A stretch of 64,000 nucleotides of DNA from the NCBI GenBank assembly GCA_017428635.1, contig JAFRQK010000020.1:34351-98350 (forward strand), written 5' to 3'. Source of the stretch: Clostridia bacterium (GTDB taxonomy: Bacteria; Bacillota; Clostridia; Oscillospirales; CAG-272). Made by a program: the position numbers and the translations under genes. The notes beneath the pieces are model-generated. The model was given only the letters and a program-made list of their open reading frames with translations. It was not told where the DNA came from and did no database searches. Below are positions 1-64,000 of this stretch, one piece after another (position 1 is the first letter of the stretch; each line of letters starts with the position of its first letter).

Positions 1-123
1 CTGATCCTTTCTCGGCTCGACGTCCGAGATCCTGAGTTTTGTCGCCGCGTCGGCGTTCTGCTCTATCGAATTGTCGCTGAAGATCGCGTCAAGCCCTCTT
101 CCGAGCCCTCTGTTCTTAGCCAT
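1..123 (-). CDS. parB: Chromosome partitioning protein ParB/Spo0J, N-terminal part only
   Basis: The reverse strand starts with ATG at 123 and reads MAKNRGLGRGLDAIFSD, the usual opening of chromosomal ParB, continuing towards the segment that leads into the CTP-binding domain. The gene runs off the left edge, so only about 41 residues are visible. ParB loads at parS and spreads as a CTP-dependent clamp, working with the ParA ATPase encoded just upstream on the same strand. A perfect parS lies 1.1 kb away. The 146-nt gap to parA contains a 10-bp hairpin. Confidence 0.9.
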   Translation of the reverse strand, partial: MAKNRGLGRGLDAIFSDNSIEQNADAATKLRISDVEPRKDQ

Positions 124-211
124 AGAGCGGTTCCTTTCTTTTTTTATCTCTTAATTTATTATTTTCTTCATTATTTATTTCTTGTTATCGATTTACCGCG
201 TGCGGTTTTGC

Positions 212-234
212 CGCATTCGGTAAAACCGAATGCG
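212..234. other. Perfect 10-bp hairpin between parA and parB
   Basis: The arms CGCATTCGGT (212-221) and ACCGAATGCG (225-234) pair perfectly around an AAA loop. No long T-run follows on the coding (reverse) strand, so it is more likely an mRNA stem affecting stability or the parA/parB ratio than a strong terminator. This role is inferred. Confidence 0.5.
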
Positions 235-269
235 AGAAATCGCAACACGGTGAAGTGCGGCGCCGCCCG

Positions 270-1043
270 TCAGACGGGACACCTCTTCATCAGTTCCTCC
301 GCGGCCTCCATGTACGCGCGCGCCCCTTTGGAATAGCGATCGTGGTGATTTATCGGCGTTCCGAATCCGGGCGCCTCGGAAAGCGTCACGTTTCGCGGTA
401 TTACGACGGAAAACAGCTTGTCGGCGTAGTATTTTTTTATCTCCGCCAGCACCTGCGCCGAGAGGTTGAGCCGTCCGTTATACATCGTAATGAGTATTCC
501 GGCGACGGTGAGGCGCGGGTTATAAAGCTGCTTTACCTTCTTTATTGAGATCATCAGCTGCGTCAGCCCCTCGAGCGCGTAATACTCGCACTGCATGGGG
601 ATCACAACGGAATCCGCGGCGGTCAGAGCGTTCACTGTGAGCATGCCGAGCGACGGCGGGCAGTCGATCATCACGTAATCGTAACCCGAGAGTTTCGAGA
701 TGAAATCGGCAAGCCTTCTTTCGCGTCTGTCCTCGGAGATCAGCTCGAATTCTGCTCCCGCGAGTTCTATCGTCGCCGGAACGACTGACAGACGGTCGAA
801 TTTCGTGCCGATAACGCACGTTTCGGGCCCTTCGCCGTCAGTCAGAGCGTTATAAGTCGTGTGACGGAGCGTTTTTTTGTTGATCCCGAGGCCGCTCGTC
901 GTGTTTCCCTGCGGATCGCAGTCGATCATGAGCACCCGTTTTCCGAGTTCGGCGACCGAAGATGCGAGACTTACGGCCGAGGTCGTTTTGCCCACGCCGC
1001 CCTTCTGATTGGCGAACGCGATAACGTACGGAGAGCCGTTCAT
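270..1043 (-). CDS. parA: Chromosome partitioning ATPase ParA/Soj
   Basis: This 257-aa protein has the deviant Walker A of the ParA/MinD family (KGGVGKTT, residues 14-21), the second conserved segment VLMIDCDPQGN and the Walker B-like MIDCPPSLG. The length and the lack of an N-terminal HTH fit a chromosomal Soj rather than a plasmid ParA. It would bind ATP, dimerise on DNA and be stimulated by ParB to move origins apart, and in Bacillus it also affects DnaA activity. The ATG at 1043 is preceded by an AAAGGA-type ribosome site. It is co-oriented with parB and has a good promoter at 1103-1131. Confidence 0.95.
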   Translation of the reverse strand: MNGSPYVIAFANQKGGVGKTTSAVSLASSVAELGKRVLMIDCDPQGNTTSGLGINKKTLRHTTYNALTDGEGPETCVIGTKFDRLSVVPATIELAGAEFELISEDRRERRLADFISKLSGYDYVMIDCPPSLGMLTVNALTAADSVVIPMQCEYYALEGLTQLMISIKKVKQLYNPRLTVAGILITMYNGRLNLSAQVLAEIKKYYADKLFSVVIPRNVTLSEAPGFGTPINHHDRYSKGARAYMEAAEELMKRCPV

Positions 1044-1102
1044 TTGCTGTCACGTCCTTTCCCGCCGTCCCGCGCCGGAGCGCGAAACGTCCCTTTTTAA
1101 CT

Positions 1103-1131
1103 ATTTTACCACCATTCGCACGTTCGTTCAA
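1103..1131 (-). promoter_or_regulatory. Sigma-A type promoter for parA-parB
   Basis: On the reverse strand TTGAAC (1126-1131) and TAAAAT (1103-1108) are separated by exactly 17 nt and lie about 60 nt upstream of the parA start codon. Confidence 0.65.
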
Positions 1132-1180
1132 CGGGTTTTCAAAAGTTTACCGCTTTTTAATATATATAAAAAAGGAACGA

Positions 1181-1209
1181 AAAAGCCCCCGGATCCATCG
1201 TCCGGAGGC
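1181..1209 (-). terminator. Rho-independent terminator after the Noc/ParB-like gene
   Basis: Read on the reverse strand, GCCTCCGGA and TCCGGGGGC form a stem with one mismatch, followed by a short T-run. It lies about 30 nt downstream of the ParB-like gene, beyond the parS site. Confidence 0.6.
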
Positions 1210-1222
1210 AAAAAAGCGAAAA

Positions 1223-1238
1223 TGTTTCACGTGAAACA
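1223..1238. promoter_or_regulatory. parS centromere site
   Basis: The sequence TGTTTCACGTGAAACA is a perfect 16-bp palindrome and matches the Bacillus/clostridial parS consensus (TGTTNCACGTGAAACA) at every position. It starts one base beyond the stop codon of the ParB-like gene and lies between that gene and parA. It is the expected loading site for the ParB encoded at the left edge, and it marks this region as origin-proximal. Confidence 0.95.
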
Positions 1239-1239
1239 T

Positions 1240-1902
1240 TTATTCAGAGCCCGTTTTGACCGTTATCGTGATGACGACTCCGCCGTCGGCGCGCGTTCGC
1301 GTCGACGAAACGTCGAATCCGCACGACCTGACCGATTCGACCGCGTGGTCGATCGAGTTATAGAAAATGCGCATGTCGCGCAGAAGAAGACGTCTTTTGA
1401 ATTCCGCCTCGAACTTCCCCGTCCCGGGTCTGTCTCCGTCGGACGTCCGCTCGGCAGGGAGAGGAAGCGGGTCGCCCGAGCAGAGGAGCGTCTCGACGTA
1501 TTCCTCGGCGGAGGCGACGTTCATTTTTCTTTTTATCATCTCGCGCAGAGCGGCAGATCTTCTTTCGCGGTCCGTAAGGCGGAGAGCGGCGCGCGCGTGG
1601 CGTTCGGTGAGGGAGGAGGCGAGGATGAGTTTTCTCTCCTCTTCGGAAAAGCGGAGAAGGCGCAGCTTGTTTGCGACGTACGACTGACTGACCGACAGCC
1701 GTTTTGCGATCTTTTCCTGCGTCAGCCCGCACGATTCGACAAGAGATCTGAGCGCCTCGGCGTCCTCGAACATATTTCGCCCCTCGGGGCGGGAACACGG
1801 GAGAGATGAGACGGGAGGCGGGGACGGCGGGACGGAGGTCGCGGGGACCGGATCGGAAGGGCGCGCTTCGCGCTCGAGGGGCGGGGCGAATAATTCGTTC
1901 AT
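1240..1902 (-). CDS. ParB/Noc-type HTH protein lacking the CTPase domain
   Basis: This 220-aa protein starts at ATG 1902 (AAAGGA ribosome site); a longer in-frame start at 2007 has no support. After a proline/serine-rich N-terminus of about 45 residues comes the ParB-family DNA-binding domain: GLTQEKIAKRLSVSQSYVANKLRLL (about 59-83), followed by LTERHARAAL (about 98-107), the stretch shared by Spo0J and Noc. The N-terminal ParB nuclease-like/CTP-binding domain, with its arginine-rich CTP-binding motif, is absent. Typical ParB and Noc proteins are 280-300 aa. The position next to parA fits a Noc relative, but without CTP clamping it would be a plain DNA-binding protein. The family is fairly certain; the function is not. 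Confidence 0.75.
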   Translation of the reverse strand: MNELFAPPLEREARPSDPVPATSVPPSPPPVSSLPCSRPEGRNMFEDAEALRSLVESCGLTQEKIAKRLSVSQSYVANKLRLLRFSEEERKLILASSLTERHARAALRLTDRERRSAALREMIKRKMNVASAEEYVETLLCSGDPLPLPAERTSDGDRPGTGKFEAEFKRRLLLRDMRIFYNSIDHAVESVRSCGFDVSSTRTRADGGVVITITVKTGSE

Positions 1903-2189
1903 GTCGTTTTCCTTTCGGGTATATCTGCATTGAATATAAGTATACTTTGCCCTCCGCGCAAAAACGGGCGGACGGCGTCGGCGTAAAAGGATTTGTTTTG
2001 GGCTCACGGGTCGCGCGAAGGGACAAAATGTCGCCCGGAAACGACGCGGCGCGGGGCGCGGAACGCCTGTTCACAAATTCGGAAATATATTCATAAAAAG
2101 GACACATTTCGTTAGCAAAATTCATTCGGATAGTGGGAAATGCACAAAAACGACGAAATCCGACGCAAAACGGAGAAGGCGGAAAAGCG

Positions 2190-2400
2190 GCCGTCTGTTT
2201 TCAACATCGGTTTTCAACAGGTCTTTGAAAAAAACGGTGCTAAAAGGGACAATCGCCGTTTTCAGGGGCGAGTTTTCCACAGTTTCAACAGATAAAACTG
2301 TTGAAAACCGGGAACAAGAAAAAAAGCGCCGTTGTTTTCCAAGTGCCTAAATGGAGAAATTAGAATATTTTTCGCTGAAAAATATCAAAAAACAGGACGA
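2190..2400. other. Candidate replication origin (DnaA-box-like cluster and AT-rich segment)
   Basis: The 629-nt gap at 1903-2531 has no credible gene. Within it TTTTCAACA occurs at 2198-2206 and 2211-2219, TTTTCCACA (a match to the DnaA-box consensus TTWTNCACA) at 2273-2281, and the palindrome TTTCAACAG-N6-CTGTTGAAA at 2283-2306. AT-rich DNA follows, with a hairpin at 2365-2385. Genes point away on both sides, and parA and parS are adjacent. Against an origin call: dnaA and dnaN are not next to it, and most repeats differ from a strict DnaA box. Confidence 0.45.
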
Positions 2401-2531
2401 AACGGGAAAAAGCGATTTTTTAACGAAAAAGCGAACAGAGGTTCGAAAAATCGGGCGAAAAAGGGAGAATAATCCGGGAGACCGGGACGTATCTTTTACT
2501 CGGTAAAAAGTATTCTTCGGGGGAAGACGAT

Positions 2532-3863
2532 ATGAAAAAAGAAGCGAAAAGAGCGCTTGCGGCCGCGGCGCTGATCTTATCGCTCGCCGCATGCGCGCGC
2601 AGACCCGAGGGGGACGCGGCCTCCCGGGAGCCGACGGGTGAGGTTTGCACCGAGACCGACGCGCCGCACGCCGTCCCGCAGGGCGGAAAATTTACGGTAG
2701 TCCGTTCGGGAGGCGAACGGCGCGATTCGCTCGAGAGAGCGATCCGACTGCGCGACATGGCGGCGAAAGAAAGGACCGGCGTTACGGTAGTATATGCCGA
2801 CGCGGCTGACGACGGGGCGGCAGAGATCGCGGCCGCCGCGGACTGTCTGTCGGGAGATCACGGATTCGGCGCGGCGGAGGGCTCGTTCTCGCGTCTCTGC
2901 GCGCCGCTTCTGGCAAAGGGCGTTTTGCGCGCCGCGGAGGAGTTCGGCGGCGCGCTCGGAGAGGCGAGCCTCAACCCGACGCTTAAAACGAAAAACGGGA
3001 CGTTTTTCATAACCGGCGCGATCGTTCCCGCCTCTCTGGGGGACGTCTCGTGCATCGCCGTAAATCTTGAGACGGCGCGCCGTTTCAACGTGAGAGTCCC
3101 CGACGCCGGGACGCTGTCCGGTCGGTTCGGGTGGGACGCCTTGACCGCGTCGGCTGCGCTCGTTCCGGACGGGGTCGGGATATACAGATACGGGTCGATC
3201 GACCGATCGCTCGGGGCTGCGATCCTCCTCTCGTCGGGGAACGGGGTCACGAAGGAGGAAGACGGCGTCCCCGGAATAGCCGCGATCGCGGGCGAAGCGA
3301 AAAAAATCCTCGGGCGCGCCGCGGCGGCGTTCGGGGACGGGGCGGTGTGTTTCCGCCCCGACGCGGCGATACCGGAAGGGGAACGCGGGGCCGCCGTCAG
3401 AAGCGCGTTCTCCGACCCCGGGATCCTGTATCTGTTCTGCAAAACGGGCGATATCCCGTCGCTGCGCGAGGCGGGGGACGAAATAAGCGTCGTCCCTTAT
3501 CCCGGGGAAAAGAGCGCCGCGGACAGCGTGCGCGGGACCGCCGGGGTGATCCTGAGGGGCGGAGGAGCGACGGCTCCGGTCCTTTCCGCGCTTGAAGAGA
3601 CGTCGCTGAAATACACGTATCCCGAGGCGATCGACGCATATCTCTCGGGGCGTACGCAATACGATTCCGCTTCCCGCGGCGCGCTTCTGTCCGTTCTCTC
3701 GGGTGCGATCTACGAGCCGTCTTTCGCCTTGGCGGGCGCGGGAGGAGAGGAGCTGAACGAAATGCTCTCGGCCGCCGCCGAGGGAGAGGCGGACGCGCTC
3801 GTCGGCTGGGAACTGAAAGCTGCGATCGCGAATTTAGAGATCGAAAAGATACTCGGCGAATGA
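2532..3863 (+). CDS. Lipoprotein, possible divergent solute-binding protein
   Basis: This 443-aa protein has a lipoprotein signal: KKEAKR, a hydrophobic core and lipobox LSLAAC with Cys21 as the lipidation site. The mature part resembles type-1 extracellular solute-binding proteins in general pattern (an early RLRDMAAKERTGVTVVY segment like the 'ERTGV.V' start of the first lobe, a central FGWDALTASAAL helix, a C-terminal series of short helices). No family motif is clear enough to name a substrate, and no permease is adjacent. It is preceded by GGGGAAG and the AT-rich origin-like region. Function is unassigned beyond an exported, membrane-anchored protein. Confidence 0.6.
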   Translation: MKKEAKRALAAAALILSLAACARRPEGDAASREPTGEVCTETDAPHAVPQGGKFTVVRSGGERRDSLERAIRLRDMAAKERTGVTVVYADAADDGAAEIAAAADCLSGDHGFGAAEGSFSRLCAPLLAKGVLRAAEEFGGALGEASLNPTLKTKNGTFFITGAIVPASLGDVSCIAVNLETARRFNVRVPDAGTLSGRFGWDALTASAALVPDGVGIYRYGSIDRSLGAAILLSSGNGVTKEEDGVPGIAAIAGEAKKILGRAAAAFGDGAVCFRPDAAIPEGERGAAVRSAFSDPGILYLFCKTGDIPSLREAGDEISVVPYPGEKSAADSVRGTAGVILRGGGATAPVLSALEETSLKYTYPEAIDAYLSGRTQYDSASRGALLSVLSGAIYEPSFALAGAGGEELNEMLSAAAEGEADALVGWELKAAIANLEIEKILGE

Positions 3864-3932
3864 AGGCAAGGCGTCTTTTTGAGGCGGCGCGGGAATATAG
3901 TGTAAAGAAGTAAGACCCCGAAGGAGACGAAG

Positions 3933-6653
3933 ATGAACGACGGAATAACGTTCGGAAAAAAGGACGGAAGGGGCGCGCCGGGCCGCCCCGCGCCGCCTCG
4001 CGCGGGAGGACTGACCGAGACCGAGGCGGAGGACTCCCGCCGTCTGTGGGGCAAAAACGAACTGACGAGGAAGAAAAAATCGTCGTTTGCATCCGATTTT
4101 CTGCGGAATCTGTCCGACCCGATAATCAAGATACTTCTTTTCGCCATGGCGGCGAACGCGGCGCTGACCTTCCGGAATATAAACTGGGTCGAGATCGGCG
4201 GGATCGCCTTTACCGTGCTGACCGCGACGCTCGTATCAACGGCGTCGGAACACTCGTCGTCCGCCGCGTTCGAAAAGCTCGAGCGGGGGACGAAAACGGC
4301 GGAATTCACGGTGATCCGGGGCGGGAAGGAGCGCCGCGTACAGTCGGGAGAGATCGTCAGGGGCGACCTCGTCGTTCTGTCGGCGGGGCAGATCGCCCCG
4401 TGCGACGGGGTGATCGTCTCCGGGGAGATAAAAGTCGATCAGTCGACGCTGACGGGGGAGGCGAGGCCCGTCCGCAAAAGAGCGGACGCGTCGCCCGAGA
4501 TCCGCCTTTCCGCGGGCGGCGGGGACGCAGCCGATCCGTCGTGCGTGCTCGCGGGTTCGAGCGTCGTTTACGGCGAGTGCCGCGCCGTCGCCTCCGCCGT
4601 CGGAGACTCGACGGCTTACGGGAAGATCGCCTCCGAACTTCAGGCGCGGGAGGAGCCGAGCCCGCTCAGGGAGAGGCTCAAAAAGCTCGCAGTCTCTATC
4701 AGCAAAATAGGGTACGTCGCGGCGGCGGTCGTCGCTCTGGCGTACCTTTTCAACGAATTCGTCATCGGCTCCGGTTTCGATCCCGCCGTCATGCGCGGCC
4801 GCGTTTCCGATCCGCGCTTTTTGACCTCGACGCTTCTGCGCGCGCTCACGGTCGCGGTCTCCGTCGTCGTCGTCGCCGTCCCGGAGGGACTTCCCATGAT
4901 GATCACGGTCGTTCTGTCCGCGAACATGAAAAAGATGATGAAAAACGGGGTGATCGTGAAGAAACTCGTCGGGATCGAGACGGCGGGGAACATGAGCCTT
5001 CTCTTTACGGATAAAACAGGGACGCTGACGACGGGAAGAATGACGGCGCAGCGCGTGCTGACGGGCGACGGGGAGTTTTCGCCCGGCGAGATAAAAAGAA
5101 GGGCGGGCGTCTTCCGGCTGATCTGCGCCGCGGCGTCGTTCTGCTCTCCGAAGGAGGGCAAAAACGCGACGGGACGCGCGGCGGACGCCGTGGCGGGTTC
5201 TTCGCGTCCTTCCGGGATGAGGGGGATCTCGCGGATCCCGTTCGATTCCGCCCGCAAATACGCGGCGGCGCTCGTCTTTGACGAGAAAGCGGGAGAGAAC
5301 AGGACGATCGTCCGCGGCGCGCCGGAACTCATCGTTCCGAGATGCTCGGATTTCACCGCGGCGGACGGCGCGTCCGTTCCCCTGCGGGGGAAGGCCGCAT
5401 CGGCTATCGGGGCGCGTATCTCGGAGGAGGAGGGAGACGCGGTCCGCGTCCTCGCTCAGGCGTCGGGACCCGCGGAAGCGTATGAAAAACTCGCCCGCGG
5501 GGAGATCCCCGACGGGCTCTGCTTTACGTGCGCGTTTTTCATAAGGGACGAGGTGCGGAAAACGGTCCGCGCGTCGGCGGACGAATGCCGCGGCGCGGGG
5601 ATCCGCGTGATAATGATAACGGGGGACGGCAAAAACACCGCCTGCGCGGTCGCCGGGGCGGCGGGGATCCTGCCGGGCAGGCGAAAGGACGACGGGGCGG
5701 TCCTGTCCTCGGAGCAGATCGGCGCGATGAGCGACGCGCAGCTCGCCGAGGCGCTCTCGCGCGTCTCTGTCATCTACCGCGTCACGCCCGCCGACAAGAG
5801 CCGTCTCGTCAGAGCGGCGCGCCTCGCCGGTCACGTCGTCGGGATGACGGGCGACGGAGTGAACGACGCCCCCGCGCTCCGTGCGGCGGACGTCGGATTT
5901 GCGATGGGAAGCGGCTCGGAGGTCGCCAAGGAGGCGGGCGACGTCGTGATCTCGGACGACGATTTTTCATCGATCACCCGCGCGGTGCTCTACGGGAGGA
6001 CGATCTTCGAGAGCATCCGCAAATTCATAACGTTCCAGCTTATAATGAACCTGTGCGCGGTCGGCGTCTCCGTGATCGGGCCGCTGATCGGCATAAAGAC
6101 GCCGATCACGATCCCGCAGATGCTGTGGATCAATATAATAATGGACACGCTCGGCTCCCTCGCGTTCGCGGGCGAGGCGCCCCGGGCGTCGTTCATGAAG
6201 CGCGCGCCACGCCGGCGCGAGGAGCCGATCCTCTCGCGCGACACCGTTAAAACGATCGTCTCGCGCGGCCTTTACTCGCTCGGGTTTTTCGTCTGGTTTC
6301 TGACGTCGCACTTCGTCAGAGAGCGGTTCGGGGACGGGGAAGGCGGCGGGGAATTTCTGACCGCATTTTTCGCGCTCTTCGTCTTTTTCGGGATCGCGAA
6401 CGCGATGATCGCGCGGTGCGAGCGGGCGAATATTTTAGCGGGGCTTCTCGGCAACGCGCCGTTCGTCTTCATCATGGCGCTCGTCGCGGCGGTCCAGCTG
6501 CTTCTGATCGCGTTCGGCGGCGAGGCGTTCAGAACGGTCCCGCTTTCGCGCGGCGATCTCTTGCTTACCGCCGCCTTCGCCCTCACCGTCTTCCCCGCCG
6601 ATCTGTTCTTCAAACTGTTCCGTATGCGCCTAAGGCGCAAAAATACGGCGTAA
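3933..6653 (+). CDS. P-type Ca2+-transporting ATPase (PMCA-type, P2B)
   Basis: This 906-aa protein has the complete P-type layout: cation ATPase N-terminus, actuator motif LTGEA (about 172-176, where TGES is usual), the M4 motif PEGLP (317-321), the phosphorylation site DKTGTLT (Asp360), the hinge TGDGVNDAP (639-647) and four further C-terminal helices. M6 reads LWINIIMDTLGSLAFAGE; the N-x3-D and the 'MDTLxSLA' pattern are typical of plasma-membrane-type calcium pumps. It should export Ca2+ from the cytoplasm using ATP. The stop codon lies inside a repeat hairpin (6643-6660), so the 3' end of the gene has been absorbed into a repeat array. Confidence 0.92.
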   Translation: MNDGITFGKKDGRGAPGRPAPPRAGGLTETEAEDSRRLWGKNELTRKKKSSFASDFLRNLSDPIIKILLFAMAANAALTFRNINWVEIGGIAFTVLTATLVSTASEHSSSAAFEKLERGTKTAEFTVIRGGKERRVQSGEIVRGDLVVLSAGQIAPCDGVIVSGEIKVDQSTLTGEARPVRKRADASPEIRLSAGGGDAADPSCVLAGSSVVYGECRAVASAVGDSTAYGKIASELQAREEPSPLRERLKKLAVSISKIGYVAAAVVALAYLFNEFVIGSGFDPAVMRGRVSDPRFLTSTLLRALTVAVSVVVVAVPEGLPMMITVVLSANMKKMMKNGVIVKKLVGIETAGNMSLLFTDKTGTLTTGRMTAQRVLTGDGEFSPGEIKRRAGVFRLICAAASFCSPKEGKNATGRAADAVAGSSRPSGMRGISRIPFDSARKYAAALVFDEKAGENRTIVRGAPELIVPRCSDFTAADGASVPLRGKAASAIGARISEEEGDAVRVLAQASGPAEAYEKLARGEIPDGLCFTCAFFIRDEVRKTVRASADECRGAGIRVIMITGDGKNTACAVAGAAGILPGRRKDDGAVLSSEQIGAMSDAQLAEALSRVSVIYRVTPADKSRLVRAARLAGHVVGMTGDGVNDAPALRAADVGFAMGSGSEVAKEAGDVVISDDDFSSITRAVLYGRTIFESIRKFITFQLIMNLCAVGVSVIGPLIGIKTPITIPQMLWINIIMDTLGSLAFAGEAPRASFMKRAPRRREEPILSRDTVKTIVSRGLYSLGFFVWFLTSHFVRERFGDGEGGGEFLTAFFALFVFFGIANAMIARCERANILAGLLGNAPFVFIMALVAAVQLLLIAFGGEAFRTVPLSRGDLLLTAAFALTVFPADLFFKLFRMRLRRKNTA

Positions 6654-6728
6654 GCCGTATATCATACCGCGCGGAGCGCGGTATATCATTCGCCGTCAGG
6701 CGAATTTCATGTCCGCCAGGATATTTCA
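6623..6728. repeat. Array of short hairpins separated by ATATCAT/ATTTCAT
   Basis: Successive small palindromes (TGCGCC-TAA-GGCGCA, ATACGGC-GTAA-GCCGTAT, ACCGCGC-GGA-GCGCGGT, TCGCC-GTCA-GGCGA, TCC-GCCA-GGA) are joined by nearly identical linkers ATCAT, ATATCAT, ATTTCAT and ATATTTCAT. The first two overlap the 3' end and stop codon of the calcium pump gene. Each unit has a different stem but the same linker, so the array grew by changing or exchanging hairpins rather than by simple duplication. Confidence 0.75.
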
Positions 6729-6758
6729 TTTTGTGTGCCTCTCAGCGAAAGGTCTAAG

Positions 6759-6926
6759 GTAGGGAGTGATCATCGTGTTCCGCGTTCCGTACAACACTAG
6801 GGATCGCTCCCTACGGGATAGACGGTTTCTTCATCAATCCCGCCGTAGGAAGGGATCCCTTTGATGCCTCCGTGAATGAAATCCGGTATCTGTATCTATT
6901 TCTGTAGGGATGCCTCTCAGGCATCC
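6759..6926. repeat. REP-like imperfect palindromes
   Basis: GTAGGGAG (6759-6766) pairs with CTCCCTAC (6807-6814), and GGATGCCT (6908-6915) pairs with AGGCATCC (6919-6926). The words 'tagggatcgctccctacggg' and 'tgtagggatgcctctcaggcatcc' resemble the hairpin at 9006-9024, which is again next to 'ccctacggg'. No open reading frame is credible here. These are probably intergenic REP-type repeats. Confidence 0.6.
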
Positions 6927-6937
6927 GCGCCTTGCTA

Positions 6938-6966
6938 TTGATTTTTATCGCGCGATATGCTAAACT
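6938..6966 (+). promoter_or_regulatory. Sigma-A type promoter for the ligase-like gene
   Basis: TTGATT (6938-6943) and TAAACT (6961-6966) are spaced by 17 nt. Transcription would begin near 6973 and give a leader of about 175 nt, which contains the structured element described next. Confidence 0.6.
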
Positions 6967-6972
6967 GAAACC

Positions 6973-7129
6973 GCGACACAATTGCATATTGTTTTTTCAT
7001 CGAACAAGCGCTTTTTTCTCGGTAAAAATGCGCTCTCCTTGTTTTGCACTTGTTCGGTGTCAAAGCAATTGTGTCGCAGCAATCGGAGTTGTGCATTTTT
7101 CGTGCGCAGTTTCGGCTGCGCACTTTTTT
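6973..7129 (+). promoter_or_regulatory. Structured leader ending in a terminator-like hairpin
   Basis: GCGACACAATTGC (6973-6985) pairs perfectly with GCAATTGTGTCGC (7065-7077). Nested inside, GAACAAG (7002-7008) pairs with CTTGTTC (7049-7055), with a further inner stem. Next, GTGCGCAG (7102-7109) and CTGCGCAC (7116-7123) plus six T form a textbook intrinsic terminator ending 19 nt before the start codon at 7149. Promoter, folded domain, terminator and gene in this order suggest attenuation. I do not recognise a known riboswitch class. Confidence 0.55.
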
Positions 7130-7148
7130 ATTGTGAGGAAAGCGAAAA

Positions 7149-8888
7149 ATGGAAGGAAACAAAAAGAGAGTTGTTGCCTTTAAAGACTATTATGACGGCA
7201 AGATAGAAAAATGCGATACTTTACCTGAAGGAAACGAATATGATTTTTTGCTTGAGAGAAATAAATCTCATATGCGCGAAACGGCATTAACCTTCGGGAA
7301 AAAGAATATTTCTTTTGAAGAGTTACACGAAAAGATTGACGAGTACGCCAGAGCTCTTTATCATTACGGGGTTAGAAAGGGAGACCATATCGGCGCATGT
7401 GTTGCCAACACCCCTGAATCCGTTTATTTAATCTACGCTATAAACAAGTTAGGCGCTGTTATGGTGGGGTTGAGCCCTTTGAACAATGAATACAAAATGG
7501 CTCGAGATATCGAAATAACCAAGCCCAAAATGATTTTTTCTTTGGATTTTATGTATTCAAAGTTCAAAAAAGCATGTGAGGAATATAACATAAAGCCGAT
7601 TCTTTACTCGCCGTTATTGTCGGTTAATAATCCTTTTCTAAAAGGGATATATAATATAAAGCAAAAAAAGGAAGGCAACCATCTTTCTTCTAAAGAAAAC
7701 CGACTGGATAAAATAATAAAAAGCGGCAGAGAATCAGATGTTGAGTATTCCAAGCATATTAACGGAACATGTACTAACATAATGTTCACAGGCGGAAGCA
7801 GCGGCGTCCATAAAGGGGTTATGCTTGACGGAAATGGACTGAATTGTGTGGTAAAAGCATTAGACCATGTCTTGCTTTTAGAACCGGGTATGGTTCATCT
7901 GGGGAATATCCCTTTCGGACATATGTGTTTCGGAAGATTAGTACTGCATTACGTACTGTGTAAGAACGCCACATATGCATTAACGCTCAAAGCAATGCCT
8001 CAAGATTTTTTGGATGAAATGATAAGAGTTCATGCAAACGGCGCAATGGGGGGGCCGGTACACTGGGAAGCTCTCATTGATAATCCGAAATTAAAAAAGG
8101 GATGTTTGAACGAATTGATTCAGCCGTTATCTGGAGGAGAATTGTTTAAACCGCAACGACTCAAGCAGGCAAATGAAGCAATAAAATTCGCGGGGTGCAA
8201 AGCAGAAATCGGAAACGGTCTTGGGTCTACTGAAATGTGGGCCCCGACGCATGTCTGCGTCGGAGGCCGCAATACTCCCGGAACTATAGGATATGAGATC
8301 CCGTTCGTTCATTCAAAAATTGTTGATCCAAAAACATTTGAAGAAGTTCAAGACGGGGAAAACGGATTACTGCTTGTCAACGGTCCGGGAATGATGTTAG
8401 AGTATTTCAAAAACGAAAAAGAAACAGAATCGGTTTTTTGTTTTGACGAAAACGGAACCAAATGGTACAACACAAAGGACATCGCAAAAAAACTCCCTAC
8501 CGGTGAATTTGAGTACATAGGTCGTATTAAAAGAAACTTCGTTTCAGGTGTAGATAATATTTACCCGGAACAAATAGAACAATTGTTATTACAGATACCG
8601 GAGATCAGAGAGGTCGCAGTTACACCGATTCCGGACGAGCACGAACAGCATTTACCGAAATACCATATCAGTTTATCTAAGGAGGATTGTGATAAAGCGA
8701 AAATTGAGTCGAGCATTGTTTCGATTGTTGGATCAACTTTGGGAAAAACCGCTCTTCCCGGTTATATTGAATATTACGAAAACCCATTGCCACGAACAGA
8801 TAACGGAAAATTAGATACTACATTGCTTTGCCAAAAAGATATAGACTCCATTGAAAATAAAGATATGTATCGAACTGATTTCAGATGA
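7149..8888 (+). CDS. AMP-forming acyl-CoA synthetase/ligase-like protein (ANL superfamily), AT-rich
   Basis: This 579-aa protein shows the adenylation core motifs: phosphate loop FTGGSSGVHKGVM (213-225), NGLGSTEM (about 356-363), the hinge region GRIKRNFVSGVDNIYPEQIE and the C-terminal PRTDNGKLD with the catalytic Lys at about 554. The P-loop (GGSSG in place of SSGTTG) is somewhat divergent. It probably adenylates a carboxylic acid and passes it to CoA or another thiol; the substrate cannot be read. GAGGAAAG precedes the ATG. Base composition and codon use are clearly AT-rich compared with both flanks, and no partner gene (acyl carrier, thioesterase, transporter) accompanies it. Horizontal acquisition is the likely explanation. 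Confidence 0.85.
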   Translation: MEGNKKRVVAFKDYYDGKIEKCDTLPEGNEYDFLLERNKSHMRETALTFGKKNISFEELHEKIDEYARALYHYGVRKGDHIGACVANTPESVYLIYAINKLGAVMVGLSPLNNEYKMARDIEITKPKMIFSLDFMYSKFKKACEEYNIKPILYSPLLSVNNPFLKGIYNIKQKKEGNHLSSKENRLDKIIKSGRESDVEYSKHINGTCTNIMFTGGSSGVHKGVMLDGNGLNCVVKALDHVLLLEPGMVHLGNIPFGHMCFGRLVLHYVLCKNATYALTLKAMPQDFLDEMIRVHANGAMGGPVHWEALIDNPKLKKGCLNELIQPLSGGELFKPQRLKQANEAIKFAGCKAEIGNGLGSTEMWAPTHVCVGGRNTPGTIGYEIPFVHSKIVDPKTFEEVQDGENGLLLVNGPGMMLEYFKNEKETESVFCFDENGTKWYNTKDIAKKLPTGEFEYIGRIKRNFVSGVDNIYPEQIEQLLLQIPEIREVAVTPIPDEHEQHLPKYHISLSKEDCDKAKIESSIVSIVGSTLGKTALPGYIEYYENPLPRTDNGKLDTTLLCQKDIDSIENKDMYRTDFR

Positions 8889-8947
8889 TTTAACATATAA
8901 CCCGTTTTTAGGTTTGGGTTATAATCATCTGACCACAAAACCTATTA

Positions 8948-8978
8948 AAAAGCTGCGTCGTTTTCGGCGCAGCTTTTT
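8948..8978 (+). terminator. Rho-independent terminator after the ligase-like gene
   Basis: AAAGCTGCG and CGCAGCTTT form a stem around TCGTTTTCGG, followed by a T-run, about 60 nt beyond the stop codon. Confidence 0.85.
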
Positions 8979-9005
8979 AATGATTACGTAAGGGCTTTAT
9001 TGTGC

Positions 9006-9149
9006 GGAGGGCTGAGAGCCCTCCCTACGGGACATAATGAAGAAAACCGATCTTTGGAGACGGAGGCTCTCGTGAATATTTGATTCAGCGCTCGTGTCAT
9101 TCTCCGATTCACGAGCCGAAATTATTTGCAAATCATTGCAAATAATTTC
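9006..9149. repeat. Cluster of perfect palindromes
   Basis: Three hairpins follow each other: GGAGGGCT-GAG-AGCCCTCC (9006-9024), CTCGTGAAT (9069-9077) with ATTCACGAG (9107-9115), and GAAATTATTTGCAA-ATCA-TTGCAAATAATTTC (9118-9149), a perfect 14-bp stem with a 4-nt loop. They lie between convergent genes. No gene is seen. Confidence 0.7.
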
Positions 9150-9187
9150 AGGAAGACACTTTATTTGTAAGAGCGCCGGGGCGCGAG

Positions 9188-9340
9188 AATTCATGAAAGC
9201 TAAGCTTTGGGTTCATGCGGCCGGGGCCGCAAATGATTCGGCAAAGAGGATTATATACAAAATGAATTGCGTCTTTCAGACGCATGAATTGATTTCGTCA
9301 AGACGAAATCATGAATTGCCTGCTTCGCAAGCATGAATTG
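9188..9340. repeat. Array of hairpins separated by ATGAATT linkers
   Basis: The units are small stems with different sequences (for example TGCGTC-TTTCA-GACGCA, GATTTCGTC-AA-GACGAAATC, GCCTGC/TTCGC/AAGC), joined by ATGAATT(G) or TTCATG words. The design matches the array at 6623-6728 (variable stem, constant linker). The two arrays bracket the AT-rich ligase gene. The last unit runs into the hairpin downstream of valS. Confidence 0.7.
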
Positions 9341-9367
9341 ACCCCCGCGCCAAACGACACGGGGGTC
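9340..9367 (-). terminator. Hairpin downstream of valS
   Basis: GACCCCCG and CGGGGGTC pair around a 12-nt loop, 24 nt beyond the valS stop codon. No T-run follows on the valS strand, so termination strength is uncertain. Confidence 0.45.
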
Positions 9368-9390
9368 GTGATTATTAAGCTGTACGGTTA

Positions 9391-12015
9391 TTATTCGCCC
9401 AGCGCCGCGAGCGCGGCGGCGATGCCGTCCTTTTTCTCGGTGAACTTCGCGAGCTTGACGCGCTCCGCGTCGACGACGGCGGCGGGCGCCTTCTCGGTGA
9501 AGCCCTTATTGGCGAGCTTGCTCTCGACGCGGGCGATCTCGGCGTTCACTTTCTCGAGTTCGGAGCGCAGGCGCGCTTTTTCCTCTTCGGGGTCGACGAG
9601 ATCCGTCATCGGGATGAAAACGGTCGCGCTGTCGGTGACGATGCGGACAGACCCCGACTCGGAGTGATCGTCGACGATCTCGAGCGAGGACGCTCCGGCG
9701 AGTCTTTTGAAAAATTCTTCCGTTCCCTCGAACGCGTGCGGATACTTCGTCGCGATGAAGAGCGAAGTTCTTCGCGACGGCTTGACGCCCATCTCCGCGC
9801 GGCGCTGTCTGATCGCGCCGATCGCGGCGATCACGCGCTCCATATCCTCCGCCTCGGCGGGGAACGACGGGATATTCTCTGCGACGGGGTAATCCTTGAC
9901 CATGATATAACCCACTTCGCCCGGCAGGCCCGAGTAGATCTCCTCGGTGATGAACGGCATGAACGGATGGAGCAGCTTCAACGTCTCGCGAAGCACGTAC
10001 GCCAGCACGTTCTGCGCGTCTTTCGATCTTTCCTTGTCCTCTCCCGAGACCGATTTCTTCGACAGCTCGATATACCAGTCGCAGTACTCGTCCCAGATGA
10101 AGTCGTAGATCGCCGAGAGGGCGATGCCGATCTCATAGTTCTCGAGGTTGTTCTCCGCGGCGGCCGCGGCGGCGGACAGTTTCGTGAGGATCCACTTGTC
10201 CTCCGGCGCGAGTTTGCTCTCGTCGGGAAGTTCGATCCGGTCGATATCGAGGTTCATCATCACGAAACGCGCCGCGTTCCACAGCTTGTTCGCGAAGTTG
10301 CGCGCCGCCTCGATCTTCTCGTCGGAGAAGCGCATGTCGTTCCCGGGGCTGTTGCCCGTCGCGAGAGCGAAGCGGAGAGCGTCCGCGCCGTATTTGTCGA
10401 TGATCTCGAGCGGGTCGATGCCGTTGCCGAGCGATTTCGACATTTTTCTGCCCTGCGCGTCGCGCACGAGGCCGTGGATCAGCACGGTGTCGAACGGGAT
10501 CCTGCCCGTGTACTCAAGCGAAGAGAATATCATTCTGGATACCCAGAACGTGATGATATCGTAGCCGGTTACGAGCGTGTTCGTCGGGAAGAATCTCTTC
10601 AGGTCTTCGGTGTCCTTCGGCCAACCCATCGTCGAGAACGGCCAGAGAGCGGAGGAGAACCAGGTGTCGAGCGTGTCGGGATCCTGACGCATCGGCTCTC
10701 CGCAGTCGGGGCAGCAGTCGGGCGCGGTCTTGCTGACGACCGTCTTCCCGCACTTGTCGCAGTAGTAGGCGGGGATCCTGTGGCCCCACCAGAGCTGGCG
10801 GGAGATACACCAGTCGCGGATGTTCTCCATCCAGTGGAAGTAGTTTTTCGAGAAGCGCTCCGGGACGAATTTGATATCGCCCGAGCGGACCGCCTCGATC
10901 GCCGGGGCGGCGAGAGGCGCCATCTTGACGAACCACTGCAGCGACGCGCGCGGCTCGACCGTCGTGCCGCAGCGGTAGCAGGTTCCGACGTTGTGGACGT
11001 GATCCTCAACCGAGACGAGGAACCCGCCGGCCTCGAGATCGCGGACTATCGCTTTCCTTGCCTCGTAGCGGTCCATTCCGGCGTAAGCCGGGTAATCGTC
11101 GGTGATCTTTGCGTCGGGCGTCATGACGTTGACGAGGGGCAGATCGTGGCGGCGTCCGACCTCGAAGTCGTTCGGGTCGTGCGCCGGGGTGATCTTGACG
11201 ACGCCGGTACCGAATTCGATGTCGACGTAGTCGTCCGCGACGACGGGGATCTTTCTGCCGACGAGCGGCAGGATCAGCGTCTTGCCGACGAGATCTTTAT
11301 ATCTCTCGTCGTTCGGGTTCACCGCGACTGCGGTGTCGCCCAGAAGCGTCTCGGGACGGGTCGTCGCGAGTTCCACGTAACCCGAGCCGTCCTCGAACGG
11401 ATAGCGCAGATGCCAGAAATGGCCCGGCTGTTCCTCGTATTCGACCTCGGCGTCGGAGATCGACGTCAGGCAGTGAGGGCACCAGTTGATGATGCGCTCG
11501 CCGCGGTAGATAAGACCCTTTTCGTAAAGGCGGGTGAAGACCTCGAGAACGGCCTCGGAGCATCCCTCGTCGAGGGTGAAGCGCTCGCGCTGCCAGTCGC
11601 AGGAGGAGCCCATCTTTTTGAGCTGCTGAATGATGCGCCCGCCGTATTTTTCACGCCAGTCCCACGCGCGCTCGAGGAATCCGTCTCTGCCGACGTCGTC
11701 CTTCGTAAGCCCCTCTTTTTTCATCGCTTCGACGATCTTCGCCTCCGTGGCGATCGACGCGTGGTCGGTGCCGGGGAGCCAGAGCGTCGAGACGCCCTTC
11801 ATCCTCTTGTGGCGGATGAGGATGTCCTGAAGCGTGTTGTCGAGGGCGTGGCCCATGTGAAGCTGACCCGTGATGTTCGGCGGCGGAATGACGATCGAGT
11901 AGTGTCCTTTCGTCATGTCGTCCGACGGCGCGAACAGGCCCTTTTCCGACCACTCCGAGTAAATCCTGTCCTCAAACGAGGCGGGGTCGTACGTCTTCGG
12001 AAGTTCTTTTTTCAT
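9391..12015 (-). CDS. valS: Valyl-tRNA synthetase
   Basis: This 874-aa class I synthetase is full length for the family. PPPNITGQLHMGH carries the HIGH signature (HMGH at 53-56), and KMSKS lies at 524-528. The CP1 editing domain (from about 180) is present, with GTGVVKITPAHDPNDFEVG typical of ValRS proofreading. CxxC pairs (CDKCGK, CCPDCGE) just before the KMSKS half suggest a zinc knuckle. A C-terminal coiled coil rich in Glu/Lys (about 810-870) fits the ValRS tRNA-binding arm. It charges tRNA-Val with valine and hydrolyses mischarged threonine. A T-box leader immediately upstream should switch it on when uncharged tRNA-Val accumulates. Confidence 0.97.
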   Translation of the reverse strand: MKKELPKTYDPASFEDRIYSEWSEKGLFAPSDDMTKGHYSIVIPPPNITGQLHMGHALDNTLQDILIRHKRMKGVSTLWLPGTDHASIATEAKIVEAMKKEGLTKDDVGRDGFLERAWDWREKYGGRIIQQLKKMGSSCDWQRERFTLDEGCSEAVLEVFTRLYEKGLIYRGERIINWCPHCLTSISDAEVEYEEQPGHFWHLRYPFEDGSGYVELATTRPETLLGDTAVAVNPNDERYKDLVGKTLILPLVGRKIPVVADDYVDIEFGTGVVKITPAHDPNDFEVGRRHDLPLVNVMTPDAKITDDYPAYAGMDRYEARKAIVRDLEAGGFLVSVEDHVHNVGTCYRCGTTVEPRASLQWFVKMAPLAAPAIEAVRSGDIKFVPERFSKNYFHWMENIRDWCISRQLWWGHRIPAYYCDKCGKTVVSKTAPDCCPDCGEPMRQDPDTLDTWFSSALWPFSTMGWPKDTEDLKRFFPTNTLVTGYDIITFWVSRMIFSSLEYTGRIPFDTVLIHGLVRDAQGRKMSKSLGNGIDPLEIIDKYGADALRFALATGNSPGNDMRFSDEKIEAARNFANKLWNAARFVMMNLDIDRIELPDESKLAPEDKWILTKLSAAAAAAENNLENYEIGIALSAIYDFIWDEYCDWYIELSKKSVSGEDKERSKDAQNVLAYVLRETLKLLHPFMPFITEEIYSGLPGEVGYIMVKDYPVAENIPSFPAEAEDMERVIAAIGAIRQRRAEMGVKPSRRTSLFIATKYPHAFEGTEEFFKRLAGASSLEIVDDHSESGSVRIVTDSATVFIPMTDLVDPEEEKARLRSELEKVNAEIARVESKLANKGFTEKAPAAVVDAERVKLAKFTEKKDGIAAALAALGE

Positions 12016-12040
12016 GATAATCTCCCTTCGCAGTTCAAAT

Positions 12041-12300
12041 AAAAAAGCGTCCGGATCAAAAGATCAGGACGCGAAAACGCGCGGTACCACCTGAATTCGC
12101 TCTCCCCCAGGGGGAAGGGCGCGGCTTAAGTGCCCTTAACGCGGGCGGTCGGCGGGAACTATGGGCTGCGCCCGTTCATCCCCGCGGCTCCCGAGCGACA
12201 TCCCGCGGCCTCCTCTGCGGCGATCGCACCGTCCGCCGCTCTCTTTGAAAGGATCGTGCCGTGAAAACTCTCGTTCAACGCCGTTAGGTTACTCTAAAAA
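12041..12300 (-). promoter_or_regulatory. T-box riboregulator of valS
   Basis: The reverse strand contains the T-box core AGGTGGTACCGCG (12080-12092 on the plus strand), which base-pairs with the tRNA acceptor end. It is followed by a terminator stem GCGTCCTGATC-TTTT-GATCCGGACGC and a T-run (12041-12072). The preceding 200 nt of GC-rich pairing sequence corresponds to stem I and the intermediate stems. Since the gene is valS, the specifier should be a valine codon; I could not place the specifier loop with confidence. Confidence 0.9.
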
Positions 12301-12338
12301 ATAAAAGGCGGAACTTTCCACCGTGGTTGAATAATGAG

Positions 12339-12413
12339 GGTGAATGATGGGGCTCGAACCCACGACCTCCAGGGCCACAACCTGGCGCTCTAGCCAACTG
12401 AGCTACATCCACC
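12339..12413 (-). tRNA. tRNA-His (GTG)
   Basis: The reverse strand folds as a full cloverleaf. G-1 is encoded opposite C73, the acceptor GTGGATG pairs with CATTCAC, and the anticodon stem CCAGG/CCTGG holds the loop TTGTGGC with anticodon GTG. The T-arm motif GGTTCGAGCC is present. CCA is not encoded. It is the last tRNA of a three-gene cluster that continues towards the valS leader. Confidence 0.95.
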
Positions 12414-12418
12414 ATGGA

Positions 12419-12492
12419 CGTACCTTGGGGGATTCGAACCCTCGACCTACTGCTTAGAAGGCAGTTGCTCTATCCTGCTGAGCTAAAGGTAC
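12419..12492 (-). tRNA. tRNA-Arg (TCT)
   Basis: The acceptor arms GTACCTT and AAGGTAC pair perfectly. The anticodon stem CTGCC/GGCAG-type pairing encloses TTCTAAG, giving anticodon TCT, which reads AGA/AGG arginine codons. The GGGTTCGAATCC T-arm is present. The 3' CCA is not encoded. Confidence 0.95.
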
Positions 12493-12566
12493 TGGAGCGG
12501 GTGATGGGAATCGAACCCACATGACCAGCTTGGAAGGCTGGTGTTCTACCACTGAACTACACCCGC
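12493..12566 (-). tRNA. tRNA-Gly (TCC)
   Basis: Acceptor GCGGGTG pairs with CACCCGC, and the anticodon stem CCAGC/GCTGG encloses CTTCCAA, giving anticodon TCC. The 3' end TCCA is encoded, unlike in the two tRNAs downstream. It is the first gene of the cluster, about 15 nt after the promoter -10 box. Confidence 0.95.
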
Positions 12567-12580
12567 GTGCCGTGCATTAT

Positions 12581-12609
12581 ATGATATCATCCCTTTTTTT
12601 GTTTGTCAA
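12581..12609 (-). promoter_or_regulatory. Promoter of the tRNA-Gly-Arg-His cluster
   Basis: On the reverse strand TTGACA (12604-12609) is followed after 17 nt by TATCAT (12581-12586). It could also supply read-through transcription into the valS T-box leader. Confidence 0.7.
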
Positions 12610-12692
12610 GAGAAAAATCAAAAAAATCGGACAGGCAGCGCCGCGGGGCGGAAGGCGGGTGGCGGCGGGGCGATTTTTTCAGGCGCGGGGTA

Positions 12693-12721
12693 TTGATTTT
12701 TAGGGTAGCGTGTGATAGAAT
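12693..12721 (+). promoter_or_regulatory. Promoter of tRNA-Val
   Basis: TTGATT (12693-12698) and TAGAAT (12716-12721) are 17 nt apart, with a TG extension just before the -10 box. The tRNA begins 22 nt further on. Confidence 0.75.
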
Positions 12722-12743
12722 ATATCACGCGCAAAAGGAATAC

Positions 12744-12817
12744 GGAGGCGTAGCTCAGCTGGTCAGAGCGTTCGGTTCACATCCGAGAGGTCATGGGTTC
12801 GAGCCCCCTCGTCTCCA
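12744..12817 (+). tRNA. tRNA-Val (CAC)
   Basis: Acceptor GGAGGCG pairs with CGTCTCC (one G-T pair). The anticodon stem TTCGG/CCGAG holds the loop TTCACAT, giving anticodon CAC, which reads GUG. The T-arm GGTTCGAGCC is present and CCA is not encoded. Copies of its 3' end recur inverted and direct within the next 180 nt. Confidence 0.9.
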
Positions 12818-12996
12818 AAAAAAGGTCCCTCCGGGGACCTTTTTTGGAGACGATTATTGGGGCTCGAAGCGGACGCGTGTAAGAAAACAGTCCGGGGGAC
12901 TGTTTTCCCGCGTCCGTCGACCAACCGAGCGTCGCGAATTCGCGTTCAGCGAATGAGCGGCCCGCGCGAGGGCGAACGAGCCCCCTCGTCTCCATA
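12797..12996. repeat. Repeated tRNA-Val 3' end (direct, inverted, direct)
   Basis: The tRNA 3' end TTCGAGCCCCCTCGTCTCCA (12798-12817) appears again in inverted and slightly changed form at about 12846-12869, and in nearly identical direct form (CGAGCCCCCTCGTCTCCA) at about 12979-12996. Between them lies a second hairpin, GGACGCG...AAAACAGTCC-GGGG-GACTGTTTT...CGCGTCC. The layout resembles flanking attachment-site repeats at a tRNA, but the enclosed DNA is only about 160 bp and codes for nothing convincing. Confidence 0.65.
12824..12845 (+). terminator. Terminator of tRNA-Val
   Basis: GGTCCC-TCCG-GGGACC followed by six T starts seven bases after the tRNA. The hairpin has an A-run before it as well, so it could act in both directions. 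Confidence 0.85.
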
Positions 12997-13012
12997 GAAA
13001 AAGATCGCCGTC

Positions 13013-13041
13013 TTGACAAAGACGGCGGTCCTTTTTACAAT
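13013..13041 (+). promoter_or_regulatory. Promoter of thpR, with -35 box inside a hairpin loop
   Basis: TTGACA (13013-13018) and TACAAT (13036-13041) are 17 nt apart. The -35 box is the loop of the stem GATCGCCGTC (13003-13012) / GACGGCGGTC (13021-13030), which is followed by CTTTTT and resembles a terminator. Confidence 0.75.
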
Positions 13042-13071
13042 ATTGGTAAGAAAACGAAGGAAGTGAACGGT

Positions 13072-13569
13072 ATGCGCCTTTTCATCGCTTTGCTCCCCGA
13101 CGAGGATTTTTGTTCCACGCTCGTCCGCACGCAGGACGCTTTCCGGCGCGCCGGAGTCGGCGGGAACTACGCCGAGAGGGAAAACCTGCACGTCACGCTC
13201 GCCTTTATCGGCGAATACTCCGACCCGGACGCCGTCCTCGACGCGATGAAGGCGGCGCGGCCCGCGCCGTTCCTTCTCTCGACCGACGGGATCGGCTCGT
13301 TCGGCGGCGCGTGGTGGGCGGGAGTGAAGCCGACCGACGCGCTGACCGCGTACGTTTCCCGGCTCCGCCGCGCTCTCGCCGCGGCAGGCGTTCCGTACGA
13401 CAAAAAGAAGTTCACGCCTCACGTGACGCTTATCCGCCGTCCCGACAGGGACCGGATCCCTACGGTCGCGCCGCCGCTCGCGGCGTGCGAGGTCGCGGGC
13501 GTCTCGCTGATGCGCTCGGACCGCGGCAAGAACGGGATGATATACACTGAAATCGGGTATATTAAATAA
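13072..13569 (+). CDS. thpR: RNA 2',3'-cyclic phosphodiesterase (2'-5' RNA ligase family)
   Basis: This 165-aa protein starts MRLFIALLP, as is usual in ThpR/LigT, and has the two catalytic HxT motifs of the 2H phosphoesterase fold: LHVTLAFIG (about 43-51) and FTPHVTLIRR (about 117-126). It opens 2',3'-cyclic phosphates on RNA ends. I chose the ATG at 13072, which has AAGGAAG at proper spacing, over the in-frame GTG at 13063. It stands alone, with its own consensus promoter. Confidence 0.9.
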   Translation: MRLFIALLPDEDFCSTLVRTQDAFRRAGVGGNYAERENLHVTLAFIGEYSDPDAVLDAMKAARPAPFLLSTDGIGSFGGAWWAGVKPTDALTAYVSRLRRALAAAGVPYDKKKFTPHVTLIRRPDRDRIPTVAPPLAACEVAGVSLMRSDRGKNGMIYTEIGYIK

Positions 13570-13580
13570 GCACAATCCGA

Positions 13581-13776
13581 GGCTGTCGGATTCAGATGCA
13601 GAATCGCCGTTCTTGCCCCGTGAGGCGTACTGGCGTACGTCGAGGGGCAAAACGGCGATAGAAAAAGCAAATTAAATGAAAAAATCCGCAGGATTTTCAC
13701 CTTGAAGAAGATGAAATCTACGGATTTTTCGTTTCTTAATCTATAATTAAGCCTTGCTTTTTCGTTCTGCGCTGAA
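13581..13776 (-). repeat. 196-bp dispersed 3'-end element, copy 1
   Basis: This segment is repeated in inverted orientation at 54039-54235 with only scattered differences. Shared landmarks are the end GCTTTTTCGTTCTGCGCTGAA, a hairpin with AAAATCCG-type arms and flanking A/T runs (13679-13730), a GC-rich hairpin based on TTGCCCC/GGGGCAA enclosing CGTACTGG, and the end GGCTGTCG. Relative to the SPFH gene it begins 11 nt after the stop codon. The other copy begins 16 nt after a stop codon in the same relative orientation. Confidence 0.85.
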
Positions 13777-13787
13777 GGCAACAGCCG

Positions 13788-14720
13788 TCAGTCCTTCTTG
13801 AGTATTTCGCCGACGCCTGCTGCAAGACCGGCGATCCCCTGAATTTCCGAGGGAATGATGATCTTCGTCGCCTCGCCGTCCGCCGCTTTCGCGAACGCCT
13901 CGAGCGCCTTGATCTTGAGGACGCCCTCGCCCGGGTCCGCCTCGTTCAGCAGTTTGATCGAATCGGCGAGAGCGCCCTGGACCTTCATGATCGCTTCCGC
14001 TTCGCCTTCCGCCTCGCGGATCTTCGCCTCCTTCACCGCTTCCGCGTTGAGGATCGCCGCCTGCTTGTCGGCTTCCGCCTGCAGGATCTGCGATTCCTTG
14101 CGGCCCTCTGCGACGAGGATCTGGCTTCTCTTTTCGCCTTCCGCGCGCAGGATCGACTCGCGGCGCTCGCGCTCCGCTTTCATCTGCTTCTCCATCGCGT
14201 CCTGGATCTCGCGCGGCGGGATGATGTTCTTCAGCTCGACGCGGTTGACCTTGATGCCCCACGGGTCGGTCGCCTCGTCGAGGATCAGACGGATCTTCGA
14301 GTTGATGACGTCGCGCGACGTGAGCGTGTTGTCAAGTTCGAGGTCGCCGATGATGTTACGCAGCGTCGTCGCCGTCAGGTTTTCGATCGCCTGCATCGGA
14401 CGGTCGACGCCGTAGGTGTAGAGCTTCGGGTCCGTGATCTGGAAGAACACGACGGTGTCGATCTGGATCGTGACGTTATCCTTCGTGATAACGGGCTGCG
14501 GCGGGACGTCCGCGACCTGCTCTTTTCTCGACACGATCTTCGAAATTCTGTAAATGAACGGGACCTTCATGTGAAGTCCCGTCTCCCACGTCGTGTGGTA
14601 AGCGCCGAGACGCTCGATGACGTACGATTTCGCCTGCGGGACGATCTTGATATTGCTGATGATTATGATAAAGATCAGCAGTCCCAGTCCGCCGATAATG
14701 TAGTAGAAAATAGGATCCAT
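13788..14720 (-). CDS. SPFH/stomatin-like membrane protein (slipin, QmcA type)
   Basis: This 310-aa protein has one N-terminal membrane helix (about 5-24) and then the SPFH/Band 7 domain: IVPQAKSYVIERLGAYHTTWETGLHMKVPFIYRI, then the DPKLYTYGV and RNIIGDLELDNTLTSRD segments. A long Ala/Glu-rich coiled coil (about 170-250, with AEGEKRSQILVAEGRKES-like repeats) drives oligomer formation. Such proteins form ring-shaped scaffolds in membrane microdomains and protect or organise membrane proteins. It is encoded directly after an NfeD-like gene, the usual partner, with a 2-nt gap. Confidence 0.93.
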   Translation of the reverse strand: MDPIFYYIIGGLGLLIFIIIISNIKIVPQAKSYVIERLGAYHTTWETGLHMKVPFIYRISKIVSRKEQVADVPPQPVITKDNVTIQIDTVVFFQITDPKLYTYGVDRPMQAIENLTATTLRNIIGDLELDNTLTSRDVINSKIRLILDEATDPWGIKVNRVELKNIIPPREIQDAMEKQMKAERERRESILRAEGEKRSQILVAEGRKESQILQAEADKQAAILNAEAVKEAKIREAEGEAEAIMKVQGALADSIKLLNEADPGEGVLKIKALEAFAKAADGEATKIIIPSEIQGIAGLAAGVGEILKKD

Positions 14721-14722
14721 CG

Positions 14723-15205
14723 TTATACCTCCTTATCCTCTCGCTGTCCGGAAGACTCCGGGTCTTCGGACGCCTTTGCCGATACGATGAGTTTTACGCC
14801 CTCGATCCTCTCGACGGTGACGGCCGTCCCCTCGGGGATCGTCTCGCCGGTCGCGGAGCGCGCGCTCCAGACCTGTCCGAGTATTTTCGCGAGGCCGGAA
14901 CCCTCGACGTTGTTGATCGTCTGAGTTACGACGGCTTCGCCGCCGACGAGCGCGTCGGCGTTCGTCTTGACCGTTTGCTTTGCAAACCGTCGCTTGACCA
15001 GAGGTCTGGTCAGCACCAGAAGGATCGCGCTCACCGCCACGAATACTATCACCTCGACCCAAACGGGAGCCCCGAAGAGCGAGACGATCAGAGAGACGAG
15101 CGCGCCTCCCGCAAACCAAATGGAGACGAGCTGCGGCGTCACGCCCTCGATCACAGCGAAGAATATCACGAGAGCGAGCCAGAAAAGAGACACTTTGTAA
15201 TCCAT
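14723..15205 (-). CDS. NfeD-like membrane protein with OB-fold
   Basis: This 160-aa protein has three or four hydrophobic segments in the first 70 residues (FWLALVIFFAVIEGV, SIWFAGGALVSLIVSLFG, VEVIVFVAVSAILLVL), then RPLVKRRF and a C-terminal OB-type domain (GGEAVVTQTINNVEGSGLAKILGQVWSARS). This is the short NfeD form without the protease domain, the standard operon partner of slipins. The ATG at 15205 is preceded by GGGGAGGTGA; a TTG one codon upstream is possible. Confidence 0.9.
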   Translation of the reverse strand: MDYKVSLFWLALVIFFAVIEGVTPQLVSIWFAGGALVSLIVSLFGAPVWVEVIVFVAVSAILLVLTRPLVKRRFAKQTVKTNADALVGGEAVVTQTINNVEGSGLAKILGQVWSARSATGETIPEGTAVTVERIEGVKLIVSAKASEDPESSGQREDKEV

Positions 15206-15237
15206 CAAATCACCTCCCCTGATTTTGGCTTTCGCAT

Positions 15238-15266
15238 ATTATAGATTATCCCGATTTTTTTGTCAA
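15238..15266 (-). promoter_or_regulatory. Consensus promoter for nfeD-slipin
   Basis: The reverse strand has TTGACA (15261-15266) and TATAAT (15238-15243), both perfect, 17 nt apart, about 30 nt upstream of the start codon. Confidence 0.88.
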
Positions 15267-15286
15267 TATCTTTTTTTTGAGAAAAA

Positions 15287-15312
15287 ATTCCCGCGCTGTC
15301 TCGCGCGGGAAT
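15287..15312 (-). terminator. Second terminator downstream of the SPOCS gene
   Basis: On the reverse strand ATTCCCGCGC-GAGACA-GCGCGGGAAT is followed by a T-run. It separates the SPOCS gene from the nfeD promoter. Confidence 0.75.
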
Positions 15313-15379
15313 CATAATATGTAACCCTTTTTTTCGCCGATCCCGAAAAAAATTTTTTTCGTTTTTCGCTCCGGGCGGC

Positions 15380-15412
15380 AAAAAAGCGGTCCCGGCGCCC
15401 TGCGGGGGCGCC
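15380..15412 (-). terminator. Terminator directly after the SPOCS gene
   Basis: GGCGCC arms (15394-15412) with a GC loop are followed on the reverse strand by GGGACCGC and six T, beginning three bases beyond the stop codon. Confidence 0.7.
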
Positions 15413-15414
15413 GT

Positions 15415-16959
15415 TCACCTTCCGTTGACGATCACCGCGGCGCCTTTCGGCAGAGGAGCGTCCGGATCGGACCCGCCCCGCAGTACCGTGACGTCGTCGG
15501 GGTCGGAACAAAACCGTCTCATCACGTCCCACGCCGTCGCGGTCCCGTCCGGGAAGAAGACGCGGACGGACGACCGCCTCGCGCGTACGGGCTCGTTCTC
15601 TTTCGTTCTTACCGTATCGACAGTCCCTATCCTGCCGGTCTCCGTGACCGCCGCCGAGACGGCTACCTCCGCCGTCACGTTCAGCCGCTCGCCGTCCGGT
15701 CTCGCGTCGGCGGAGATCACGGCGGCGTCCCACCGGACGGTCGGGTCGGCGCAGGCGCATCTGAGCGGATACTCGAACCGGAACGGGAAAGTGACGTCGA
15801 CCGGCTCCGCCTTCCCGTCGCCCGCGACCGCCGCTGTGACCGTACACTGACCGGACAGGATCAGCCGCCCGTCCGCGGTGACTTCCGAGCTGCCGCCGCC
15901 CGTGCGGGACGAGGTCGATATGACGAATCTCTCGCCGGCTCCCGGCATCCGCGCGGAGCCTGACGCCGTGACGGTCGATGCGACCGAACCGCAGAACCTC
16001 ACCGGGCGCGTCTCTTTCATAACGGTCTCGGAGACGTACTCCGCGGAATACGCGTCCGTCGCGGCGGTAGCCGACACGGTGTGCCAGAGTTCCGCGTCCA
16101 CGTCGTGCTCCGCCGTAAAGACGAACGCGCCTCCCGCCTCGCTCACGGTCACCGACGCGCAGCGGACGAACGCCGCGGCTCCCGGCTCTCCGTCTTCCGC
16201 CTCGGGCGGGGAGGCGGCGAGGGTTTCCTCAAACGGCGCTTTCGCCGTTACGGTCTTATATTCCCCGTCCGGCGTCAGCAGAAGACACGCGATCGCCGTC
16301 TCACCCCTGACCGCGACCGAATCGGGCGCGGCGGAGACGCCCGTGACGTACGAGACGCCCGAGCAGTTGACGATCTTCGGCTGCTCGCCGCCTTCCGCGG
16401 CGGGGGAGATCGGCAGATCGCCGCTCGTTTCTCCCGTCTTGCGGAAGAACTTCACCGACGAAGACGGAACGGAGCAAAGGCGGTACTCGACCGACGCGCC
16501 CGCCCCGTCCGGTTCGACGCGCGGGGTCAACCCCGAGGACTTCACCGAAAAGACCGTCGTCGTGAGTTTCGCCGAGAGGGAGAGCTTTCGCGGCGCGGTG
16601 GCGCGGCAGACGGGCGAGCCTGCGTCCGTTCTGACGAAATACGACTGCGCCGACCCGTCGCTCCCGTCCCCGACGGGGATCTTCACCGAGTAATCGACGT
16701 TTACGGGGTAAGATACGATCTCGCCTCCGTCGCCGGCGTACGTGACGGAACAGGCGAGCAGACCCGACGCCTCGAGCGAGGGCGGATCGTAAAAGCGGTT
16801 TCCGTCGAGAGCCGCCGCGGAAAAAGAGATGATCCTGCCGACGGGCGGCAGGTAATCGGGGAGGACCACCTCGTCCGTCACGTCGTGGGGAACGCGGACC
16901 GCGGCGTCCGCCTCCGACACCGCGCCAGACGGCGCTCCTCTTGTGATTTCCTTATCCAT
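15415..16959 (-). CDS. SPOCS/DUF3794 protein with C-terminal LysM-like segment
   Basis: This protein of about 514 aa has the repeated beta-rich SPOCS/DUF3794 pattern: LPDYLPPVGRIISFSA near the N-terminus, KIVNCSGVSYVTGVSAAPDSVAVRGE in the centre, then a second unit with RPVRFCGSVASTVT. It ends in VRVFFPDGTATAWDVMRRFCSDPDDVTVLRGG...LPKGAAVIVNG, which looks like a worn LysM domain. Clostridial proteins of this architecture are linked to spore envelope or cortex assembly. No signal peptide is seen. I place the start at ATG 16959, preceded by AAAGAGG, rather than at 16974. The gene is monocistronic and consistent with the sporulation genes elsewhere in the window. Confidence 0.75.
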   Translation of the reverse strand: MDKEITRGAPSGAVSEADAAVRVPHDVTDEVVLPDYLPPVGRIISFSAAALDGNRFYDPPSLEASGLLACSVTYAGDGGEIVSYPVNVDYSVKIPVGDGSDGSAQSYFVRTDAGSPVCRATAPRKLSLSAKLTTTVFSVKSSGLTPRVEPDGAGASVEYRLCSVPSSSVKFFRKTGETSGDLPISPAAEGGEQPKIVNCSGVSYVTGVSAAPDSVAVRGETAIACLLLTPDGEYKTVTAKAPFEETLAASPPEAEDGEPGAAAFVRCASVTVSEAGGAFVFTAEHDVDAELWHTVSATAATDAYSAEYVSETVMKETRPVRFCGSVASTVTASGSARMPGAGERFVISTSSRTGGGSSEVTADGRLILSGQCTVTAAVAGDGKAEPVDVTFPFRFEYPLRCACADPTVRWDAAVISADARPDGERLNVTAEVAVSAAVTETGRIGTVDTVRTKENEPVRARRSSVRVFFPDGTATAWDVMRRFCSDPDDVTVLRGGSDPDAPLPKGAAVIVNGR

Positions 16960-17056
16960 AAATGCCTCTTTCATTCGCTTCCGCGCCGCGGAAGCGGGTC
17001 GTTTTCGGAATAATGATATTCGGGAAATACGCGCGGTATGACTTCCGCCGCCCCAC

Positions 17057-17085
17057 TTGAAAAAAAGCGTACAATATGATAGAAT
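17057..17085 (+). promoter_or_regulatory. Promoter for the PH-domain/holA operon
   Basis: TTGAAA (17057-17062) and TAGAAT (17080-17085) are separated by 17 nt, about 39 nt before the start codon. Confidence 0.7.
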
Positions 17086-17123
17086 ATAAAAGTAAAAAGA
17101 AAACGAAAAAACGGAGGCGTGAT

Positions 17124-17540
17124 ATGGCGTTCAAAGGGATCGATTATAAATGGAAGGACCGCAAAAGGCACCTCGGCATGCCCCTCAGTTTCACGAGGTA
17201 CGCCCTTTCCGAGGACAGACTGTTCCTCGAGACCGGGTTTTTCAATATAAAGGACGAAGAGGTCGTCCTTTACCGCATACGCGACATAAGCATGAAAAGG
17301 ACGCTCTGGCAGAGGATATTCGGCGTCGGCACGGTCACCGTCGTCTCGTCGGACAAGACCTCCCCGAAGATCGAACTTAAAAACGTCAAAAAGCCGAGAG
17401 ACGTCAAGGAGATGCTCCACAAGTTCGTCGAGGAGATGAAGATCAACCGCAAGATCAGGATCGGCGAGTACTCGACGGTCAGTCTGGACGACGACGATCT
17501 CGACGACGACGTCGACGATGATAACGATCCAAACAACTAA
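17124..17540 (+). CDS. PH-domain protein (bPH2/YdbS-like), cytoplasmic
   Basis: This 138-aa protein begins MAFKGIDYKWKDRKRHLGMPLSFTRYALSEDRLFLETGFFNIKDEEVVLYRIRDISMKRTLWQRIFGVGTVTVVSSD, the standard bacterial PH pattern in which 'Y.L....L....G' is followed by 'I.D....R....R..GVGTV'. It ends in an Asp-rich tail. Unlike YdbS and YdbT it has no membrane segment. The start is the ATG after GGAGGCG; an upstream lysine-rich extension has no ribosome site. The role is unknown. It is followed 60 nt later by holA. Confidence 0.8.
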   Translation: MAFKGIDYKWKDRKRHLGMPLSFTRYALSEDRLFLETGFFNIKDEEVVLYRIRDISMKRTLWQRIFGVGTVTVVSSDKTSPKIELKNVKKPRDVKEMLHKFVEEMKINRKIRIGEYSTVSLDDDDLDDDVDDDNDPNN

Positions 17541-17600
17541 AGGATTTCCGGGGGCGTTCTGCGACGCCCCTTAAGATTTTGAAAGAAGGGAGGCGGGAAG

Positions 17601-18713
17601 ATGAGCGAAGAAAACAAAGCGGCGAAAAAGCCGAAGCCGCAGGCGGAGTTTTTGAGCGAGACGCAGATCAGAGCGGCGGTCAAGGATCCGTCGGGCGGGT
17701 ATTTCTTCTTCGGCGAAGAGGATTATCTCAAACGTCACTACGTCGAACAGATGCGCCGCGCCGCGCTCGCCGACTCGCCGATACCGGAGATGAACGAGAC
17801 CGCTCTGGACGAGGATTCGTACTCCCCGGAGACGCTCTCCGAGGCGATAGCGGCGTTCCCGCTGATGGGCTCTCGCCGTTTCGTGTCGCTCAGGCTGCCG
17901 GCTCTTCCCGAAAAAAAGGAGGGAGAACTCGACCGGCTGATCGAAGCCGTATCTCATCTTTCGGATTACCCCGAGACCGTTTTCGTTTTGTTCGTTCCCT
18001 CGAACTGGACGGACGGCGTGAAGTCGGGCAAGCCGACGGCGCAGTCCGCGCGGTTCTGCCCGCCGCTGAAACTCGCCTACGTTCCGCTTCTCGGCGAATC
18101 GAGGCTGATCTCGTGGCTCGGACGGCACGTGAAAGAGCACGGTATCGGTGCGGACCCCGCCGCTCTGCGCGAGATGATCCGCCTCTGCGGGCGCGAGATG
18201 TACCGCCTCTCGTCCGAGATCGAAAAAGCGTGTATCCTCGCGAAGTGCCGCGGCGAGACGGTCCTCTCGGTCGGCACGGTCAGGGAATCCGCCGTTCTCT
18301 CGCCCGAAGAGGGCGCGTTCGATCTCACGAACGCGTTTTTGAGAGGGGACAGAAAGACGGCGCTCGAGTGCCTCGGCAGAGCGATAAAACGCGCCGAACC
18401 TCCGATGAAGCTCCTCGCCGGTATCTCCGGCGTTATCACCGATCTGTGCGCGGTGTCCCAGATGGCGAAAGAGGGAGCCGCGTACCCCGAGATCGCAAAA
18501 AGACTCAAACTGAACGAATATCGTACGAAACTGTACGTCGGCGCGGCGAGAGGCGTCCCGCAGGAAAGGCTGATCCGCGCTCTCTCCCTTTGCGCCGAGA
18601 CGGACAAACGGCTGAAAACGAGTTCGGCGAGCGGTTACGCGCCGCTCGAGATGCTCGTCTGCGCGGCTTCCGCGGCCGCCCTGAAAGAGGGAGGCGGGCA
18701 GTGGAGAAGATAG
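17601..18713 (+). CDS. holA: DNA polymerase III subunit delta
   Basis: This 370-aa protein fits HolA in length and layout. The N-terminal P-loop-like region is degenerate (FFFGEEDYLKRHYVEQM), followed by ETLSEAIAAFPLMGSRRFVSLRLP, then AWLGRHVKEHG-like lid residues (SRLISWLGRHVKEHGIGADPAALREMIRLCGREMYRLSSEIEKA). The C-terminal helical collar domain includes AFDLTNAFLRGDRKTALECL and RLKLNEYRTKLYV. Delta opens the beta clamp during clamp loading. The ATG at 17601 follows GGGAGGCGGG. The 3' end overlaps the toprim gene by 13 nt. Confidence 0.9.
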   Translation: MSEENKAAKKPKPQAEFLSETQIRAAVKDPSGGYFFFGEEDYLKRHYVEQMRRAALADSPIPEMNETALDEDSYSPETLSEAIAAFPLMGSRRFVSLRLPALPEKKEGELDRLIEAVSHLSDYPETVFVLFVPSNWTDGVKSGKPTAQSARFCPPLKLAYVPLLGESRLISWLGRHVKEHGIGADPAALREMIRLCGREMYRLSSEIEKACILAKCRGETVLSVGTVRESAVLSPEEGAFDLTNAFLRGDRKTALECLGRAIKRAEPPMKLLAGISGVITDLCAVSQMAKEGAAYPEIAKRLKLNEYRTKLYVGAARGVPQERLIRALSLCAETDKRLKTSSASGYAPLEMLVCAASAAALKEGGGQWRR

Positions 18714-19312
18714 CGCTCGCCGTCCCCGTCATCGTCGAGGGAAGGTACGATAAGGCGGCGGTCTGCTCCGTCGTCGACGCGGCGGTCATCACGACCGACG
18801 GGTTCGCCGTCTTCCGGAATTCGGAAAAGCGCGCGCTGATAAAGCGGGTTTCGGAGCGCGGTGTCGTCGTGCTCTGCGACAGCGACAAAGCGGGCGGAGT
18901 GATCCGCTCGTTTCTCAACGGAGTGGTCGACAAAGAGAAGATATACCCGGTCTACGCGCCGCGCGTTTTCGGCAAGGAAAAAAGGAAGAGGTCGCCGTCG
19001 AAAGAGGGGATCCTCGGCGTCGAGGGCGTCGGCTCCGCCGCTCTGCGGGAGATCTTCGAGACGCTCGTCAGCCGGAACCCGCATCTTCTGAAAGAGGGCG
19101 GCAAGGCGCAGCCGCGCGAGGAGGTCGTAAAAGGCGACTTTTACGAGGACGGGTTCAGCGGCAAAGACGGCGCGGCGGAAGCGCGCGACCGCCTCGCCGC
19201 GTATTTCGGTCTGCCGCCCGGGATGACGTCCGGCGCGCTCCTCTCGGCGATAAACGTGATCGCCGACAGAGCCGAGTACAAAAAAGCGGTAAAAATAATA
19301 AAAAACGGATGA
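18701..19312 (+). CDS. Toprim/DUF4093 protein, RNase M5-like
   Basis: This protein of about 203 aa starts at GTG 18701, inside the end of holA, with GGGAGG upstream. The toprim motifs are visible: PVIVEGRYDK with the catalytic Glu (residues 9-18), and LCDSDKAGG for the DxD metal site. YGKEKRKR-type sequence and PSKEGILGVEGVG follow, then a C-terminal DUF4093 region. Relatives are usually called ribonuclease M5 (5S rRNA maturation), though this subfamily has not been shown to do that. Overlap with holA implies translational coupling. Confidence 0.8.
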   Translation: MEKIALAVPVIVEGRYDKAAVCSVVDAAVITTDGFAVFRNSEKRALIKRVSERGVVVLCDSDKAGGVIRSFLNGVVDKEKIYPVYAPRVFGKEKRKRSPSKEGILGVEGVGSAALREIFETLVSRNPHLLKEGGKAQPREEVVKGDFYEDGFSGKDGAAEARDRLAAYFGLPPGMTSGALLSAINVIADRAEYKKAVKIIKNG

Positions 19313-19332
19313 AAAACGTTCGTTTTGCCCGA

Positions 19333-19391
19333 TTTGTGCAAAATGTATATGGGTAGAAAATTCGGGCCGAAAAATATACATCATGCACAAA
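19333..19391. repeat. Long inverted repeat after the toprim gene
   Basis: TTTGTGCA-AA-ATGTATAT (19333-19350) is complementary to ATATACAT-CA-TGCACAAA (19374-19391), with a 23-nt centre. The next bases form GGCGGGCCG-TTTTTT. The element may be the terminator of the holA operon, or an operator region of the following operon, which starts 350 nt away. Confidence 0.6.
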
Positions 19392-19712
19392 ACGGCGGGC
19401 CGTTTTTTGTGCGTATGACACTAAACGCTCCGCGGCGGAAAAACCGTCGCGGGGCTTCGCTTTTTCGGGCGGCAAAACTTTGTCTCCCGGCGTGTCAAAA
19501 ACGCCCGAATTCCCTGTAAAATAAGGGAAAGACGGCGATCGGAAAACGGTCGGGAAAAGGCGCTTTTTCCCGCCGCCCGAACGGGCGCGCCCGACCGTCT
19601 GTCCGAAAGCGTGAAAAAGAGCGGCGCGAAAGAGGGGCCGAAATTGGAACAAATTGTGTACGCGAAGGCGCCGTTTTCCCATACGCCGCGCGGGATCGCG
19701 CCGTTTTCTCGC

Positions 19713-19741
19713 TTGACTTCGCGCGCGTTATATGTTAATAT
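19713..19741 (+). promoter_or_regulatory. Promoter of the 12-kb glycan-transport operon
   Basis: TTGACT (19713-19718) and TAATAT (19736-19741) are 17 nt apart. The leader to the first start codon is about 245 nt and GC-rich, with a hairpin near 19930 (TTTCCGGCG-TG-CGCCGGAGA). The rest of the 19313-19991 gap holds no gene that I can support. Confidence 0.75.
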
Positions 19742-19991
19742 GTAGATACATTCCCGGGGCGCGCCGCGAGATCGCGGACAGCGGACCGGGGATTCGCGCC
19801 GTTTAAGGGCGTTCGGACGGGACCGAAATAATGCGGAGATCGCCGGAGAGTCGGCTTACCCTCATCATCCGCGGGACGCGGCCTACCGACTGCCCGGCGC
19901 GGACATTTCGTACTTTTTTCAACGGTTTCCGGCGTGCGCCGGAGACCGGAATCAACATCAGCCGGCGGATGCCGGCAGAACGGAGAGTGCC

Positions 19992-22900
19992 ATGACAAAA
20001 AAGAGTTGCCGCAGGATAATTTCGGCTTTCCTTGCGGCGGTGACGGCGGCGGGTATTTTGTCCCTGCCCGGCTTTGCGGCGGATAAATCCGTCGCGGAAG
20101 AGGAGCGGGAAAGAGTAAGTCAGTCGATATTGGACGTAATAACGGCTATCTCTTACGACAAGTACGACGACCTTCACAAAGACGCGCCGGCGGCGACGAA
20201 GACCGTCACCGTAAACGCGGCGGACGCCGTCATAGCCGACAAGACGACCGCGGAGGTCGCCGAGGAAACTCACCTGGGACGGCGCGCGCTGCGCACGTCG
20301 GATTCCGGAAAGGTGACGCTCGGGATCGACGTTCCCGAAACAGGACGGTATGTCCTCAAAATCGACTACTGTACCGTGTCGGACAAGATAAACGCCGTCG
20401 AGAGACTCCTTTACATAAACGACAAGATCGTGTTCTCCGAGGCGCGTCTGATCCAGTTGAAAAAGATCTGGAAATACGAATACGTCGAGCAGGAAGACGG
20501 CACGATGCGCTTCAAGGTCGACGGTTCGGGCAACGAGCTTCGGCCCGCGCTGAAGCCGGATCACGTCTGGCAGCAGTACGTGTGCATCGACAGGGACGGT
20601 CTGCATTCCGAACCCTTCGAGATCTATTTTGAAGCGGGGCTGAACGAACTGACCCTGCAGGCGGAGAGAGAAGAGGCGTATTTCGCCGATATCACTCTCT
20701 GCCCTGCCGAGACGGTTCCGACGTACGACGAGGTTGCGGCGGAGTATGAGCGCCGTGGTTACGCGGCGGGCTCCGACGTCATCAAGATACAGGCTGAGGA
20801 ACCGAGCGCCGTTTCCGATTCGACGCTCTTCCCGAACAACAACAGAACATCCGCGATCACCGAGCCCCAGCACGCGACGAAATATCTTCTCAACGCGATC
20901 GGCGACGCGTCGCGCGGCTATGCGAACGGGCAGTGGACGGAATACACGTTCAACATCGAGACCGCGGGTCTTTATACCGTCGTTCTGAGATACAAGCAGT
21001 CTTTCTCCTCGGGCGTTTTCGTCTCGAGAAAGATTCTTATCGATGGCGAACTCCCGTTCCAAGAAGCTGCCAATATCCGGTGCTATTCCGGCAACAACTG
21101 GAATGTGACCGAGGTTAAGGCGGAGAAAAAGAAAGAGGGTTCCGACGAGGTCGAGGAAGTTACCCTTCAGTTTTACCTTGACCGCGGCGAGCACACCGTC
21201 CGTATCGAGACGACGCTCGGAGAAATGGCGGATATCATCAGGCGCGTTGCGAACGTTCAGTCGAGCGTCAACGCGGACTACCTGCAGATCCTTCGCCTCA
21301 CCGGAGCGAACCCGGACGAGTACCGTGATTACGGTTTCAAGCGCGTCATGCCTGAGACGATCAAAGATCTGTACGCTCAGTCGAAGGTACTCAACCAGTG
21401 CATCGAAGAACTGAGCAAATTCAGTAAGAGCCGTTCGGAAATGACGGCGCTTCTCGAGCAGGCTGCGATCGTCATGGAAAAGATGGGAACCGACGAGGAC
21501 GAGATCGCCAAGAACCTCTCCGACCTCAAAACCCAGCTCGGTACGGTCGGTACGTGGGTAATCAGCGCGAAGGACCAGCCGCTCCAGCTCGACTATATCA
21601 TCATCCAGCCCGCCGGGGAGAAACTCCCTCAGACCGAGGCGAACTTCTTCCAGGCGGTGGGTTATGAATTCGGCCAGTTTTTCGGCTCTTTCTTCACCGA
21701 TTACGGCGCGATGGGCGTCGAGGACCTCTCGGCTGACACGTCTTCCACTCTCGAGGCGTGGACCGCGAAGGGCCGCGACCAGGCGCAGATAATCAGAACG
21801 GAAATCAACAATAAATTCGCTCCGACGACGGGAACGGCGGTCAACCTGAAACTCGTCGCCGGAGACGCGCTCCTTCCTGCGATCCTCGCGGGCATCGGCC
21901 CCGACGTCGCGCTCGAAGGTATGGCGGGACAAACGAACACCGGCGCGTCGGGCGATATCATGGACTACGCGCTCCGCGGAGCGCTCATCCCGATCTATAA
22001 CGAAGAAACGGGAGAGGGATTCTCCGACTTCAAGGAGGTCGAGAAGAGATTCTCGCCCAGCGCGTTCATAAACCTCAACCTCTACGGCACGATCTACGGA
22101 CTGCCCGTCGGGCAGGAATGGGATATGCTCTTCTACCGTTCCGACGTCCTCGCGGCGCTTGATCTCACCTTGCCGGAGACGTGGGACGATCTGCTCGCCA
22201 TGATCCCGGTCCTCAAATTCAACAACATGGACATGGGTATCGCTCCGGGCGACAGTCTGCTCGCCACGCTGACGTTCCAGAGAGGCTCGACGATCTGGGC
22301 GGACAACGGGATGAGGATCAACTTCGACTCCAACGCCTGCCTCGAGGCGTTCGACATGATGGCGAGTTTGTACACCCGGTACGGTCTGCCGATCGCATAC
22401 GACGGCGCGAACAGGTTCAGGACCGGTGAGATGCCTGTCCTGCTTGGCGGTTACGCCGCGACGTACAACTCCATCGTGGTCTATGCGACGGAACTTTCGG
22501 GCCTCTGGGATTTCGCACCGATCCCCGGAACGAGACAGGCGGACGGTACGGTAAACCGCACCGCCAACACGAGCGGCGACCCTGTGACGATTCCGAAGGA
22601 CTGCCGCGACACGGAAAAAGCGTGGGAATTCATGAAGTGGTACACGGATAAAGACTTCCAGTCGTCCTACGCGAACGAATTGATCGCCTTGATGGGCGAG
22701 GCCGCCAAGTACGCGACCGCGAATCTTGCGGCGCTCGAGGAGATGAACTGGACGCAGCACGAATACGAACAGCTCAAGATCCAGTCTCAGTCGCTCAGCG
22801 GATACCAGTCTTACCCCGGCAAATACTTCATCAAGCGTTACGTTTCCTTCTCGGTAAACAACGTTTACAACCAGAAAGCGGATCCGATCGAGACGATCCT

Positions 22901-23213
22901 CGGATACGTTCCGACGATAAACAAGGAGATCACCAGAAAGAGGACCGAGTTCGGTCTTGAAACGGTCGATCCCGGTCAGACGCTCGGGACGAAGCGGCTC
23001 GACGAGGCGAAAGAGCTCCTCGACGAGGTACCCGAATCCGAGAGATCGAAGTACGAACCGCTCTTCAACTCGTTCGAGACCGCTTACGCGAAACGCGACG
23101 CCGGACTGATACGCAGCTCGGCTGACGCCTTCGAAGCGGCGGACTCCGGACTGTTCGGCGAGGCGGTCGTCAAACTCAACGAGGCGGCGGACGCCTTCGA
23201 CACTTATGATTGA
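19992..23213 (+). CDS. Giant solute-binding protein with carbohydrate-binding-like domains
   Basis: This 1073-aa exported protein has a signal peptide (1 to about 30, cleavage near GFAA) but no lipobox Cys. Residues about 60-230 form one beta-rich module (ETGRYVLKIDYCT...). Residues about 260-420 resemble CBM6/35 (IKIQAEEPSAV, GQWTEYTFNIETAGLYTVVLRYKQ, LDRGEHTVRIET). From about 590 onwards comes a family-1 sugar-binding lobe pair: GPDVALEGM, SPSAFINLNLYGTIYGLPVGQEWDMLFYRSDVL, LPETWDDLL, GEMPVLLGGYAATYN, KAWEFMKWYTD. It should capture an oligosaccharide for the permeases encoded next. Typical binding proteins are 400-550 aa, so the N-terminal half is extra. The ATG follows GGAGAG. Confidence 0.88.
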   Translation: MTKKSCRRIISAFLAAVTAAGILSLPGFAADKSVAEEERERVSQSILDVITAISYDKYDDLHKDAPAATKTVTVNAADAVIADKTTAEVAEETHLGRRALRTSDSGKVTLGIDVPETGRYVLKIDYCTVSDKINAVERLLYINDKIVFSEARLIQLKKIWKYEYVEQEDGTMRFKVDGSGNELRPALKPDHVWQQYVCIDRDGLHSEPFEIYFEAGLNELTLQAEREEAYFADITLCPAETVPTYDEVAAEYERRGYAAGSDVIKIQAEEPSAVSDSTLFPNNNRTSAITEPQHATKYLLNAIGDASRGYANGQWTEYTFNIETAGLYTVVLRYKQSFSSGVFVSRKILIDGELPFQEAANIRCYSGNNWNVTEVKAEKKKEGSDEVEEVTLQFYLDRGEHTVRIETTLGEMADIIRRVANVQSSVNADYLQILRLTGANPDEYRDYGFKRVMPETIKDLYAQSKVLNQCIEELSKFSKSRSEMTALLEQAAIVMEKMGTDEDEIAKNLSDLKTQLGTVGTWVISAKDQPLQLDYIIIQPAGEKLPQTEANFFQAVGYEFGQFFGSFFTDYGAMGVEDLSADTSSTLEAWTAKGRDQAQIIRTEINNKFAPTTGTAVNLKLVAGDALLPAILAGIGPDVALEGMAGQTNTGASGDIMDYALRGALIPIYNEETGEGFSDFKEVEKRFSPSAFINLNLYGTIYGLPVGQEWDMLFYRSDVLAALDLTLPETWDDLLAMIPVLKFNNMDMGIAPGDSLLATLTFQRGSTIWADNGMRINFDSNACLEAFDMMASLYTRYGLPIAYDGANRFRTGEMPVLLGGYAATYNSIVVYATELSGLWDFAPIPGTRQADGTVNRTANTSGDPVTIPKDCRDTEKAWEFMKWYTDKDFQSSYANELIALMGEAAKYATANLAALEEMNWTQHEYEQLKIQSQSLSGYQSYPGKYFIKRYVSFSVNNVYNQKADPIETILGYVPTINKEITRKRTEFGLETVDPGQTLGTKRLDEAKELLDEVPESERSKYEPLFNSFETAYAKRDAGLIRSSADAFEAADSGLFGEAVVKLNEAADAFDTYD

Positions 23214-23247
23214 GCCCGCGCGGTCACATCAGGAGAGGAGATAGTAT

Positions 23248-24192
23248 ATGGCGAAAGAAACAAAAGTCGTCTCCCGTAAAAACATGACCAAAAGGGCGTG
23301 GACGTGGCACCTCATGAAACAGAACAAGGTCGGCTACCTCATGGTGGCGCCTTACATGATCCTGTTCTTCCTGTTCACGTTTACTCCCGTCGTTCTGTCT
23401 CTGGTCATCGGTTTTACGGACTTCAATATGCTGCAGTTTCCGCACTGGGTCGGGATGCAGAACTACGTCACGATGTTCCTTGACGACGAGCTGTTCATAA
23501 CGGCGCTCAAATGGACGCTGTTCTTCGCGCTCGTTACCGGACCCGCGTCGTACCTGCTCTCGTTCATCGTCGCGTGGTTCATCAACGACCTCGACCCGCG
23601 CATCCGCGCCCTCGTTACGGTCGTCTTCTACGCGCCGTCCCTCGGCGGCAACGCATATCTCATCTGGCAGACGCTGTTCTCCGGCGACTCGTACGGGTGG
23701 GTCAACGGTTGGCTTCTCAAACTGGGGGTGATAAGCTCGCCTATCCAGTTCTTCACGAACAAGAGCTACATCTTGCCCCTCGTTATCACCGTCGCGCTCT
23801 GGCAGTCGCTCGGCATCTCGTTTTTGTCGTTTATCGCCGGTCTTCAGGGCATCGACAGAAGCCAGTACGAGGCTGCTGCGATCGACGGTATCAAGAACAG
23901 ATGGCAGGAGGCGTGGTACGTCACTCTGCCCAACATGAAGCCGCAGCTCATGTTCGGCGCGGTCATGGCGATCACCGAAGCGTTCGGCTTCGGCGCCATC
24001 GTGACGGCGCTGTGCGGAAGTCCGCCGACGGACTACGTGGGCTATACGCTGTCGCATCATATCAGTGAATACGGTACGATCAGGTGGGAGGTCGGGTATT
24101 CCTCGGCGCTCACGTTCGTGATGTTCCTCATCATGATCGGCGCGAACCTCCTCGTTACAAAAATCATTTCAAAGGTGGGCCAGTCTGCATGA
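23248..24192 (+). CDS. Sugar ABC transporter permease, MalF/UgpA type (pair 1)
   Basis: This 314-aa protein has six membrane helices, starting at KVGYLMVAPYMILFFLFTFTPVVLSLVIGF. The ATPase-contacting EAA loop reads EAAAIDGIKNRWQEAWYVTLPNMKP (about 210-234). GGAGAGGAG precedes the ATG. Its stop overlaps the start of the next permease gene (ATGA), showing coupled translation of a heterodimer. Confidence 0.93.
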   Translation: MAKETKVVSRKNMTKRAWTWHLMKQNKVGYLMVAPYMILFFLFTFTPVVLSLVIGFTDFNMLQFPHWVGMQNYVTMFLDDELFITALKWTLFFALVTGPASYLLSFIVAWFINDLDPRIRALVTVVFYAPSLGGNAYLIWQTLFSGDSYGWVNGWLLKLGVISSPIQFFTNKSYILPLVITVALWQSLGISFLSFIAGLQGIDRSQYEAAAIDGIKNRWQEAWYVTLPNMKPQLMFGAVMAITEAFGFGAIVTALCGSPPTDYVGYTLSHHISEYGTIRWEVGYSSALTFVMFLIMIGANLLVTKIISKVGQSA

Positions 24193-25061
24193 AAAAGATG
24201 AGAACAAGACGGCACACCGTCGTACTGAACCGGTCGCGCGGGGGCGACGCCGGTATCACCGTAGCGCTCTTCATTCTCGGTTTCGTCATGGTGCTTCCGC
24301 TCTTCTACGCGGTACTCCAGTCGTTCAAACCGCTTGACGAGTTCTTCGTATTTCCCCCGCGGTTCTTCGTATCGCATCCGACGCTCAGCAACTATCAGGA
24401 TCTGTTCTTCCTCATGAGCACCTCCTGGGTGCCGTTCTCGCGGTACATCTTCAACACGGTGTTCATCTCCGTCGCCGGTACGTTCGGCCATCTGGTCTGC
24501 GCGTCCCTCGCGGCGTACGTCATGTCGAAGATGGAGATGCCCGGCAAGAAGATCATGTTCCAGATGGTACAGAAATCCCTTATGTTCAACATGGGCGTTA
24601 TGGGAACGATAACGTTCGTCATCCTCCGTTACCTCGGATGGGTCGACACCTACTGGGCGGTCATCATACCGGCGTTCCAGCAGTCGCTCGGTCTGTACCT
24701 GATGAAGCAGTTCATGGATTCCAACGTGTCGAAAGAGGTCCTCGAGTCCGCCCGTCTTGACGGCGCGCGCGAGTTCAGGATCTTCTGGTCGATCGCGATG
24801 CCGATGGTCAAGCCCGCATGGCTGACCCTGATCATCTACTGCTTCAAGGATCTGTGGAATCAGGGAACGAGCGCGGCTATTTACTCCGAACAGCTCAAAA
24901 CGCTCAACGCGGGGCTCGGTCAGATCGCCGCGGGCGGTATTGCGCGTTCGGGCGTCGCAGCCGCTTCAACCGTCATAATGATGATCGTGCCGATCATCGT
25001 GTTCGTTATCATGCAGTCGAACGTCATCGAGACGATGGGTTCGAGCGGTATGAAAGACTAA
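24189..25061 (+). CDS. Sugar ABC transporter permease, MalG/UgpE type (pair 1)
   Basis: This 290-aa protein starts at ATG 24189, overlapping the previous gene by four bases; the longer open frame upstream is out of context. Helices begin at GITVALFILGFVMVLPLFYAVLQSFKPLDEFFVFPPRF, and the EAA loop is ESARLDGAREFRIFWSIAMPMVKPA. It would form the transmembrane channel with the MalF-type partner. Confidence 0.93.
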   Translation: MKKMRTRRHTVVLNRSRGGDAGITVALFILGFVMVLPLFYAVLQSFKPLDEFFVFPPRFFVSHPTLSNYQDLFFLMSTSWVPFSRYIFNTVFISVAGTFGHLVCASLAAYVMSKMEMPGKKIMFQMVQKSLMFNMGVMGTITFVILRYLGWVDTYWAVIIPAFQQSLGLYLMKQFMDSNVSKEVLESARLDGAREFRIFWSIAMPMVKPAWLTLIIYCFKDLWNQGTSAAIYSEQLKTLNAGLGQIAAGGIARSGVAAASTVIMMIVPIIVFVIMQSNVIETMGSSGMKD

Positions 25062-25072
25062 GGAGGTACGCG

Positions 25073-27241
25073 ATGAAAAAACTGACTAAGATCCTCCTCG
25101 GTCTTCTCGTCGCGGCGACGCTCCTGCCTCTCGCGGCAAGCGCGGCCCCGTATACGACGTACACGTACACGAGCGACGGAACGATCCTGTCCTCGCCTGA
25201 CGCCTACGTTCCGGACAGAGTGGTCGACGTCGATTACATGGGGATCGAGGATTACGTCGGATCTCACAGGAACATCACGTTCGACATCGAGGCGGACTAC
25301 GACTTCAGAGACGTTTTCGTGGGACCGGACCACAAGGTCTACGTCGTGGACGGAAACCACGGAGCGCTCCTGATACTCGACAGATATTACAGGGTCGAGA
25401 AGATCCTGAACAAATTCGTGAACGAATACGGCGTTCCCGATACGTTCTCGGGTCCCACCGGCGTCTTCGTCAACGACGAACGCATCTACGTCTGCGACAC
25501 GGACAACAACCGTATCGTAATGTTCGATACGGACGCAAACTATATCAAGATAATCGAAAAACCGCAGTCGACGATCTTCGAAGAGGGCTCGATATACAAG
25601 CCCGTCGCCGTCGCGGTCGACGATTTCGGACGGCTCTTCGTCATCTCCTCGACGACCTACCAGGGCGTCATCGTCATGGACGAGAACTCCGTGTTCTCCG
25701 GCTTCATCGGAGCGCAGAAGGACACCGTGAACCTCTGGCAGGCGATCATGAGACGGTTCCAGACTGAGGAGCAGAGAGAGCAGAGCGCGGAGAGAACGTC
25801 CAAAGAGCTCAACAACATAGCGATCGACAAGGACGGTTTCCTCTACGTCACCACGTCCTCGATCGACCCCGGGATGCAGCAGTCGTCCATCACGTCCAAA
25901 TCAAAGGAAAGCGACTACGCTCCGGTCAAGAAACTCAACTCCTCAGGCGAGGACATCATGAAGCGCAACGGCTACTACCCGCCGTCGGGCGAGGTCAGCG
26001 TCGCCACAAGTACGACCGCCGAGATCAAGGGCGCGTCGGTCATCGTCGACGCCGCCGTCGGTCCCGAGGGAACGTGGTCGATCATCGACCAGAAGCGCTC
26101 CAAGGTGTTCACATACGACGACAACGGTAACCTGCTGTTCGCGTTCGGAGACCTCGGAGATCAGGTCGGCAACGTCGCGAAAGCGACCGGTATCGTCTAT
26201 CAGGATTCCAAGATCCTCCTGCTCGACAAGCAGAACGACAGCTTCGTCGTTTACAGAAGGACCGAGTACGGCGATCTGCTTCTGAACGCTCTCAAGAACG
26301 ACAACGACAGAAAGTACAACGAGGCGATCAACGACTGGACGGAGATCCTGAAGCGCAACAACAACTACGAACTCGCGTACGTCCAGATAGGTAAAGCGCT
26401 TTACCGCGACGGCAAGTACGAAGAGTCGATGGAGTATTTCGAGTCGATCAAGGAGACGGAGAACTGGTCGCTGTCCTTCGCCGAGATCCGCAAGGACTGG
26501 GCGAACAAGTACTTCTGGATCATCCCGATCATCATCGTCGCGGTCTTCATCCTCGTCGTCAAATTCTTCGCTTACGCGAGGAAAGTCAACGCCAGGGCGG
26601 CGCTCAAGGTCGGCAGGAAGAGCCTGCGCGAGGAACTCATCTACGCGTTCCACGTCATCTTCCATCCGTTCGACGGTTTCTGGGATCTGAAGCACGAGCG
26701 ACGCGGTTCCGTAAGGAGCGCGACGATAATCCTGCTCATCACGGTCCTCGCGTTCTTCTACCGGTCGGTCGGTTACGGCTACGTCGCCGCTCCCAAAGAC
26801 GCGGACGCGCTCTCCATTCTCGGAACGGTCGCGGCGGTCATCATGCCGCTCGCGCTGTTCGCCATTGCGAACTGGTGCTTCACCACTCTGTTCGAGGGCG
26901 AGGGCTCGCTTAAAGACATCTACGTGGCGTGCTGCTATTCGCTGACGCCGCTGCCGGTATTCATCATTCTCGAAACGATCCTCTCGAACTTCATCGTTTC
27001 AACGGAGACGGGGATCGTACAACTCCTTTACACGGTCGCGATGCTGTGGATGGGACTGCTCCTCTTCTTCGGAATGATGATCACCCACGACTACACGATA
27101 TTCAAAAACATAATCACGATTATAGCAACGATCATCGGAATGATGTTCCTGATGTTCGTAGGTCTGCTGTTCGTAGCGCTCATCGGACGTATGTGGTCGT
27201 TCATCCGCAACATCGTCGTCGAGCTTGCGTTCCGATCGTAA
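25073..27241 (+). CDS. NHL-propeller/TPR/Yip1 membrane protein of the glycan operon
   Basis: This 722-aa protein has a signal peptide (1-24, LAASA/AP). A beta-propeller of NHL-type repeats follows (about 55-400; HKVYVVDGNHGALLILDRYYR, ERIYVCDTDNNRIVMFDTD, GRLFVISSTTYQGVIVMDEN, SKILLLDKQNDSFVVYRRTEYG). A TPR-like pair comes next (about 415-465, AINDWTEILKRNNNYELAYVQIGKALYRDGKYEESMEYFE), then a membrane helix (YFWIIPIIIVAVFILVVKFF), and a C-terminal Yip1 domain of about five helices (HPFDGFWDLKHERRG...). Propeller and TPR should lie outside the cell. No catalytic residues are evident. It is the only membrane-anchored non-permease in the operon. The ATG at 25073 follows AGGAGG. Confidence 0.85.
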   Translation: MKKLTKILLGLLVAATLLPLAASAAPYTTYTYTSDGTILSSPDAYVPDRVVDVDYMGIEDYVGSHRNITFDIEADYDFRDVFVGPDHKVYVVDGNHGALLILDRYYRVEKILNKFVNEYGVPDTFSGPTGVFVNDERIYVCDTDNNRIVMFDTDANYIKIIEKPQSTIFEEGSIYKPVAVAVDDFGRLFVISSTTYQGVIVMDENSVFSGFIGAQKDTVNLWQAIMRRFQTEEQREQSAERTSKELNNIAIDKDGFLYVTTSSIDPGMQQSSITSKSKESDYAPVKKLNSSGEDIMKRNGYYPPSGEVSVATSTTAEIKGASVIVDAAVGPEGTWSIIDQKRSKVFTYDDNGNLLFAFGDLGDQVGNVAKATGIVYQDSKILLLDKQNDSFVVYRRTEYGDLLLNALKNDNDRKYNEAINDWTEILKRNNNYELAYVQIGKALYRDGKYEESMEYFESIKETENWSLSFAEIRKDWANKYFWIIPIIIVAVFILVVKFFAYARKVNARAALKVGRKSLREELIYAFHVIFHPFDGFWDLKHERRGSVRSATIILLITVLAFFYRSVGYGYVAAPKDADALSILGTVAAVIMPLALFAIANWCFTTLFEGEGSLKDIYVACCYSLTPLPVFIILETILSNFIVSTETGIVQLLYTVAMLWMGLLLFFGMMITHDYTIFKNIITIIATIIGMMFLMFVGLLFVALIGRMWSFIRNIVVELAFRS

Positions 27242-27256
27242 GGGGGGGTTGAAACG

Positions 27257-30200
27257 ATGAAAATTATTAAGATACTGTCAACTCTCCTTGCGCTGATCTT
27301 CATCATTTCCGCTTTCCCGCTCGCGGCGTTCGCCGAGGGAGAGGACGAGACGGAAGAAGTGACTGTGACCGACACCGCCGACGGCGCCGATGAAGAAGGC
27401 GAAGAAGGCGAAGAAGGCGAGATCACCGACGGCAAAGTCGACTACATGAACGACGGATTCGCAAGCCGGGAGGCAAAACTCGAGACTATGACCGTCGTCC
27501 GCGAACAGGACGGCTACCGTCTCTGGTACGAGGAAGTCACCGGCGAGGTCGCGATCGAGCAGATGTCGACGGGCGAGATCCTCTTCACCAACCCGTACGA
27601 CATTTCCGCTAAGGGCTCGAAGATATCGACCACGGTGAAAAAGCAGCTGCTCTCGCAGATCCGCCTCACCTACCTCGACAACGAGAAGGAAACGGAAATG
27701 TACTCCTACGTGGAGGCTGCCGAAAAAGAGCAGATCCACCTGAAGAACATCAAGAACGGTATCCGCGTCGAGTACACGCTCGGCGACGACGCCGTCCAGC
27801 GTCTCGTTCCGCGTATGATCAGCGTCGAGCGCTTTGAAAAGTTCATATCCGGACCGCTTCAGGAAGCGGTCGACGAGGGTGTTCCCGGCGCGCTCTTCGC
27901 TCAGACGAAGATGATGGGCTTCTTCACCGAGAAAAACCTCGCGAAGGCTACGACCGAGAAGGCGGTCAGAGATATGGTCGCCACGTTCCCGATCGTAAAG
28001 CAGATGGCGGTCATGGTCTGCGACAAGTCGATCAAACCGGCGCGACTCAAAGAACTCGAGGGGTACATCAAGACGTTCTGTCCCAAGTACACGTACGAGG
28101 AACTTGAGTTCGACAACGAACAGACCGGCTACGTCAACACGGACGCCGCCCCGCCGAGATTCACGCTCGCGCTCGAGTACACCGTCTCCGAGGACGGAGT
28201 ACAGGTGAGCCTGCCCGCGAACGGTATCTCGTTCGACGAGGAAGCGTATCCGCTGAAAGAGATCTCGATTTTGCCTTACATGGGAGCGGGAAGCAGCAGC
28301 TTCACCGGATATACGTTCATTCCGGACGGTTCAGGTACGATCATAAGGTACGAGGACATCAAAGACGACATCTGGAAGGTGTCGGGCCAGATGTACGGAC
28401 CGGATTACGCTTACCACGAGATCGACGCGGGCAACGAGCAGACGATGAGGATGCCGGTGTACGGTCTTGTGACGCAGTACTCGAATCCGACCGTCGCGCT
28501 TGACGAAGGGGTCCCGGTCTACAAGGATTCCGGATTCCTCGCGATCATCACCGAGGGCGACTCGATGGCGACGCTGACGAGCGAGCACGGCGGATCGCTC
28601 TACAATTACAACCACGTTTACGCAACGTTCAACCCGCGTCCGAGCGACAGTTACAATCTCGCGGATTCGGTCTCCGTATCGGGAAGCGACGCGAAGTGGA
28701 CGGTCACTTCGGAAAGACGCTATACCGGAAGGTACACGATCAAGTTCGTGATGCTGACCGGAGAAAACGGCGGCAAGGGTTATGAACCGACTTACGTGGG
28801 AATGGCCGAGGCTTACCGCGACCACCTCTACGAAGAGGGAGTTCTGACCAGGCTCGAGGCGTCGGACGATCTGCCGCTCTTCATTGAGTCGTTCGGCTCG
28901 ATCAAGACGACGAAGAGGATCGCCTCGATCCCCGTCAAGGTCGACGCTCCGCTCACGACGTTCGATAACGTCGAGACGATGGCGAACGAACTGAAGGCGG
29001 AGGGCATCGAAAACATCAACTTCAAACTCCGCGGTTTCGCGAACGGCGGTCTCAAGTCGACGATGCCGTACAAACTGAAATGGGTCGGCGAACTCGGAGG
29101 CAACGGCGGATTCTCGGATCTTGTCGCATACGCCGGCGAAAACGGCGTCGGGATCTATCCCGATTTCGACTTCGCCTACCTCTACGTCAAAGACGCCTTT
29201 GACGGCGTGAACCTCAAAAACAACGCCGTCAAGACGATCGACGACCGTTACAACAGGAAGAAGGTCTACGACCCGGCGCTCCAGACGCTCGTGCCCAACT
29301 CGGACATGGACATCGATATGGACATGACGGCGATCTCGCCCGCGTCGTTCGACTACTTCTACAGCAAACTGTCAAGCAACTATTCCGGATACGGGAACCC
29401 GGCGATCTCGCTGTCGACGCTCGGATCGGATCTTAACTCCGACTTCAACAAGAGCAACCCGTATCACCGCGAAGACAGCAAGGAGATCACGACCGATCTT
29501 CTCGCGAGAGCGAAAGAGGATTACGGTTCCGTGATGGTCTCCGGCGGAAACGCGTACGTCTACGATTACGCCGACGTCATCACCGACGTTGCGCTCACGT
29601 CGTCCGAATACATCTACGCGTCGGGCTCCGTCCCGTTCATGGGCATCGTGCTCCACGGCGCGAAGACGATCACGGGTGAGCCGCTCAACATGGAGGGCGA
29701 CCCCGAGGAAGCGCTCCTGCGCGCGATCGAGAACGGCGCGACGATAAACTTCACGCTCTCGTATCAGAACACAGACAAGCTCAAGGACAGCGAGTACTGG
29801 AGACGGTACTACTCGGTATCTTACGAGATCTGGAAGGACGACGTCGTAGAGTATTACAAGACGCTGAACGACGCGACGAAGGATCTTCAGGACAAACTCA
29901 TCGTCGGCCACGAATACGTGAAGGCGAAGAGGATACCGGACGAGGACGAACTCGAAGCGGACGCGAAGGAACTCGAAAGACTTCAGAAGGAAGCCGAAGA
30001 GCAGGCGAGGATCGACGCTGAAAAGAAAGCAAAGATCGAGAGAAGAAACGCCCGCCTCGGCACCACGACGACGGTCGTCCCGTCGGGCAGCAAAACGCCC
30101 ACCGAAGTTGATACGACCAAGTACGAGGTGACCCGCGGCACGGTCGTCGGGGTCGAGTACGAGGGCGGAGTCAAGTTCTTGCTCAACTTCAACTCGTTCG

Positions 30201-30268
30201 AAGTCACGGCCGAGTACGACGGCACGGAATACACGATCGGAGCCATGGGCTTCGTAAGAATAGGTTAA
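27257..30268 (+). CDS. Large exported DUF5696 protein
   Basis: This 1003-aa protein has a signal peptide (1 to about 26, LAAFA/EG), a Glu/Asp-rich linker (about 27-60) and a long globular region without membrane segments. DUF5696-type landmarks are DGYRLWYEEVTGEVAIEQMSTGEILFTNPYD, ISILPYMGAGSSSFTGYTFIPDGSGTIIRYED, MRMPVYGLVTQYSNPTVALDEGVPVYKDSGFLAIITEGDSMA and a later segment with alternating strands and helices suggestive of a TIM barrel (IENINFKLRGFANGG, GIYPDFDFAYLY, SYDYADVITDVAL-like). The C-terminal 90 residues contain a Glu/Lys-rich helix. A role in glycan binding or cleavage is inferred from its neighbours. AGGGGGGG precedes the ATG. Confidence 0.8.
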   Translation: MKIIKILSTLLALIFIISAFPLAAFAEGEDETEEVTVTDTADGADEEGEEGEEGEITDGKVDYMNDGFASREAKLETMTVVREQDGYRLWYEEVTGEVAIEQMSTGEILFTNPYDISAKGSKISTTVKKQLLSQIRLTYLDNEKETEMYSYVEAAEKEQIHLKNIKNGIRVEYTLGDDAVQRLVPRMISVERFEKFISGPLQEAVDEGVPGALFAQTKMMGFFTEKNLAKATTEKAVRDMVATFPIVKQMAVMVCDKSIKPARLKELEGYIKTFCPKYTYEELEFDNEQTGYVNTDAAPPRFTLALEYTVSEDGVQVSLPANGISFDEEAYPLKEISILPYMGAGSSSFTGYTFIPDGSGTIIRYEDIKDDIWKVSGQMYGPDYAYHEIDAGNEQTMRMPVYGLVTQYSNPTVALDEGVPVYKDSGFLAIITEGDSMATLTSEHGGSLYNYNHVYATFNPRPSDSYNLADSVSVSGSDAKWTVTSERRYTGRYTIKFVMLTGENGGKGYEPTYVGMAEAYRDHLYEEGVLTRLEASDDLPLFIESFGSIKTTKRIASIPVKVDAPLTTFDNVETMANELKAEGIENINFKLRGFANGGLKSTMPYKLKWVGELGGNGGFSDLVAYAGENGVGIYPDFDFAYLYVKDAFDGVNLKNNAVKTIDDRYNRKKVYDPALQTLVPNSDMDIDMDMTAISPASFDYFYSKLSSNYSGYGNPAISLSTLGSDLNSDFNKSNPYHREDSKEITTDLLARAKEDYGSVMVSGGNAYVYDYADVITDVALTSSEYIYASGSVPFMGIVLHGAKTITGEPLNMEGDPEEALLRAIENGATINFTLSYQNTDKLKDSEYWRRYYSVSYEIWKDDVVEYYKTLNDATKDLQDKLIVGHEYVKAKRIPDEDELEADAKELERLQKEAEEQARIDAEKKAKIERRNARLGTTTTVVPSGSKTPTEVDTTKYEVTRGTVVGVEYEGGVKFLLNFNSFEVTAEYDGTEYTIGAMGFVRIG

Positions 30269-30281
30269 GGAGGTGCGGGGA

Positions 30282-31247
30282 ATGAACATGGTAAAAGATA
30301 AGATCGGCTCCGCGCCGAAGAAGAAAAAGATAGCCTCTCTGGACAAGAGAAAGGCGAGGGTCGGATGGTTTTTCGTCCTCCCGTTCATCATCGGTTTCCT
30401 CTTCATTTATCTTCCTATTATATTTAACTCCATAAAATTCAGTTTCAACCACATCATCATTCAGACGAGCGGCGGCTACAAGCTTGAGTTCGTCGGATTC
30501 CAGAACTACTCTGACGCGTTCCTCGTCGACGCCGGATTCAAGGATACGCTTCTGGCGGGTCTCGGACAGCTCGTGGTCGACATTCCCGCGATCGTGCTGT
30601 TCTCCCTGTTCATCGCGCTCATCCTGAATCAGAAGATCCTCGGACGCGCTGCGTTCAGAGCGATATTCTTCATCCCGGTCATTCTGACCACCGGCCTTAT
30701 CAGTTCGATCGACGCGAGCAACAACGACTTGCTCAACCATATGACGAACGGAAGCATCGATACGGGTGCGGGAGCCGCGGGGACAGGAATTCTGTCGGCG
30801 GCCTCGCTCGAAGGCCTGTTCAAAAACATGGTCGTCGGAGGCGAGTTCGTCGAGACGATCGTCGGGATCGTCAACGGCATTTACGACATCGTCAACAGAT
30901 GCGGCGTCCAGATGCTTATCTTCCTCGCGGGTCTGCAGTCGATCTCGCCGTCCATTTACGAGTCGTGCCAGATCGACGGCGCGAGCGGATGGGAGACGTT
31001 CTGGAAGGTCACTTTCCCGATGATCTCACCGATCATTCTCGTCAACGTCGTCTACACGATCATCGACGCGTTCACGTCGGCGAGCAACCAGGTCATGACG
31101 TACATCTCCAAGGTCTACGACAGTCCGAACAACGGCAACGTCATGTCGTCGGCGATGTCGTGGACGTACTTCCTGATCGTCATTGCGATAATCGCCGCGG
31201 CGGCGGGCATCATCAGCTCCGTCGTGTTCTACCAGAGAAGAGATTGA
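30282..31247 (+). CDS. Sugar ABC transporter permease, MalF type (pair 2)
   Basis: This 321-aa protein starts at ATG 30282, eight bases after AAGGAGGT; the GTG at 30273 lies inside that ribosome site. The first helix is RVGWFFVLPFIIGFLFIYLPIIFNSIKFSF, and the EAA loop is ESCQIDGASGWETFWKVTFPMISP. Between helices 3 and 4 it carries an extra extracytoplasmic stretch of about 50 residues (SSIDASNNDLLNHMTNGSIDTGAGAAGTG...) that the pair-1 permease lacks. It could be a contact site for the large surface proteins. Confidence 0.92.
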   Translation: MNMVKDKIGSAPKKKKIASLDKRKARVGWFFVLPFIIGFLFIYLPIIFNSIKFSFNHIIIQTSGGYKLEFVGFQNYSDAFLVDAGFKDTLLAGLGQLVVDIPAIVLFSLFIALILNQKILGRAAFRAIFFIPVILTTGLISSIDASNNDLLNHMTNGSIDTGAGAAGTGILSAASLEGLFKNMVVGGEFVETIVGIVNGIYDIVNRCGVQMLIFLAGLQSISPSIYESCQIDGASGWETFWKVTFPMISPIILVNVVYTIIDAFTSASNQVMTYISKVYDSPNNGNVMSSAMSWTYFLIVIAIIAAAAGIISSVVFYQRRD

Positions 31248-31262
31248 GGGGAGGCGAGTTGA

Positions 31263-32309
31263 ATGAATAAAACGGCTGAAACCCCGAGAGTCAAAAGAGA
31301 GACGAAAAACAGGATCCGCGTTGATTTCAAGCGAACTCCTCTTCTCGAACGCCTGAGAGCGAAATTCCTGAACTTCTACACCCTCAAAAAGGTGCTGTGG
31401 TACGTGTTCAGATTCCTGCTCCTCCTCGGCGTCTCGTTCGTCATTCTCTTCCCGTTCTTCTCGAAGATATCCGCTTCGTTCATGAGCGCGTCCGACTTTA
31501 CCGACGTGACCGTGCTCCTGATCCCGAAGAACCCGACTTTGTCGACGTACGCGGCGATCATAACGGAGAACGGATATTTCCAGGCGATGGGCAACACGTT
31601 CATCCTGTCGTTCATCTGCGCAGTGCTCCAGACGTTCGTCTGCACGATGATCGGATACGGCTTCGCAAAGTTCAGATTCAAGGGAAGCAAGATCCTGTTC
31701 TTCGCCGTCATCTTCACGATGGTCGTTCCGCACGCCACGCTTCGCCTCGCGATGTTCATGAAGTTCAAGAGCTTCGACGTTCTGTGGATCGGGACCCTTC
31801 TCAACAAGATAGGGCTCACGGCGAACTCGGGCATCAACATGCTCAATACGAACTGGCCGCTCTGGATCCTCTCCGCGACCGGGCTCGCTTACAAGAACGG
31901 TCTGTTCATCTTCCTGATGAGACAGTTCTTCAAGGGCATCCCGGACGAACTCGAGGAATCCGCGTATCTCGACGGATCGGGCGTGTTCAAGACGTTCGTC
32001 TTCATCATCCTGCCGAACTCGATCACGATGATGATCACGATCTTCATGTTCTCGTTCTGCTGGCAGTGGACGGACACGTTCTACTCGAACCTGTTCTACA
32101 CGAAGTCCGGAGCGATGCTGCTGCCCTCGATCATCAAGACGCCCGCCTCTCTGCAGGAGGTCGTCAGCAAAACGGCAGGCAGCAACCTGTACTCCTCTGC
32201 GATCACGAATACCTGCGGGCTGCTCATCATCTTCCCGCTCATCATACTCTACCTCTTCGGTCAGAAGTATATCGTTCAGGGTATCGAGCGCTCGGGTATA
32301 ACGGGCTAA
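31263..32309 (+). CDS. Sugar ABC transporter permease, MalG type (pair 2)
   Basis: This 348-aa protein has a basic N-terminal cytoplasmic tail of about 55 residues before the first helix (VFRFLLLLGVSFVILFPFFSKISASFM). The EAA loop is ESAYLDGSGVFKTFVFIILPNSIT, and the end is GQKYIVQGIERSGITG. GGGGAGG precedes the ATG. It is the last gene of the operon. No ATP-binding subunit is encoded, so a shared MsiK/UgpC-type ATPase must come from elsewhere. Confidence 0.92.
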   Translation: MNKTAETPRVKRETKNRIRVDFKRTPLLERLRAKFLNFYTLKKVLWYVFRFLLLLGVSFVILFPFFSKISASFMSASDFTDVTVLLIPKNPTLSTYAAIITENGYFQAMGNTFILSFICAVLQTFVCTMIGYGFAKFRFKGSKILFFAVIFTMVVPHATLRLAMFMKFKSFDVLWIGTLLNKIGLTANSGINMLNTNWPLWILSATGLAYKNGLFIFLMRQFFKGIPDELEESAYLDGSGVFKTFVFIILPNSITMMITIFMFSFCWQWTDTFYSNLFYTKSGAMLLPSIIKTPASLQEVVSKTAGSNLYSSAITNTCGLLIIFPLIILYLFGQKYIVQGIERSGITG

Positions 32310-32328
32310 TAGGAACAAACACACAAAC

Positions 32329-32354
32329 GCGGCGGGCGCGAAAGCGTCCGCCGC
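32329..32354 (+). terminator. Hairpin at the end of the glycan-transport operon
   Basis: GCGGCGGGCGC-GAAA-GCGTCCGCCGC is a strong 11-bp stem (one G-T pair) 20 nt after the last stop codon. Only a weak T-containing tail follows. Confidence 0.6.
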
Positions 32355-32437
32355 ACTATTGCAGAGAATGATAATAAAATAATGAGATCCTGTTCTCACC
32401 TCATCCGTCTTCTCGTCTGCTTGCTCCGCAAACAGGA

Positions 32438-32502
32438 TAAAATTCTGCTTGAAATGGGACCCATCCCAATTCATCCGGCTTTGCCGGAACCGCAGAATTT
32501 TA
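32438..32502. repeat. 65-bp palindromic element
   Basis: TAAAATTCTGC (32438-32448) and GCAGAATTTTA (32492-32502) are perfect inverted repeats. Inside are ATGGGACCCAT and CCGG-CTTTG-CCGG. The size and layout recall a very small non-autonomous repeat. No duplicated target site is obvious. Confidence 0.55.
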
Positions 32503-32524
32503 CAGTTTTGAACTCTTCATTACC

Positions 32525-32700
32525 GTGTCATTCTGAGTTTAGTGAACGGAGTCGAAGAATCTATAAGCCTTCCCCTTGAGGGTAGCGGAGCGCGGGACGC
32601 GGTAGTGAATGACAATCCGGGGGATTGTCAGAGCCGCGTCCTGACCGACCCCGCAGGGGAGACAAGCTGGCAACGAAGTTGCCTGATGAGGTGACGCAAA
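32525..32700. repeat. Intergenic repeats of CATTCTGAG and GATGAGGTG type
   Basis: The block holds a 'gtcattctgag...cggagtcgaagaatc' word, a 'ccttccccttgaggg' stem, the hairpin TGACAATCC-GGGG-GATTGTCA, and an ending 'cctgatgaggtgacg'. The inverted word 'cacctcatccg' lies at about 32397-32407. These words are typical of dispersed bacterial intergenic repeats. No gene is supported between 32310 and 32717. Confidence 0.5.
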
Positions 32701-32717
32701 GAAAAAGGAATGATACT

Positions 32718-33554
32718 ATGACGGAAAATATCGCCGCGAAAGCGGTGCGCGGGAAATTCAGACGCGAGCTGTGGGGGCCGTTCATCACGGCGCTGAAAGA
32801 ATACGAACTCCTGAAAGAGGGCGACCGCGTCGCGGTCTGTATGTCGGGCGGGAAGGATTCCGCGCTTCTGGGCGTTCTCATGGACGAGCTTCACCGCCAC
32901 AGCGATTTCCCGTTCGACGTCGAGTATATCACGATGGATCCGGGGTACTCTCCCGAGAACCGGGCGAAACTCGAGGAAAACGCAAAGATCCTCGGGCTTC
33001 CCCTGCGCGTCTTCGAGACGAACGTTTTTCGCGTGGCGAACCGGCAGGAGAAGTCTCCCTGCTACCTCTGCGCCCGGATGAGACGCGGCCATCTGTACAA
33101 CTATGCCCGCGAGCTCGGGTGCAACAAGATCGCGCTCGGCCACCATATGACGGACGCCGCCGTGACGGTGCTGATGGGGATGATATGGGGCTCGCAGATC
33201 TCCGGGATGCTCCCGCGTCTCTCCAGCACCAACTTCGAGGGGATGGAACTGATCCGTCCGCTCATCCGGATAAAAGAGGACGATATCGTCCGCTGGGCGA
33301 AATACTGCGGCCTTGAGTTCCTCGGCTGCGCGTGCGCCATGACTGAGGACGACGACCGGTATTCCTCGCGGCGGGCGTGGACGAAAGAGTTGATCCGGCG
33401 GCTCGGCGCGGACTGCCCCGATATCGAGATCAACCTTTTCAACAGCACGAAAAACGTGATGCTCGACACCCTTACGGGATATAAGGAAAACGGGACGGAG
33501 CACACGTTCCTCGAGCGGTTCGGGGACGGCTCGTTTAGCACTCGGGATGAATGA
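32718..33554 (+). CDS. TtcA-family PP-loop tRNA thiolation enzyme
   Basis: This 278-aa protein has the PP-loop SGGKDS (about 40-45), the paired cysteines CYLCARMRRGHLY (about 113-125) and a third Cys region GCACAM (about 206-211), the arrangement used by TtcA-like enzymes to hold an iron-sulfur cluster. GHHMTDAAVTVLMGMIWGSQISGMLPRLS is the conserved ATP/tRNA segment. It probably 2-thiolates a tRNA base, C32 if it is a true TtcA. It is shorter than E. coli TtcA (311 aa) and closer to clostridial homologues. The ATG at 32718 follows AAAGGA. Confidence 0.85.
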   Translation: MTENIAAKAVRGKFRRELWGPFITALKEYELLKEGDRVAVCMSGGKDSALLGVLMDELHRHSDFPFDVEYITMDPGYSPENRAKLEENAKILGLPLRVFETNVFRVANRQEKSPCYLCARMRRGHLYNYARELGCNKIALGHHMTDAAVTVLMGMIWGSQISGMLPRLSSTNFEGMELIRPLIRIKEDDIVRWAKYCGLEFLGCACAMTEDDDRYSSRRAWTKELIRRLGADCPDIEINLFNSTKNVMLDTLTGYKENGTEHTFLERFGDGSFSTRDE

Positions 33555-33637
33555 ATGCGAGGAAAAACGGGTAAAAAGGAAAAATCGGTCAAAAATGACG
33601 TTAAATGTTAATTAAATGTAAACCTTGAAAAAACCCC

Positions 33638-33666
33638 TTGATTTTTGGAAAAGTCGGGGCTAAAAT
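33638..33666 (+). promoter_or_regulatory. Promoter of groESL
   Basis: TTGATT (33638-33643) and TAAAAT (33661-33666) are 17 nt apart, immediately upstream of the CIRCE operator. Confidence 0.8.
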
Positions 33667-33679
33667 AATAAAGCAAAGG

Positions 33680-33706
33680 TTGGCACTCAGTTACGCTGAG
33701 TGCTAA
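33680..33706 (+). promoter_or_regulatory. CIRCE operator (HrcA binding site)
   Basis: TTGGCACTC-N9-GAGTGCTAA differs from the consensus TTAGCACTC-N9-GAGTGCTAA at one base and has the exact 9-nt spacer. It lies over the expected transcription start and predicts HrcA repression of groESL relieved by heat shock. Confidence 0.95.
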
Positions 33707-33753
33707 ATTATCAAAATAAAGCGCGAAAGCGCATAACGGAGGAGGTCATTATA

Positions 33754-34038
33754 ATGACTATCAAACCACTTGCTGACAGAGTCGTCGTCAAGGCGATCGA
33801 AGCGGAAGAAAAAACGTCGGGCGGCATCGTTCTCCCGGGCAAAGCGCAGGAGAAACCGCAGGTAGCGGAAGTCGTCGCGGTAGGCCCCGGCGGTACGGTC
33901 GACGGTAAAGAGGTCGTCATGACCGTCAAGGTCGGCGATCGCGTTATCACGAGCAAATATTCCGGAACCGACGTGAAATGCGACGGCGAGGAATACAGCA
34001 TCGTAAGACAGAGCGATATACTCGCCATCGTCGAGTGA
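33754..34038 (+). CDS. groES: Co-chaperonin GroES
   Basis: This 94-aa protein begins MTIKPLADRVVVKAIEAEEKTSGGIVLPGKAQEKPQ, which includes the mobile loop (TSGGIVLPG) that docks on GroEL, and ends with YSIVRQSDILAIVE. The ATG at 33754 follows GGAGGAGG; a longer open frame to 33700 lies in the leader. It is encoded 31 nt upstream of groEL. Confidence 0.98.
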   Translation: MTIKPLADRVVVKAIEAEEKTSGGIVLPGKAQEKPQVAEVVAVGPGGTVDGKEVVMTVKVGDRVITSKYSGTDVKCDGEEYSIVRQSDILAIVE

Positions 34039-34063
34039 CGGCGGGCGGATGAAAGGAGACTGA

Positions 34064-35707
<1,644 letters not shown>

Positions 35708-35713
35708 TGAATT

Positions 35714-35800
35714 ACGGGGGAACTTCTTTTCAAAGAAGTTCCCCCGTGCCCCTTCAAGAAACTTTATTACTGCCGGCGGAAATTCTTCCGCCGGCGGTTT
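35714..35800 (+). repeat. 80-bp dispersed 3'-end element, copy a (after groEL)
   Basis: Stem 1 is ACGGGGGAACTTCTTT/AAAGAAGTTCCCCCGT (35714-35747); then comes CAAGAAACTTTAT; then stem 2 GCCGGCGGAA-ATTC-TTCCGCCGGC (35772-35795), followed by a T-run. The order (stem 1, CAAGAAACTTTAT, stem 2) is identical in copies after spo0A and after the ribbon-helix-helix gene. It serves groEL as a terminator. Confidence 0.85.
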
Positions 35801-35815
35801 TTTATTATAAAAAAA

Positions 35816-35847
35816 GCGCCGCTTTCCGAGTGTTCGGAAAGCGGCGC
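35816..35847 (-). terminator. Terminator of the EF-hand microprotein gene
   Basis: GCGCCGCTTTCCGA and TCGGAAAGCGGCGC form a perfect 14-bp stem with a 4-nt loop, followed by seven T on the reverse strand. Confidence 0.9.
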
Positions 35848-35861
35848 GCGTTATTCGGTTT

Positions 35862-36032
35862 TTACCGGGGATACTCGTCGTCGTCGGGGAAGTTTTTGTC
35901 TATCGCGTCCCCTTTCTGATCTTCGGCGTCAAACTCGCCGCTCATGATCATATATCCGAGGAGTTCTTCGCCCGCGTCTACCTTGCCGTCGCCGTTGAAA
36001 TCGAGAAAACCGTTCCAAAGATCGTTTGTCAT
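35862..36032 (-). CDS. 56-aa EF-hand microprotein
   Basis: Starting at ATG 36032, preceded by GGAGGGTGA, the protein reads MTNDLWNGFLDFNGDGKVDAGEELLGYMIM, then an acidic tail. DFNGDGKVDAGEE is a complete EF-hand loop with ligands at positions 1, 3, 5, 9 and 12 (Asp, Asn, Asp, Asp, Glu), flanked by hydrophobic helix residues. It has its own strong terminator, so it is probably a real transcription unit. No signal peptide is present, so it should be cytoplasmic. It lies between groESL and spo0A. The function is unknown; calcium binding is inferred. Confidence 0.75.
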   Translation of the reverse strand: MTNDLWNGFLDFNGDGKVDAGEELLGYMIMSGEFDAEDQKGDAIDKNFPDDDEYPR

Positions 36033-36156
36033 AAGCTCACCCTCCATTTCACCTTTCGGATCGTTCCTGTCGGACTCGCCTCTACGACTATATTATATCA
36101 CGTTTCTCCGCTTGTTGCAATTATTTCGTTCGACAAGATACGCGCCTTATAAAAAC

Positions 36157-36236
36157 CCGCCGGCGGAAGTATTTCCGCCGGCTCTTATATAAAGTTTCTT
36201 GGGGGTCCGGGGGCTTCTTTTCAAAGAAGCCCCCGG
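36157..36236 (-). repeat. 80-bp dispersed 3'-end element, copy b (after spo0A)
   Basis: Read from the spo0A stop codon, stem 1 is CCGGGGGCTTCTTT/AAAGAAGCCCCCGG, followed by CCAAGAAACTTTATAT, then stem 2 GCCGGCGGAA/TTCCGCCGGC. Stem 1 starts four bases after the stop. Confidence 0.85.
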
Positions 36237-36240
36237 TTAT

Positions 36241-37029
36241 TTATCTTATTTTATACTTCAATCTCAAATTATCAGCTATCATCGCGATGAACTCGGAATT
36301 CGTCGGCTTTCCGCGGCTGTTCTGGATGGTGTAGCCGAAGTAGGAATTCAGGGTATCCACGTCGCCGCGGTCCCACGCCACTTCGATCGCGTGGCGGATC
36401 GCGCGTTCCACGCGCGAGGTAGTCGTGCTGTACTGTTTGGCGACGGAGGGGTAGAGGACCTTCGTCACCGAATTGATTATATTGCTGTCGGAGACGGTCA
36501 TCATGATCGCGGTCCGGAGGTACTGATATCCCTTGATATGGGCGGGAACGCCGATCTGATGGATGATCTTCGTCACCTGAGTTTCGATGTCGACGCCGTC
36601 GGGCGCCGCGCCGTTCACCCCGCTCGCGGCGGGAGCGCGGTCTTTCGCGATCCCTCTGTTTTTCAGTATCGTCTCGATCGAATCGGCGAGGGCGGAGCAG
36701 TCCACCGGCTTCGTCATGCACACTTCCGCGCCCGCGCGGTTGGCTTCCATAAATAACTTCTGGGACGCGGCCTGCGAGATCAGAATAAACGAAGGCGGCG
36801 AGCCTCCCGCCTCGCGGCACCGTCTTATCAGGCCGACGCCGTCGATACGGTCGAGCCACGCGTCGCAAACGACGACGTCGAACTGCCCCGTTCTGACGGC
36901 GGAGAGCGCCTCGTCGCCCGTCGCCGCCTCGCTCACCGCGCCGATCCCTCTTGATACGATATAATCCCTGCAAGTTTTCCTGACTTCCGCATTTTCGTCC
37001 GCTATTAGTATTTTGACGGCTCTCATCAT
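36241..37029 (-). CDS. spo0A: Sporulation master regulator Spo0A
   Basis: This 262-aa protein has an N-terminal receiver domain (acidic pocket Asp11-Glu12, phospho-acceptor Asp56, Lys in CMTKPVD) and the unmistakable C-terminal Spo0A DNA-binding domain: [68 protein letters not shown]. Phosphorylated Spo0A binds 0A boxes and commits the cell to sporulation. The receiver is more divergent than usual: the residues after Asp56 read AWLDRIDG, where Spo0A has IIMPHLDG, so the conserved Pro is Asp. It is monocistronic, with a good promoter. Confidence 0.95.
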
Positions 37030-37073
37030 TTTTCACTGTCCTTCCTTTCTCACGTTCTCACGTATGCATCCAT

Positions 37074-37102
37074 ATTTTACCATATCTGCCAATTCATTTC
37101 AA
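37074..37102 (-). promoter_or_regulatory. Vegetative promoter of spo0A
   Basis: The reverse strand carries TTGAAA (37097-37102) and TAAAAT (37074-37079), 17 nt apart and about 45 nt before the start codon. Confidence 0.75.
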
Positions 37103-37188
37103 GTATCACCCCGACGAAATAATCAACAAAAAATCGAGCGGGAAATTGGTAAAAAATGACAATTATGGAAAATACAGAAAAGAGGCGC

Positions 37189-37217
37189 AAAAAAAGCCGC
37201 GCCCCGAAGGGCGCGGA
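37189..37217 (-). terminator. Terminator of the YfcE-like gene
   Basis: On the reverse strand TCCGCGCCC-TTCG-GGGCGCGGC is followed by seven T, about 35 nt beyond the stop codon. Confidence 0.85.
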
Positions 37218-37252
37218 GATCATTATTCGAACGGTCGCGTTTTGCCGGTTTT

Positions 37253-37759
37253 TCAGTCGAAAAAGCGGTGCGAGGTGATGAATTTCCCGTCTTTCGTCTC
37301 CACTATCCCGTAGGACGCGGGCCACCCGCAGCCGACCGAGCCGGGGTTGAAAAAGCGGACTTGTTTTCCCGACGGACTTTCCTCCCACCCGTCGAACGGC
37401 TCGTGCGTGTGGCCGAACAGAACGAGGTCGGCGCCGACCTCCTCCGCGCGCGCGGCGAGAGCCGAAGTCCCGAACTTCACGCGGTACTTGTGGCCGTGAC
37501 AGCACAGGATGCGCACGCCGTCCGGGCAGATCACCGTCTCGTCAGGCACGTCGGCATACAGCCGCCGCTCAAAAAACTGCTCCCCGTTTCCGATCACGGT
37601 CGCGGTCGCGACGCCGTCGAGCAGATCGCCGACGCGCGCCATATCGGAGAGCCCGTCGCCGAGGTGGATCGCGAGGTCGACCGTCCCTTTGTGTTCTCTC
37701 AGGGCGGCGGCGATATATTTCGGGTCGTTGTGCGAATCGGAGAAAACGAGGATCTTCAT
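37253..37759 (-). CDS. Metallophosphoesterase, YfcE/MJ0936 family
   Basis: This 168-aa protein has all metal-binding motifs of the family: FSDSHND (D-x-H), HLGDGLSD (GD), GNGE (GN), CCHGHKY (GHxx) and FGHTHEP (GHTH). Relatives are Mn2+-dependent phosphodiesterases with loosely defined substrates. I chose ATG 37759 (AAAGGGAC upstream) rather than the GTG at 37777. It is a single gene, divergent from the small-gene cluster. Confidence 0.88.
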   Translation of the reverse strand: MKILVFSDSHNDPKYIAAALREHKGTVDLAIHLGDGLSDMARVGDLLDGVATATVIGNGEQFFERRLYADVPDETVICPDGVRILCCHGHKYRVKFGTSALAARAEEVGADLVLFGHTHEPFDGWEESPSGKQVRFFNPGSVGCGWPASYGIVETKDGKFITSHRFFD

Positions 37760-37824
37760 AAAACCGGTCCCTTTCACTATGCAAATACCCCGCGCATATA
37801 ATGAATATGCGAGGGGGTGACGGA

Positions 37825-38040
37825 ATGAAATTTGACAGAAAAACGGTCGATATGCTCGCCGGGATGCCGGACGAAAAACTCGGCGCGCTCGCGGCGCTTC
37901 TCGCCGCGTCGAAAGGGCTCACGCGCGACGGCGGGATAAAGCCCGATTCCGCGCGGAAACTCAAAGAGGTCATGCGGAATCTCAGCGACGGGGATATCGA
38001 AAGGATCTCGGAGCTGATCGAGATCTACAAGAACAACTGA
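37825..38040 (+). CDS. Small clostridial protein of unknown function (71 aa)
   Basis: The protein MKFDRKTVDMLAGMPDEKLGALAALLAAS... is helical and charged, with no membrane segment, and ends ISELIEIYKNN. The ATG at 37825 follows GAGGGGGTGA. It is the first of three adjacent small genes with good ribosome sites and 13-21 nt gaps, which implies an operon. The segment resembles the helical start of the next protein, and both may be parts of one assembly. I do not recognise a family. Confidence 0.65.
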   Translation: MKFDRKTVDMLAGMPDEKLGALAALLAASKGLTRDGGIKPDSARKLKEVMRNLSDGDIERISELIEIYKNN

Positions 38041-38053
38041 AAGGAGAGAGACG

Positions 38054-38404
38054 ATGGACGAAACGAACGGCGACCTCGGCGGTATGATCGAGAAACTCAT
38101 GGGCGACCCGCAGGTAGCGGAGCTTGTGAAAAAACTCAAAGGGGGAGCCCCGGGCGGGGACGAGAAAGACGCGGATCCCGCGCGGGACGCGGGCGGCGGC
38201 CCCGCCGATACGGGGTCGATACTCGATTCACTCGGCCCGCTTCTGAAAACCGCGGGACGTGCGTCGGCGGGTACGGAGAACAGAAACAAACTTCTCTCCG
38301 CTCTCAAACCGTACGTGAGCAGCGAACGGCGCGATATGATCGACAAGGTGACGTCGATCTCGAAACTCACCTCGCTCCTCGACGCCGCGACAGGGAACAA
38401 ATAG
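38054..38404 (+). CDS. Small helical protein of unknown function (116 aa)
   Basis: The protein starts MDETNGDLGGMIEKLMGDPQVAELVKKLKGG, has a Gly/Asp/Pro-rich linker (about 36-58), and ends RNKLLSALKPYVSSERRDMIDKVTSISKLTSLLDAATGN. The two helical halves are separated by the flexible linker, and no signal peptide or membrane segment is seen. GGAGAGAGACG precedes the ATG. Confidence 0.65.
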   Translation: MDETNGDLGGMIEKLMGDPQVAELVKKLKGGAPGGDEKDADPARDAGGGPADTGSILDSLGPLLKTAGRASAGTENRNKLLSALKPYVSSERRDMIDKVTSISKLTSLLDAATGNK

Positions 38405-38425
38405 CGGCGAAAAGGAGGGTGAGAT

Positions 38426-38830
38426 ATGTACAGCAGATACGTAAAGAAAGGCGGCGACGGCCTCTCCGACGAGGAACGCGAGATCGCGAAATACGGCCTG
38501 CCGCCTAAATACGACGGAAACAGATTCAGAAGACCGCCTCCGGACGAAAGGCCGGAAGAAGACGGACGGGGACCGGGGCGTTTCCCTCCGGAGCCGGAGG
38601 GAGAGCGGCCGCATCCTCCTCATTTTCCGCCCGAAAAGGGGCGCGGTCCGCACCGCGACGGTGACGGAGGGAAGATCGAGCGGCTGATCGAGTCGCTCGG
38701 AGAACGTCTCGGGACGGAAGAGATCCTCATTCTCGCCCTGATACTTATCCTCTCCGGTTCGGAAGGGGGCGAATGCGAGGACGCGGGAGACGTGATCCTT
38801 CTGCTCGCGCTTCTTTTGATTATGGGGTAA
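38426..38830 (+). CDS. Pro/Glu-rich protein with hydrophobic C-terminus (134 aa)
   Basis: Three parts are visible: a short N-terminal segment (MYSRYVKKGGDGLSDEEREIAKYGLPPKYDG), a Pro/Arg/Glu-rich central region (about 34-80), and a C-terminus with two short hydrophobic stretches separated by acidic residues (EEILILALILIL...DVILLLALLLIMG). The Leu/Ile-rich end could insert into or stack on a membrane. AAGGAGG precedes the ATG. A spore or envelope role is plausible but unproven. Confidence 0.6.
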   Translation: MYSRYVKKGGDGLSDEEREIAKYGLPPKYDGNRFRRPPPDERPEEDGRGPGRFPPEPEGERPHPPHFPPEKGRGPHRDGDGGKIERLIESLGERLGTEEILILALILILSGSEGGECEDAGDVILLLALLLIMG

Positions 38831-38834
38831 CTGA

Positions 38835-39839
38835 TTACTCTAAATTCAATTCCGCCAGTTCCCCGATGATGAGGTCGGGGTCGAACGAGGGATAAAGATC
38901 CTTGAATTCCTCCGGGGTACGGTCGGGGAAAACGGTCATGGAGAATCCCGCCGTACCGCCGCCCGCCACGTCGACGGCGATCCCCGAGGCGGCTGAAAGA
39001 TACGCCGCGAGGGACAGTTTTTCAAGACAGCGCGGCAGCCGGACGGCGAGAGACGGCAGATCGCGGGAATCGGCGAAAACGGCCGAGAGCGGACCCGGGT
39101 CCTTCGCGGTGAGGATCACCTCCGCGGCGTCTCCGCGCGGGACGATCCGTACGGTCGTTTCGTGACTGTTCGAAGTCAGGTTCAAGACGGAGACGAAAAG
39201 AGAGAAGATCGCCGAGAACGCGCCGGCGCAAACGGATGCGGAGAGAGCGCGAGGCTCGACGGGTCCCGCCTGAACTACCGATCCGCAGGCGATCTCCGGG
39301 TATGCCGAAAGGCGGCGGACGACGGAACGGACCAGCCGCTCGAGCGCTCCCGTCCCGTCGATCCCCACCCGTTTTTTCATCTCGGCGGCAAGGTCGGGAA
39401 GCGGAAAGCCGCGCGGCGGGTCGGAGGGATCCCCGTTCAGGACGCAGACTATCGGCCTGATCTTTTCCGGAAACTGTTCGATTATGAGATCGGGGAGGCG
39501 GGCGGACCCGCTCTTTCCCTCCGTCAGATAAACGACGGTGTGATTACCCGAAAAAACGCGGTCTTTGACCGCGACCGCCTTACCGGAACAGCGTCCGGTC
39601 AGATCGAAGACGGCGACGTTCGCCGCGAACGCGGCGGGATCGCGCGAAGGAGCGGGAGCTGTGGCACAAAACTCCGACAGCCTCGCGGCGTCGGAGTCGG
39701 TGAGCATTGAAAAAAGAGAGTCCCCGGGATCGCCCCGGGACTTTCCCGCGTCGGACGGGAAAACGTCTACCGTCTTTCCCGCCCCGTCAAGCACGAGCCC
39801 GCGATCCCACGGCGGGCTCATTTTTTCTTTGAGATCCAT
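38835..39839 (-). CDS. Unrecognised 334-aa protein, possibly a degenerate sensor kinase
   Basis: The start region (RGLVLDGAGKTVDVFPSDAG...DSLFSMLTDSDAARLSEF) resembles a PAS fold, and the C-terminal part (RCLEKLSLAAYLSAASGIAVDVAGGGTAGFSMTVFP) resembles the end of a histidine-kinase ATPase domain. No phospho-acceptor His box and no clear N or G1 box are present. No membrane helix is visible. ATG 39839 follows GGGAG. It converges on the small-gene cluster with a four-base gap. The family is unassigned. Confidence 0.5.
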   Translation of the reverse strand: MDLKEKMSPPWDRGLVLDGAGKTVDVFPSDAGKSRGDPGDSLFSMLTDSDAARLSEFCATAPAPSRDPAAFAANVAVFDLTGRCSGKAVAVKDRVFSGNHTVVYLTEGKSGSARLPDLIIEQFPEKIRPIVCVLNGDPSDPPRGFPLPDLAAEMKKRVGIDGTGALERLVRSVVRRLSAYPEIACGSVVQAGPVEPRALSASVCAGAFSAIFSLFVSVLNLTSNSHETTVRIVPRGDAAEVILTAKDPGPLSAVFADSRDLPSLAVRLPRCLEKLSLAAYLSAASGIAVDVAGGGTAGFSMTVFPDRTPEEFKDLYPSFDPDLIIGELAELNLE

Positions 39840-39864
39840 ATCGCGTCTCCCGACAGTCAAACGA

Positions 39865-41082
39865 TCAGTTGCCGGCTCCCCACGGTTCGGCGGCGGTCTC
39901 TTCTTCCGTGATCTCTTCCGTCTCCGTTTCCGTCTCTTCCGGCATGTCGTCGTATTTATCCTTCGTCATCGCGTTTTCGTTCGTTCTGTCCTCTATCGGC
40001 GGCTCTTCGGTCTCGGTCTTCGACGGCGCCTCCTCCTGTTTCGAACTCATATCCGAAACGAAGGCGGTGAACTGGACGTTCGCGACGCCCATATCGACGA
40101 GCGCCCGATACGCTCCGCGCGCGGCTGAGGCGGCGTCCGCTCTGACCACGGCTCTCAGATTGTAAGAGGCAAAATTCCCCCTTATCCCGTAACATTCGGA
40201 TCCGACCGAGGAATACACGCCTTCCTCGCCCGCAGAGGAATCGGTCGGGATTCCGACGGCGAGGACGTCGACGTAATCGTAAAGGTTGACGATCTGCGCA
40301 GCCGTCGTCGTATCAAGGAACACGCGCGAGGGCAGAATGACGCCGAGCGACGTGCCTCCCGAAACGGAGCGCAGAGAGGCGAGGTATCCGATCATGGAGG
40401 CAAGCGTGTCAAAATCGAGCGTTCCCTGCTCGGAGATCAGACAGTCGATGAGTATCTCGTCGGGCGAAAGCGACGCGAGCTCGCCGATCACGGCGGTATC
40501 CACGCTGAGCGCAAAAGACGGGTCGTCCCCGCCGAGAACGTCGGGGGTCGATTCATAGATCAGGCTGACGCGGTATCCGCGCTTTGACGCCACCGTTATT
40601 AAATCTTTGATCTCGCTGAGCGAGACTTCGATATCGTCATTTCCCGAGGAGGTTTTCGGGACGGCCTGCCTCGTCAGTTCCGCAACGGCGGGAGAAACGT
40701 AGAGCAGAGAACCCGAGCGGCATACCCTTACCGATACCGCGTTGTAGAACGACGGCAGAGAGATGAGACGCGCCATAAGGTCTTCCTCGGAAACGTTCGC
40801 CACGTCAAGATCCGCGGCGCAGACCTTCAGATCGGGATCGCGGAATTCCGCCTCCACTCCGGACGGCAGAGTTCTTTCTTCCCTTCCGCCTCCGTTCGGC
40901 CACTGCACTTCCGTCCCGTCAAGGACGCTCTCGGCGGAAGCCGCCTTGTTTTTGAGGTGCGTTCCGAGAAGAATGGCGAGAGCCGTTATCACGGCGGCCG
41001 CGATAACGACGAAAAGGATCCGGAACAGTATTTTCAGTTTTGTCCTTGTCGCGCCGGTATGGCGTCTGTGCGGTCTTTTCAT
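39865..41082 (-). CDS. Membrane-anchored protein, possible TIM-barrel domain
   Basis: This 405-aa protein has a basic N-terminus, one membrane helix (about 17-42, ILFRILFVVIAAAVITALAILLG), and an extracellular domain with alternating strands and helices (VCAADLDVAN, SVRVCRSGSLLYVSP, GYRVSLIYES, DEILIDCLISEQGTLDFDTLASMIGYLASL, GTSLGVILPSRVF, YVDVLAVGIPT, VANVQFTAFV). This recalls deacetylase-like or GH-like barrels. The last 60 residues are a Glu/Thr-rich tail. Catalytic residues cannot be assigned. It follows the PrsA-like gene by 12 nt, so the two are probably co-transcribed. Confidence 0.55.
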   Translation of the reverse strand: MKRPHRRHTGATRTKLKILFRILFVVIAAAVITALAILLGTHLKNKAASAESVLDGTEVQWPNGGGREERTLPSGVEAEFRDPDLKVCAADLDVANVSEEDLMARLISLPSFYNAVSVRVCRSGSLLYVSPAVAELTRQAVPKTSSGNDDIEVSLSEIKDLITVASKRGYRVSLIYESTPDVLGGDDPSFALSVDTAVIGELASLSPDEILIDCLISEQGTLDFDTLASMIGYLASLRSVSGGTSLGVILPSRVFLDTTTAAQIVNLYDYVDVLAVGIPTDSSAGEEGVYSSVGSECYGIRGNFASYNLRAVVRADAASAARGAYRALVDMGVANVQFTAFVSDMSSKQEEAPSKTETEEPPIEDRTNENAMTKDKYDDMPEETETETEEITEEETAAEPWGAGN

Positions 41083-41094
41083 TTATTTCGCCTT

Positions 41095-42078
41095 TCAGTT
41101 GACCGTGAGGAGATCCGTTTTTTCAAAAACGGAGGAATCGGTGATCTCGAGGGATTCCGCGCGCTCCTCGCAAGCGAGGGAGAACTGCGCGGTGAAGTAA
41201 TCCTCAGAGAGTTTATCGAAGTGATTTTTCATATATTCCGCGTCTTTTTCGAGTCTCAGGATAACGGAGTATCCGGCGGGCGTCTTCACGACGCCGCTGA
41301 TCTCGCCGACTCCGAGCGCGAAAGACGCGTCTTCGAATTCGCGGTACATAACGCCGCGCATGAGATAATATCCCTGCGTCGAGCCGAACATATTCATATC
41401 TTCGCCGTAGCGGGAGATCAGCCCGTCGAAGTCGGCGCCGCCCAGGGCGAGCGATCGGACCTCTTCGGCGATCGCGCGCGCCTGTTCGTCCGTGCGGTTC
41501 TCCGTCGTCACGAGGACCTGACGGACTCTGACGCACTCGTCGCTTTCCAGAAACGCGCGGATCCTCGCCTCGTCCGAGACGATCTGCCCCGAGTTGATCA
41601 TCGCGTAATAGACTTCGTCGCTCAGCACGCCCGCTTTTGTGACGAAGGTATAGACGTATTCGTTCATACCCGCCTCGCGGATCGAGGCGAGAAATTCGTT
41701 CTCGCCGCCCGCGGACGCGACGTCGGACGCTTTTATTCTGTTCGCGGAATCGACGACGGCGGGATCGTCCTGCCCGATCCCGTGATCGGCGGCAAGCGAG
41801 AGGGTCGCGTAGATGCCCCTCAGATAATCGAGCGTGCCTGAGCGGAGTTCTTCCCTCAGTTCGTCGGATACGTTTTCGGGATCAGAGAAAACGTCGGCGC
41901 CGTATTTCGCCTCGAAAGCCGCGCGCTCCGTAAGGACGGCGAACCGCAAAACGTCGTATCTGACGTCGATCCCGCCGAGTCTCATCATGACGGAGGAGTC
42001 TTTCGAGGCGCACCCCGAAAAGACCGCCGCGAGCACGGCGAGGAGGGTCAAAAGCGCGAGCGTTTTTACCGTTTTCAT
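41095..42078 (-). CDS. PrsA-like lipoprotein with parvulin-type domain
   Basis: This 327-aa protein has a lipobox (VFSGC, Cys23). An N-terminal helical SurA/PrsA-type chaperone domain follows, then a parvulin-like stretch: VRVRQVLVTTENRTDEQARAIAEEVRSLALGGADFDGLISRYGEDMNMFGSTQGYYLMRGVMYREFEDASFALGVGEISGVVKTPAGYSVILRLE. The parvulin His near 'QVLV' is replaced (HILV is usual), so isomerase activity may be lost. It probably helps exported proteins fold. It is divergent from a second PrsA-like gene. ATG 42078 is preferred to the GTG at 42090. Confidence 0.85.
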   Translation of the reverse strand: MKTVKTLALLTLLAVLAAVFSGCASKDSSVMMRLGGIDVRYDVLRFAVLTERAAFEAKYGADVFSDPENVSDELREELRSGTLDYLRGIYATLSLAADHGIGQDDPAVVDSANRIKASDVASAGGENEFLASIREAGMNEYVYTFVTKAGVLSDEVYYAMINSGQIVSDEARIRAFLESDECVRVRQVLVTTENRTDEQARAIAEEVRSLALGGADFDGLISRYGEDMNMFGSTQGYYLMRGVMYREFEDASFALGVGEISGVVKTPAGYSVILRLEKDAEYMKNHFDKLSEDYFTAQFSLACEERAESLEITDSSVFEKTDLLTVN

Positions 42079-42113
42079 GAGGGCGCACACTCCGATCTCT
42101 TCAATATACTAAA

Positions 42114-42142
42114 AGTATATATAAAACGGGGGGCGTTGTCAA
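42114..42142 (-). promoter_or_regulatory. Promoter of the PrsA-like operon
   Basis: TTGACA (42137-42142) and TATACT (42114-42119) on the reverse strand are 17 nt apart. Confidence 0.8.
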
Positions 42143-42221
42143 TAGCCGCCGGGGACGGCGGCGGCGGGAGAAAAATTTCATCTTTTTTCCGAAAAACGCC
42201 CAAAATCCGCCGAAAGTATGG

Positions 42222-42227
42222 TATACT
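42222..42227 (+). promoter_or_regulatory. Extended -10 promoter of the second foldase gene
   Basis: TATACT is preceded by TGG, giving a TGnTATACT extended -10 box. No good -35 box lies at the expected distance. Confidence 0.45.
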
Positions 42228-42308
42228 GTTATATCATGCGCGTACTGTGCACAAGGGACATGTTTCCCTATAAATATCTTACAGGTCAAGAAAGGCGGAT
42301 CATCTGCA

Positions 42309-43898
42309 ATGGGCAAAGGACAGAGATCAAAAAAAGCGGCGAACGCGGCTAAGTTTACCGCTAATAAGGAAGAAAAGAAAGGAAAACTCAAGGGCGTACT
42401 GATCGGTATCGCGGTCGCGGCGGCTCTTCTCGTTCTCGCCGGACTGACGGTTTTCAATATGTCTCAGGATCAGGGCTGGTTCCGTGGAAACGAAGTCGTC
42501 ATGAGCACCGAGAACTATTCCGTGAATCAGGGAATGTTTTCCTACTTTTTCCGCGAATCGTATATGACGGTGTATAACACGTATTACAGCTTTCTCGGAG
42601 AAAACGTTTCCAGTTATATCGACACGTCCAAGTCGCTCAAGGAGCAGGCTTACGGAGACGACGGGGAGACGTGGTACGACTATATCCTCGAGCAGACGAA
42701 GTCGACGGTCAACGAATATCTCATTCTCTGCGAGGCGGCGCGCGCCGAGGGCGTCACTATCGGCAACGAAGAGCGCTCCGAGATCAACGCCGATCTGAAA
42801 TCGATCAAAGACGCGGCGAAGTCGTCGGGATACTCGAGTTCGGGCGACTACATCAGAGCGGCGTTCGGCATCGGCGTGAACGAGGGCAAGATCAAAAAAG
42901 CGCTCGAGATCAAACAGCTTGCGGTGAAATACGCCCGGATCATTTCGGACGGAGTAGACGTCAGCGACGAGGTCCTCGAGGCTAAGTACAACGAAGATAC
43001 CGACAACTACGACAAGGTATCCTACCTCCTCTACACGTTCAGCAGCAGCGACCTGCTCCCCGAGACCGAAACGGCCGAGGAAGGCGAAGAGGCCGCAGAG
43101 GCCGCAGAGCCGACCGAGGAAGAGATCGCAGCCGCGAAGGCGTCGATCAAGACTTCCGCGGAGGAACTTTCCGCGGTCAAGACCGAGGAAGAGTTCAAGG
43201 AATACGTAAAGAATTACGCGCTCACCGTTCTCGGAAAAGACGAGGACGAGGCGGCGTCCGCCGCCGACTCCGTTCTGAAGTCGGACGCGTCTTACGCCGA
43301 GACCGAAGCCATGAAATGGGCGTTTGAAGCCGAAGTCGGCGAGACGAATGTGATCGAGGGAGACGAAGGCGAAACGCAGGCGGTCTACTTCCTCGTTGCC
43401 GCGAAGCACAGAGACGACAACGACGGATACAGAGTGACCCGCCACGTTCTGTTCGGTATTAAATCCGAAGAGAACGCGGAGCAGCCCGACGGAGCGGAAT
43501 ACGGCTACGACGATCCCGCGGCGATCGCGAAAGAGGTTTACGACAAGTGGGTCGCCGAAGGCGCGACCGAGGACGGCATCGCCGCGCTTGCCGGGGAATA
43601 TTCGACCGACACGTCCTCAAAGGACAGCGGCGGTTTTTACGAGAACGTCACCAAAGGACAGTTCGTGGAACCCTACAACGCATGGCTGTTCGACGAGGCT
43701 CGCAAAGAAGGCGACTACGATCTGATCGAGACCGAATACGGCTGGCACATCGTGTACTTCATCAGCGCGGGCGAACCGCAGTGGAAGAGCAAGATCGCCT
43801 CGGAACTCAAAAACGAAGCATACGACAGCTTCAAGGAAGAGGCTGCTGAAAAATATCCCGTCACGACCAACTACGATCTTATCGAAGTCGACGCCTGA
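42309..43898 (+). CDS. Membrane-anchored PrsA/SurA-like peptidyl-prolyl isomerase
   Basis: This 529-aa protein has a basic N-terminus, one membrane helix (about 28-49, GVLIGIAVAAALLVLAGLTVF) and an extracellular SurA-N-like helical domain (SVNQGMFSYFFRES...). An acidic spacer (TAEEGEEAAEAAEPTEEE, about 255-272) follows, then a parvulin domain near residues 375-490 (VTRHVLFGIKSEE, AGEYSTDTSSKDSGGFYENVTKGQFVEPYNAWLFDEARKEGDYDLIETEYGWHIVYF) in which the catalytic-type His (RHVLF) is kept. It is an uncleaved-anchor counterpart of the divergently encoded lipoprotein foldase. Confidence 0.88.
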   Translation: MGKGQRSKKAANAAKFTANKEEKKGKLKGVLIGIAVAAALLVLAGLTVFNMSQDQGWFRGNEVVMSTENYSVNQGMFSYFFRESYMTVYNTYYSFLGENVSSYIDTSKSLKEQAYGDDGETWYDYILEQTKSTVNEYLILCEAARAEGVTIGNEERSEINADLKSIKDAAKSSGYSSSGDYIRAAFGIGVNEGKIKKALEIKQLAVKYARIISDGVDVSDEVLEAKYNEDTDNYDKVSYLLYTFSSSDLLPETETAEEGEEAAEAAEPTEEEIAAAKASIKTSAEELSAVKTEEEFKEYVKNYALTVLGKDEDEAASAADSVLKSDASYAETEAMKWAFEAEVGETNVIEGDEGETQAVYFLVAAKHRDDNDGYRVTRHVLFGIKSEENAEQPDGAEYGYDDPAAIAKEVYDKWVAEGATEDGIAALAGEYSTDTSSKDSGGFYENVTKGQFVEPYNAWLFDEARKEGDYDLIETEYGWHIVYFISAGEPQWKSKIASELKNEAYDSFKEEAAEKYPVTTNYDLIEVDA

Positions 43899-43918
43899 CG
43901 GATCAAACATCAAAACAA

Positions 43919-43950
43919 TGTCCGGGGTGCGCGTCGCCCCGGACATTTTT
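43919..43950 (+). terminator. Terminator after the foldase gene
   Basis: ATGTCCGGGG and CCCCGGACAT pair around a GC-rich loop, followed by TTTTT. Confidence 0.9.
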
Positions 43951-43980
43951 GGAAATGTACCGAAAACGGTATATAAGCGA

Positions 43981-43989
43981 TGATATAAT
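43981..43989 (+). promoter_or_regulatory. Extended -10 promoter of addBA
   Basis: TGATATAAT is a perfect extended -10 box, 24 nt before the addB start. The -35 region is weak. Confidence 0.55.
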
Positions 43990-44012
43990 CAGAGGGAAAG
44001 GAGGAGACGAAG

Positions 44013-47000
44013 ATGGTAAAATTCATGATCGGCGCGGCGGGCTCCGGCAAGACGGAGCGCGTTCTTGAACTTATGCGCGAAACGTATGAAAACACGGATA
44101 AAAGGATAATTCTCCTCGTTCCCGAGCAGCAGACGGTGATATACGAAACGCTTCTCGCGGAGCGGTTCCCGCCCGAGGCGGCGCTGAGGGTCGAGGCGAT
44201 GAGCTTCACCCGTCTTTCCAACGCCGTTGCAAGGCAGACGGGCGGTCTGTCCGGGACTTCCGTCACGGCGGGAGCCAAAGCGCTCATCACGTGGCGCGCC
44301 ATGGCGTCCGTGTGGGATTCCCTCCGCTCTATCTCGTCCGACGCGCGCGGCGCCAAAGGACAGCTCGTCCCGAGGATCTCCGCGGCGAGAGAGGAGATGA
44401 AGGCGAACGCCGTCACTCCCGACGTGATCGAAAAGGCGCTCGGGGCGGCGCGCGAGGCCGGAGAGGAAGGCGATCCCGCTTTTTCAAAACTCTCCGATCT
44501 GTTTCTCGTGTCGTCCGCATATGAGACGCTCGTCCGCGAAGAGTTCGGCGACGCATACCGCGAGGACTCTCTAACCGAGACCGTACGCCGCGGAGCGGAA
44601 GAGGGCTTTTTCAAAAATACCGAAATCTTTATCGACTCGTTTTTCTCCGTCACGAAAGAGGAGTTCGGCGTTATCGCGCAGCTGATACGCGTCTGTGACG
44701 TGACGGTCACCGCGGCTCTCGGCGACGAGCGGTCGCCGCTGTCGTACGAGCTGCCCGCGAAGAGATTTTTCGATCTTGTCGCGTCCTTTGCGTACAGATA
44801 TACCGAGATCGCGATCGAAAGGCTCGGCGCAAACAGACGCGCCTCGACGAAGGAACTGTTCGAGGTGGTCACGAAGCTTTTCGATTACGAAGATACGGCG
44901 TCCGCGGAGTGCGGGCTGCCATCCGTTCCCGATTCGGTCAGGGTCTTCTCGGTAAAGGACAGATACGAGGAGGCGGAGGCGGCGGCGTCCGTGATCGAGT
45001 CCATCGTCCGGCGCGGCGGAAGGTATTCCGATATCGCCGTAATAGCGGGCGATCTTTCGAAACTCTCCGGGGTCGTCGAGAACTGCTTCGCGCGTCACTC
45101 GATCCCCTGTTTCAGGACCGATCCCGCGACGCTCGGATCGAGCCCGCTGGCGCGCCTGTTCCTCTCGCTTCTCAAAATTCCGGGATCGTGGCGGAGGGAA
45201 GACTTGATCCGCCTCGTCAAGACGGGGCTCACCCCCCTAACCGACGAGGAGGCGTGTTCTTTTGAACTTTATACCGGCGTGTGGAACGTCCGCGGCAGGC
45301 GTATGTTCTCCTCGCCGTGGAGCATGAATCCGTCGGGGTACAGCAGAACGATCAGAGACGGGGACAAGGCGCTCCTCGCCGCGGCGAACGACGCGCGGGA
45401 AAAGCTGATCCCGCCGATAGAAGCGTTCGTCTCCGTCTTTGACGGCGGCGACGCCGACGTCTCCGAGATCTGCAAGGCTTTGATGCGCTTTGCGGAGCAG
45501 AGCGGTCTTTATTCCGCGCTGACGGCGCGCTCCCGCGCTCTTCTCGCCGCGGGCGACAAGGACGGCGCGGCGCGCGAGATAGGCACGTTCCGCAAATTCT
45601 GCGCGTGCTTTGACGAGATCGTGAGATTCCTTCCCGGCGTCAGATGCGACGCAGAGGGTTTTTCGTCGATCCTTCGATTCGCGATGACCGACGCAGGCGC
45701 GGGCGCGATCCCGACGGGCGTCGACGAGGTGGCTGTCGGATCGGCCGCCACGGTCAGAACGGGGGCGGTCCGCCACGTGATCCTTCTCGGATGCGTTGAG
45801 GGCGAGTTCCCCGGACCCGTCTCCGACAGCGGCTTTTTCAGCGACGCCGAAAAAGCGGCGCTCGAGGGAGCGGGGATCGAGATATGGTCGGACGGCGCCG
45901 AGCGCGCGGCCATGGAGCTGCTGAGGTTCCACCGGAGCGCGTCGCTCCCATCCGAATCGCTGACTTTGTTTACGCCGTCGACGTCTTTCGGCGACGAATG
46001 TACGCCGTCGCTCGGCACGGAGCGGCTTCTCTCCCTCCTCGGGCTTGAAAAACCCGTTCCGTTTTCTTCTCTCCCGCTCGAAGAGAGACTTTTCTCCCCG
46101 GCGGGCGTCGACGCGGCGATCCGCTCCGCGCTCGGCAGGGGAGATCTTCCCGAAGCGGAGGCGATCGCCGCGCTCAAGGCAAACGGCTCCTCAGTCGGAA
46201 CGGCCCCCGTCGCGCCGGAAAACGCCGCTCTGACGGGACCGACCGCAGCCCGTCTTTTCGGGGGCGACCTCGTCCTTTCCCAGTCGACGCTCAACGGATA
46301 CGTCAACTGTCCGTTTTCGTATTACGTCAAATACGTTTTGAGGATCGGGGAGAACAAAAAGGCGGAGATCGCGGGCGTAGACAAGGGGAACTTCGTCCAC
46401 TACGTTCTTGAAAAGTTTTTTGCCGGAGCGACGGAGGAAACGTATACGCTCGACAGGGAGACAACGGAGAGCGTATGCGACGAAATCATTTCTTCCTACG
46501 TGGACGAAGTGTTCCACGCCGAGGAAGCGAGCGAAAAGGTGAGGTATATCCTTATCGAGCTGCGCCGTACCGCGATCCTGTTCGTCGAGGCTGTCAAGCG
46601 CGAGATGGCTCAGAGCCGTTTTCGCATATTCTCCCTGGAGACGCCTTTCGGCTATAAGAACTGTCCCGGTTCGATGAAGATCAAACTTGACGACGGATCG
46701 ACCGTTTCATTCATAGGGAAGATCGACCGGATCGACACGTACAGATCAGGCGGAAAAACGTACGTCCGCATCGTCGACTATAAGACGGGGTCCCGTGCGT
46801 TCGATCTCGAAAAGATAATGAAAGGGCTCGACGTTCAGCTTCTTGTCTATCTGTTCTCGGTTTGGCGCGCCGGAGACGGGGACGAGGGCGAAAAGATCGT
46901 CGACGGAGACGTTCTCCCCGCGGGAGCGATGTATTTCAGCGTTCCGGGAAGCGTGAAGGCGAACGGATACGTGGGCGAGGAAGAAGGAATGGAAACCGTT

Positions 47001-47306
47001 CTCGACGGCGCCTCCAGGAGCGGTATCTTCCTCTCCGACGACGACGTTCTCGACGCGATGGACCGCGGGCTTACCGGAGCGTTTTTACCTGACGTCAAGG
47101 GAAAAGCCGCGGATTCTCTCGCAACGCTTGAGGAGTTCGGCGAGATCTGTTCCGATCTCGAGCGGACCGTGGCGAGGATCGCCTCGCAGATGAAGAGCGG
47201 CGACTGCGGCGCGCGGCCTTCCGCGGAAGACGGAAAAAGCAGCCCCTGCAAATGGTGTCCCGGTTCCGAGATCTGCCGAAGCGCGGTCAAAACGAAGGAG
47301 TGGTGA
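44013..47306 (+). CDS. addB: Helicase-nuclease complex subunit AddB
   Basis: This 1097-aa protein is the clostridial AddB form. It has an N-terminal P-loop (IGAAGSGKT, 6-14) followed by VPEQQTVIYE. The C-terminal RecB-type nuclease has GKIDRID and VRIVDYKTGSRAFDLEKIMKGLDVQLLVYLF. The iron-sulfur cysteines are present: Cys766 in NGYVNCPFSYY and C-x2-C-x5-C at 1079, 1082 and 1088. With AddA it resects double-strand breaks up to Chi sites. The ATG follows AAAGGAGGAG. addA begins four bases after the stop. Confidence 0.96.
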   Translation: MVKFMIGAAGSGKTERVLELMRETYENTDKRIILLVPEQQTVIYETLLAERFPPEAALRVEAMSFTRLSNAVARQTGGLSGTSVTAGAKALITWRAMASVWDSLRSISSDARGAKGQLVPRISAAREEMKANAVTPDVIEKALGAAREAGEEGDPAFSKLSDLFLVSSAYETLVREEFGDAYREDSLTETVRRGAEEGFFKNTEIFIDSFFSVTKEEFGVIAQLIRVCDVTVTAALGDERSPLSYELPAKRFFDLVASFAYRYTEIAIERLGANRRASTKELFEVVTKLFDYEDTASAECGLPSVPDSVRVFSVKDRYEEAEAAASVIESIVRRGGRYSDIAVIAGDLSKLSGVVENCFARHSIPCFRTDPATLGSSPLARLFLSLLKIPGSWRREDLIRLVKTGLTPLTDEEACSFELYTGVWNVRGRRMFSSPWSMNPSGYSRTIRDGDKALLAAANDAREKLIPPIEAFVSVFDGGDADVSEICKALMRFAEQSGLYSALTARSRALLAAGDKDGAAREIGTFRKFCACFDEIVRFLPGVRCDAEGFSSILRFAMTDAGAGAIPTGVDEVAVGSAATVRTGAVRHVILLGCVEGEFPGPVSDSGFFSDAEKAALEGAGIEIWSDGAERAAMELLRFHRSASLPSESLTLFTPSTSFGDECTPSLGTERLLSLLGLEKPVPFSSLPLEERLFSPAGVDAAIRSALGRGDLPEAEAIAALKANGSSVGTAPVAPENAALTGPTAARLFGGDLVLSQSTLNGYVNCPFSYYVKYVLRIGENKKAEIAGVDKGNFVHYVLEKFFAGATEETYTLDRETTESVCDEIISSYVDEVFHAEEASEKVRYILIELRRTAILFVEAVKREMAQSRFRIFSLETPFGYKNCPGSMKIKLDDGSTVSFIGKIDRIDTYRSGGKTYVRIVDYKTGSRAFDLEKIMKGLDVQLLVYLFSVWRAGDGDEGEKIVDGDVLPAGAMYFSVPGSVKANGYVGEEEGMETVLDGASRSGIFLSDDDVLDAMDRGLTGAFLPDVKGKAADSLATLEEFGEICSDLERTVARIASQMKSGDCGARPSAEDGKSSPCKWCPGSEICRSAVKTKEW

Positions 47307-47309
47307 GCG

Positions 47310-50300
47310 ATGAGGGACAATACGGTAAACTGGACGCCCGCTCAGCTCCTCGCGCAGAGGAAGAGGGGGAACACTCTCGTCTCGGCGGCGGCGGGATCGG
47401 GAAAGACTGCCGTCCTGATCGAAAAGATCATGAGACTTCTGACCGTGTCGGGCAGGTCGTTCGACGAGATGCTCGTCGTCACGTACACGAAGAACGCGGC
47501 GGAAGAACTGAAAGTTAAAATAGGCAAAAAACTGACCGAGCGGATAGCCGCCGACCCCACCGCAGCGCGTCATCTCGGCGAGCTGCCGCGGGCGGTGATC
47601 GGCACGATCCACAGTTTTCTTCTGGGGGTCGTCAGAGAGAACTATTCCGCGCTCGGTCTTCCTCCCGGGGTATCGGTTATAAACGAGGGCGATCTCAAAA
47701 CGATCAAGGCGGCGGCGTCCGGCGAGACGCTCGACCGGCTGTTTTCGCTGCCCGCAGGAACGGTCTCTGAAAACGAGATGAGTATCGCGGAGGTCTGCGA
47801 CGTGATCGGAAAAGTCGCGGATACGGAGAACTGCATACGTTCTGTCTACGACGAGCTGAGATGTCACGGATACGGCGCGGAAAAGATCGCCGAATACGCC
47901 GATATGCTCGAGGAGTGGGCGGACCGCGATTTTCTCGCTTCTCCCTGGGGCGGCGTTCTTCGCCGTATGCTTGAGGAAAGATCGGAACATTGCCGCAGGG
48001 TCATAGAGGAACTCTGCCCCGAGATGGCGCGGGAGGCGTCGCAGGCGGGCAATCTCGAGGTCGCGGACAGAATGATCGAGCATCTCGACGTTCTCGACCG
48101 CGCGCTCGCCGAGCGCGATTACGAGGGAGTGCTCCGCGCCGCGTCGTTGTACAGATCCTTGAGGCTGAGAGTTGCGAAAAACACGGATGGGTTCGAGCCG
48201 TCAGTGCGTTTTTCAACGGTCAAGGACGAGATCAGGAACAAGCTGTTCGGCGGCAAGTTTCTCGCCTGCGGAGCGGGGGATATCTCCGCGTCGATGAAGA
48301 GAACCGCGCGTTTCGTCCGCGGATTCGGCAGAGCGGTCGGCTCATACGGGACCGTTTTTGAGGAAAAGAAGAGAGAGAGGGGCGGGGTCGACTATCAGGA
48401 TCTCGAATCGCTCGCGCTCGGACTGTTCGTCGGAGAGGACGGAGAGCCTACCGCCGTCGCCCGCAAGATCGGCGAACGGTTCCCGTTCATTTTCGTCGAC
48501 GAATATCAGGACGCGAACAGCGTCCAGGACACGATCTTCCGCGCGATCGGCGGGGACTCAGAGAGGTTCCTCGTCGGAGACGTCAAGCAGGCGATCTACC
48601 GCTTCCGCGGAGGAGAACCCGAGGTGTTCTCCGATTACCGCGAAAGGTGGGAGAACGCCGAGCCGCGCGACGGCGGGGACGACGTGACGGAACCGCGCGA
48701 CGCGGGGATCTTCATGAGCACGAATTTCCGCTGCTCGAAGGCGGTCGTCGACCTGTCCAACGCCGTATCGCGCATAACTTTTCCGTACAGCAGGGTACCG
48801 TTCTGCAAAGAGGACGAACTCATATACGGCGCGGAACCGGACGTGAAGGATCCCGTTACGGTCTGCCTCATAAACGAACAGACTTCCGGGACGACCGAGG
48901 AGGAGTACACCGCGGCGGCGATCCGCTCGATGATCGGGACCGATCCGTACGGGTCGGGGCCGCTCAAACCGGGCGATTTTGCGATCCTGATCCCGAAGAA
49001 CGATCTGGGTCCGGCTTACGCAGACGCGCTTGAGGAGGTCGGCATACCTTCGACCATGTCGCTCGGCGTCGATCTGTCGGCGGAGAGCGAGGTCATCCTC
49101 GCGCTCGATATCTTAAGATCGGTCGACAACCCGTACAGAGACGGCCCCCTCGCGGGGATGATGTATTCGTCGATCGGCGGTTTTTCGCTCGACGACCTTG
49201 TAAAGATAAGAGAAAGATACCGTTACGGTCCGCTTTGGACGGCGGTCCTCAGCGCGGCGGAAGACGACGCGGCTGAGGAGGAACTCAGAGAAAAATGCGC
49301 CGGATTCGCATCACGTCTCGCCCGGTACAGGTCGGCGGAAAAATCCGCGCCCGCGAACGTTTTCGTCGAATACGTATTCGCGGAGACCGGCATCATGAAC
49401 GCCCCGGAGGTGACGGGGAAGATCAACGGCGCGGACAGGTTAAGGACGCTCCTCGACCTCGCGAGAAAATACGAGGACGGCGAGTTCGGAGGACTTTTCG
49501 GGTTCCTCTCGTATATCGATTCGATGATCGACGCGGGGACGTTCGTCTACGTCCCGGAAAAGACAGGCGCCGTCCGGATCATGACGGTCCACAAATCGAA
49601 AGGGCTCGAATTCCCGGTCTGCTTTATCGGGAAAACGGCAAAAGATTACATAGAGAAACCGCTCGACAATCCGTTCCAGTTCGACCGCGATCTCGGGATC
49701 GGATCGGTCCTCCCCGGAGAGGGAGGATATACGAGGTACGACAGCATTATCCGTCAAATGATCGCCGAGAAGAAGAGAGCGGAGGACCGCGAGGAGGAAA
49801 TGCGCCTTCTGTACGTCGCCATGACGCGCGCCAAGTACAAACTCTTCATCACGGCTGCGGGCGATCCCGCGAAACTGAGGAAAAAAGCGACGGCGAACGA
49901 GTGGAGACGGGACGCGGTCACCGTCGGGGAGATCAAAAGACCGATCGACCATATCCTCGGCGCGGCGCTTCGCGTTGACCCCGCCGTCTGCGAGATCGCG
50001 CACGTGACGGAAGAAGGAACGGTAAACCGCGCTCCGGCGGAGCCCGCCACGGATGAAGAGCGCGCCGCCGTGACGGCGGAGGCGGAAAAGACGGCGGAGG
50101 CGGCGAAGGAGAACTTCGCGTTCGAGTATCCCTTCTCGTTCCTCTTTAACCTTCCGTCGAAACTCGCCGTGTCGAAACTCTATCCCGAAGTGCTCGACGA
50201 CGGGGACGCCGTTCTGCCGGAAGACGAAGAACTCGTCATACCGGACGGCGAAGATATGCCGTATCCCACGTTCATGACGGGAACGACCGACTATTCGCCC

Positions 50301-50849
50301 GCCGAAAAGGGGACGGCGAACCACGTGTTCATGCAGTTCTGCGACTTTGACCGGCTTGCCGAAGGCGCGGTAAAAGAAGAGATCGACCGGCTCGTCGCCG
50401 AGGGATTCATGACGGCGAATATGGCGGATCTCGTCGAGGAGGACTTCATCGAGCGGTTCATACGCGGCGGTCTGTTCGCGCGGATGAGGAACGCGGAGGC
50501 GCTTTGGCGCGAATTCCGTTTCAACGTCCGCCTTCCCGCGGCGAAATTCACCGCAGATGCGGATCTCGCCGAAAAATACGCGGAAGCGGACGCGCGCGTC
50601 ACCGTTCAGGGAGTGTTCGACTGCGTGTTCCGCGAGAAGGACGGCGCGCTCGTTCTCGTCGACTACAAGACGGACGCGATGAGGGCGTACGATCGCGCTC
50701 ATCCCGAAGTTTTTGCGGAAAAACTGAGGGGCAGACACAAAACGCAGCTCTCATACTATAAAGAAGCGGCATCGCTCATTTTCGGGCGCGAGCCGGACGA
50801 GACGCTTATCTGGTCGCTTGCCCTGGGCGAAGCGATAGAGATAAAGTAA
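47310..50849 (+). CDS. addA: Helicase-nuclease complex subunit AddA
   Basis: This 1179-aa UvrD/PcrA-type helicase has motif I (VSAAAGSGKT, about 24-33), motif Ia (LVVTYTKNAAEEL), motif II (FIFVDEYQDAN), motif V/VI (VRIMTVHKSKGLEFPVCFIG; MRLLYVAMTRAK) and the C-terminal nuclease (GTANHVFMQFCDFD; LVLVDYKTDAM; QLSYY). It is the motor and second nuclease of AddAB, and pairs with addB directly upstream. Confidence 0.96.
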   Translation: MRDNTVNWTPAQLLAQRKRGNTLVSAAAGSGKTAVLIEKIMRLLTVSGRSFDEMLVVTYTKNAAEELKVKIGKKLTERIAADPTAARHLGELPRAVIGTIHSFLLGVVRENYSALGLPPGVSVINEGDLKTIKAAASGETLDRLFSLPAGTVSENEMSIAEVCDVIGKVADTENCIRSVYDELRCHGYGAEKIAEYADMLEEWADRDFLASPWGGVLRRMLEERSEHCRRVIEELCPEMAREASQAGNLEVADRMIEHLDVLDRALAERDYEGVLRAASLYRSLRLRVAKNTDGFEPSVRFSTVKDEIRNKLFGGKFLACGAGDISASMKRTARFVRGFGRAVGSYGTVFEEKKRERGGVDYQDLESLALGLFVGEDGEPTAVARKIGERFPFIFVDEYQDANSVQDTIFRAIGGDSERFLVGDVKQAIYRFRGGEPEVFSDYRERWENAEPRDGGDDVTEPRDAGIFMSTNFRCSKAVVDLSNAVSRITFPYSRVPFCKEDELIYGAEPDVKDPVTVCLINEQTSGTTEEEYTAAAIRSMIGTDPYGSGPLKPGDFAILIPKNDLGPAYADALEEVGIPSTMSLGVDLSAESEVILALDILRSVDNPYRDGPLAGMMYSSIGGFSLDDLVKIRERYRYGPLWTAVLSAAEDDAAEEELREKCAGFASRLARYRSAEKSAPANVFVEYVFAETGIMNAPEVTGKINGADRLRTLLDLARKYEDGEFGGLFGFLSYIDSMIDAGTFVYVPEKTGAVRIMTVHKSKGLEFPVCFIGKTAKDYIEKPLDNPFQFDRDLGIGSVLPGEGGYTRYDSIIRQMIAEKKRAEDREEEMRLLYVAMTRAKYKLFITAAGDPAKLRKKATANEWRRDAVTVGEIKRPIDHILGAALRVDPAVCEIAHVTEEGTVNRAPAEPATDEERAAVTAEAEKTAEAAKENFAFEYPFSFLFNLPSKLAVSKLYPEVLDDGDAVLPEDEELVIPDGEDMPYPTFMTGTTDYSPAEKGTANHVFMQFCDFDRLAEGAVKEEIDRLVAEGFMTANMADLVEEDFIERFIRGGLFARMRNAEALWREFRFNVRLPAAKFTADADLAEKYAEADARVTVQGVFDCVFREKDGALVLVDYKTDAMRAYDRAHPEVFAEKLRGRHKTQLSYYKEAASLIFGREPDETLIWSLALGEAIEIK

Positions 50850-50858
50850 GGAGCAGAC

Positions 50859-51575
50859 ATGAAAAACGTATTCATCACAGGCGCGTCGGGCGGGATCGGA
50901 TCCGCCGCCGCCGAACGGTTCGCGGCAGCGGGATATACCGTCTTCGCCGGCTACGCGTCGGGGGTCGAGGCGGCTGAGGAACTCGGCCGCCGCACGGGGG
51001 CGATCCCCGTCGGGATCGACGTCTCTGACGAGAAGTCCGTGGGAGAGGCGTTCCGATTTATGGAAGAGAAAGCAGGCGGGGTCGACGTCCTCGTCAACTG
51101 CGCAGGGATCGCGGCGATCCGCCTTTTCGACAAGATCACGGCGGAGGAGTGGGACAGGATGTTCGCCGTCAACGTAAGGGGAACGTTTCTGACGTCCCGC
51201 GCCGCCGTTCCGTATATGGTCAGACAAAAAGCCGGAAAGATCGTCAACGTTTCCTCAATGTGGGGGATAACGGGCGCGTCGTGCGAGGTCCACTACTCCG
51301 CGTCGAAGGCGGCGGTCATCGGGATGACGAAAGCGCTCGCAAAGGAACTCGCGCCGTCGGGGATCACCGTCAACTGCGTTGCCCCCGGCGCGATCGAGAC
51401 GCGGATGATCTCCCATATGAGCGACCGGGATAAAAAGGACTTTGCGGGCGAGATACCGCTCGGCCGTCTCGGGACGCCCCGCGACGTCGCGGGCGCGATC
51501 CTTTTCCTCGCGTCGGACGACGCGGACTATATCACGGGAAGCGTGATCTGCCCGGACGGGGGCGTCACGATATAG
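50859..51575 (+). CDS. Short-chain dehydrogenase, YmfI/FabG-like
   Basis: This 238-aa Rossmann enzyme has the cofactor motif TGASGGIG (7-14), NCAG, the catalytic Ser in VNVSS and YSASK with Tyr and Lys. The stretch SSMWGITGASCEVHYSASKAAVIG is characteristic of the YmfI branch of Bacillota, which reduces the 5-aminopentanone modification of elongation factor P, rather than of fatty-acid FabG. The assignment to that branch is by motif only. The gene lies nine bases after addA, with a GGAG ribosome site, so it may be co-transcribed. Confidence 0.8.
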   Translation: MKNVFITGASGGIGSAAAERFAAAGYTVFAGYASGVEAAEELGRRTGAIPVGIDVSDEKSVGEAFRFMEEKAGGVDVLVNCAGIAAIRLFDKITAEEWDRMFAVNVRGTFLTSRAAVPYMVRQKAGKIVNVSSMWGITGASCEVHYSASKAAVIGMTKALAKELAPSGITVNCVAPGAIETRMISHMSDRDKKDFAGEIPLGRLGTPRDVAGAILFLASDDADYITGSVICPDGGVTI

Positions 51576-51596
51576 AACGGGGCGGAGCGAAAAAAC

Positions 51597-51626
51597 TTGA
51601 TTTTTCGACCTTTGAAGTGATATACT
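51597..51626 (+). promoter_or_regulatory. Promoter of the deacetylase operon
   Basis: TTGATT (51597-51602) and TATACT (51621-51626) are 18 nt apart, 30 nt before the first start codon. Confidence 0.7.
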
Positions 51627-51655
51627 TATTACAGTAAAAACGTCCGGAGGCAAAA

Positions 51656-52681
51656 ATGAAAAAACACGGCATTAAGATACTTTCGGCGATCCTCGCCCTG
51701 ACCATGTTCTCGGCGGTACTCGTGTCCTGTATGAGAGAAGCGGGCCCCGGAGGCGCGGGCAGAGTGACGGCGCCGACGGGAACTCAGCCGGCGACGGAGC
51801 CGACGGGTCCTGACGGAACGGAACCCGCCGGGACGGAAACGGCCCCCGCGACCGAGACCGAAACCGAATCGGAGCAGGGCGGTATCCTGCCGCCTCCCGC
51901 GGGAACGGTCTCGAGGCCGGCGGATCTTTCTGCGATCAACGCGATCCCGAGAGACTTTTTCCCGGACGCAGCGGGCGACGGTCAGGGAACGTGGTATATG
52001 GGCAAAACGGTATACGACGAAACGACAGGAGAGATCTCGACCGTTTTCGAGAGGGATCCCGAAACGCTCGCGACGCTTGAAAAATACGGAGGCATCTACC
52101 TCAAAAACTCCGATCAAAAGGTCGTTTACCTCACGTTCGACTGCGGATATGAAAACGGGTTCACCCCGAAGATACTTGACGTGCTCAAAGAGAAGAACGC
52201 CAAAGGCATCTTTTTCGTGACCGGAGCGTACATAGACACTGCGTCCGATATAATTCAGCGGATGCTCGACGAGGGCCATCTCGTCGGAACGCATACGAAC
52301 AATCACAAGAATATGGCGCTGCTCTCCGCGGAGGAGTTCATCGACGAGATACTCTCCAACGAGGAGAAGCTTAAAGCGCGTATCCCGAACGCTCCCGATA
52401 TGATCTATTACCGCCCGCCGATGGGCGCGACGTCCGAATGGGCGCTCGCCATGGCGCAGGCGATGGGTCTCACGACCGTCATGTGGTCGTGGACGCAGTA
52501 CGACTACGATCCGGACAATCAGCCTGATCCGTACGCCGCGCTTGTTAACGCCAAGAGCGGGCTTCGTCCCGGATGCGTCTATCTGCTCCACGCGGTCTCG
52601 GCGACGAACGCCGCGATCCTCGGCGATCTGATCGACTTCATCCGCGCGCAGGGGTATGAAATAAGAAGACTGGATCAATAA
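51656..52681 (+). CDS. Polysaccharide deacetylase lipoprotein, PdaA-like (copy 1)
   Basis: This 341-aa protein has lipobox LVSC (Cys25) and a Thr/Glu/Pro-rich linker (about 30-85). A NodB-type domain follows: VYLTFDCGYENGFTPKILDVL (PdaA has TFDNGYENG), the metal His pair HTNNHKNM, YYRPPMG, TTVMWSWTQYDYDP and LLHAVS. PdaA-type enzymes remove acetyl groups from muramic acid to make cortex muramic-lactam. The lipid anchor and Cys after the catalytic Asp are features of the clostridial branch. A paralogue follows two bases downstream. Confidence 0.88.
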   Translation: MKKHGIKILSAILALTMFSAVLVSCMREAGPGGAGRVTAPTGTQPATEPTGPDGTEPAGTETAPATETETESEQGGILPPPAGTVSRPADLSAINAIPRDFFPDAAGDGQGTWYMGKTVYDETTGEISTVFERDPETLATLEKYGGIYLKNSDQKVVYLTFDCGYENGFTPKILDVLKEKNAKGIFFVTGAYIDTASDIIQRMLDEGHLVGTHTNNHKNMALLSAEEFIDEILSNEEKLKARIPNAPDMIYYRPPMGATSEWALAMAQAMGLTTVMWSWTQYDYDPDNQPDPYAALVNAKSGLRPGCVYLLHAVSATNAAILGDLIDFIRAQGYEIRRLDQ

Positions 52682-52683
52682 TA

Positions 52684-53727
52684 ATGAAAAAGACGATCAG
52701 AATACTGTCGGCGCTTCTCGCGCTCGCGTTCGTATTCTCGCTCGCCGCCTGCTCCGGGACGAACGAACCCGGTCAGGGCGGAGCGGGAAGGCAGACGTCG
52801 TCCATACCGGAAAGCGTGACGGAGACGGGACCCGCGAGCGGCGGGACCGAAAGCGAGACGGCGGCGCCGTCCCCGCCGACCGTCGGCGGGTGGGCGTCCG
52901 TGACGGGAAGTTACGCGGCGGGGGATCTTGTCTACACCCGCGCCGACGGGACTGCTCTTTCCGATTTTTCTTTCCTCGATTCCGCGTCGCGCGAGTACAT
53001 GCCCGATTCGGGCGATCCGGAGACCGGGTCGTGGTACTGCGGCAAAACGGAGCGCGATCCGGAGACCGGCGAGGTGACGAAAGTCTGGGACAGAGCGCCC
53101 GAGACGCTTGCGCTGCTTGAAAAATACGGCGTTATCTACCGCGGCGACGAAACGAGAAAAGTATGCTATTTCACGTTCGACTGCGGATTCGACAACGGAA
53201 ACACCGGGAAGATCCTCGACGTGCTGAAAGAGAAGAACGTGAAGGGGCTCTTCGTTCTGAACGGTCATTTCATCGAGTCGGCTCCGGATCTCGTGAAAAG
53301 GATGATCGACGAGGGGCATATCGTAGGCAACCACGGACGCAACCACGTCAACATGGCTCGCGTTTCGGTCGACGAATTCATCGCAGAGGTCGAAGAGAAC
53401 AACGCGCTTCTGCGGCAGCTCGTTCCCGGCGCGCCGTACATGACGTATTACCGTCCGCCCTACGGGACGGTGACCGAGTGGGATATGGCGCTGATCCGGG
53501 CTATGGGCCTCAAAAACGTGCTTTATTCCTGGACGTATTACGATTACAACGAGGAACTTCAGCCCGATCCGGCGGAATCGCTCGATTCCGTGCTGAGAGG
53601 GCTTCATCCGGGGTGCGTCTTCATGTTCCACCCCATCTCGTCGACGGACGCCGCGATCATGGGCGACGTGATCGACGGGATCCGCGCGGCGGGATACGAG
53701 ATAGAAACGGTCGATAAGATCGGATAA
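52684..53727 (+). CDS. Polysaccharide deacetylase lipoprotein, PdaA-like (copy 2)
   Basis: This 347-aa tandem paralogue has lipobox SLAAC (Cys23), a Ser/Thr/Gly-rich linker and the motifs CYFTFDCGFDNGNTGKILDVL, HGRNHVNMA, YYRPPYGTVTEWDMALIRAMGL, LYSWTYYDYNEEL and MFHPISS. The region GTWYMGKT/GSWYCGKT before the catalytic domain is shared by both copies. It has almost no ribosome site and starts two bases after copy 1, so translation is probably coupled. Confidence 0.88.
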   Translation: MKKTIRILSALLALAFVFSLAACSGTNEPGQGGAGRQTSSIPESVTETGPASGGTESETAAPSPPTVGGWASVTGSYAAGDLVYTRADGTALSDFSFLDSASREYMPDSGDPETGSWYCGKTERDPETGEVTKVWDRAPETLALLEKYGVIYRGDETRKVCYFTFDCGFDNGNTGKILDVLKEKNVKGLFVLNGHFIESAPDLVKRMIDEGHIVGNHGRNHVNMARVSVDEFIAEVEENNALLRQLVPGAPYMTYYRPPYGTVTEWDMALIRAMGLKNVLYSWTYYDYNEELQPDPAESLDSVLRGLHPGCVFMFHPISSTDAAIMGDVIDGIRAAGYEIETVDKIG

Positions 53728-53743
53728 ATAAGGAGGAGAGCAA

Positions 53744-54022
53744 ATGGATATCAAGGCTGAAATCGAAAAGGCGGTAGCGAAGATCACAGGCGACAACTCC
53801 AAAATCGACGCGTTCAAGAAAGATCCGGTCGGGACGGTCAAGTCGGTCCTCGGCGCGGGCGCGGCGAAGGACCTGATCGACAAGGTCGTCGCGGCGGTCA
53901 AGTCGGCGCTCGGATCGGGCGGTATCGGCGACGTCGCAAAGAAAGCGGCGGGCGGAGTCGGCGACGTGGCGAAGAAGGCCGGCGACGCGATCGGCGGGCT
54001 GTTCGGAAAGAAAGACGACTGA
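53744..54022 (+). CDS. Small protein with leader-like helix and Gly-rich tail (92 aa)
   Basis: The protein MDIKAEIEKAVAKITGDNSKIDAFKKDPVGTVKSVLG... has an N-terminal half resembling the 'F.KDP...V...LG' pattern of nitrile-hydratase-like leader peptides and small clostridial proteins. The C-terminal half consists of repeated GDVAKKA-type units and ends GGLFGKKDD. AAGGAGGAG precedes the ATG. No modification enzymes are nearby. It follows the two deacetylases and is followed by a 197-bp repeat. Function is unknown. Confidence 0.7.
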   Translation: MDIKAEIEKAVAKITGDNSKIDAFKKDPVGTVKSVLGAGAAKDLIDKVVAAVKSALGSGGIGDVAKKAAGGVGDVAKKAGDAIGGLFGKKDD

Positions 54023-54038
54023 CACTCGGGACTGCTCA

Positions 54039-54235
54039 TTCAGCGCAGAACGAAAAAGCACGGTTAATTATTGATCAAGAAACGAAAAATCCGTAGTTTT
54101 CATCTTCTTCAAGGTGAAAATCCTACGGATTTTTTCATTTTTATGTGCTTTTTCTATCTCCGTTCTTGCCCCTCGACGTACACCAGTACGCCTCACGGGG
54201 CAAGAACGGAGATTCTGCATCTGAATGCGACAGCC
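54039..54235 (+). repeat. 196-bp dispersed 3'-end element, copy 2
   Basis: This is the inverted counterpart of 13581-13776, from TTCAGCGCAGAACGAAAAAGC to CGACAGCC, with the same hairpins (AAAATCC-type stem at about 54083-54135; GGGGCAAG-containing stem at 54165-54202). It begins 16 nt after the stop of the 92-aa protein gene, in the same orientation relative to that gene as copy 1 has to the SPFH gene. Confidence 0.85.
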
Positions 54236-54250
54236 CCATTGAATAAAAAA

Positions 54251-54330
54251 CCGCCGGCGGAAGAATTTCCGCCGGCTTTTTATAAAGTTTCTTGGGGGGG
54301 TCCGGGGGCTTCTTTTCAAAGAAGCCCCCG
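54251..54330 (-). repeat. 80-bp dispersed 3'-end element, copy c
   Basis: Read from the ribbon-helix-helix gene, stem 1 (CGGGGGCTTCTTT/AAAGAAGCCCCCG) starts five bases after the stop codon. It is followed by CCAAGAAACTTTATA and stem 2 (GCCGGCGGAA/TTCCGCCGGC). Together with the preceding 197-bp element it fills almost the whole 54023-54335 gap. Confidence 0.85.
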
Positions 54331-54335
54331 AGTCT

Positions 54336-54527
54336 TTATTCCGGTAACTGCACGTCTTTCGTATCAAGCGTGCCGTGGACGCGTTCGGTATAGTCGACGT
54401 TCGTGCGGGCGAGGTGTGCTATGTGATTGTTCAGCGTTCTGTTCTCGCGCGCGGCGGCGGCGACGAGTTTTTTGTAAAGGCCTTCTTCCATGCGGACCTC
54501 GAAGGTCACCTTGTTCTTCCCTGCCAT
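54336..54527 (-). CDS. Ribbon-helix-helix (Arc-type) protein at the end of the his operon
   Basis: This 63-aa protein begins MAGKNKVTFEVRMEEGLYKKLVAAAARENRTLNNHIAHLARTNVDY, an Arc/MetJ-like fold: strand VTFEVRM, helix EEGLYKKLVAAAA, turn, helix LNNHIAHLARTNV. GAGGAGGAC precedes ATG 54527, and the gene starts 14 nt after the hisIE stop, so it is probably co-transcribed. It could be a DNA-binding autoregulator of the operon or the remnant of an antitoxin. No toxin gene is adjacent. Confidence 0.75.
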   Translation of the reverse strand: MAGKNKVTFEVRMEEGLYKKLVAAAARENRTLNNHIAHLARTNVDYTERVHGTLDTKDVQLPE

Positions 54528-54541
54528 TTTGCGCGTCCTCC

Positions 54542-55195
54542 TCAGGTCATCTTTTCCTGCTTGACTTTCTTGTCGATCACGTGGCGGGAGGCGAGCTCGT
54601 TTATCACGTCCGCGGGAGTAATGCCCGCCTCGCACATCAGGACCATCACGTGATACATCAGATCGGCGATCTCGTAAACCGTCTCCTTTTTATCCTCCGC
54701 CTTGGCGGCGATAATGACCTCGGTGCACTCCTCGCCCACCTTTTTCAGTATCTTGTCGAGCCCTTTCTCGAACAGATACGTCGTATATGAGCCCTCTTTG
54801 CCGTTCACCTTCCTGTCGCGGATCAGATCCATCAGCGCGTCGGGAGTGAAATCGGCGACCTCGTCGGAGACGAACAGATCGTCGTTGAAGCACGAATCGG
54901 TCCCCAGATGGCACGCCGGACCGTCTTTGCCGACGACGACGACGAGCGCGTCGCGGTCGCAGTCGGCGGTGATCCTCGCCACGTGCTGAACGTTGCCCGA
55001 CGTCTCTCCTTTGCGCCAAAGCTCTTGACGCGAGCGGGAGAAGAAGCACGTCCGCCCCTCCTTCAGGGTGATCTCGACGCTCTCCCTGTTCATATACGCC
55101 ACGGTCAGCACTTTGCGCGACACGTTGTCAACGACGACGGCGGGTATCAGCCCTTTCTCGTCGAATTTCAGATCGTTAACCGTAATATCAGCCAT
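54542..55195 (-). CDS. hisIE: Bifunctional phosphoribosyl-AMP cyclohydrolase / phosphoribosyl-ATP pyrophosphatase
   Basis: This 217-aa fusion carries the HisI domain first ([35 protein letters not shown], the metal ligands CDRDAL and CHLGTDSCF). The HisE domain comes second ([52 protein letters not shown]). It catalyses steps 2 and 3 of histidine synthesis. It overlaps the hisF end by eight bases. Confidence 0.97.
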
Positions 55196-55964
55196 CGTTT
55201 CTCTCCCATATCCTCACCGGGATCCCCTCCGCGGCGAGCGCCGCTTTGAGATCTCCGATTTTAATCTGTCCGAAATGGAATACCGACGCCGCCAGACCCG
55301 CGTCGACTCCCGGAACCTCCCGGAAGAGCGTCACGAAATCCTCGACGGACCCCGCGCCGCCCGACGCGATCACCGGAACGCTGACCGCTTCGCATACCGC
55401 GCGCAGCATCTCAAGATCGAAACCTCCGCGCACGCCGTCCGTATCCATACTGTTCAGGACCACTTCGCCCGCGCCGTTCCCGACGCAGCGTTTTATCCAC
55501 TCGACCGCCTCGAGGCCCGTATCGTCTCTGCCGCCGCGGGCGAAGACGCGGAACTGTCCGTTCACTCTCTTCACGTCGGCGGAGATCACGACGCACTGAT
55601 CGCCGTATCTCTTCGCCGCCTCGCCGATCAGGGACGGGTCCTTTATCGCGCCGGAGTTGACGCTCACCTTGTCCGCCCCGCAGCGCAGGACGCGCTCGAA
55701 ATCGGAAAGGGTCGACACGCCGCCGCCGACGGTCAGCGGGATGAACACGCGCCGCGCCGCCTCGGCGAGAATGTCGGTGAAGATGCGCCTGCCCTCGGCG
55801 GACGCCGTTATGTCGTAAAAGACGAGCTCGTCCGCTCCCGCGTCGCTGTAATAGGACGCGAGCGCTACGGGCGAATCGACGTCGGCAAGATCCTTGAAGT
55901 TGACGCCCTTTACCACTCTGCCGTCGCGGACGTCGAGGCACGGAATGATCCTTTTCGTTATCAC
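55188..55964 (-). CDS. hisF: Imidazole glycerol phosphate synthase, cyclase subunit
   Basis: This 258-aa barrel begins [23 protein letters not shown] with the catalytic Asp11, and has [20 protein letters not shown], the catalytic Asp in STDGVR-like [13 protein letters not shown], and [13 protein letters not shown]. It joins with HisH to make imidazole glycerol phosphate and AICAR. It overlaps hisA by four bases. Confidence 0.97.
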
Positions 55965-56683
55965 TTTGCCACCTCCGCCGCTCTCAGCGCGTCGGCGAGC
56001 GTGATCTCGCCGGCGTAAAGCGCGCGCCCGAGGATCGCCCCGCGCACGCCCGCTCCGGCGAGCGCCTTTATATCGCCGACGGACGCTATCCCGCCCGAGG
56101 CGACGATACCGACGGACAGCTCCGCCGCCATTTTGCGGTAAAGATCGAGGTTCGCGCCCTTTTTTTCTCCGTCGCGGGAGATGTCGGTCACGATCACCGT
56201 GCCGATTCCGAGCGAGGCCATCCGCTTAACGAAATCAAACAGATCCTCGCCCGAAGTCCCGAGCCACCCCCTCACGGCGATCACGCCGTCGCGCGCGTCC
56301 GCGCCGACGACGATCCGCTCGCCGTATTTTTCGCACGTCTCGCGCGTGAACTTTTCGTTTTCAGCCGCAACTGTGCCGAGGATCACGCGGTAAGCGCCCG
56401 CGCCGAGGTACGTCTTCACGCTCTCCTCGTCGCGCACGCCGCCCCCGACTTCGACTTTGAGGGAGGTCTCCCTTATTATTCTTTTTATCACTTCTTCGTT
56501 CGGGCGGCCGCCGTCTTTCGCGCCGTCGAGATCGACGACGTGAAGGAACTCCGCGCCTTGCTGCTCGAACTTTTTCGCCGCGGCGACCGGATCGTCGCCG
56601 AAGACGGTCATTTTGCCGTAATCGCCCTGTTTCAGGCGAACTGCCTTGCCGCCGATGAGGTCGACGGCGGGGAATATCATCAT
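55961..56683 (-). CDS. hisA: ProFAR isomerase (phosphoribosyl isomerase)
   Basis: This 240-aa barrel begins MMIFPAVDLIGGKAVRLKQGDY, with the catalytic Asp in PAVDL, VEVGGGVRDEESV, VVGADARDGVIAVRGW, VTDISRDGEKKGANLDLY and VASGGIASVGDI. The open frame continues upstream into hisH, but the true start is at 56683 (or 56680), overlapping the hisH stop. Confidence 0.96.
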   Translation of the reverse strand: MMIFPAVDLIGGKAVRLKQGDYGKMTVFGDDPVAAAKKFEQQGAEFLHVVDLDGAKDGGRPNEEVIKRIIRETSLKVEVGGGVRDEESVKTYLGAGAYRVILGTVAAENEKFTRETCEKYGERIVVGADARDGVIAVRGWLGTSGEDLFDFVKRMASLGIGTVIVTDISRDGEKKGANLDLYRKMAAELSVGIVASGGIASVGDIKALAGAGVRGAILGRALYAGEITLADALRAAEVAK

Positions 56684-57324
56684 AAAGCGGTCCCGCCTTT
56701 CGGAACTTTTGAGAATGATTTCAGTATGCGCAGACCCACGTCCCCGCTCTTTTCCGGGTGGAACTGCGTGCCGAACACGGGCCCCTCGCCCCACACAGCC
56801 GCCGTCACCGGGACGCCGCGGCAGTCGACCGACGCGGTCAGCGCGCTCTCGCACCCCGCGCCGTAAAACGAGTGGACGAAATAGACGAAGTCGCCGTTTT
56901 TGACGTCCTCGAAGATCGGACACTTCCGCCCGCGCTCCGTGAGGGAGAGCGAGTTCCATCCGATCTGCGGGATCTTCTCCGTATTGGGGATATATCCCTT
57001 CATCGGACGGACCGAGCCTCTTATCAGGCCGAGTCCTTCGTGCTCGCCGTACTCGTAGCTTTTCTCAAACAGAAGCTGCATCCCGAGGCATATCCCGAGA
57101 AGCGGAATTTTAGACTTTGCCGCGTCGAGCACCGCTTTGAGCATACCGGACGAGCGCAGCTTCCGGGCCGCGTCTCCGAACGCGCCGACGCCCGGGAGGA
57201 TAAGACGCTCAGCCGAGCGCACCGCGTCGGGATCGGACGTCACCGTCGCGTCCTCGCCGATGAAAGCAAACGAGCTTTCGAGAGAGAACAAATTACCGAC
57301 GCCGTAATCGATTATCGTGACCAT
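56680..57324 (-). CDS. hisH: Imidazole glycerol phosphate synthase, glutaminase subunit
   Basis: This 214-aa class I amidotransferase has IIDYGVGNLFSLE, LPGVGAFGDAA, the nucleophile in LGICLGMQLLFE, and the His-Glu pair in GTQFHPEKSG. It supplies ammonia to HisF. Its start shares one base with the hisB stop. Confidence 0.96.
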   Translation of the reverse strand: MVTIIDYGVGNLFSLESSFAFIGEDATVTSDPDAVRSAERLILPGVGAFGDAARKLRSSGMLKAVLDAAKSKIPLLGICLGMQLLFEKSYEYGEHEGLGLIRGSVRPMKGYIPNTEKIPQIGWNSLSLTERGRKCPIFEDVKNGDFVYFVHSFYGAGCESALTASVDCRGVPVTAAVWGEGPVFGTQFHPEKSGDVGLRILKSFSKVPKGGTAL

Positions 57325-57911
57325 CAGAGAACGCCCTTGCTCGACGGGATCCGTCCCTCAAAGCGCGGATCGGGAAGAAGAGCCGCGGACAAAGACCTGG
57401 CGACGCCCTTGTAGATCGCTTCTGCCACGTGATGCGAGTTCTCTCCGTCGATCAGGAGAACGTGCAGCGTAACGCTCGCCGTTCTCACGAACGCGAGCCA
57501 GAATTCTTTGACGAGTTCGGTGTCGAAGTCGCCGACCTTCTCGGTCGGGAACTTAACGTTGTAACGCAGCACGCCGCGCCCGGAAACGTCGACGGCGCAA
57601 AGGACGAGCGCCTCGTCCATCGGGAGCGTGACCGACGCGTAGCGCGCGATGCCCGCGCGGTCACCCGACGCGTCGCGGAACGCCTCGCCAAGAGCGATGC
57701 CGATATCCTCGGCGGTGTGGTGGTAGTCCACGTTCACGTCGCCGCGGCAGAAAAGATCGAGGTCAAAGCAGCCGTGCGTCGCGAAGAGCGTCAGCATGTG
57801 GTCGAGAAAACCGCATCCCGTGTCGACGGATATTTTGCCTTTCCCGTCAAGATCGAGTGAAAGTCTGATATCGGTCTCAGTCGTTTTTCTTTCGATTTTC
57901 GCTTCTCTCAT
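57324..57911 (-). CDS. hisB: Imidazoleglycerol-phosphate dehydratase
   Basis: This 195-aa monofunctional HisB has DTGCGFLDHMLTLFATHG, DVNVDYHHTAEDIGIALGEAF, and the C-terminal HVLLIDGENSHHVAEAIYKGVARSLSAA with the two Mn-binding histidine clusters. The N-terminal phosphatase domain found in enterobacterial HisB is absent. Confidence 0.97.
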   Translation of the reverse strand: MREAKIERKTTETDIRLSLDLDGKGKISVDTGCGFLDHMLTLFATHGCFDLDLFCRGDVNVDYHHTAEDIGIALGEAFRDASGDRAGIARYASVTLPMDEALVLCAVDVSGRGVLRYNVKFPTEKVGDFDTELVKEFWLAFVRTASVTLHVLLIDGENSHHVAEAIYKGVARSLSAALLPDPRFEGRIPSSKGVL

Positions 57912-57916
57912 TTCCG

Positions 57917-58981
57917 TTATCCTTTCAAAATATCGGCGAGCGCGTCGACAAGCGTGCTCATCTGCTCGGCCGTTCCTACCGTTATGCGAAGGTGATCCTT
58001 TATCCTCTCAGAGTCGAACCGGCGGATGAGTATCCCGCGCTCGCGCAGCGAGGCGGCGAGCTCTTTGCCGTTTTTACCCGGGAACCGCGCGAATACGAAG
58101 TTCGACGAGGACTCGGTGACTTCAAATCCGAGTTTTCTCAGTTCATCCGAAAAACCGTCTCTCACTCTCACAACGTCGGCCACGCGGGCGCGGAAATAAT
58201 CGTCGTCGTCAAACGACGCCTCCGCCGCGGCGCACGCCATGCGGGAGAGATTGAACGGGTTCGTCGAGAACCGCATGAATTCGATATCCTTTATTATCTC
58301 CGGCGAGCTCAGGCAGTAGCCCGCGCGCCCTCCGGCGAACGATCTCGATTTCGAGAATGTCCTCACGACGATCAGATTGTCGTACTTTTTGATAAGCGGC
58401 GCGGACGTGTAGGTCGAGAAATCCGCGTACGCCTCGTCGATCACGACGACGCGGTCGGGATCCGCCGCGACGATCGACTCTATCGCTTCGCGCCCCGCTG
58501 CGATGCCTGTCGGCGCGTTCGGATCGGCGAGGACTACGCACGGCCCGCCCTTTTCGGCTCTCGTGTAGTCGGCGGCGTCGATAGTGAAATCGTCCTTCAG
58601 CGGGATCTCGCGGTACTTTATTCCGTAGAGCGCCGCCCAGACCTTGTAAAAGCCGTAAGTCACGTCGGGGAAGATCACGCCGCGGTCCTGAAAGAACGCG
58701 CGGAAGATCCAGTCGAGCAGTTCGTCCGAGCCGCCGCCGACCGATATGTTTTCGATCCCGACGCCGTGATACGCCGCCGCTTTTTCGCGGAACGACTTGT
58801 ACTCGGGATCGGGATAGAGGTTCATGTCGGCCGTCCTTTCCGCTATCGCCGCAGTTACTTTCGGCGACGGGGGATAGGGCGACTCGTTCGTGTTCAGTTT
58901 TATATATTTCCGGTCCCGCGGCTGCTCGCCCGGCACGTATGCCGAGAGCCCCTGATAAAAACCGGCGAGAAACTTACTCAT
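57917..58981 (-). CDS. hisC: Histidinol-phosphate aminotransferase
   Basis: This 354-aa fold-type I PLP enzyme starts MSKFLAGFYQGLSAYVPGEQP. It has LNTNESPYPPSP, VGGGSDELLDWIF, LADPNAPTG, VIDEAYADFS and the PLP lysine in RTFSKSRSFAGGRAGY. The start is ATG 58981, just after the hisD stop; an upstream TTG is possible. Confidence 0.96.
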   Translation of the reverse strand: MSKFLAGFYQGLSAYVPGEQPRDRKYIKLNTNESPYPPSPKVTAAIAERTADMNLYPDPEYKSFREKAAAYHGVGIENISVGGGSDELLDWIFRAFFQDRGVIFPDVTYGFYKVWAALYGIKYREIPLKDDFTIDAADYTRAEKGGPCVVLADPNAPTGIAAGREAIESIVAADPDRVVVIDEAYADFSTYTSAPLIKKYDNLIVVRTFSKSRSFAGGRAGYCLSSPEIIKDIEFMRFSTNPFNLSRMACAAAEASFDDDDYFRARVADVVRVRDGFSDELRKLGFEVTESSSNFVFARFPGKNGKELAASLRERGILIRRFDSERIKDHLRITVGTAEQMSTLVDALADILKG

Positions 58982-58983
58982 TT

Positions 58984-60267
58984 TCAAAAATCTCCTTTTT
59001 CGCGGCGCGCCAGCGCGCTCTTCGCGTGCGCTTCAAGTCCCTCCGCCCGCGCGAAGGACGCGACGTCGCCGCACACCTCGTCGAGCGCCTCGGCGCTGAA
59101 AAAGGTGAACTGGCTCTTCTTGACGAAATCGTCGACTGAAAGCGGGCTCGAGAACCGCGCCGTACCGCTCGTCGGGAGCGTGTGGTTCGGCCCCGCCATA
59201 TAGTCGCCGAGCGCCTCGGGACAGTTGCGCCCGAGGAAGATGGAGCCGGCGTTTTTGATCGCGTCGAGATAGCCGAACGGCTCGTCTACGCACAGTTCAA
59301 GGTGCTCCGGCGCCATCTCGTTGGCGAGTTCGACGCATTCGTCGATGCTGCCGAGGATCACGATCTTTCCGTTATTATCTATCGACTCCCGCGCGATGTC
59401 GCGCCTCGGGAGAGTTGGGATCTGTTTTTCAAGCTCGTCGCTTACCTTTGCGGCGAGTTCTTCGCTGTCCGTCAAAAGAATCGCCGTCGCCATTCTGTCG
59501 TGCTCCGCCTGCGAGAGCAGGTCGGCGGCGAGGACGGCGGGGGACGAATTCCCGTCGGAGATCACGAGGATCTCGGACGGCCCCGCGATCATGTCGATCG
59601 CGACCTTACCGAACACCTGCCTTTTCGCCTCGGCGACGAACGCGTTGCCCGGGCCGACGATCTTGTCGACCTTCGGGACGGTCTCCGTACCGTAAGCGAG
59701 CGCGGCGACCGCCTGCGCCCCGCCGATACGGAATACGCGGTCGACGCCCGCGATCTTCGCCGCGGCGAGGATGACGGGGGAGATATCCCCGTCCCTTGAG
59801 GGCGGCGAGACCATCACGATCTCAGAGCATCCCGCGATCTTCGCGGGGATGCAGTTCATAAGGACCGACGACGGATACGCCGCCGTACCCCCGGGAACGT
59901 ACAGCCCGACCTTTTCGATCGGCGTGATCTTCTGACCCATCACGACGCCGGGCTTGTCCTTTATCACGAACGGCTCGCGCACCTGACGGGAGTGGAACGC
60001 CCTGATATTCTCCGCCGCGCGTTTCATGAGGACGACGAGGGCGGGATCGCACTCCGCCTCGGCGCGGTCGATCTGTTCGACTGAGACCTCTATCGCGGAG
60101 AGGTCCGCTTTATCGAATTTCAGAGCGTAGTCGTAAAGCGCCGCGTCGCCGCGGGATCGGACGTCCGCGATTATCGCGGAAACGCTCTCTCTGATCTTTT
60201 CGTCTCTTTCGACGTCGGCCTCGGCTCGCCTCAGCGCGTCGGCTGCGCCGCGGTAAATCCCTATCAT
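58984..60267 (-). CDS. hisD: Histidinol dehydrogenase
   Basis: This 427-aa protein has KVGLYVPGGTAAYPSSVLMNCIPAKIAG, FRIGGAQAVAALAYGTETVPKVDKIVGPGNAFVAEAKR, the zinc and catalytic residues in SQAEHD and MAPEHLEL, and GPNHTLPTSGTARFSSPLSV. It oxidises histidinol to histidine in two NAD-dependent steps. It overlaps the hisG stop by four bases. Confidence 0.97.
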   Translation of the reverse strand: MIGIYRGAADALRRAEADVERDEKIRESVSAIIADVRSRGDAALYDYALKFDKADLSAIEVSVEQIDRAEAECDPALVVLMKRAAENIRAFHSRQVREPFVIKDKPGVVMGQKITPIEKVGLYVPGGTAAYPSSVLMNCIPAKIAGCSEIVMVSPPSRDGDISPVILAAAKIAGVDRVFRIGGAQAVAALAYGTETVPKVDKIVGPGNAFVAEAKRQVFGKVAIDMIAGPSEILVISDGNSSPAVLAADLLSQAEHDRMATAILLTDSEELAAKVSDELEKQIPTLPRRDIARESIDNNGKIVILGSIDECVELANEMAPEHLELCVDEPFGYLDAIKNAGSIFLGRNCPEALGDYMAGPNHTLPTSGTARFSSPLSVDDFVKKSQFTFFSAEALDEVCGDVASFARAEGLEAHAKSALARREKGDF

Positions 60268-60911
60268 TTCGGCGCCTCCTCTTTCGCGACCTCCGCCTCC
60301 GCGCGGGAGGCGATCTCTTTTATCTCTTCGTTCTTGAATTTGAAACTGACCTTGTTGGCGATCAGCCGCGCCGAGATGTCGGTCACCGTCTCGAACGGGA
60401 CGAGACCGTTCTCAACGAGCGTCTTGCCCGTCTCGACGATGTCGACGATAACGTCTGACAGGCCGAGAAGCGGCGCGATCTCGATCGAGCCGTTCAGTTT
60501 TATCACGTCGATGTCGCGCCCGAGCGAGCGGTAATAGTTCTTCGCGATCGTGGGGAATTTCGTCGCCACGCGAAGGGGGCGTGAGAGATCGTCGCGAAAG
60601 TCCTTTTTCGCCGCGACCGCCATCCGACACCTGCCGAGGCGCAGGTCGCACAGCTCGTAAACGTCCGGCGAGAACTCGAGCAGGATATCTTTTCCGGCGA
60701 CGCCGACGTCGGCGACTCCGCGCTCGACGTAGATCGGCACGTCGGACGGCTTGACCCAGAAATATCTGACGCCGGCGTCCGCGTTCTCGAACAGGAGCTT
60801 GCGTCCCGGGTCCTTTATCGACGGGCAGTCGTAGCCGATCTTCTCGAAAAGATCGTAGACTTTATCGCCCAGCCGCCCTTTCGGCAGGGCGACGTTAACT
60901 ATGTTCTTCAT
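60264..60911 (-). CDS. hisG: ATP phosphoribosyltransferase, short form
   Basis: This 215-aa catalytic subunit (short HisG) lacks the C-terminal regulatory domain and depends on HisZ, whose gene lies 12 nt upstream. Motifs are VALPKGRLGDKVYDL, VERGVADVGVAGKDILLE, KFPTIAKNYYRSLGRDIDVIKLNGSIEIAPLLGLSDVIVDIVETGKTL. GGAGGAACGG precedes the ATG. It performs the committed step of the pathway. Confidence 0.96.
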   Translation of the reverse strand: MKNIVNVALPKGRLGDKVYDLFEKIGYDCPSIKDPGRKLLFENADAGVRYFWVKPSDVPIYVERGVADVGVAGKDILLEFSPDVYELCDLRLGRCRMAVAAKKDFRDDLSRPLRVATKFPTIAKNYYRSLGRDIDVIKLNGSIEIAPLLGLSDVIVDIVETGKTLVENGLVPFETVTDISARLIANKVSFKFKNEEIKEIASRAEAEVAKEEAPK

Positions 60912-60923
60912 CCGTTCCTCCGA

Positions 60924-61898
60924 TCAAAGATCCCCGACGAGGCTGTATTTTACGTCCCCGTCGCCGTTTTCCGGCGGGTACGCTTCAAGCAGGTCGGTCG
61001 ACACGGCGAATCCGATGCCGCCGTCCTTTTTGCCCATTCCGCGGAGCAGTCCGTCGTACGCGCCGCCGGACAGAACGCTCTTCGGGATGCCGTCGAGGTA
61101 TCCGCGGAAAACGATGCCCGTGTAATAATTCATATCTCCGCCGACGGAGAAATCGATCTTTATCTTATCTTTTACTTCGGGATCGAGCGACCCGAGGATC
61201 CCGAAAAGTTCGTCGAGCGCCGCGTCGTCCCCGCAGATCGAGTAAAGTTCGTCACGCACCTCGTCGGGCGAGCCGTAGACGGCGGACAGGGCGATCAGTT
61301 TTTCGACCGCTTCGTCCGCGAGTCCCGCCTCGGCGGCTGCGCGTCTGATCTCCGGGGCGTTCCTTTTTTCCATATATCCGAGCAGTTCGCCGAACAGGGC
61401 GGGATCGGCGTCCGCCGAGCGGAGGATCCCCGAGACGACGCCCATATGCGAGACGGCGAGGAGCGTTTTTCTGCCCGACGCGATCACGTCGAGGGATCTG
61501 CCCGCGAGGGATACTGCCTCGCCGACCGCCGCTGCGTCGACCGCGCCGATGCACTCGAGCCCCGTCTGCGTTATCTCGCGGAAACCGTTGCCGTCGCCGT
61601 AATCCCTGTAAACGCTCTCGTTGTAGTAGACTTTCGTCACTTCGCGTCCGTCGCGCCCCGCGTTCTTGACGATCGAGAGGGTGACGTCCGGTTTCAGGGC
61701 CATCAGGCGGCCCGTGCTGTCCGTGAACGTGAGGACGGACTCGGAGGTCAGAAACGACTTGCATCCCGCGTAAAAATCGTATTCCTCGAATTTATTCACT
61801 TTGAAGCGTTCGTATCCCCGGCTCTCGTACAGAGCGCGAAGGCCGAAGACCGCGCGCTCCGCGCGGGTAAGGGTGAATTTTCCCGATTCCGTCATCAT
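60924..61898 (-). CDS. hisZ: ATP phosphoribosyltransferase regulatory subunit
   Basis: This 324-aa class II synthetase-like protein has LYESRGYERFKVNKFEEYDFY, the motif-2-like FTDSTGRLMALKPDVTLSIVKN, KVYYNESVYRD and GGAYDGLLRGMGKKDGGIGFAVSTDLL. It lacks the tRNA-binding domain of HisRS. With HisG it forms the feedback-regulated complex. It is the first gene of the operon, with GGAGG before ATG 61898 and a leader of only about 23 nt. Confidence 0.95.
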   Translation of the reverse strand: MMTESGKFTLTRAERAVFGLRALYESRGYERFKVNKFEEYDFYAGCKSFLTSESVLTFTDSTGRLMALKPDVTLSIVKNAGRDGREVTKVYYNESVYRDYGDGNGFREITQTGLECIGAVDAAAVGEAVSLAGRSLDVIASGRKTLLAVSHMGVVSGILRSADADPALFGELLGYMEKRNAPEIRRAAAEAGLADEAVEKLIALSAVYGSPDEVRDELYSICGDDAALDELFGILGSLDPEVKDKIKIDFSVGGDMNYYTGIVFRGYLDGIPKSVLSGGAYDGLLRGMGKKDGGIGFAVSTDLLEAYPPENGDGDVKYSLVGDL

Positions 61899-61927
61899 TC
61901 AGGACCTCCGTGTTTTTCGATGGATAT

Positions 61928-61956
61928 ATTTTACCACTTTAGCACGGTAAAGTCAA
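61928..61956 (-). promoter_or_regulatory. his operon promoter with operator-like palindromes
   Basis: On the reverse strand TTGACT (61951-61956) and TAAAAT (61928-61933) are 17 nt apart. Between them sits ACTTTA-N6-TAAAGT (61936-61953), and overlapping the -35 box is ACGGT-N7-ACCGT (61944-61960). The leader is too short for a T-box, so control by a repressor is likely. Confidence 0.75.
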
Positions 61957-61998
61957 CCGTAATATTAAGGAAATCGCCCTCAATATTAAACAAAACGG

Positions 61999-62028
61999 TT
62001 GACAAAACACGGCTCGGTTATGTAAAAT
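61999..62028 (+). promoter_or_regulatory. Promoter of the DUF6935-like gene
   Basis: TTGACA (61999-62004) and TAAAAT (62023-62028) are 18 nt apart, with TG directly before the -10 box. It diverges from the his promoter; the -35 boxes are about 43 nt apart. Confidence 0.75.
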
Positions 62029-62070
62029 ATCATCAAGGAACGACGTTTCCGGAAAGGATGGGTATATTTT

Positions 62071-62622
62071 ATGGGTCTTTTCGACAGCATCAAAAAAGCG
62101 GCGAGCGACGCCGTTCAGTCGGTAGGCAACAAGAGCGCGAACGTCGTTTTCGCGTCTCTTCCCGAGGATCTCGCCGGTTTCAAGGCGCTCCCTCAGGCGG
62201 CGCTTTCTTCGCCGTTCGACACCGCGGCGCTTACGGTCCTCGCGTTCTGCTTCTATCCGCACGACGCGAACCTGAGTCTTCAGATGCTCGACTTCCTCCG
62301 CGGACCGCGTCCGCTGAGCGATATGGAAAAACAGTTCATCAAGGACAGATTCCGCGACAAGGATTACGTCCCGAGATCGTATTTCCACGGCGCGACCCCG
62401 AAGAACGACTATCAGCCCACGGAGCCGTATACGATAACCGTTTTTGAAAACCCGTATTCGAAGATCGGCGAGAATATGCTGAAACTGCATATCAATTCCG
62501 GCGGCGCGGACAGCCCGCGGCAGGTCGACGTCCGCCTCGCGAAAGACGGCAAGTGGTATCTGTGGGAACAGTATCTGCTCTCCGATATAAGACAGCCCGA
62601 GAGCGCGAACCCGTGGGCGTAA
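62071..62622 (+). CDS. DUF6935-like protein
   Basis: This 183-aa cytoplasmic protein starts MGLFDSIKKAASDAVQS and contains LPEDLAGFKALPQAALSSPFDTAALTVLAFCFYP, MLDFLRGPRPLSDMEKQFIKDRF, YVPRSYFHGATPKNDYQPTEPYTI and the end INSGGADSPRQVDVRLAKDGKWYLWEQYLLSDIRQP...NPWA. I recognise this pattern as the DUF6935 family, common in gut Clostridia. The function is unknown. It is followed 13 nt later by a lipocalin-like gene. Confidence 0.75.
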   Translation: MGLFDSIKKAASDAVQSVGNKSANVVFASLPEDLAGFKALPQAALSSPFDTAALTVLAFCFYPHDANLSLQMLDFLRGPRPLSDMEKQFIKDRFRDKDYVPRSYFHGATPKNDYQPTEPYTITVFENPYSKIGENMLKLHINSGGADSPRQVDVRLAKDGKWYLWEQYLLSDIRQPESANPWA

Positions 62623-62635
62623 CGGGGAGGCGCGA

Positions 62636-63046
62636 ATGGATATCATAGGGACCTGGAAAATAAATAAGGTCCTCCAGATGGGCGACGACGCCTTCGAGTG
62701 GAGGACGAGAGAAGAGCTGAAAGACGTCGAACCCGAAGAGATCGACGAGATGTTCCGGATGATGATGGTCTTCGAGGAGGGCGGCAGAGCGTATTCGGTC
62801 ATGCCGATCCCCGAGGGCGTCTCGCAGGAAGAGATCGACGCGGCGGTCGCCGCCGGCGAGATAAAACTCTGCGGCGACGGGATGGTGTCGCTCGGGGAGA
62901 GCGAATGGCGCGAGGAGGACGGCAAGGTCTTCTACAAGACGTCGATGCGCGGCGAGATCCTCGGCGACGAGATCGATCCGTGGACGGAATTAAAAGAAGT
63001 TGAAGACGGATTTGAGCTGATGTTCTCGCGATACGTTAAAGCATAA
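62636..63046 (+). CDS. Lipocalin-like small protein of unknown function
   Basis: This 136-aa protein opens MDIIGTWKINKVLQMGDDAFEWRTREEL with the 'G.W' start of lipocalin-like barrels. It is strongly acidic and ends KEVEDGFELMFSRYVKA. It has no signal peptide. GGGGAGGCG precedes the ATG. It is probably co-transcribed with the upstream gene, and a strong terminator follows. Confidence 0.65.
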   Translation: MDIIGTWKINKVLQMGDDAFEWRTREELKDVEPEEIDEMFRMMMVFEEGGRAYSVMPIPEGVSQEEIDAAVAAGEIKLCGDGMVSLGESEWREEDGKVFYKTSMRGEILGDEIDPWTELKEVEDGFELMFSRYVKA

Positions 63047-63048
63047 AA

Positions 63049-63075
63049 ACAAGGGCGCTTAGGCGCCCTTGTTTA
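63049..63075 (+). terminator. Terminator after the lipocalin-like gene
   Basis: ACAAGGGCGC-TTAG-GCGCCCTTGT, a perfect 10-bp stem, is followed by TTAATT. It begins two bases after the stop codon. Confidence 0.85.
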
Positions 63076-63113
63076 ATTGACAATTGACAATGGACATTTT
63101 TTCTGCTTTTTTA

Positions 63114-63713
63114 TCAGTCGAGAGGTTGAATCCAGATGTTTCTGTACGATACCGGGCAGGCGTGATCCTGCAGAAGCAGCGGACCGCGCTCCACTACGTG
63201 ATCGTAAACTCCGCCCGGGTTGTTCCTCGGCAGGATCCTGTTGTTGTGGATCACGACGCCGTTATGGAGGACCGTCATGATCGCGGGGACTTTGACGGTG
63301 CCGTCGCGCTCGAGGATAGCCGCGCGGACGACGATATCGTACGTCTGCCATTCAAGCGGTTTGAGAGAGGCGTTCGTCATGGGCGGGAAAATGCCGTAGA
63401 TCGCGCCGCACTGGTTGTCTTTTATCTCGTTGCCCCAGGAGTCGAGCACCTGGATCTCGAAACAGCCGTGAACGTAGACGCCGCTGTTGCCTTTCCACTG
63501 GCCTTCCCTGTCCGGCTGATCCGGGATGCGGAACTCAACGTGGATATGTGCGTCGCCGTATTCGTATTTCGATACGAGATGGCCTTTCGTCACGGTCATG
63601 ACGCCGTCCTTCACCTCCCACGCCGCGGGAGTTTTTTCGTCGGGGCGCTCGTCGTCCCACGTGTAAAAAGCGTCGAGGTTAGAGCCGTCGAAGAGGATGA
63701 CTTTATCTTTCAT
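63114..63713 (-). CDS. 3-keto-disaccharide hydrolase domain (DUF1080) protein
   Basis: This 199-aa protein has the concanavalin-like DUF1080 pattern: ILFDGSNLDAFYTW near the start, WEVKDGVMTVTKGHLVSKYEYGDAHIHVEFRIP, GNSGVYVHGCFEIQVLDSWGN, CGAIYGIFPP, EWQTYDIVVRAA, TVLHNGVVIHNN, and HACPVSYRNIWIQPL. It has no signal peptide and is a single domain. Relatives act on 3-keto-glycosides or bind sugars. It is a single gene with a consensus promoter. Confidence 0.88.
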   Translation of the reverse strand: MKDKVILFDGSNLDAFYTWDDERPDEKTPAAWEVKDGVMTVTKGHLVSKYEYGDAHIHVEFRIPDQPDREGQWKGNSGVYVHGCFEIQVLDSWGNEIKDNQCGAIYGIFPPMTNASLKPLEWQTYDIVVRAAILERDGTVKVPAIMTVLHNGVVIHNNRILPRNNPGGVYDHVVERGPLLLQDHACPVSYRNIWIQPLD

Positions 63714-63781
63714 TTGTCCGATAACCGCGCGGCAGATAATTTGCGAGACCGCAGCTCCGCGCGTCCTTTTTCTTCGAGTTT

Positions 63782-63810
63782 ATTTTACAAGAAACGGATG
63801 GAAATGTCAA
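63782..63810 (-). promoter_or_regulatory. Promoter of the DUF1080 gene
   Basis: TTGACA (63805-63810) and TAAAAT (63782-63787) on the reverse strand are 17 nt apart. The rest of 63811-63955 holds no gene; a TACAAT box at 63904-63909 may serve the tRNA-like sequence at the right edge. Confidence 0.8.
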
Positions 63811-63955
63811 GGAAATAAGGGGATCAGCCGACCCATTCCGGCGATCGGAACGGCGCGGGAAATTTTTTCGCCTCAACCCCTTTATTTTTTCGGAAAGATG
63901 TGGTACAATAATGCGCGTGGAAGGGAACGATCCTCTCCGCGGAAACCGAATACGG

Positions 63956-64000
63956 GCCATTAGATCAGCTGGGAGCGCGGCTCACACGGTTACACACCCC
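63956..64000 (+). tRNA. Possible tRNA 5' part, cut by the window edge
   Basis: GGGCCATTAGATCAGCTGGGAGCGC looks like the acceptor and D-arm of a tRNA. The D-stem pairs poorly and the anticodon region cannot be read, so this may be a tRNA, a pseudo-tRNA or chance. Confidence 0.25.

Follow-up and report, generated by a model that had tools for sequence, protein, structure and literature searches.

Seven adjacent genes in the window analysed here (a stretch of 64,000 nucleotides from a Clostridia bacterium) form, on sequence comparison, a conserved unit, and the recurrence of the same gene set in many related bacteria suggests that it encodes one apparently undescribed import machine. Our preferred reading, to which we assign a probability of a little under 0.6, is that the operon specifies a single conserved glycan importer of the Bacillota, in which two CUT1-type ABC channels are combined with an accessory module that is partly extracellular and partly in the membrane. 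The seven-gene composition, the conserved order, the co-inheritance, the two distinct permease pairs, and the distant kinship of the DUF5696 protein to GH129 and DagB glycosidases without conservation of their catalytic pair are all visible in the sequences themselves; the substrate and the formation of a complex are inferred.

The seven genes are all on the + strand, and their junctions are short or overlapping (Table 1). The starts of G1 at 24189 and of F2 at 30282, both slightly downstream, in our judgement fit ribosome-binding-site spacing better, and with these the intergenic gaps are 34, −4, 11, 15, 13 and 15 bp. An earlier note on this DNA had described a seven-gene operon at this place, and the coordinates, strand and Pfam domains confirm the operon and most of the anatomy that it gave. 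A consensus scan of the region finds two putative promoter-like sites (the mean in shuffled sequence is 0.3), one ahead of the operon and the other within its first gene. No Rfam family reaches its gathering score at positions 19000–34200 of the window, and no terminator-like site was found in 32250–32750.

Table 1. Features of the seven-gene operon and its upstream region, in window coordinates.
Feature	Position	Strand	Basis or remark
Promoter-like site, TTGACT-17-TAATAT, with TG ahead of the second hexamer	19713–19741	+	About 250 bp 5′ of the first gene; consensus scan 9/12
Large solute-binding protein (SBP), 1073 aa	19992–23213	+	N-terminal hydrophobic segment, beta-sandwich (CBM35/6-like) modules, helical linker, SBP domain
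Second CBM6/CBM35-like module of the large SBP, aa 308–410	20913–21221	+	CBM_6 E 0.072, below cut-off
SBP_bac_1 domain of the large SBP, aa 612–888	21825–22655	+	Pfam
Permease F1, MalF type	23248–24192	+	BPD_transp_1 E 1.9e-15; F1 clade
Permease G1, MalG type, start ATG 24189	24189–25061	+	BPD_transp_1 E 5.6e-8; G1 clade
NHL propeller–TPR–TM–Yip1 protein, 722 aa	25073–27241	+	Pfam, hydropathy
Yip1 domain, aa 526–696	26648–27160	+	Pfam PF04893; hydropathy, five hydrophobic segments within or just past the domain
DUF5696 protein, 1003 aa, N-terminal signal-like segment, GH129/DagB-related	27257–30268	+	Pfam, profile search, hydropathy
DUF5696 Pfam domain, aa 281–889	28097–29923	+	Pfam
DUF5696 aa 717–762, equivalents of the GH129 nucleophile (~720) to acid/base (~762)	29405–29542	+	Without conserved acidic pair
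Permease F2, MalF type, start ATG 30282 (GTG 30273 possible)	30282–31247	+	BPD_transp_1 E 8.6e-11; F2 clade
Permease G2, MalG type	31263–32309	+	BPD_transp_1 E 9.5e-12; G2 clade

The SBP_bac_1 domain of the large SBP is well over the Pfam cut-off (E 7e-20), and its nearest solved sequence, searched with a family profile, is 5ysb (Lin1841; E 5.5e-34). Carbohydrate-binding-like modules had also been attributed to this protein. In the window protein alone both CBM_35 (E 0.066) and CBM_6 (E 0.072) fall below cut-off, and the modules emerge more clearly across the family, where at E 0.01 eight of 22 aligned members match CBM_35 and nine match Golvesin_C, and where the profile of the N-terminal module matches part of the cycloisomaltooligosaccharide glucanotransferase 5x7g (E 8.4e-9). 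A search of the SBP_bac_1 family finds two such proteins in the window's own assembly, the large SBP and a Pot-like one.

All four permeases match BPD_transp_1 over the cut-off (E 1.9e-15 to 5.6e-8) and keep an EAA-like loop. In a tree, F1 and F2, and likewise G1 and G2, form separate clades (support 0.995 and 0.998) with no misplaced member. The earlier proposal of two heterodimeric channels is supported. There is no ATPase gene within the operon, and the assembly's one OB_MalK match, over the cut-off of the UgpC model, lies on contig C76, in agreement with the earlier expectation of an ATPase encoded elsewhere. This MalK-type ATPase probably serves the operon, which would be the only CUT1 importer of its assembly. 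A ugpC gene is located directly upstream of the unit in Paenibacillus cellulosilyticus, and in C. bescii one MsmK is reported to serve CUT1 importers (PMC8579813).

In the NHL-TPR-Yip1 protein, Yip1 (E 8.1e-16) and NHL (E 7.5e-6) are matched, with TPR below the Pfam cut-off, and PF04893 is matched by all 20 aligned family members. By hydropathy, the propeller and TPR of the window protein come after the signal and ahead of the first membrane segment, and the Yip1 region has five membrane segments, as expected of the Yip1 family (about five). One open-licence library of papers yielded none on DUF5696 and none that joins Yip1 with NHL and an ABC transporter. Papers retrieved there for a Yip1 domain together with permeases and solute-binding proteins do not contain the term Yip1 domain, and the remaining hits were a Pseudomonas phylogenomics paper (YIP1 family protein with a sugar ABC transporter) and a colorectal-cancer interaction paper.

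There are several lines of evidence that these genes are inherited together. First, of 398 genomes sampled from the phylum, 41 have a strong match to DUF5696 (best E up to 5.7e-125), and these 41, with no others, also have a strong match to NHL-TPR-Yip1 (up to 1.9e-100); two genomes with weak DUF5696 matches (G331 and G352) and one with a weak NHL match (G280, E 2.7e-60) were left out of these counts, and a Fisher value, being blind to relatedness, is not used. Second, among 59 relatives including the window's own genome, 43 have both proteins, one the NHL-Yip1 protein only and one DUF5696 only (strong here meaning up to 3.7e-71 for DUF5696 and up to 1e-30 for NHL-TPR-Yip1, with the weak DUF5696 match of G050 left out). 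Third, in all 135 DUF5696 frames, some of them duplicate loci, the closest unit gene on the 5′ side is NHL/Yip1, and the next unit gene 3′ is F2 in 131 (three have none before the contig end and one is a split frame). Fourth, 32 of 40 loci preserve the canonical order, as scored with profiles that had been iterated on the same loci, and two further loci are complete with the two blocks swapped; NHL-TPR-Yip1 and DUF5696 are present in every one of the 40. Finally, 70 of 80 further loci are canonical and complete and the other 10 are interrupted by contig ends, although the two sets overlap, some loci (e.g. L064 and L111) being the same contigs. This neighbourhood check upholds the view that the NHL-Yip1 and DUF5696 genes travel with the permeases. 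Carriers of the unit include gut and rumen assemblies as well as named strains of Butyrivibrio and Paenibacillus.

The DUF5696 protein matches its own Pfam model with E 8.2e-151 and is, by profile comparison, distantly related to GH129/DagB glycosidases. The family profile matches 8rzg/8rzk (E 8.1e-11), 5opq (8.3e-11) and 5wzn (9.6e-8) in the PDB; with 8rzg/8rzk the N-terminal and barrel segments are collinear, the C-terminal segment alone not being significant, and hhalign against three GH129 proteins aligns 348 columns (probability 82%, E 1.1e-5). Plain membership of GH129 was considered and rejected, since at E 0.01 none of the 36 DUF5696 members scanned matches PF11308 and the GH129 catalytic pair (Asp435 of NagBb as nucleophile, and an acid/base Glu that we take to be E478) is not conserved. 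PF11308 itself is matched in 1 of 39 relatives and in 3 of 21 genomes in the family of G050, and gives no match in 299 genomes of the phylum, a blank that does not equal absence. A weak match that might have been a second DUF5696 copy in the window's own genome (protein L002) reads on inspection as a GH13-type alpha-amylase.

Catalytic positions were counted in 88 of 135 DUF5696 sequences (mutual identity below 60%), through what is a remote alignment to GH129. Acidic residues lie near both catalytic positions in just 12 of the 88 and near neither in 30; positions 719–721 are acidic in 20, the Asp that follows beta-7 in GH129 is never Asp and is Gly in 87, and the window protein itself has Ser720, Thr721 and Ser762. 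The trimming of glycan that the earlier note had tentatively ascribed to this protein is thus unsupported, and the scarcity of sequences with both acids makes a glycan-binding pseudo-enzyme likelier than a trimmer. An active hydrolase that trims through residues other than the GH129 pair (e.g. D729, the acid at 762 and H800) would be compatible with a single import machine and would accord with the distant homology to enzymes, with the near invariance of D357, D383 and E825 and acids at the D729 position in 78 and at position 762 in 48 of 88 sequences, and with the swapping of catalytic residues among related enzymes, DagB retaining just Asp435 of the two NagBb catalytic residues (PMC5698469). 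Set against the counts for the pair itself, such an enzyme seems unlikely.

The genes that flank the unit bear on whether it is one machine or two. Where the order differs from that of the window, 17 of 20 loci have ordinary-size SBPs next to the unit; the profile for them was built on 11 proteins, drawn from eight of these 17 loci, and those of L082, L087, L089, L092, L095, L097 and L099 have Pfam SBP matches. Such SBPs also adjoin the unit in two plasmids (Butyrivibrio and P. cellulosilyticus), but are rare where the order is that of the window (none in 20 loci and, in the set of 80, two, of which one is on the opposite strand). The earlier picture of one binding protein for two channels is therefore local to the window's order. 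In a scan of 30 selected flanking frames and a reading of the two plasmid records, adjacent glycoside hydrolases are found in 5 of 15 loci of other order (GH31; PF10091 with GH35; GH43; GH3 on the opposite strand; GH30), and a GH43 lies beside the Butyrivibrio locus; these span several families, so no substrate follows from them. The flanks of window-order loci (10 frames) gave a single such model, GH16 in a WD40-repeat protein of L078 (25.7 bits, cut-off 22), together with a carbohydrate esterase (L080). The Butyrivibrio locus has a histidine kinase and a response regulator next to it, and an AraC-type regulator with a GGDEF-like domain is encoded near L085.

The small SBPs allow for two ordinary CUT1 importers side by side in one operon, the large SBP working with F1/G1 and a small one, lost in the window's clade, with F2/G2, to which alone NHL-Yip1 and DUF5696 would belong. 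In keeping with this, NHL-DUF-F2-G2 and SBP-F1-G1 move as blocks in the order-swapped loci L095, L099, L196 and L198, and the former is found without the latter nearby in 5 of 40 loci, two of them near contig ends. Yet the joint order is kept in most loci of both sets, the small SBP is tied to neither pair (it may precede the large SBP or NHL, or follow G2), and the two SBP_bac_1 proteins of the window's own assembly would leave F2/G2 without a partner of this kind; on balance two separate importers are doubtful. The few glycoside hydrolases in window-order flanks and the genomes G331, G352 and G050, whose weak DUF5696 matches are over the Pfam cut-off without a strong NHL-Yip1 match, also count against one machine. 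It is quite improbable that the system serves glycan sensing, with the propeller-TPR-Yip1 protein reporting binder occupancy to the cell and import secondary: the regulatory genes mentioned above and the predicted position of propeller and TPR would suit such a role, but the four permeases keep EAA-like loops and Pfam identifies no signalling domain in any of the seven proteins.

Under the preferred reading of one import machine, the large SBP would capture an oligo- or polysaccharide, aided by its CBM-like modules, and DUF5696 would retain the glycan in an active-site cleft that is no longer catalytic. The NHL-TPR-Yip1 protein may act as a membrane scaffold that keeps binders and channels together, its propeller and TPR lying outside the cell and its Yip1 part next to the permeases. 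The substrate, whole or in pieces, would enter through both permease pairs with energy from a shared UgpC/MsmX-type ATPase. The small SBPs added in most other lineages sampled, and the varied glycoside hydrolases of some loci, suggest that this chassis is general and that the substrate probably differs by host. A bolder version is that DUF5696, whose gene is directly 5′ of F2/G2 in the usual place of an SBP, is a glycosidase barrel turned transport receptor that delivers glycan to F2/G2, the giant SBP serving F1/G1 and the NHL-TPR-Yip1 protein being an integral subunit that couples both channels into a two-pore polysaccharide importer; this we consider unlikely.

A tightly conserved unit in which a Yip1 protein stands beside a candidate pseudo-glycosidase and a family whose function is unknown offers three testable roles at once, and the named Butyrivibrio and Paenibacillus carriers make large-glycan uptake in the Gram-positive lineage directly testable. 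If the proposal is right, the bacterial Yip1 domain gains a transport-linked role and DUF5696 gains a function.

ABC-type import of a large glycan is represented by the alginate superchannel of Sphingomonas A1 (AlgS, AlgM1, AlgM2 and AlgQ1/AlgQ2), which to our knowledge has one permease pair and no NHL, Yip1 or DUF5696 partners. The xyloglucan binder Athe_2052 is likewise an unusually large SBP, and the terms permease, Yip1 and DUF are absent from the accessible part of its description (PMC12710961). DUF5696 resembles by profile match the GH129 enzyme NagBb (5wzn, an alpha-N-acetylgalactosaminidase) and the GH129-like DagB (5opq, a 3,6-anhydro-D-galactosidase, with relatives 8rzg/8rzk), but differs from both in having no conserved nucleophile and acid/base pair and in the Gly that replaces Asp after beta-7. 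With CUT1 sugar importers that share an MsmX/MsmK ATPase the operon has in common an SBP_bac_1 binder, BPD_transp_1 heterodimers with EAA-like loops, and a MalK/UgpC/MsmX-type ATPase encoded elsewhere in the assembly; to such systems, as reported for C. bescii (PMC8579813), it adds a second permease pair, a binder of double size, the NHL-TPR-Yip1 protein and DUF5696.

The seven genes lie consecutively on one strand and encode, in order, a large solute-binding protein (SBP), a pair of MalF/MalG-type permeases (F1 and G1), an NHL-TPR-Yip1 protein, a DUF5696 protein and a second permease pair (F2 and G2). With starts of our own choosing for G1 (24189) and F2 (30282), they are separated by 34, -4, 11, 15, 13 and 15 bp. 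Pfam recognizes SBP_bac_1, four BPD_transp_1 domains, NHL and Yip1 (with TPR below threshold) and DUF5696. No terminator-like site was found in 32250–32750, and no Rfam family matches within 19000–34200. The source assembly consists of 79 contigs totaling 2.27 Mb and is 96% complete. Many long antisense open frames overlap the real genes (one is 985 aa); these are presumably a base-composition effect and not genes. An intergenic stretch following the unit has long exact runs in common with another contig of the same assembly, and is probably a dispersed repeat.

Coordinates and loci of features in and around the unit
Feature	Location	Strand or position
Promoter-like site	19713-19741	
Seven unit genes	19992-32309	plus
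Antisense open frame	19803-22760	minus
Probable dispersed repeat, window copy	32565-32652	intergenic
Probable dispersed repeat, copy on contig C76	L187, about 10288-10375	reverse
Omp85/POTRA gene	L100:15273-17090	
Consecutive small-SBP frames	L086:10525-18000	3′ of unit
Oxidoreductase and small-SBP cluster	L210:19952-29175	
GH31	L088	scanned flanking frames
PF10091 and GH35	L090	scanned flanking frames
GH43	L097	scanned flanking frames
GH3	L101	opposite strand, scanned flanking frames
GH30	L083	scanned flanking frames

The system described in the earlier note is real, and unusually tight. We scored frames in 40 regions from other genomes (at most 20 kb each, surrounding DUF5696 matches), using profiles seeded by the window's proteins. 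NHL, DUF5696 and F2 matches are present in all 40, and the order SBP-F1-G1-NHL-(Yip1)-DUF-F2-G2 is kept in 32 (within the set, the SBP is truncated by a contig end in L077 and L086 and lies at the region's edge in L062 and L063). The two blocks are swapped in L095 and L099, the order is permuted in L096, and five regions have the NHL-DUF-F2-G2 block alone (L087, L088, L091, L092 and L094; L091 and L094 are near contig ends). The NHL/Yip1 protein is split across at least two frames in 15/40 regions, and is annotated as two genes in a Butyrivibrio record. Among 80 further loci on named contigs, which include duplicates of the first set, 70 have all seven genes in canonical order and the other ten are truncated by contig ends. 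The nearest unit gene 5′ of DUF5696 is NHL/Yip1 in all 135 frames, and the nearest 3′ is F2 in 131 (three reach the contig end first and one is a split frame). The closest DUF5696 proteins on named contigs, a list that may omit records very near the window's genome, belong to metagenome bins of Clostridia; the two best come from sheep omasum and a set named RUG. One unit copy has an Omp85/POTRA gene nearby, which suggests that outer-membrane-bearing Bacillota carry the unit too.

The two non-transporter components are also tightly co-inherited. Among 398 genomes of the phylum, the window's own included, strong matches to DUF5696 (best E up to 5.7e-125) and to NHL-TPR-Yip1 (best E up to 1.9e-100) occur in an identical set of 41. 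DUF5696 exceeds the Pfam cut-off in 43, weakly in G331 (E 2.2e-6) and G352 (E 7.7e-6). In genome G280 the propeller is matched in part (E 2.7e-60), on a contig of 8.5 kb where the remaining unit profiles give no score, and 90 others have only weaker NHL-type matches, taken as other propeller proteins. In 59 relatives (again with the own genome counted) both partners are found in 43, NHL alone in G006 and DUF5696 alone in G049; these two cases look like contig-end effects, the G006 match ending at model position 612 and the G049 match starting 818 bases from the contig's start. G050 lacks an NHL match and matches DUF5696 weakly, above the cut-off (E 2.8e-14). In the order-level relative G045 (1.8 Mb; locus L071, contig C14), DUF5696 is matched strongly six times, each time on a different contig. 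The F1 sequences fall into a clade distinct from that of F2 (support 0.995), and likewise G1 from G2 (0.998), with zero misplaced sequences in either case.

The C-terminal half of the large SBP is a sugar-type SBP; among solved structures the family profile matches Lin1841 best (5ysb, E 5.5e-34), a sophorooligosaccharide binder. Its N-terminal half has beta-sandwich modules, with CBM_35 in 8/22 and Golvesin_C in 9/22 members (E 0.01); the family profile matches 5x7g (E 8.4e-9), presumably in its CBM35, and CBM matches fall below cut-off for the window's protein taken alone. For the linker region the matches are to designed coiled coils. A strict lipobox pattern is present in only 1/36 large-SBP frames, and by eye three more (L067, L074 and L078) have a cysteine that might satisfy a looser pattern; the large SBP therefore seems mostly to lack a lipid anchor; some members look like signal anchors. 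By eye, 5 of 11 small (ordinary-size) SBPs have a lipobox. The NHL-TPR-Yip1 profile matches designed Pizza propellers, the NHL domains of TRIM71 and PknD, and consensus TPRs, and Yip1 and NHL are both matched in 20/20 aligned members (E 0.01). Hydropathy indicates an N-terminal segment, a segment at 481–499 and five across the Yip1 part; should the N-terminal one be a signal that is cleaved off, the propeller and TPR would be extracellular.

The proposal that one binder serves two channels holds for loci with the window's gene order but not for others: a small SBP adjoins the unit in 0/20 of the former and 17/20 of the latter, by a profile derived from 11 proteins of the very loci scored (that of L101 is on the opposite strand, and L098 scores a low 48.7). 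Small SBPs also occur in 2/80 further loci (one on the opposite strand) and 10/15 extra regions; the Butyrivibrio fibrisolvens plasmid pNP243 locus has two, with a GH43 and a two-component pair. The single binder is thus a trait of the window's clade. In L086 two overlapping partial small-SBP frames are followed by four more, the last touching the region's end. Glycoside hydrolases were found in 5/15 scanned non-window-order loci (20 chosen flanking frames); ten frames from eight window-order loci gave a single GH match above cut-off, a GH16 in L078 with WD40 repeats (25.7 bits, cut-off 22), and one carbohydrate esterase in L080. The chassis is common to these loci, and the substrates probably differ. 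Beyond the unit in Paenibacillus cellulosilyticus come genes for four flavin oxidoreductases of the LLM class, one NADPH-dependent oxidoreductase and two small SBPs, a set reminiscent of sulfosugar monooxygenase clusters.

Trimming of the glycan by DUF5696, also suggested in the earlier note, needs correction, since the GH129 catalytic pair appears to be missing. A profile built from 36 members finds 8rzg/8rzk (E 8.1e-11), DagB (5opq, 8.3e-11) and NagBb (5wzn, 9.6e-8); in 8rzg/8rzk an N-terminal and a barrel segment follow the DUF5696 order, and an additional C-terminal segment is not significant by itself. Hhalign against three GH129 proteins gives a probability of 82% (E 1.1e-5). The NagBb segment holding Asp435 and Glu478, the latter presumably catalytic, aligns with the GH129 references. 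Asp435 is described as catalytic in PMC5698469. The equivalent DUF5696 strands end in 'GISxxxLG' and 'GGNAY', and the window's protein has Ser720, Thr721 and Ser762. Among 88 non-redundant sequences an acid is present at 719–721 in 20 and at 762 in 48, near both catalytic sites in 12 and near neither in 30. Where GH129 has its Asp after beta-7, these sequences never have Asp, and 87 have Gly. Against a pseudo-enzyme stand the highly conserved D357, D383, E825 and D729 and the remoteness of the alignment, and we therefore regard DUF5696 as a probable, not proven, pseudo-enzyme. This distant GH129 relationship and the missing pair are what is added to the earlier reading.

These comparisons support interpretation of the unit as a putative glycan importer that has two channels and a scaffold as accessory. 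Its proteins already bear family names in public records, and no description of the unit as such was found in one open-licence literature collection. In the own assembly OB_MalK is matched once, on C76, above the UgpC model's cut-off. A search of the SBP_bac_1 family found two proteins, the large SBP and a Pot-like one that scores best with the PotD and PotF models, under their cut-offs, and is clustered with a PotA-model ATPase. Of twelve permease matches, four are in the unit and two next to the Pot-like genes; the rest are two adjacent pairs (on C41 and C3) and two singles. Judged from these gene pairings rather than by classifying permeases individually, the unit would be the assembly's sole CUT1 importer, a situation that is not general, since SBP_bac_1 matches range from 0 to 23 across 60 genomes (own and relatives). 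A ugpC gene lies directly 5′ of the unit in P. cellulosilyticus, and PMC8579813 reports an MsmK that CUT1 importers share in C. bescii.
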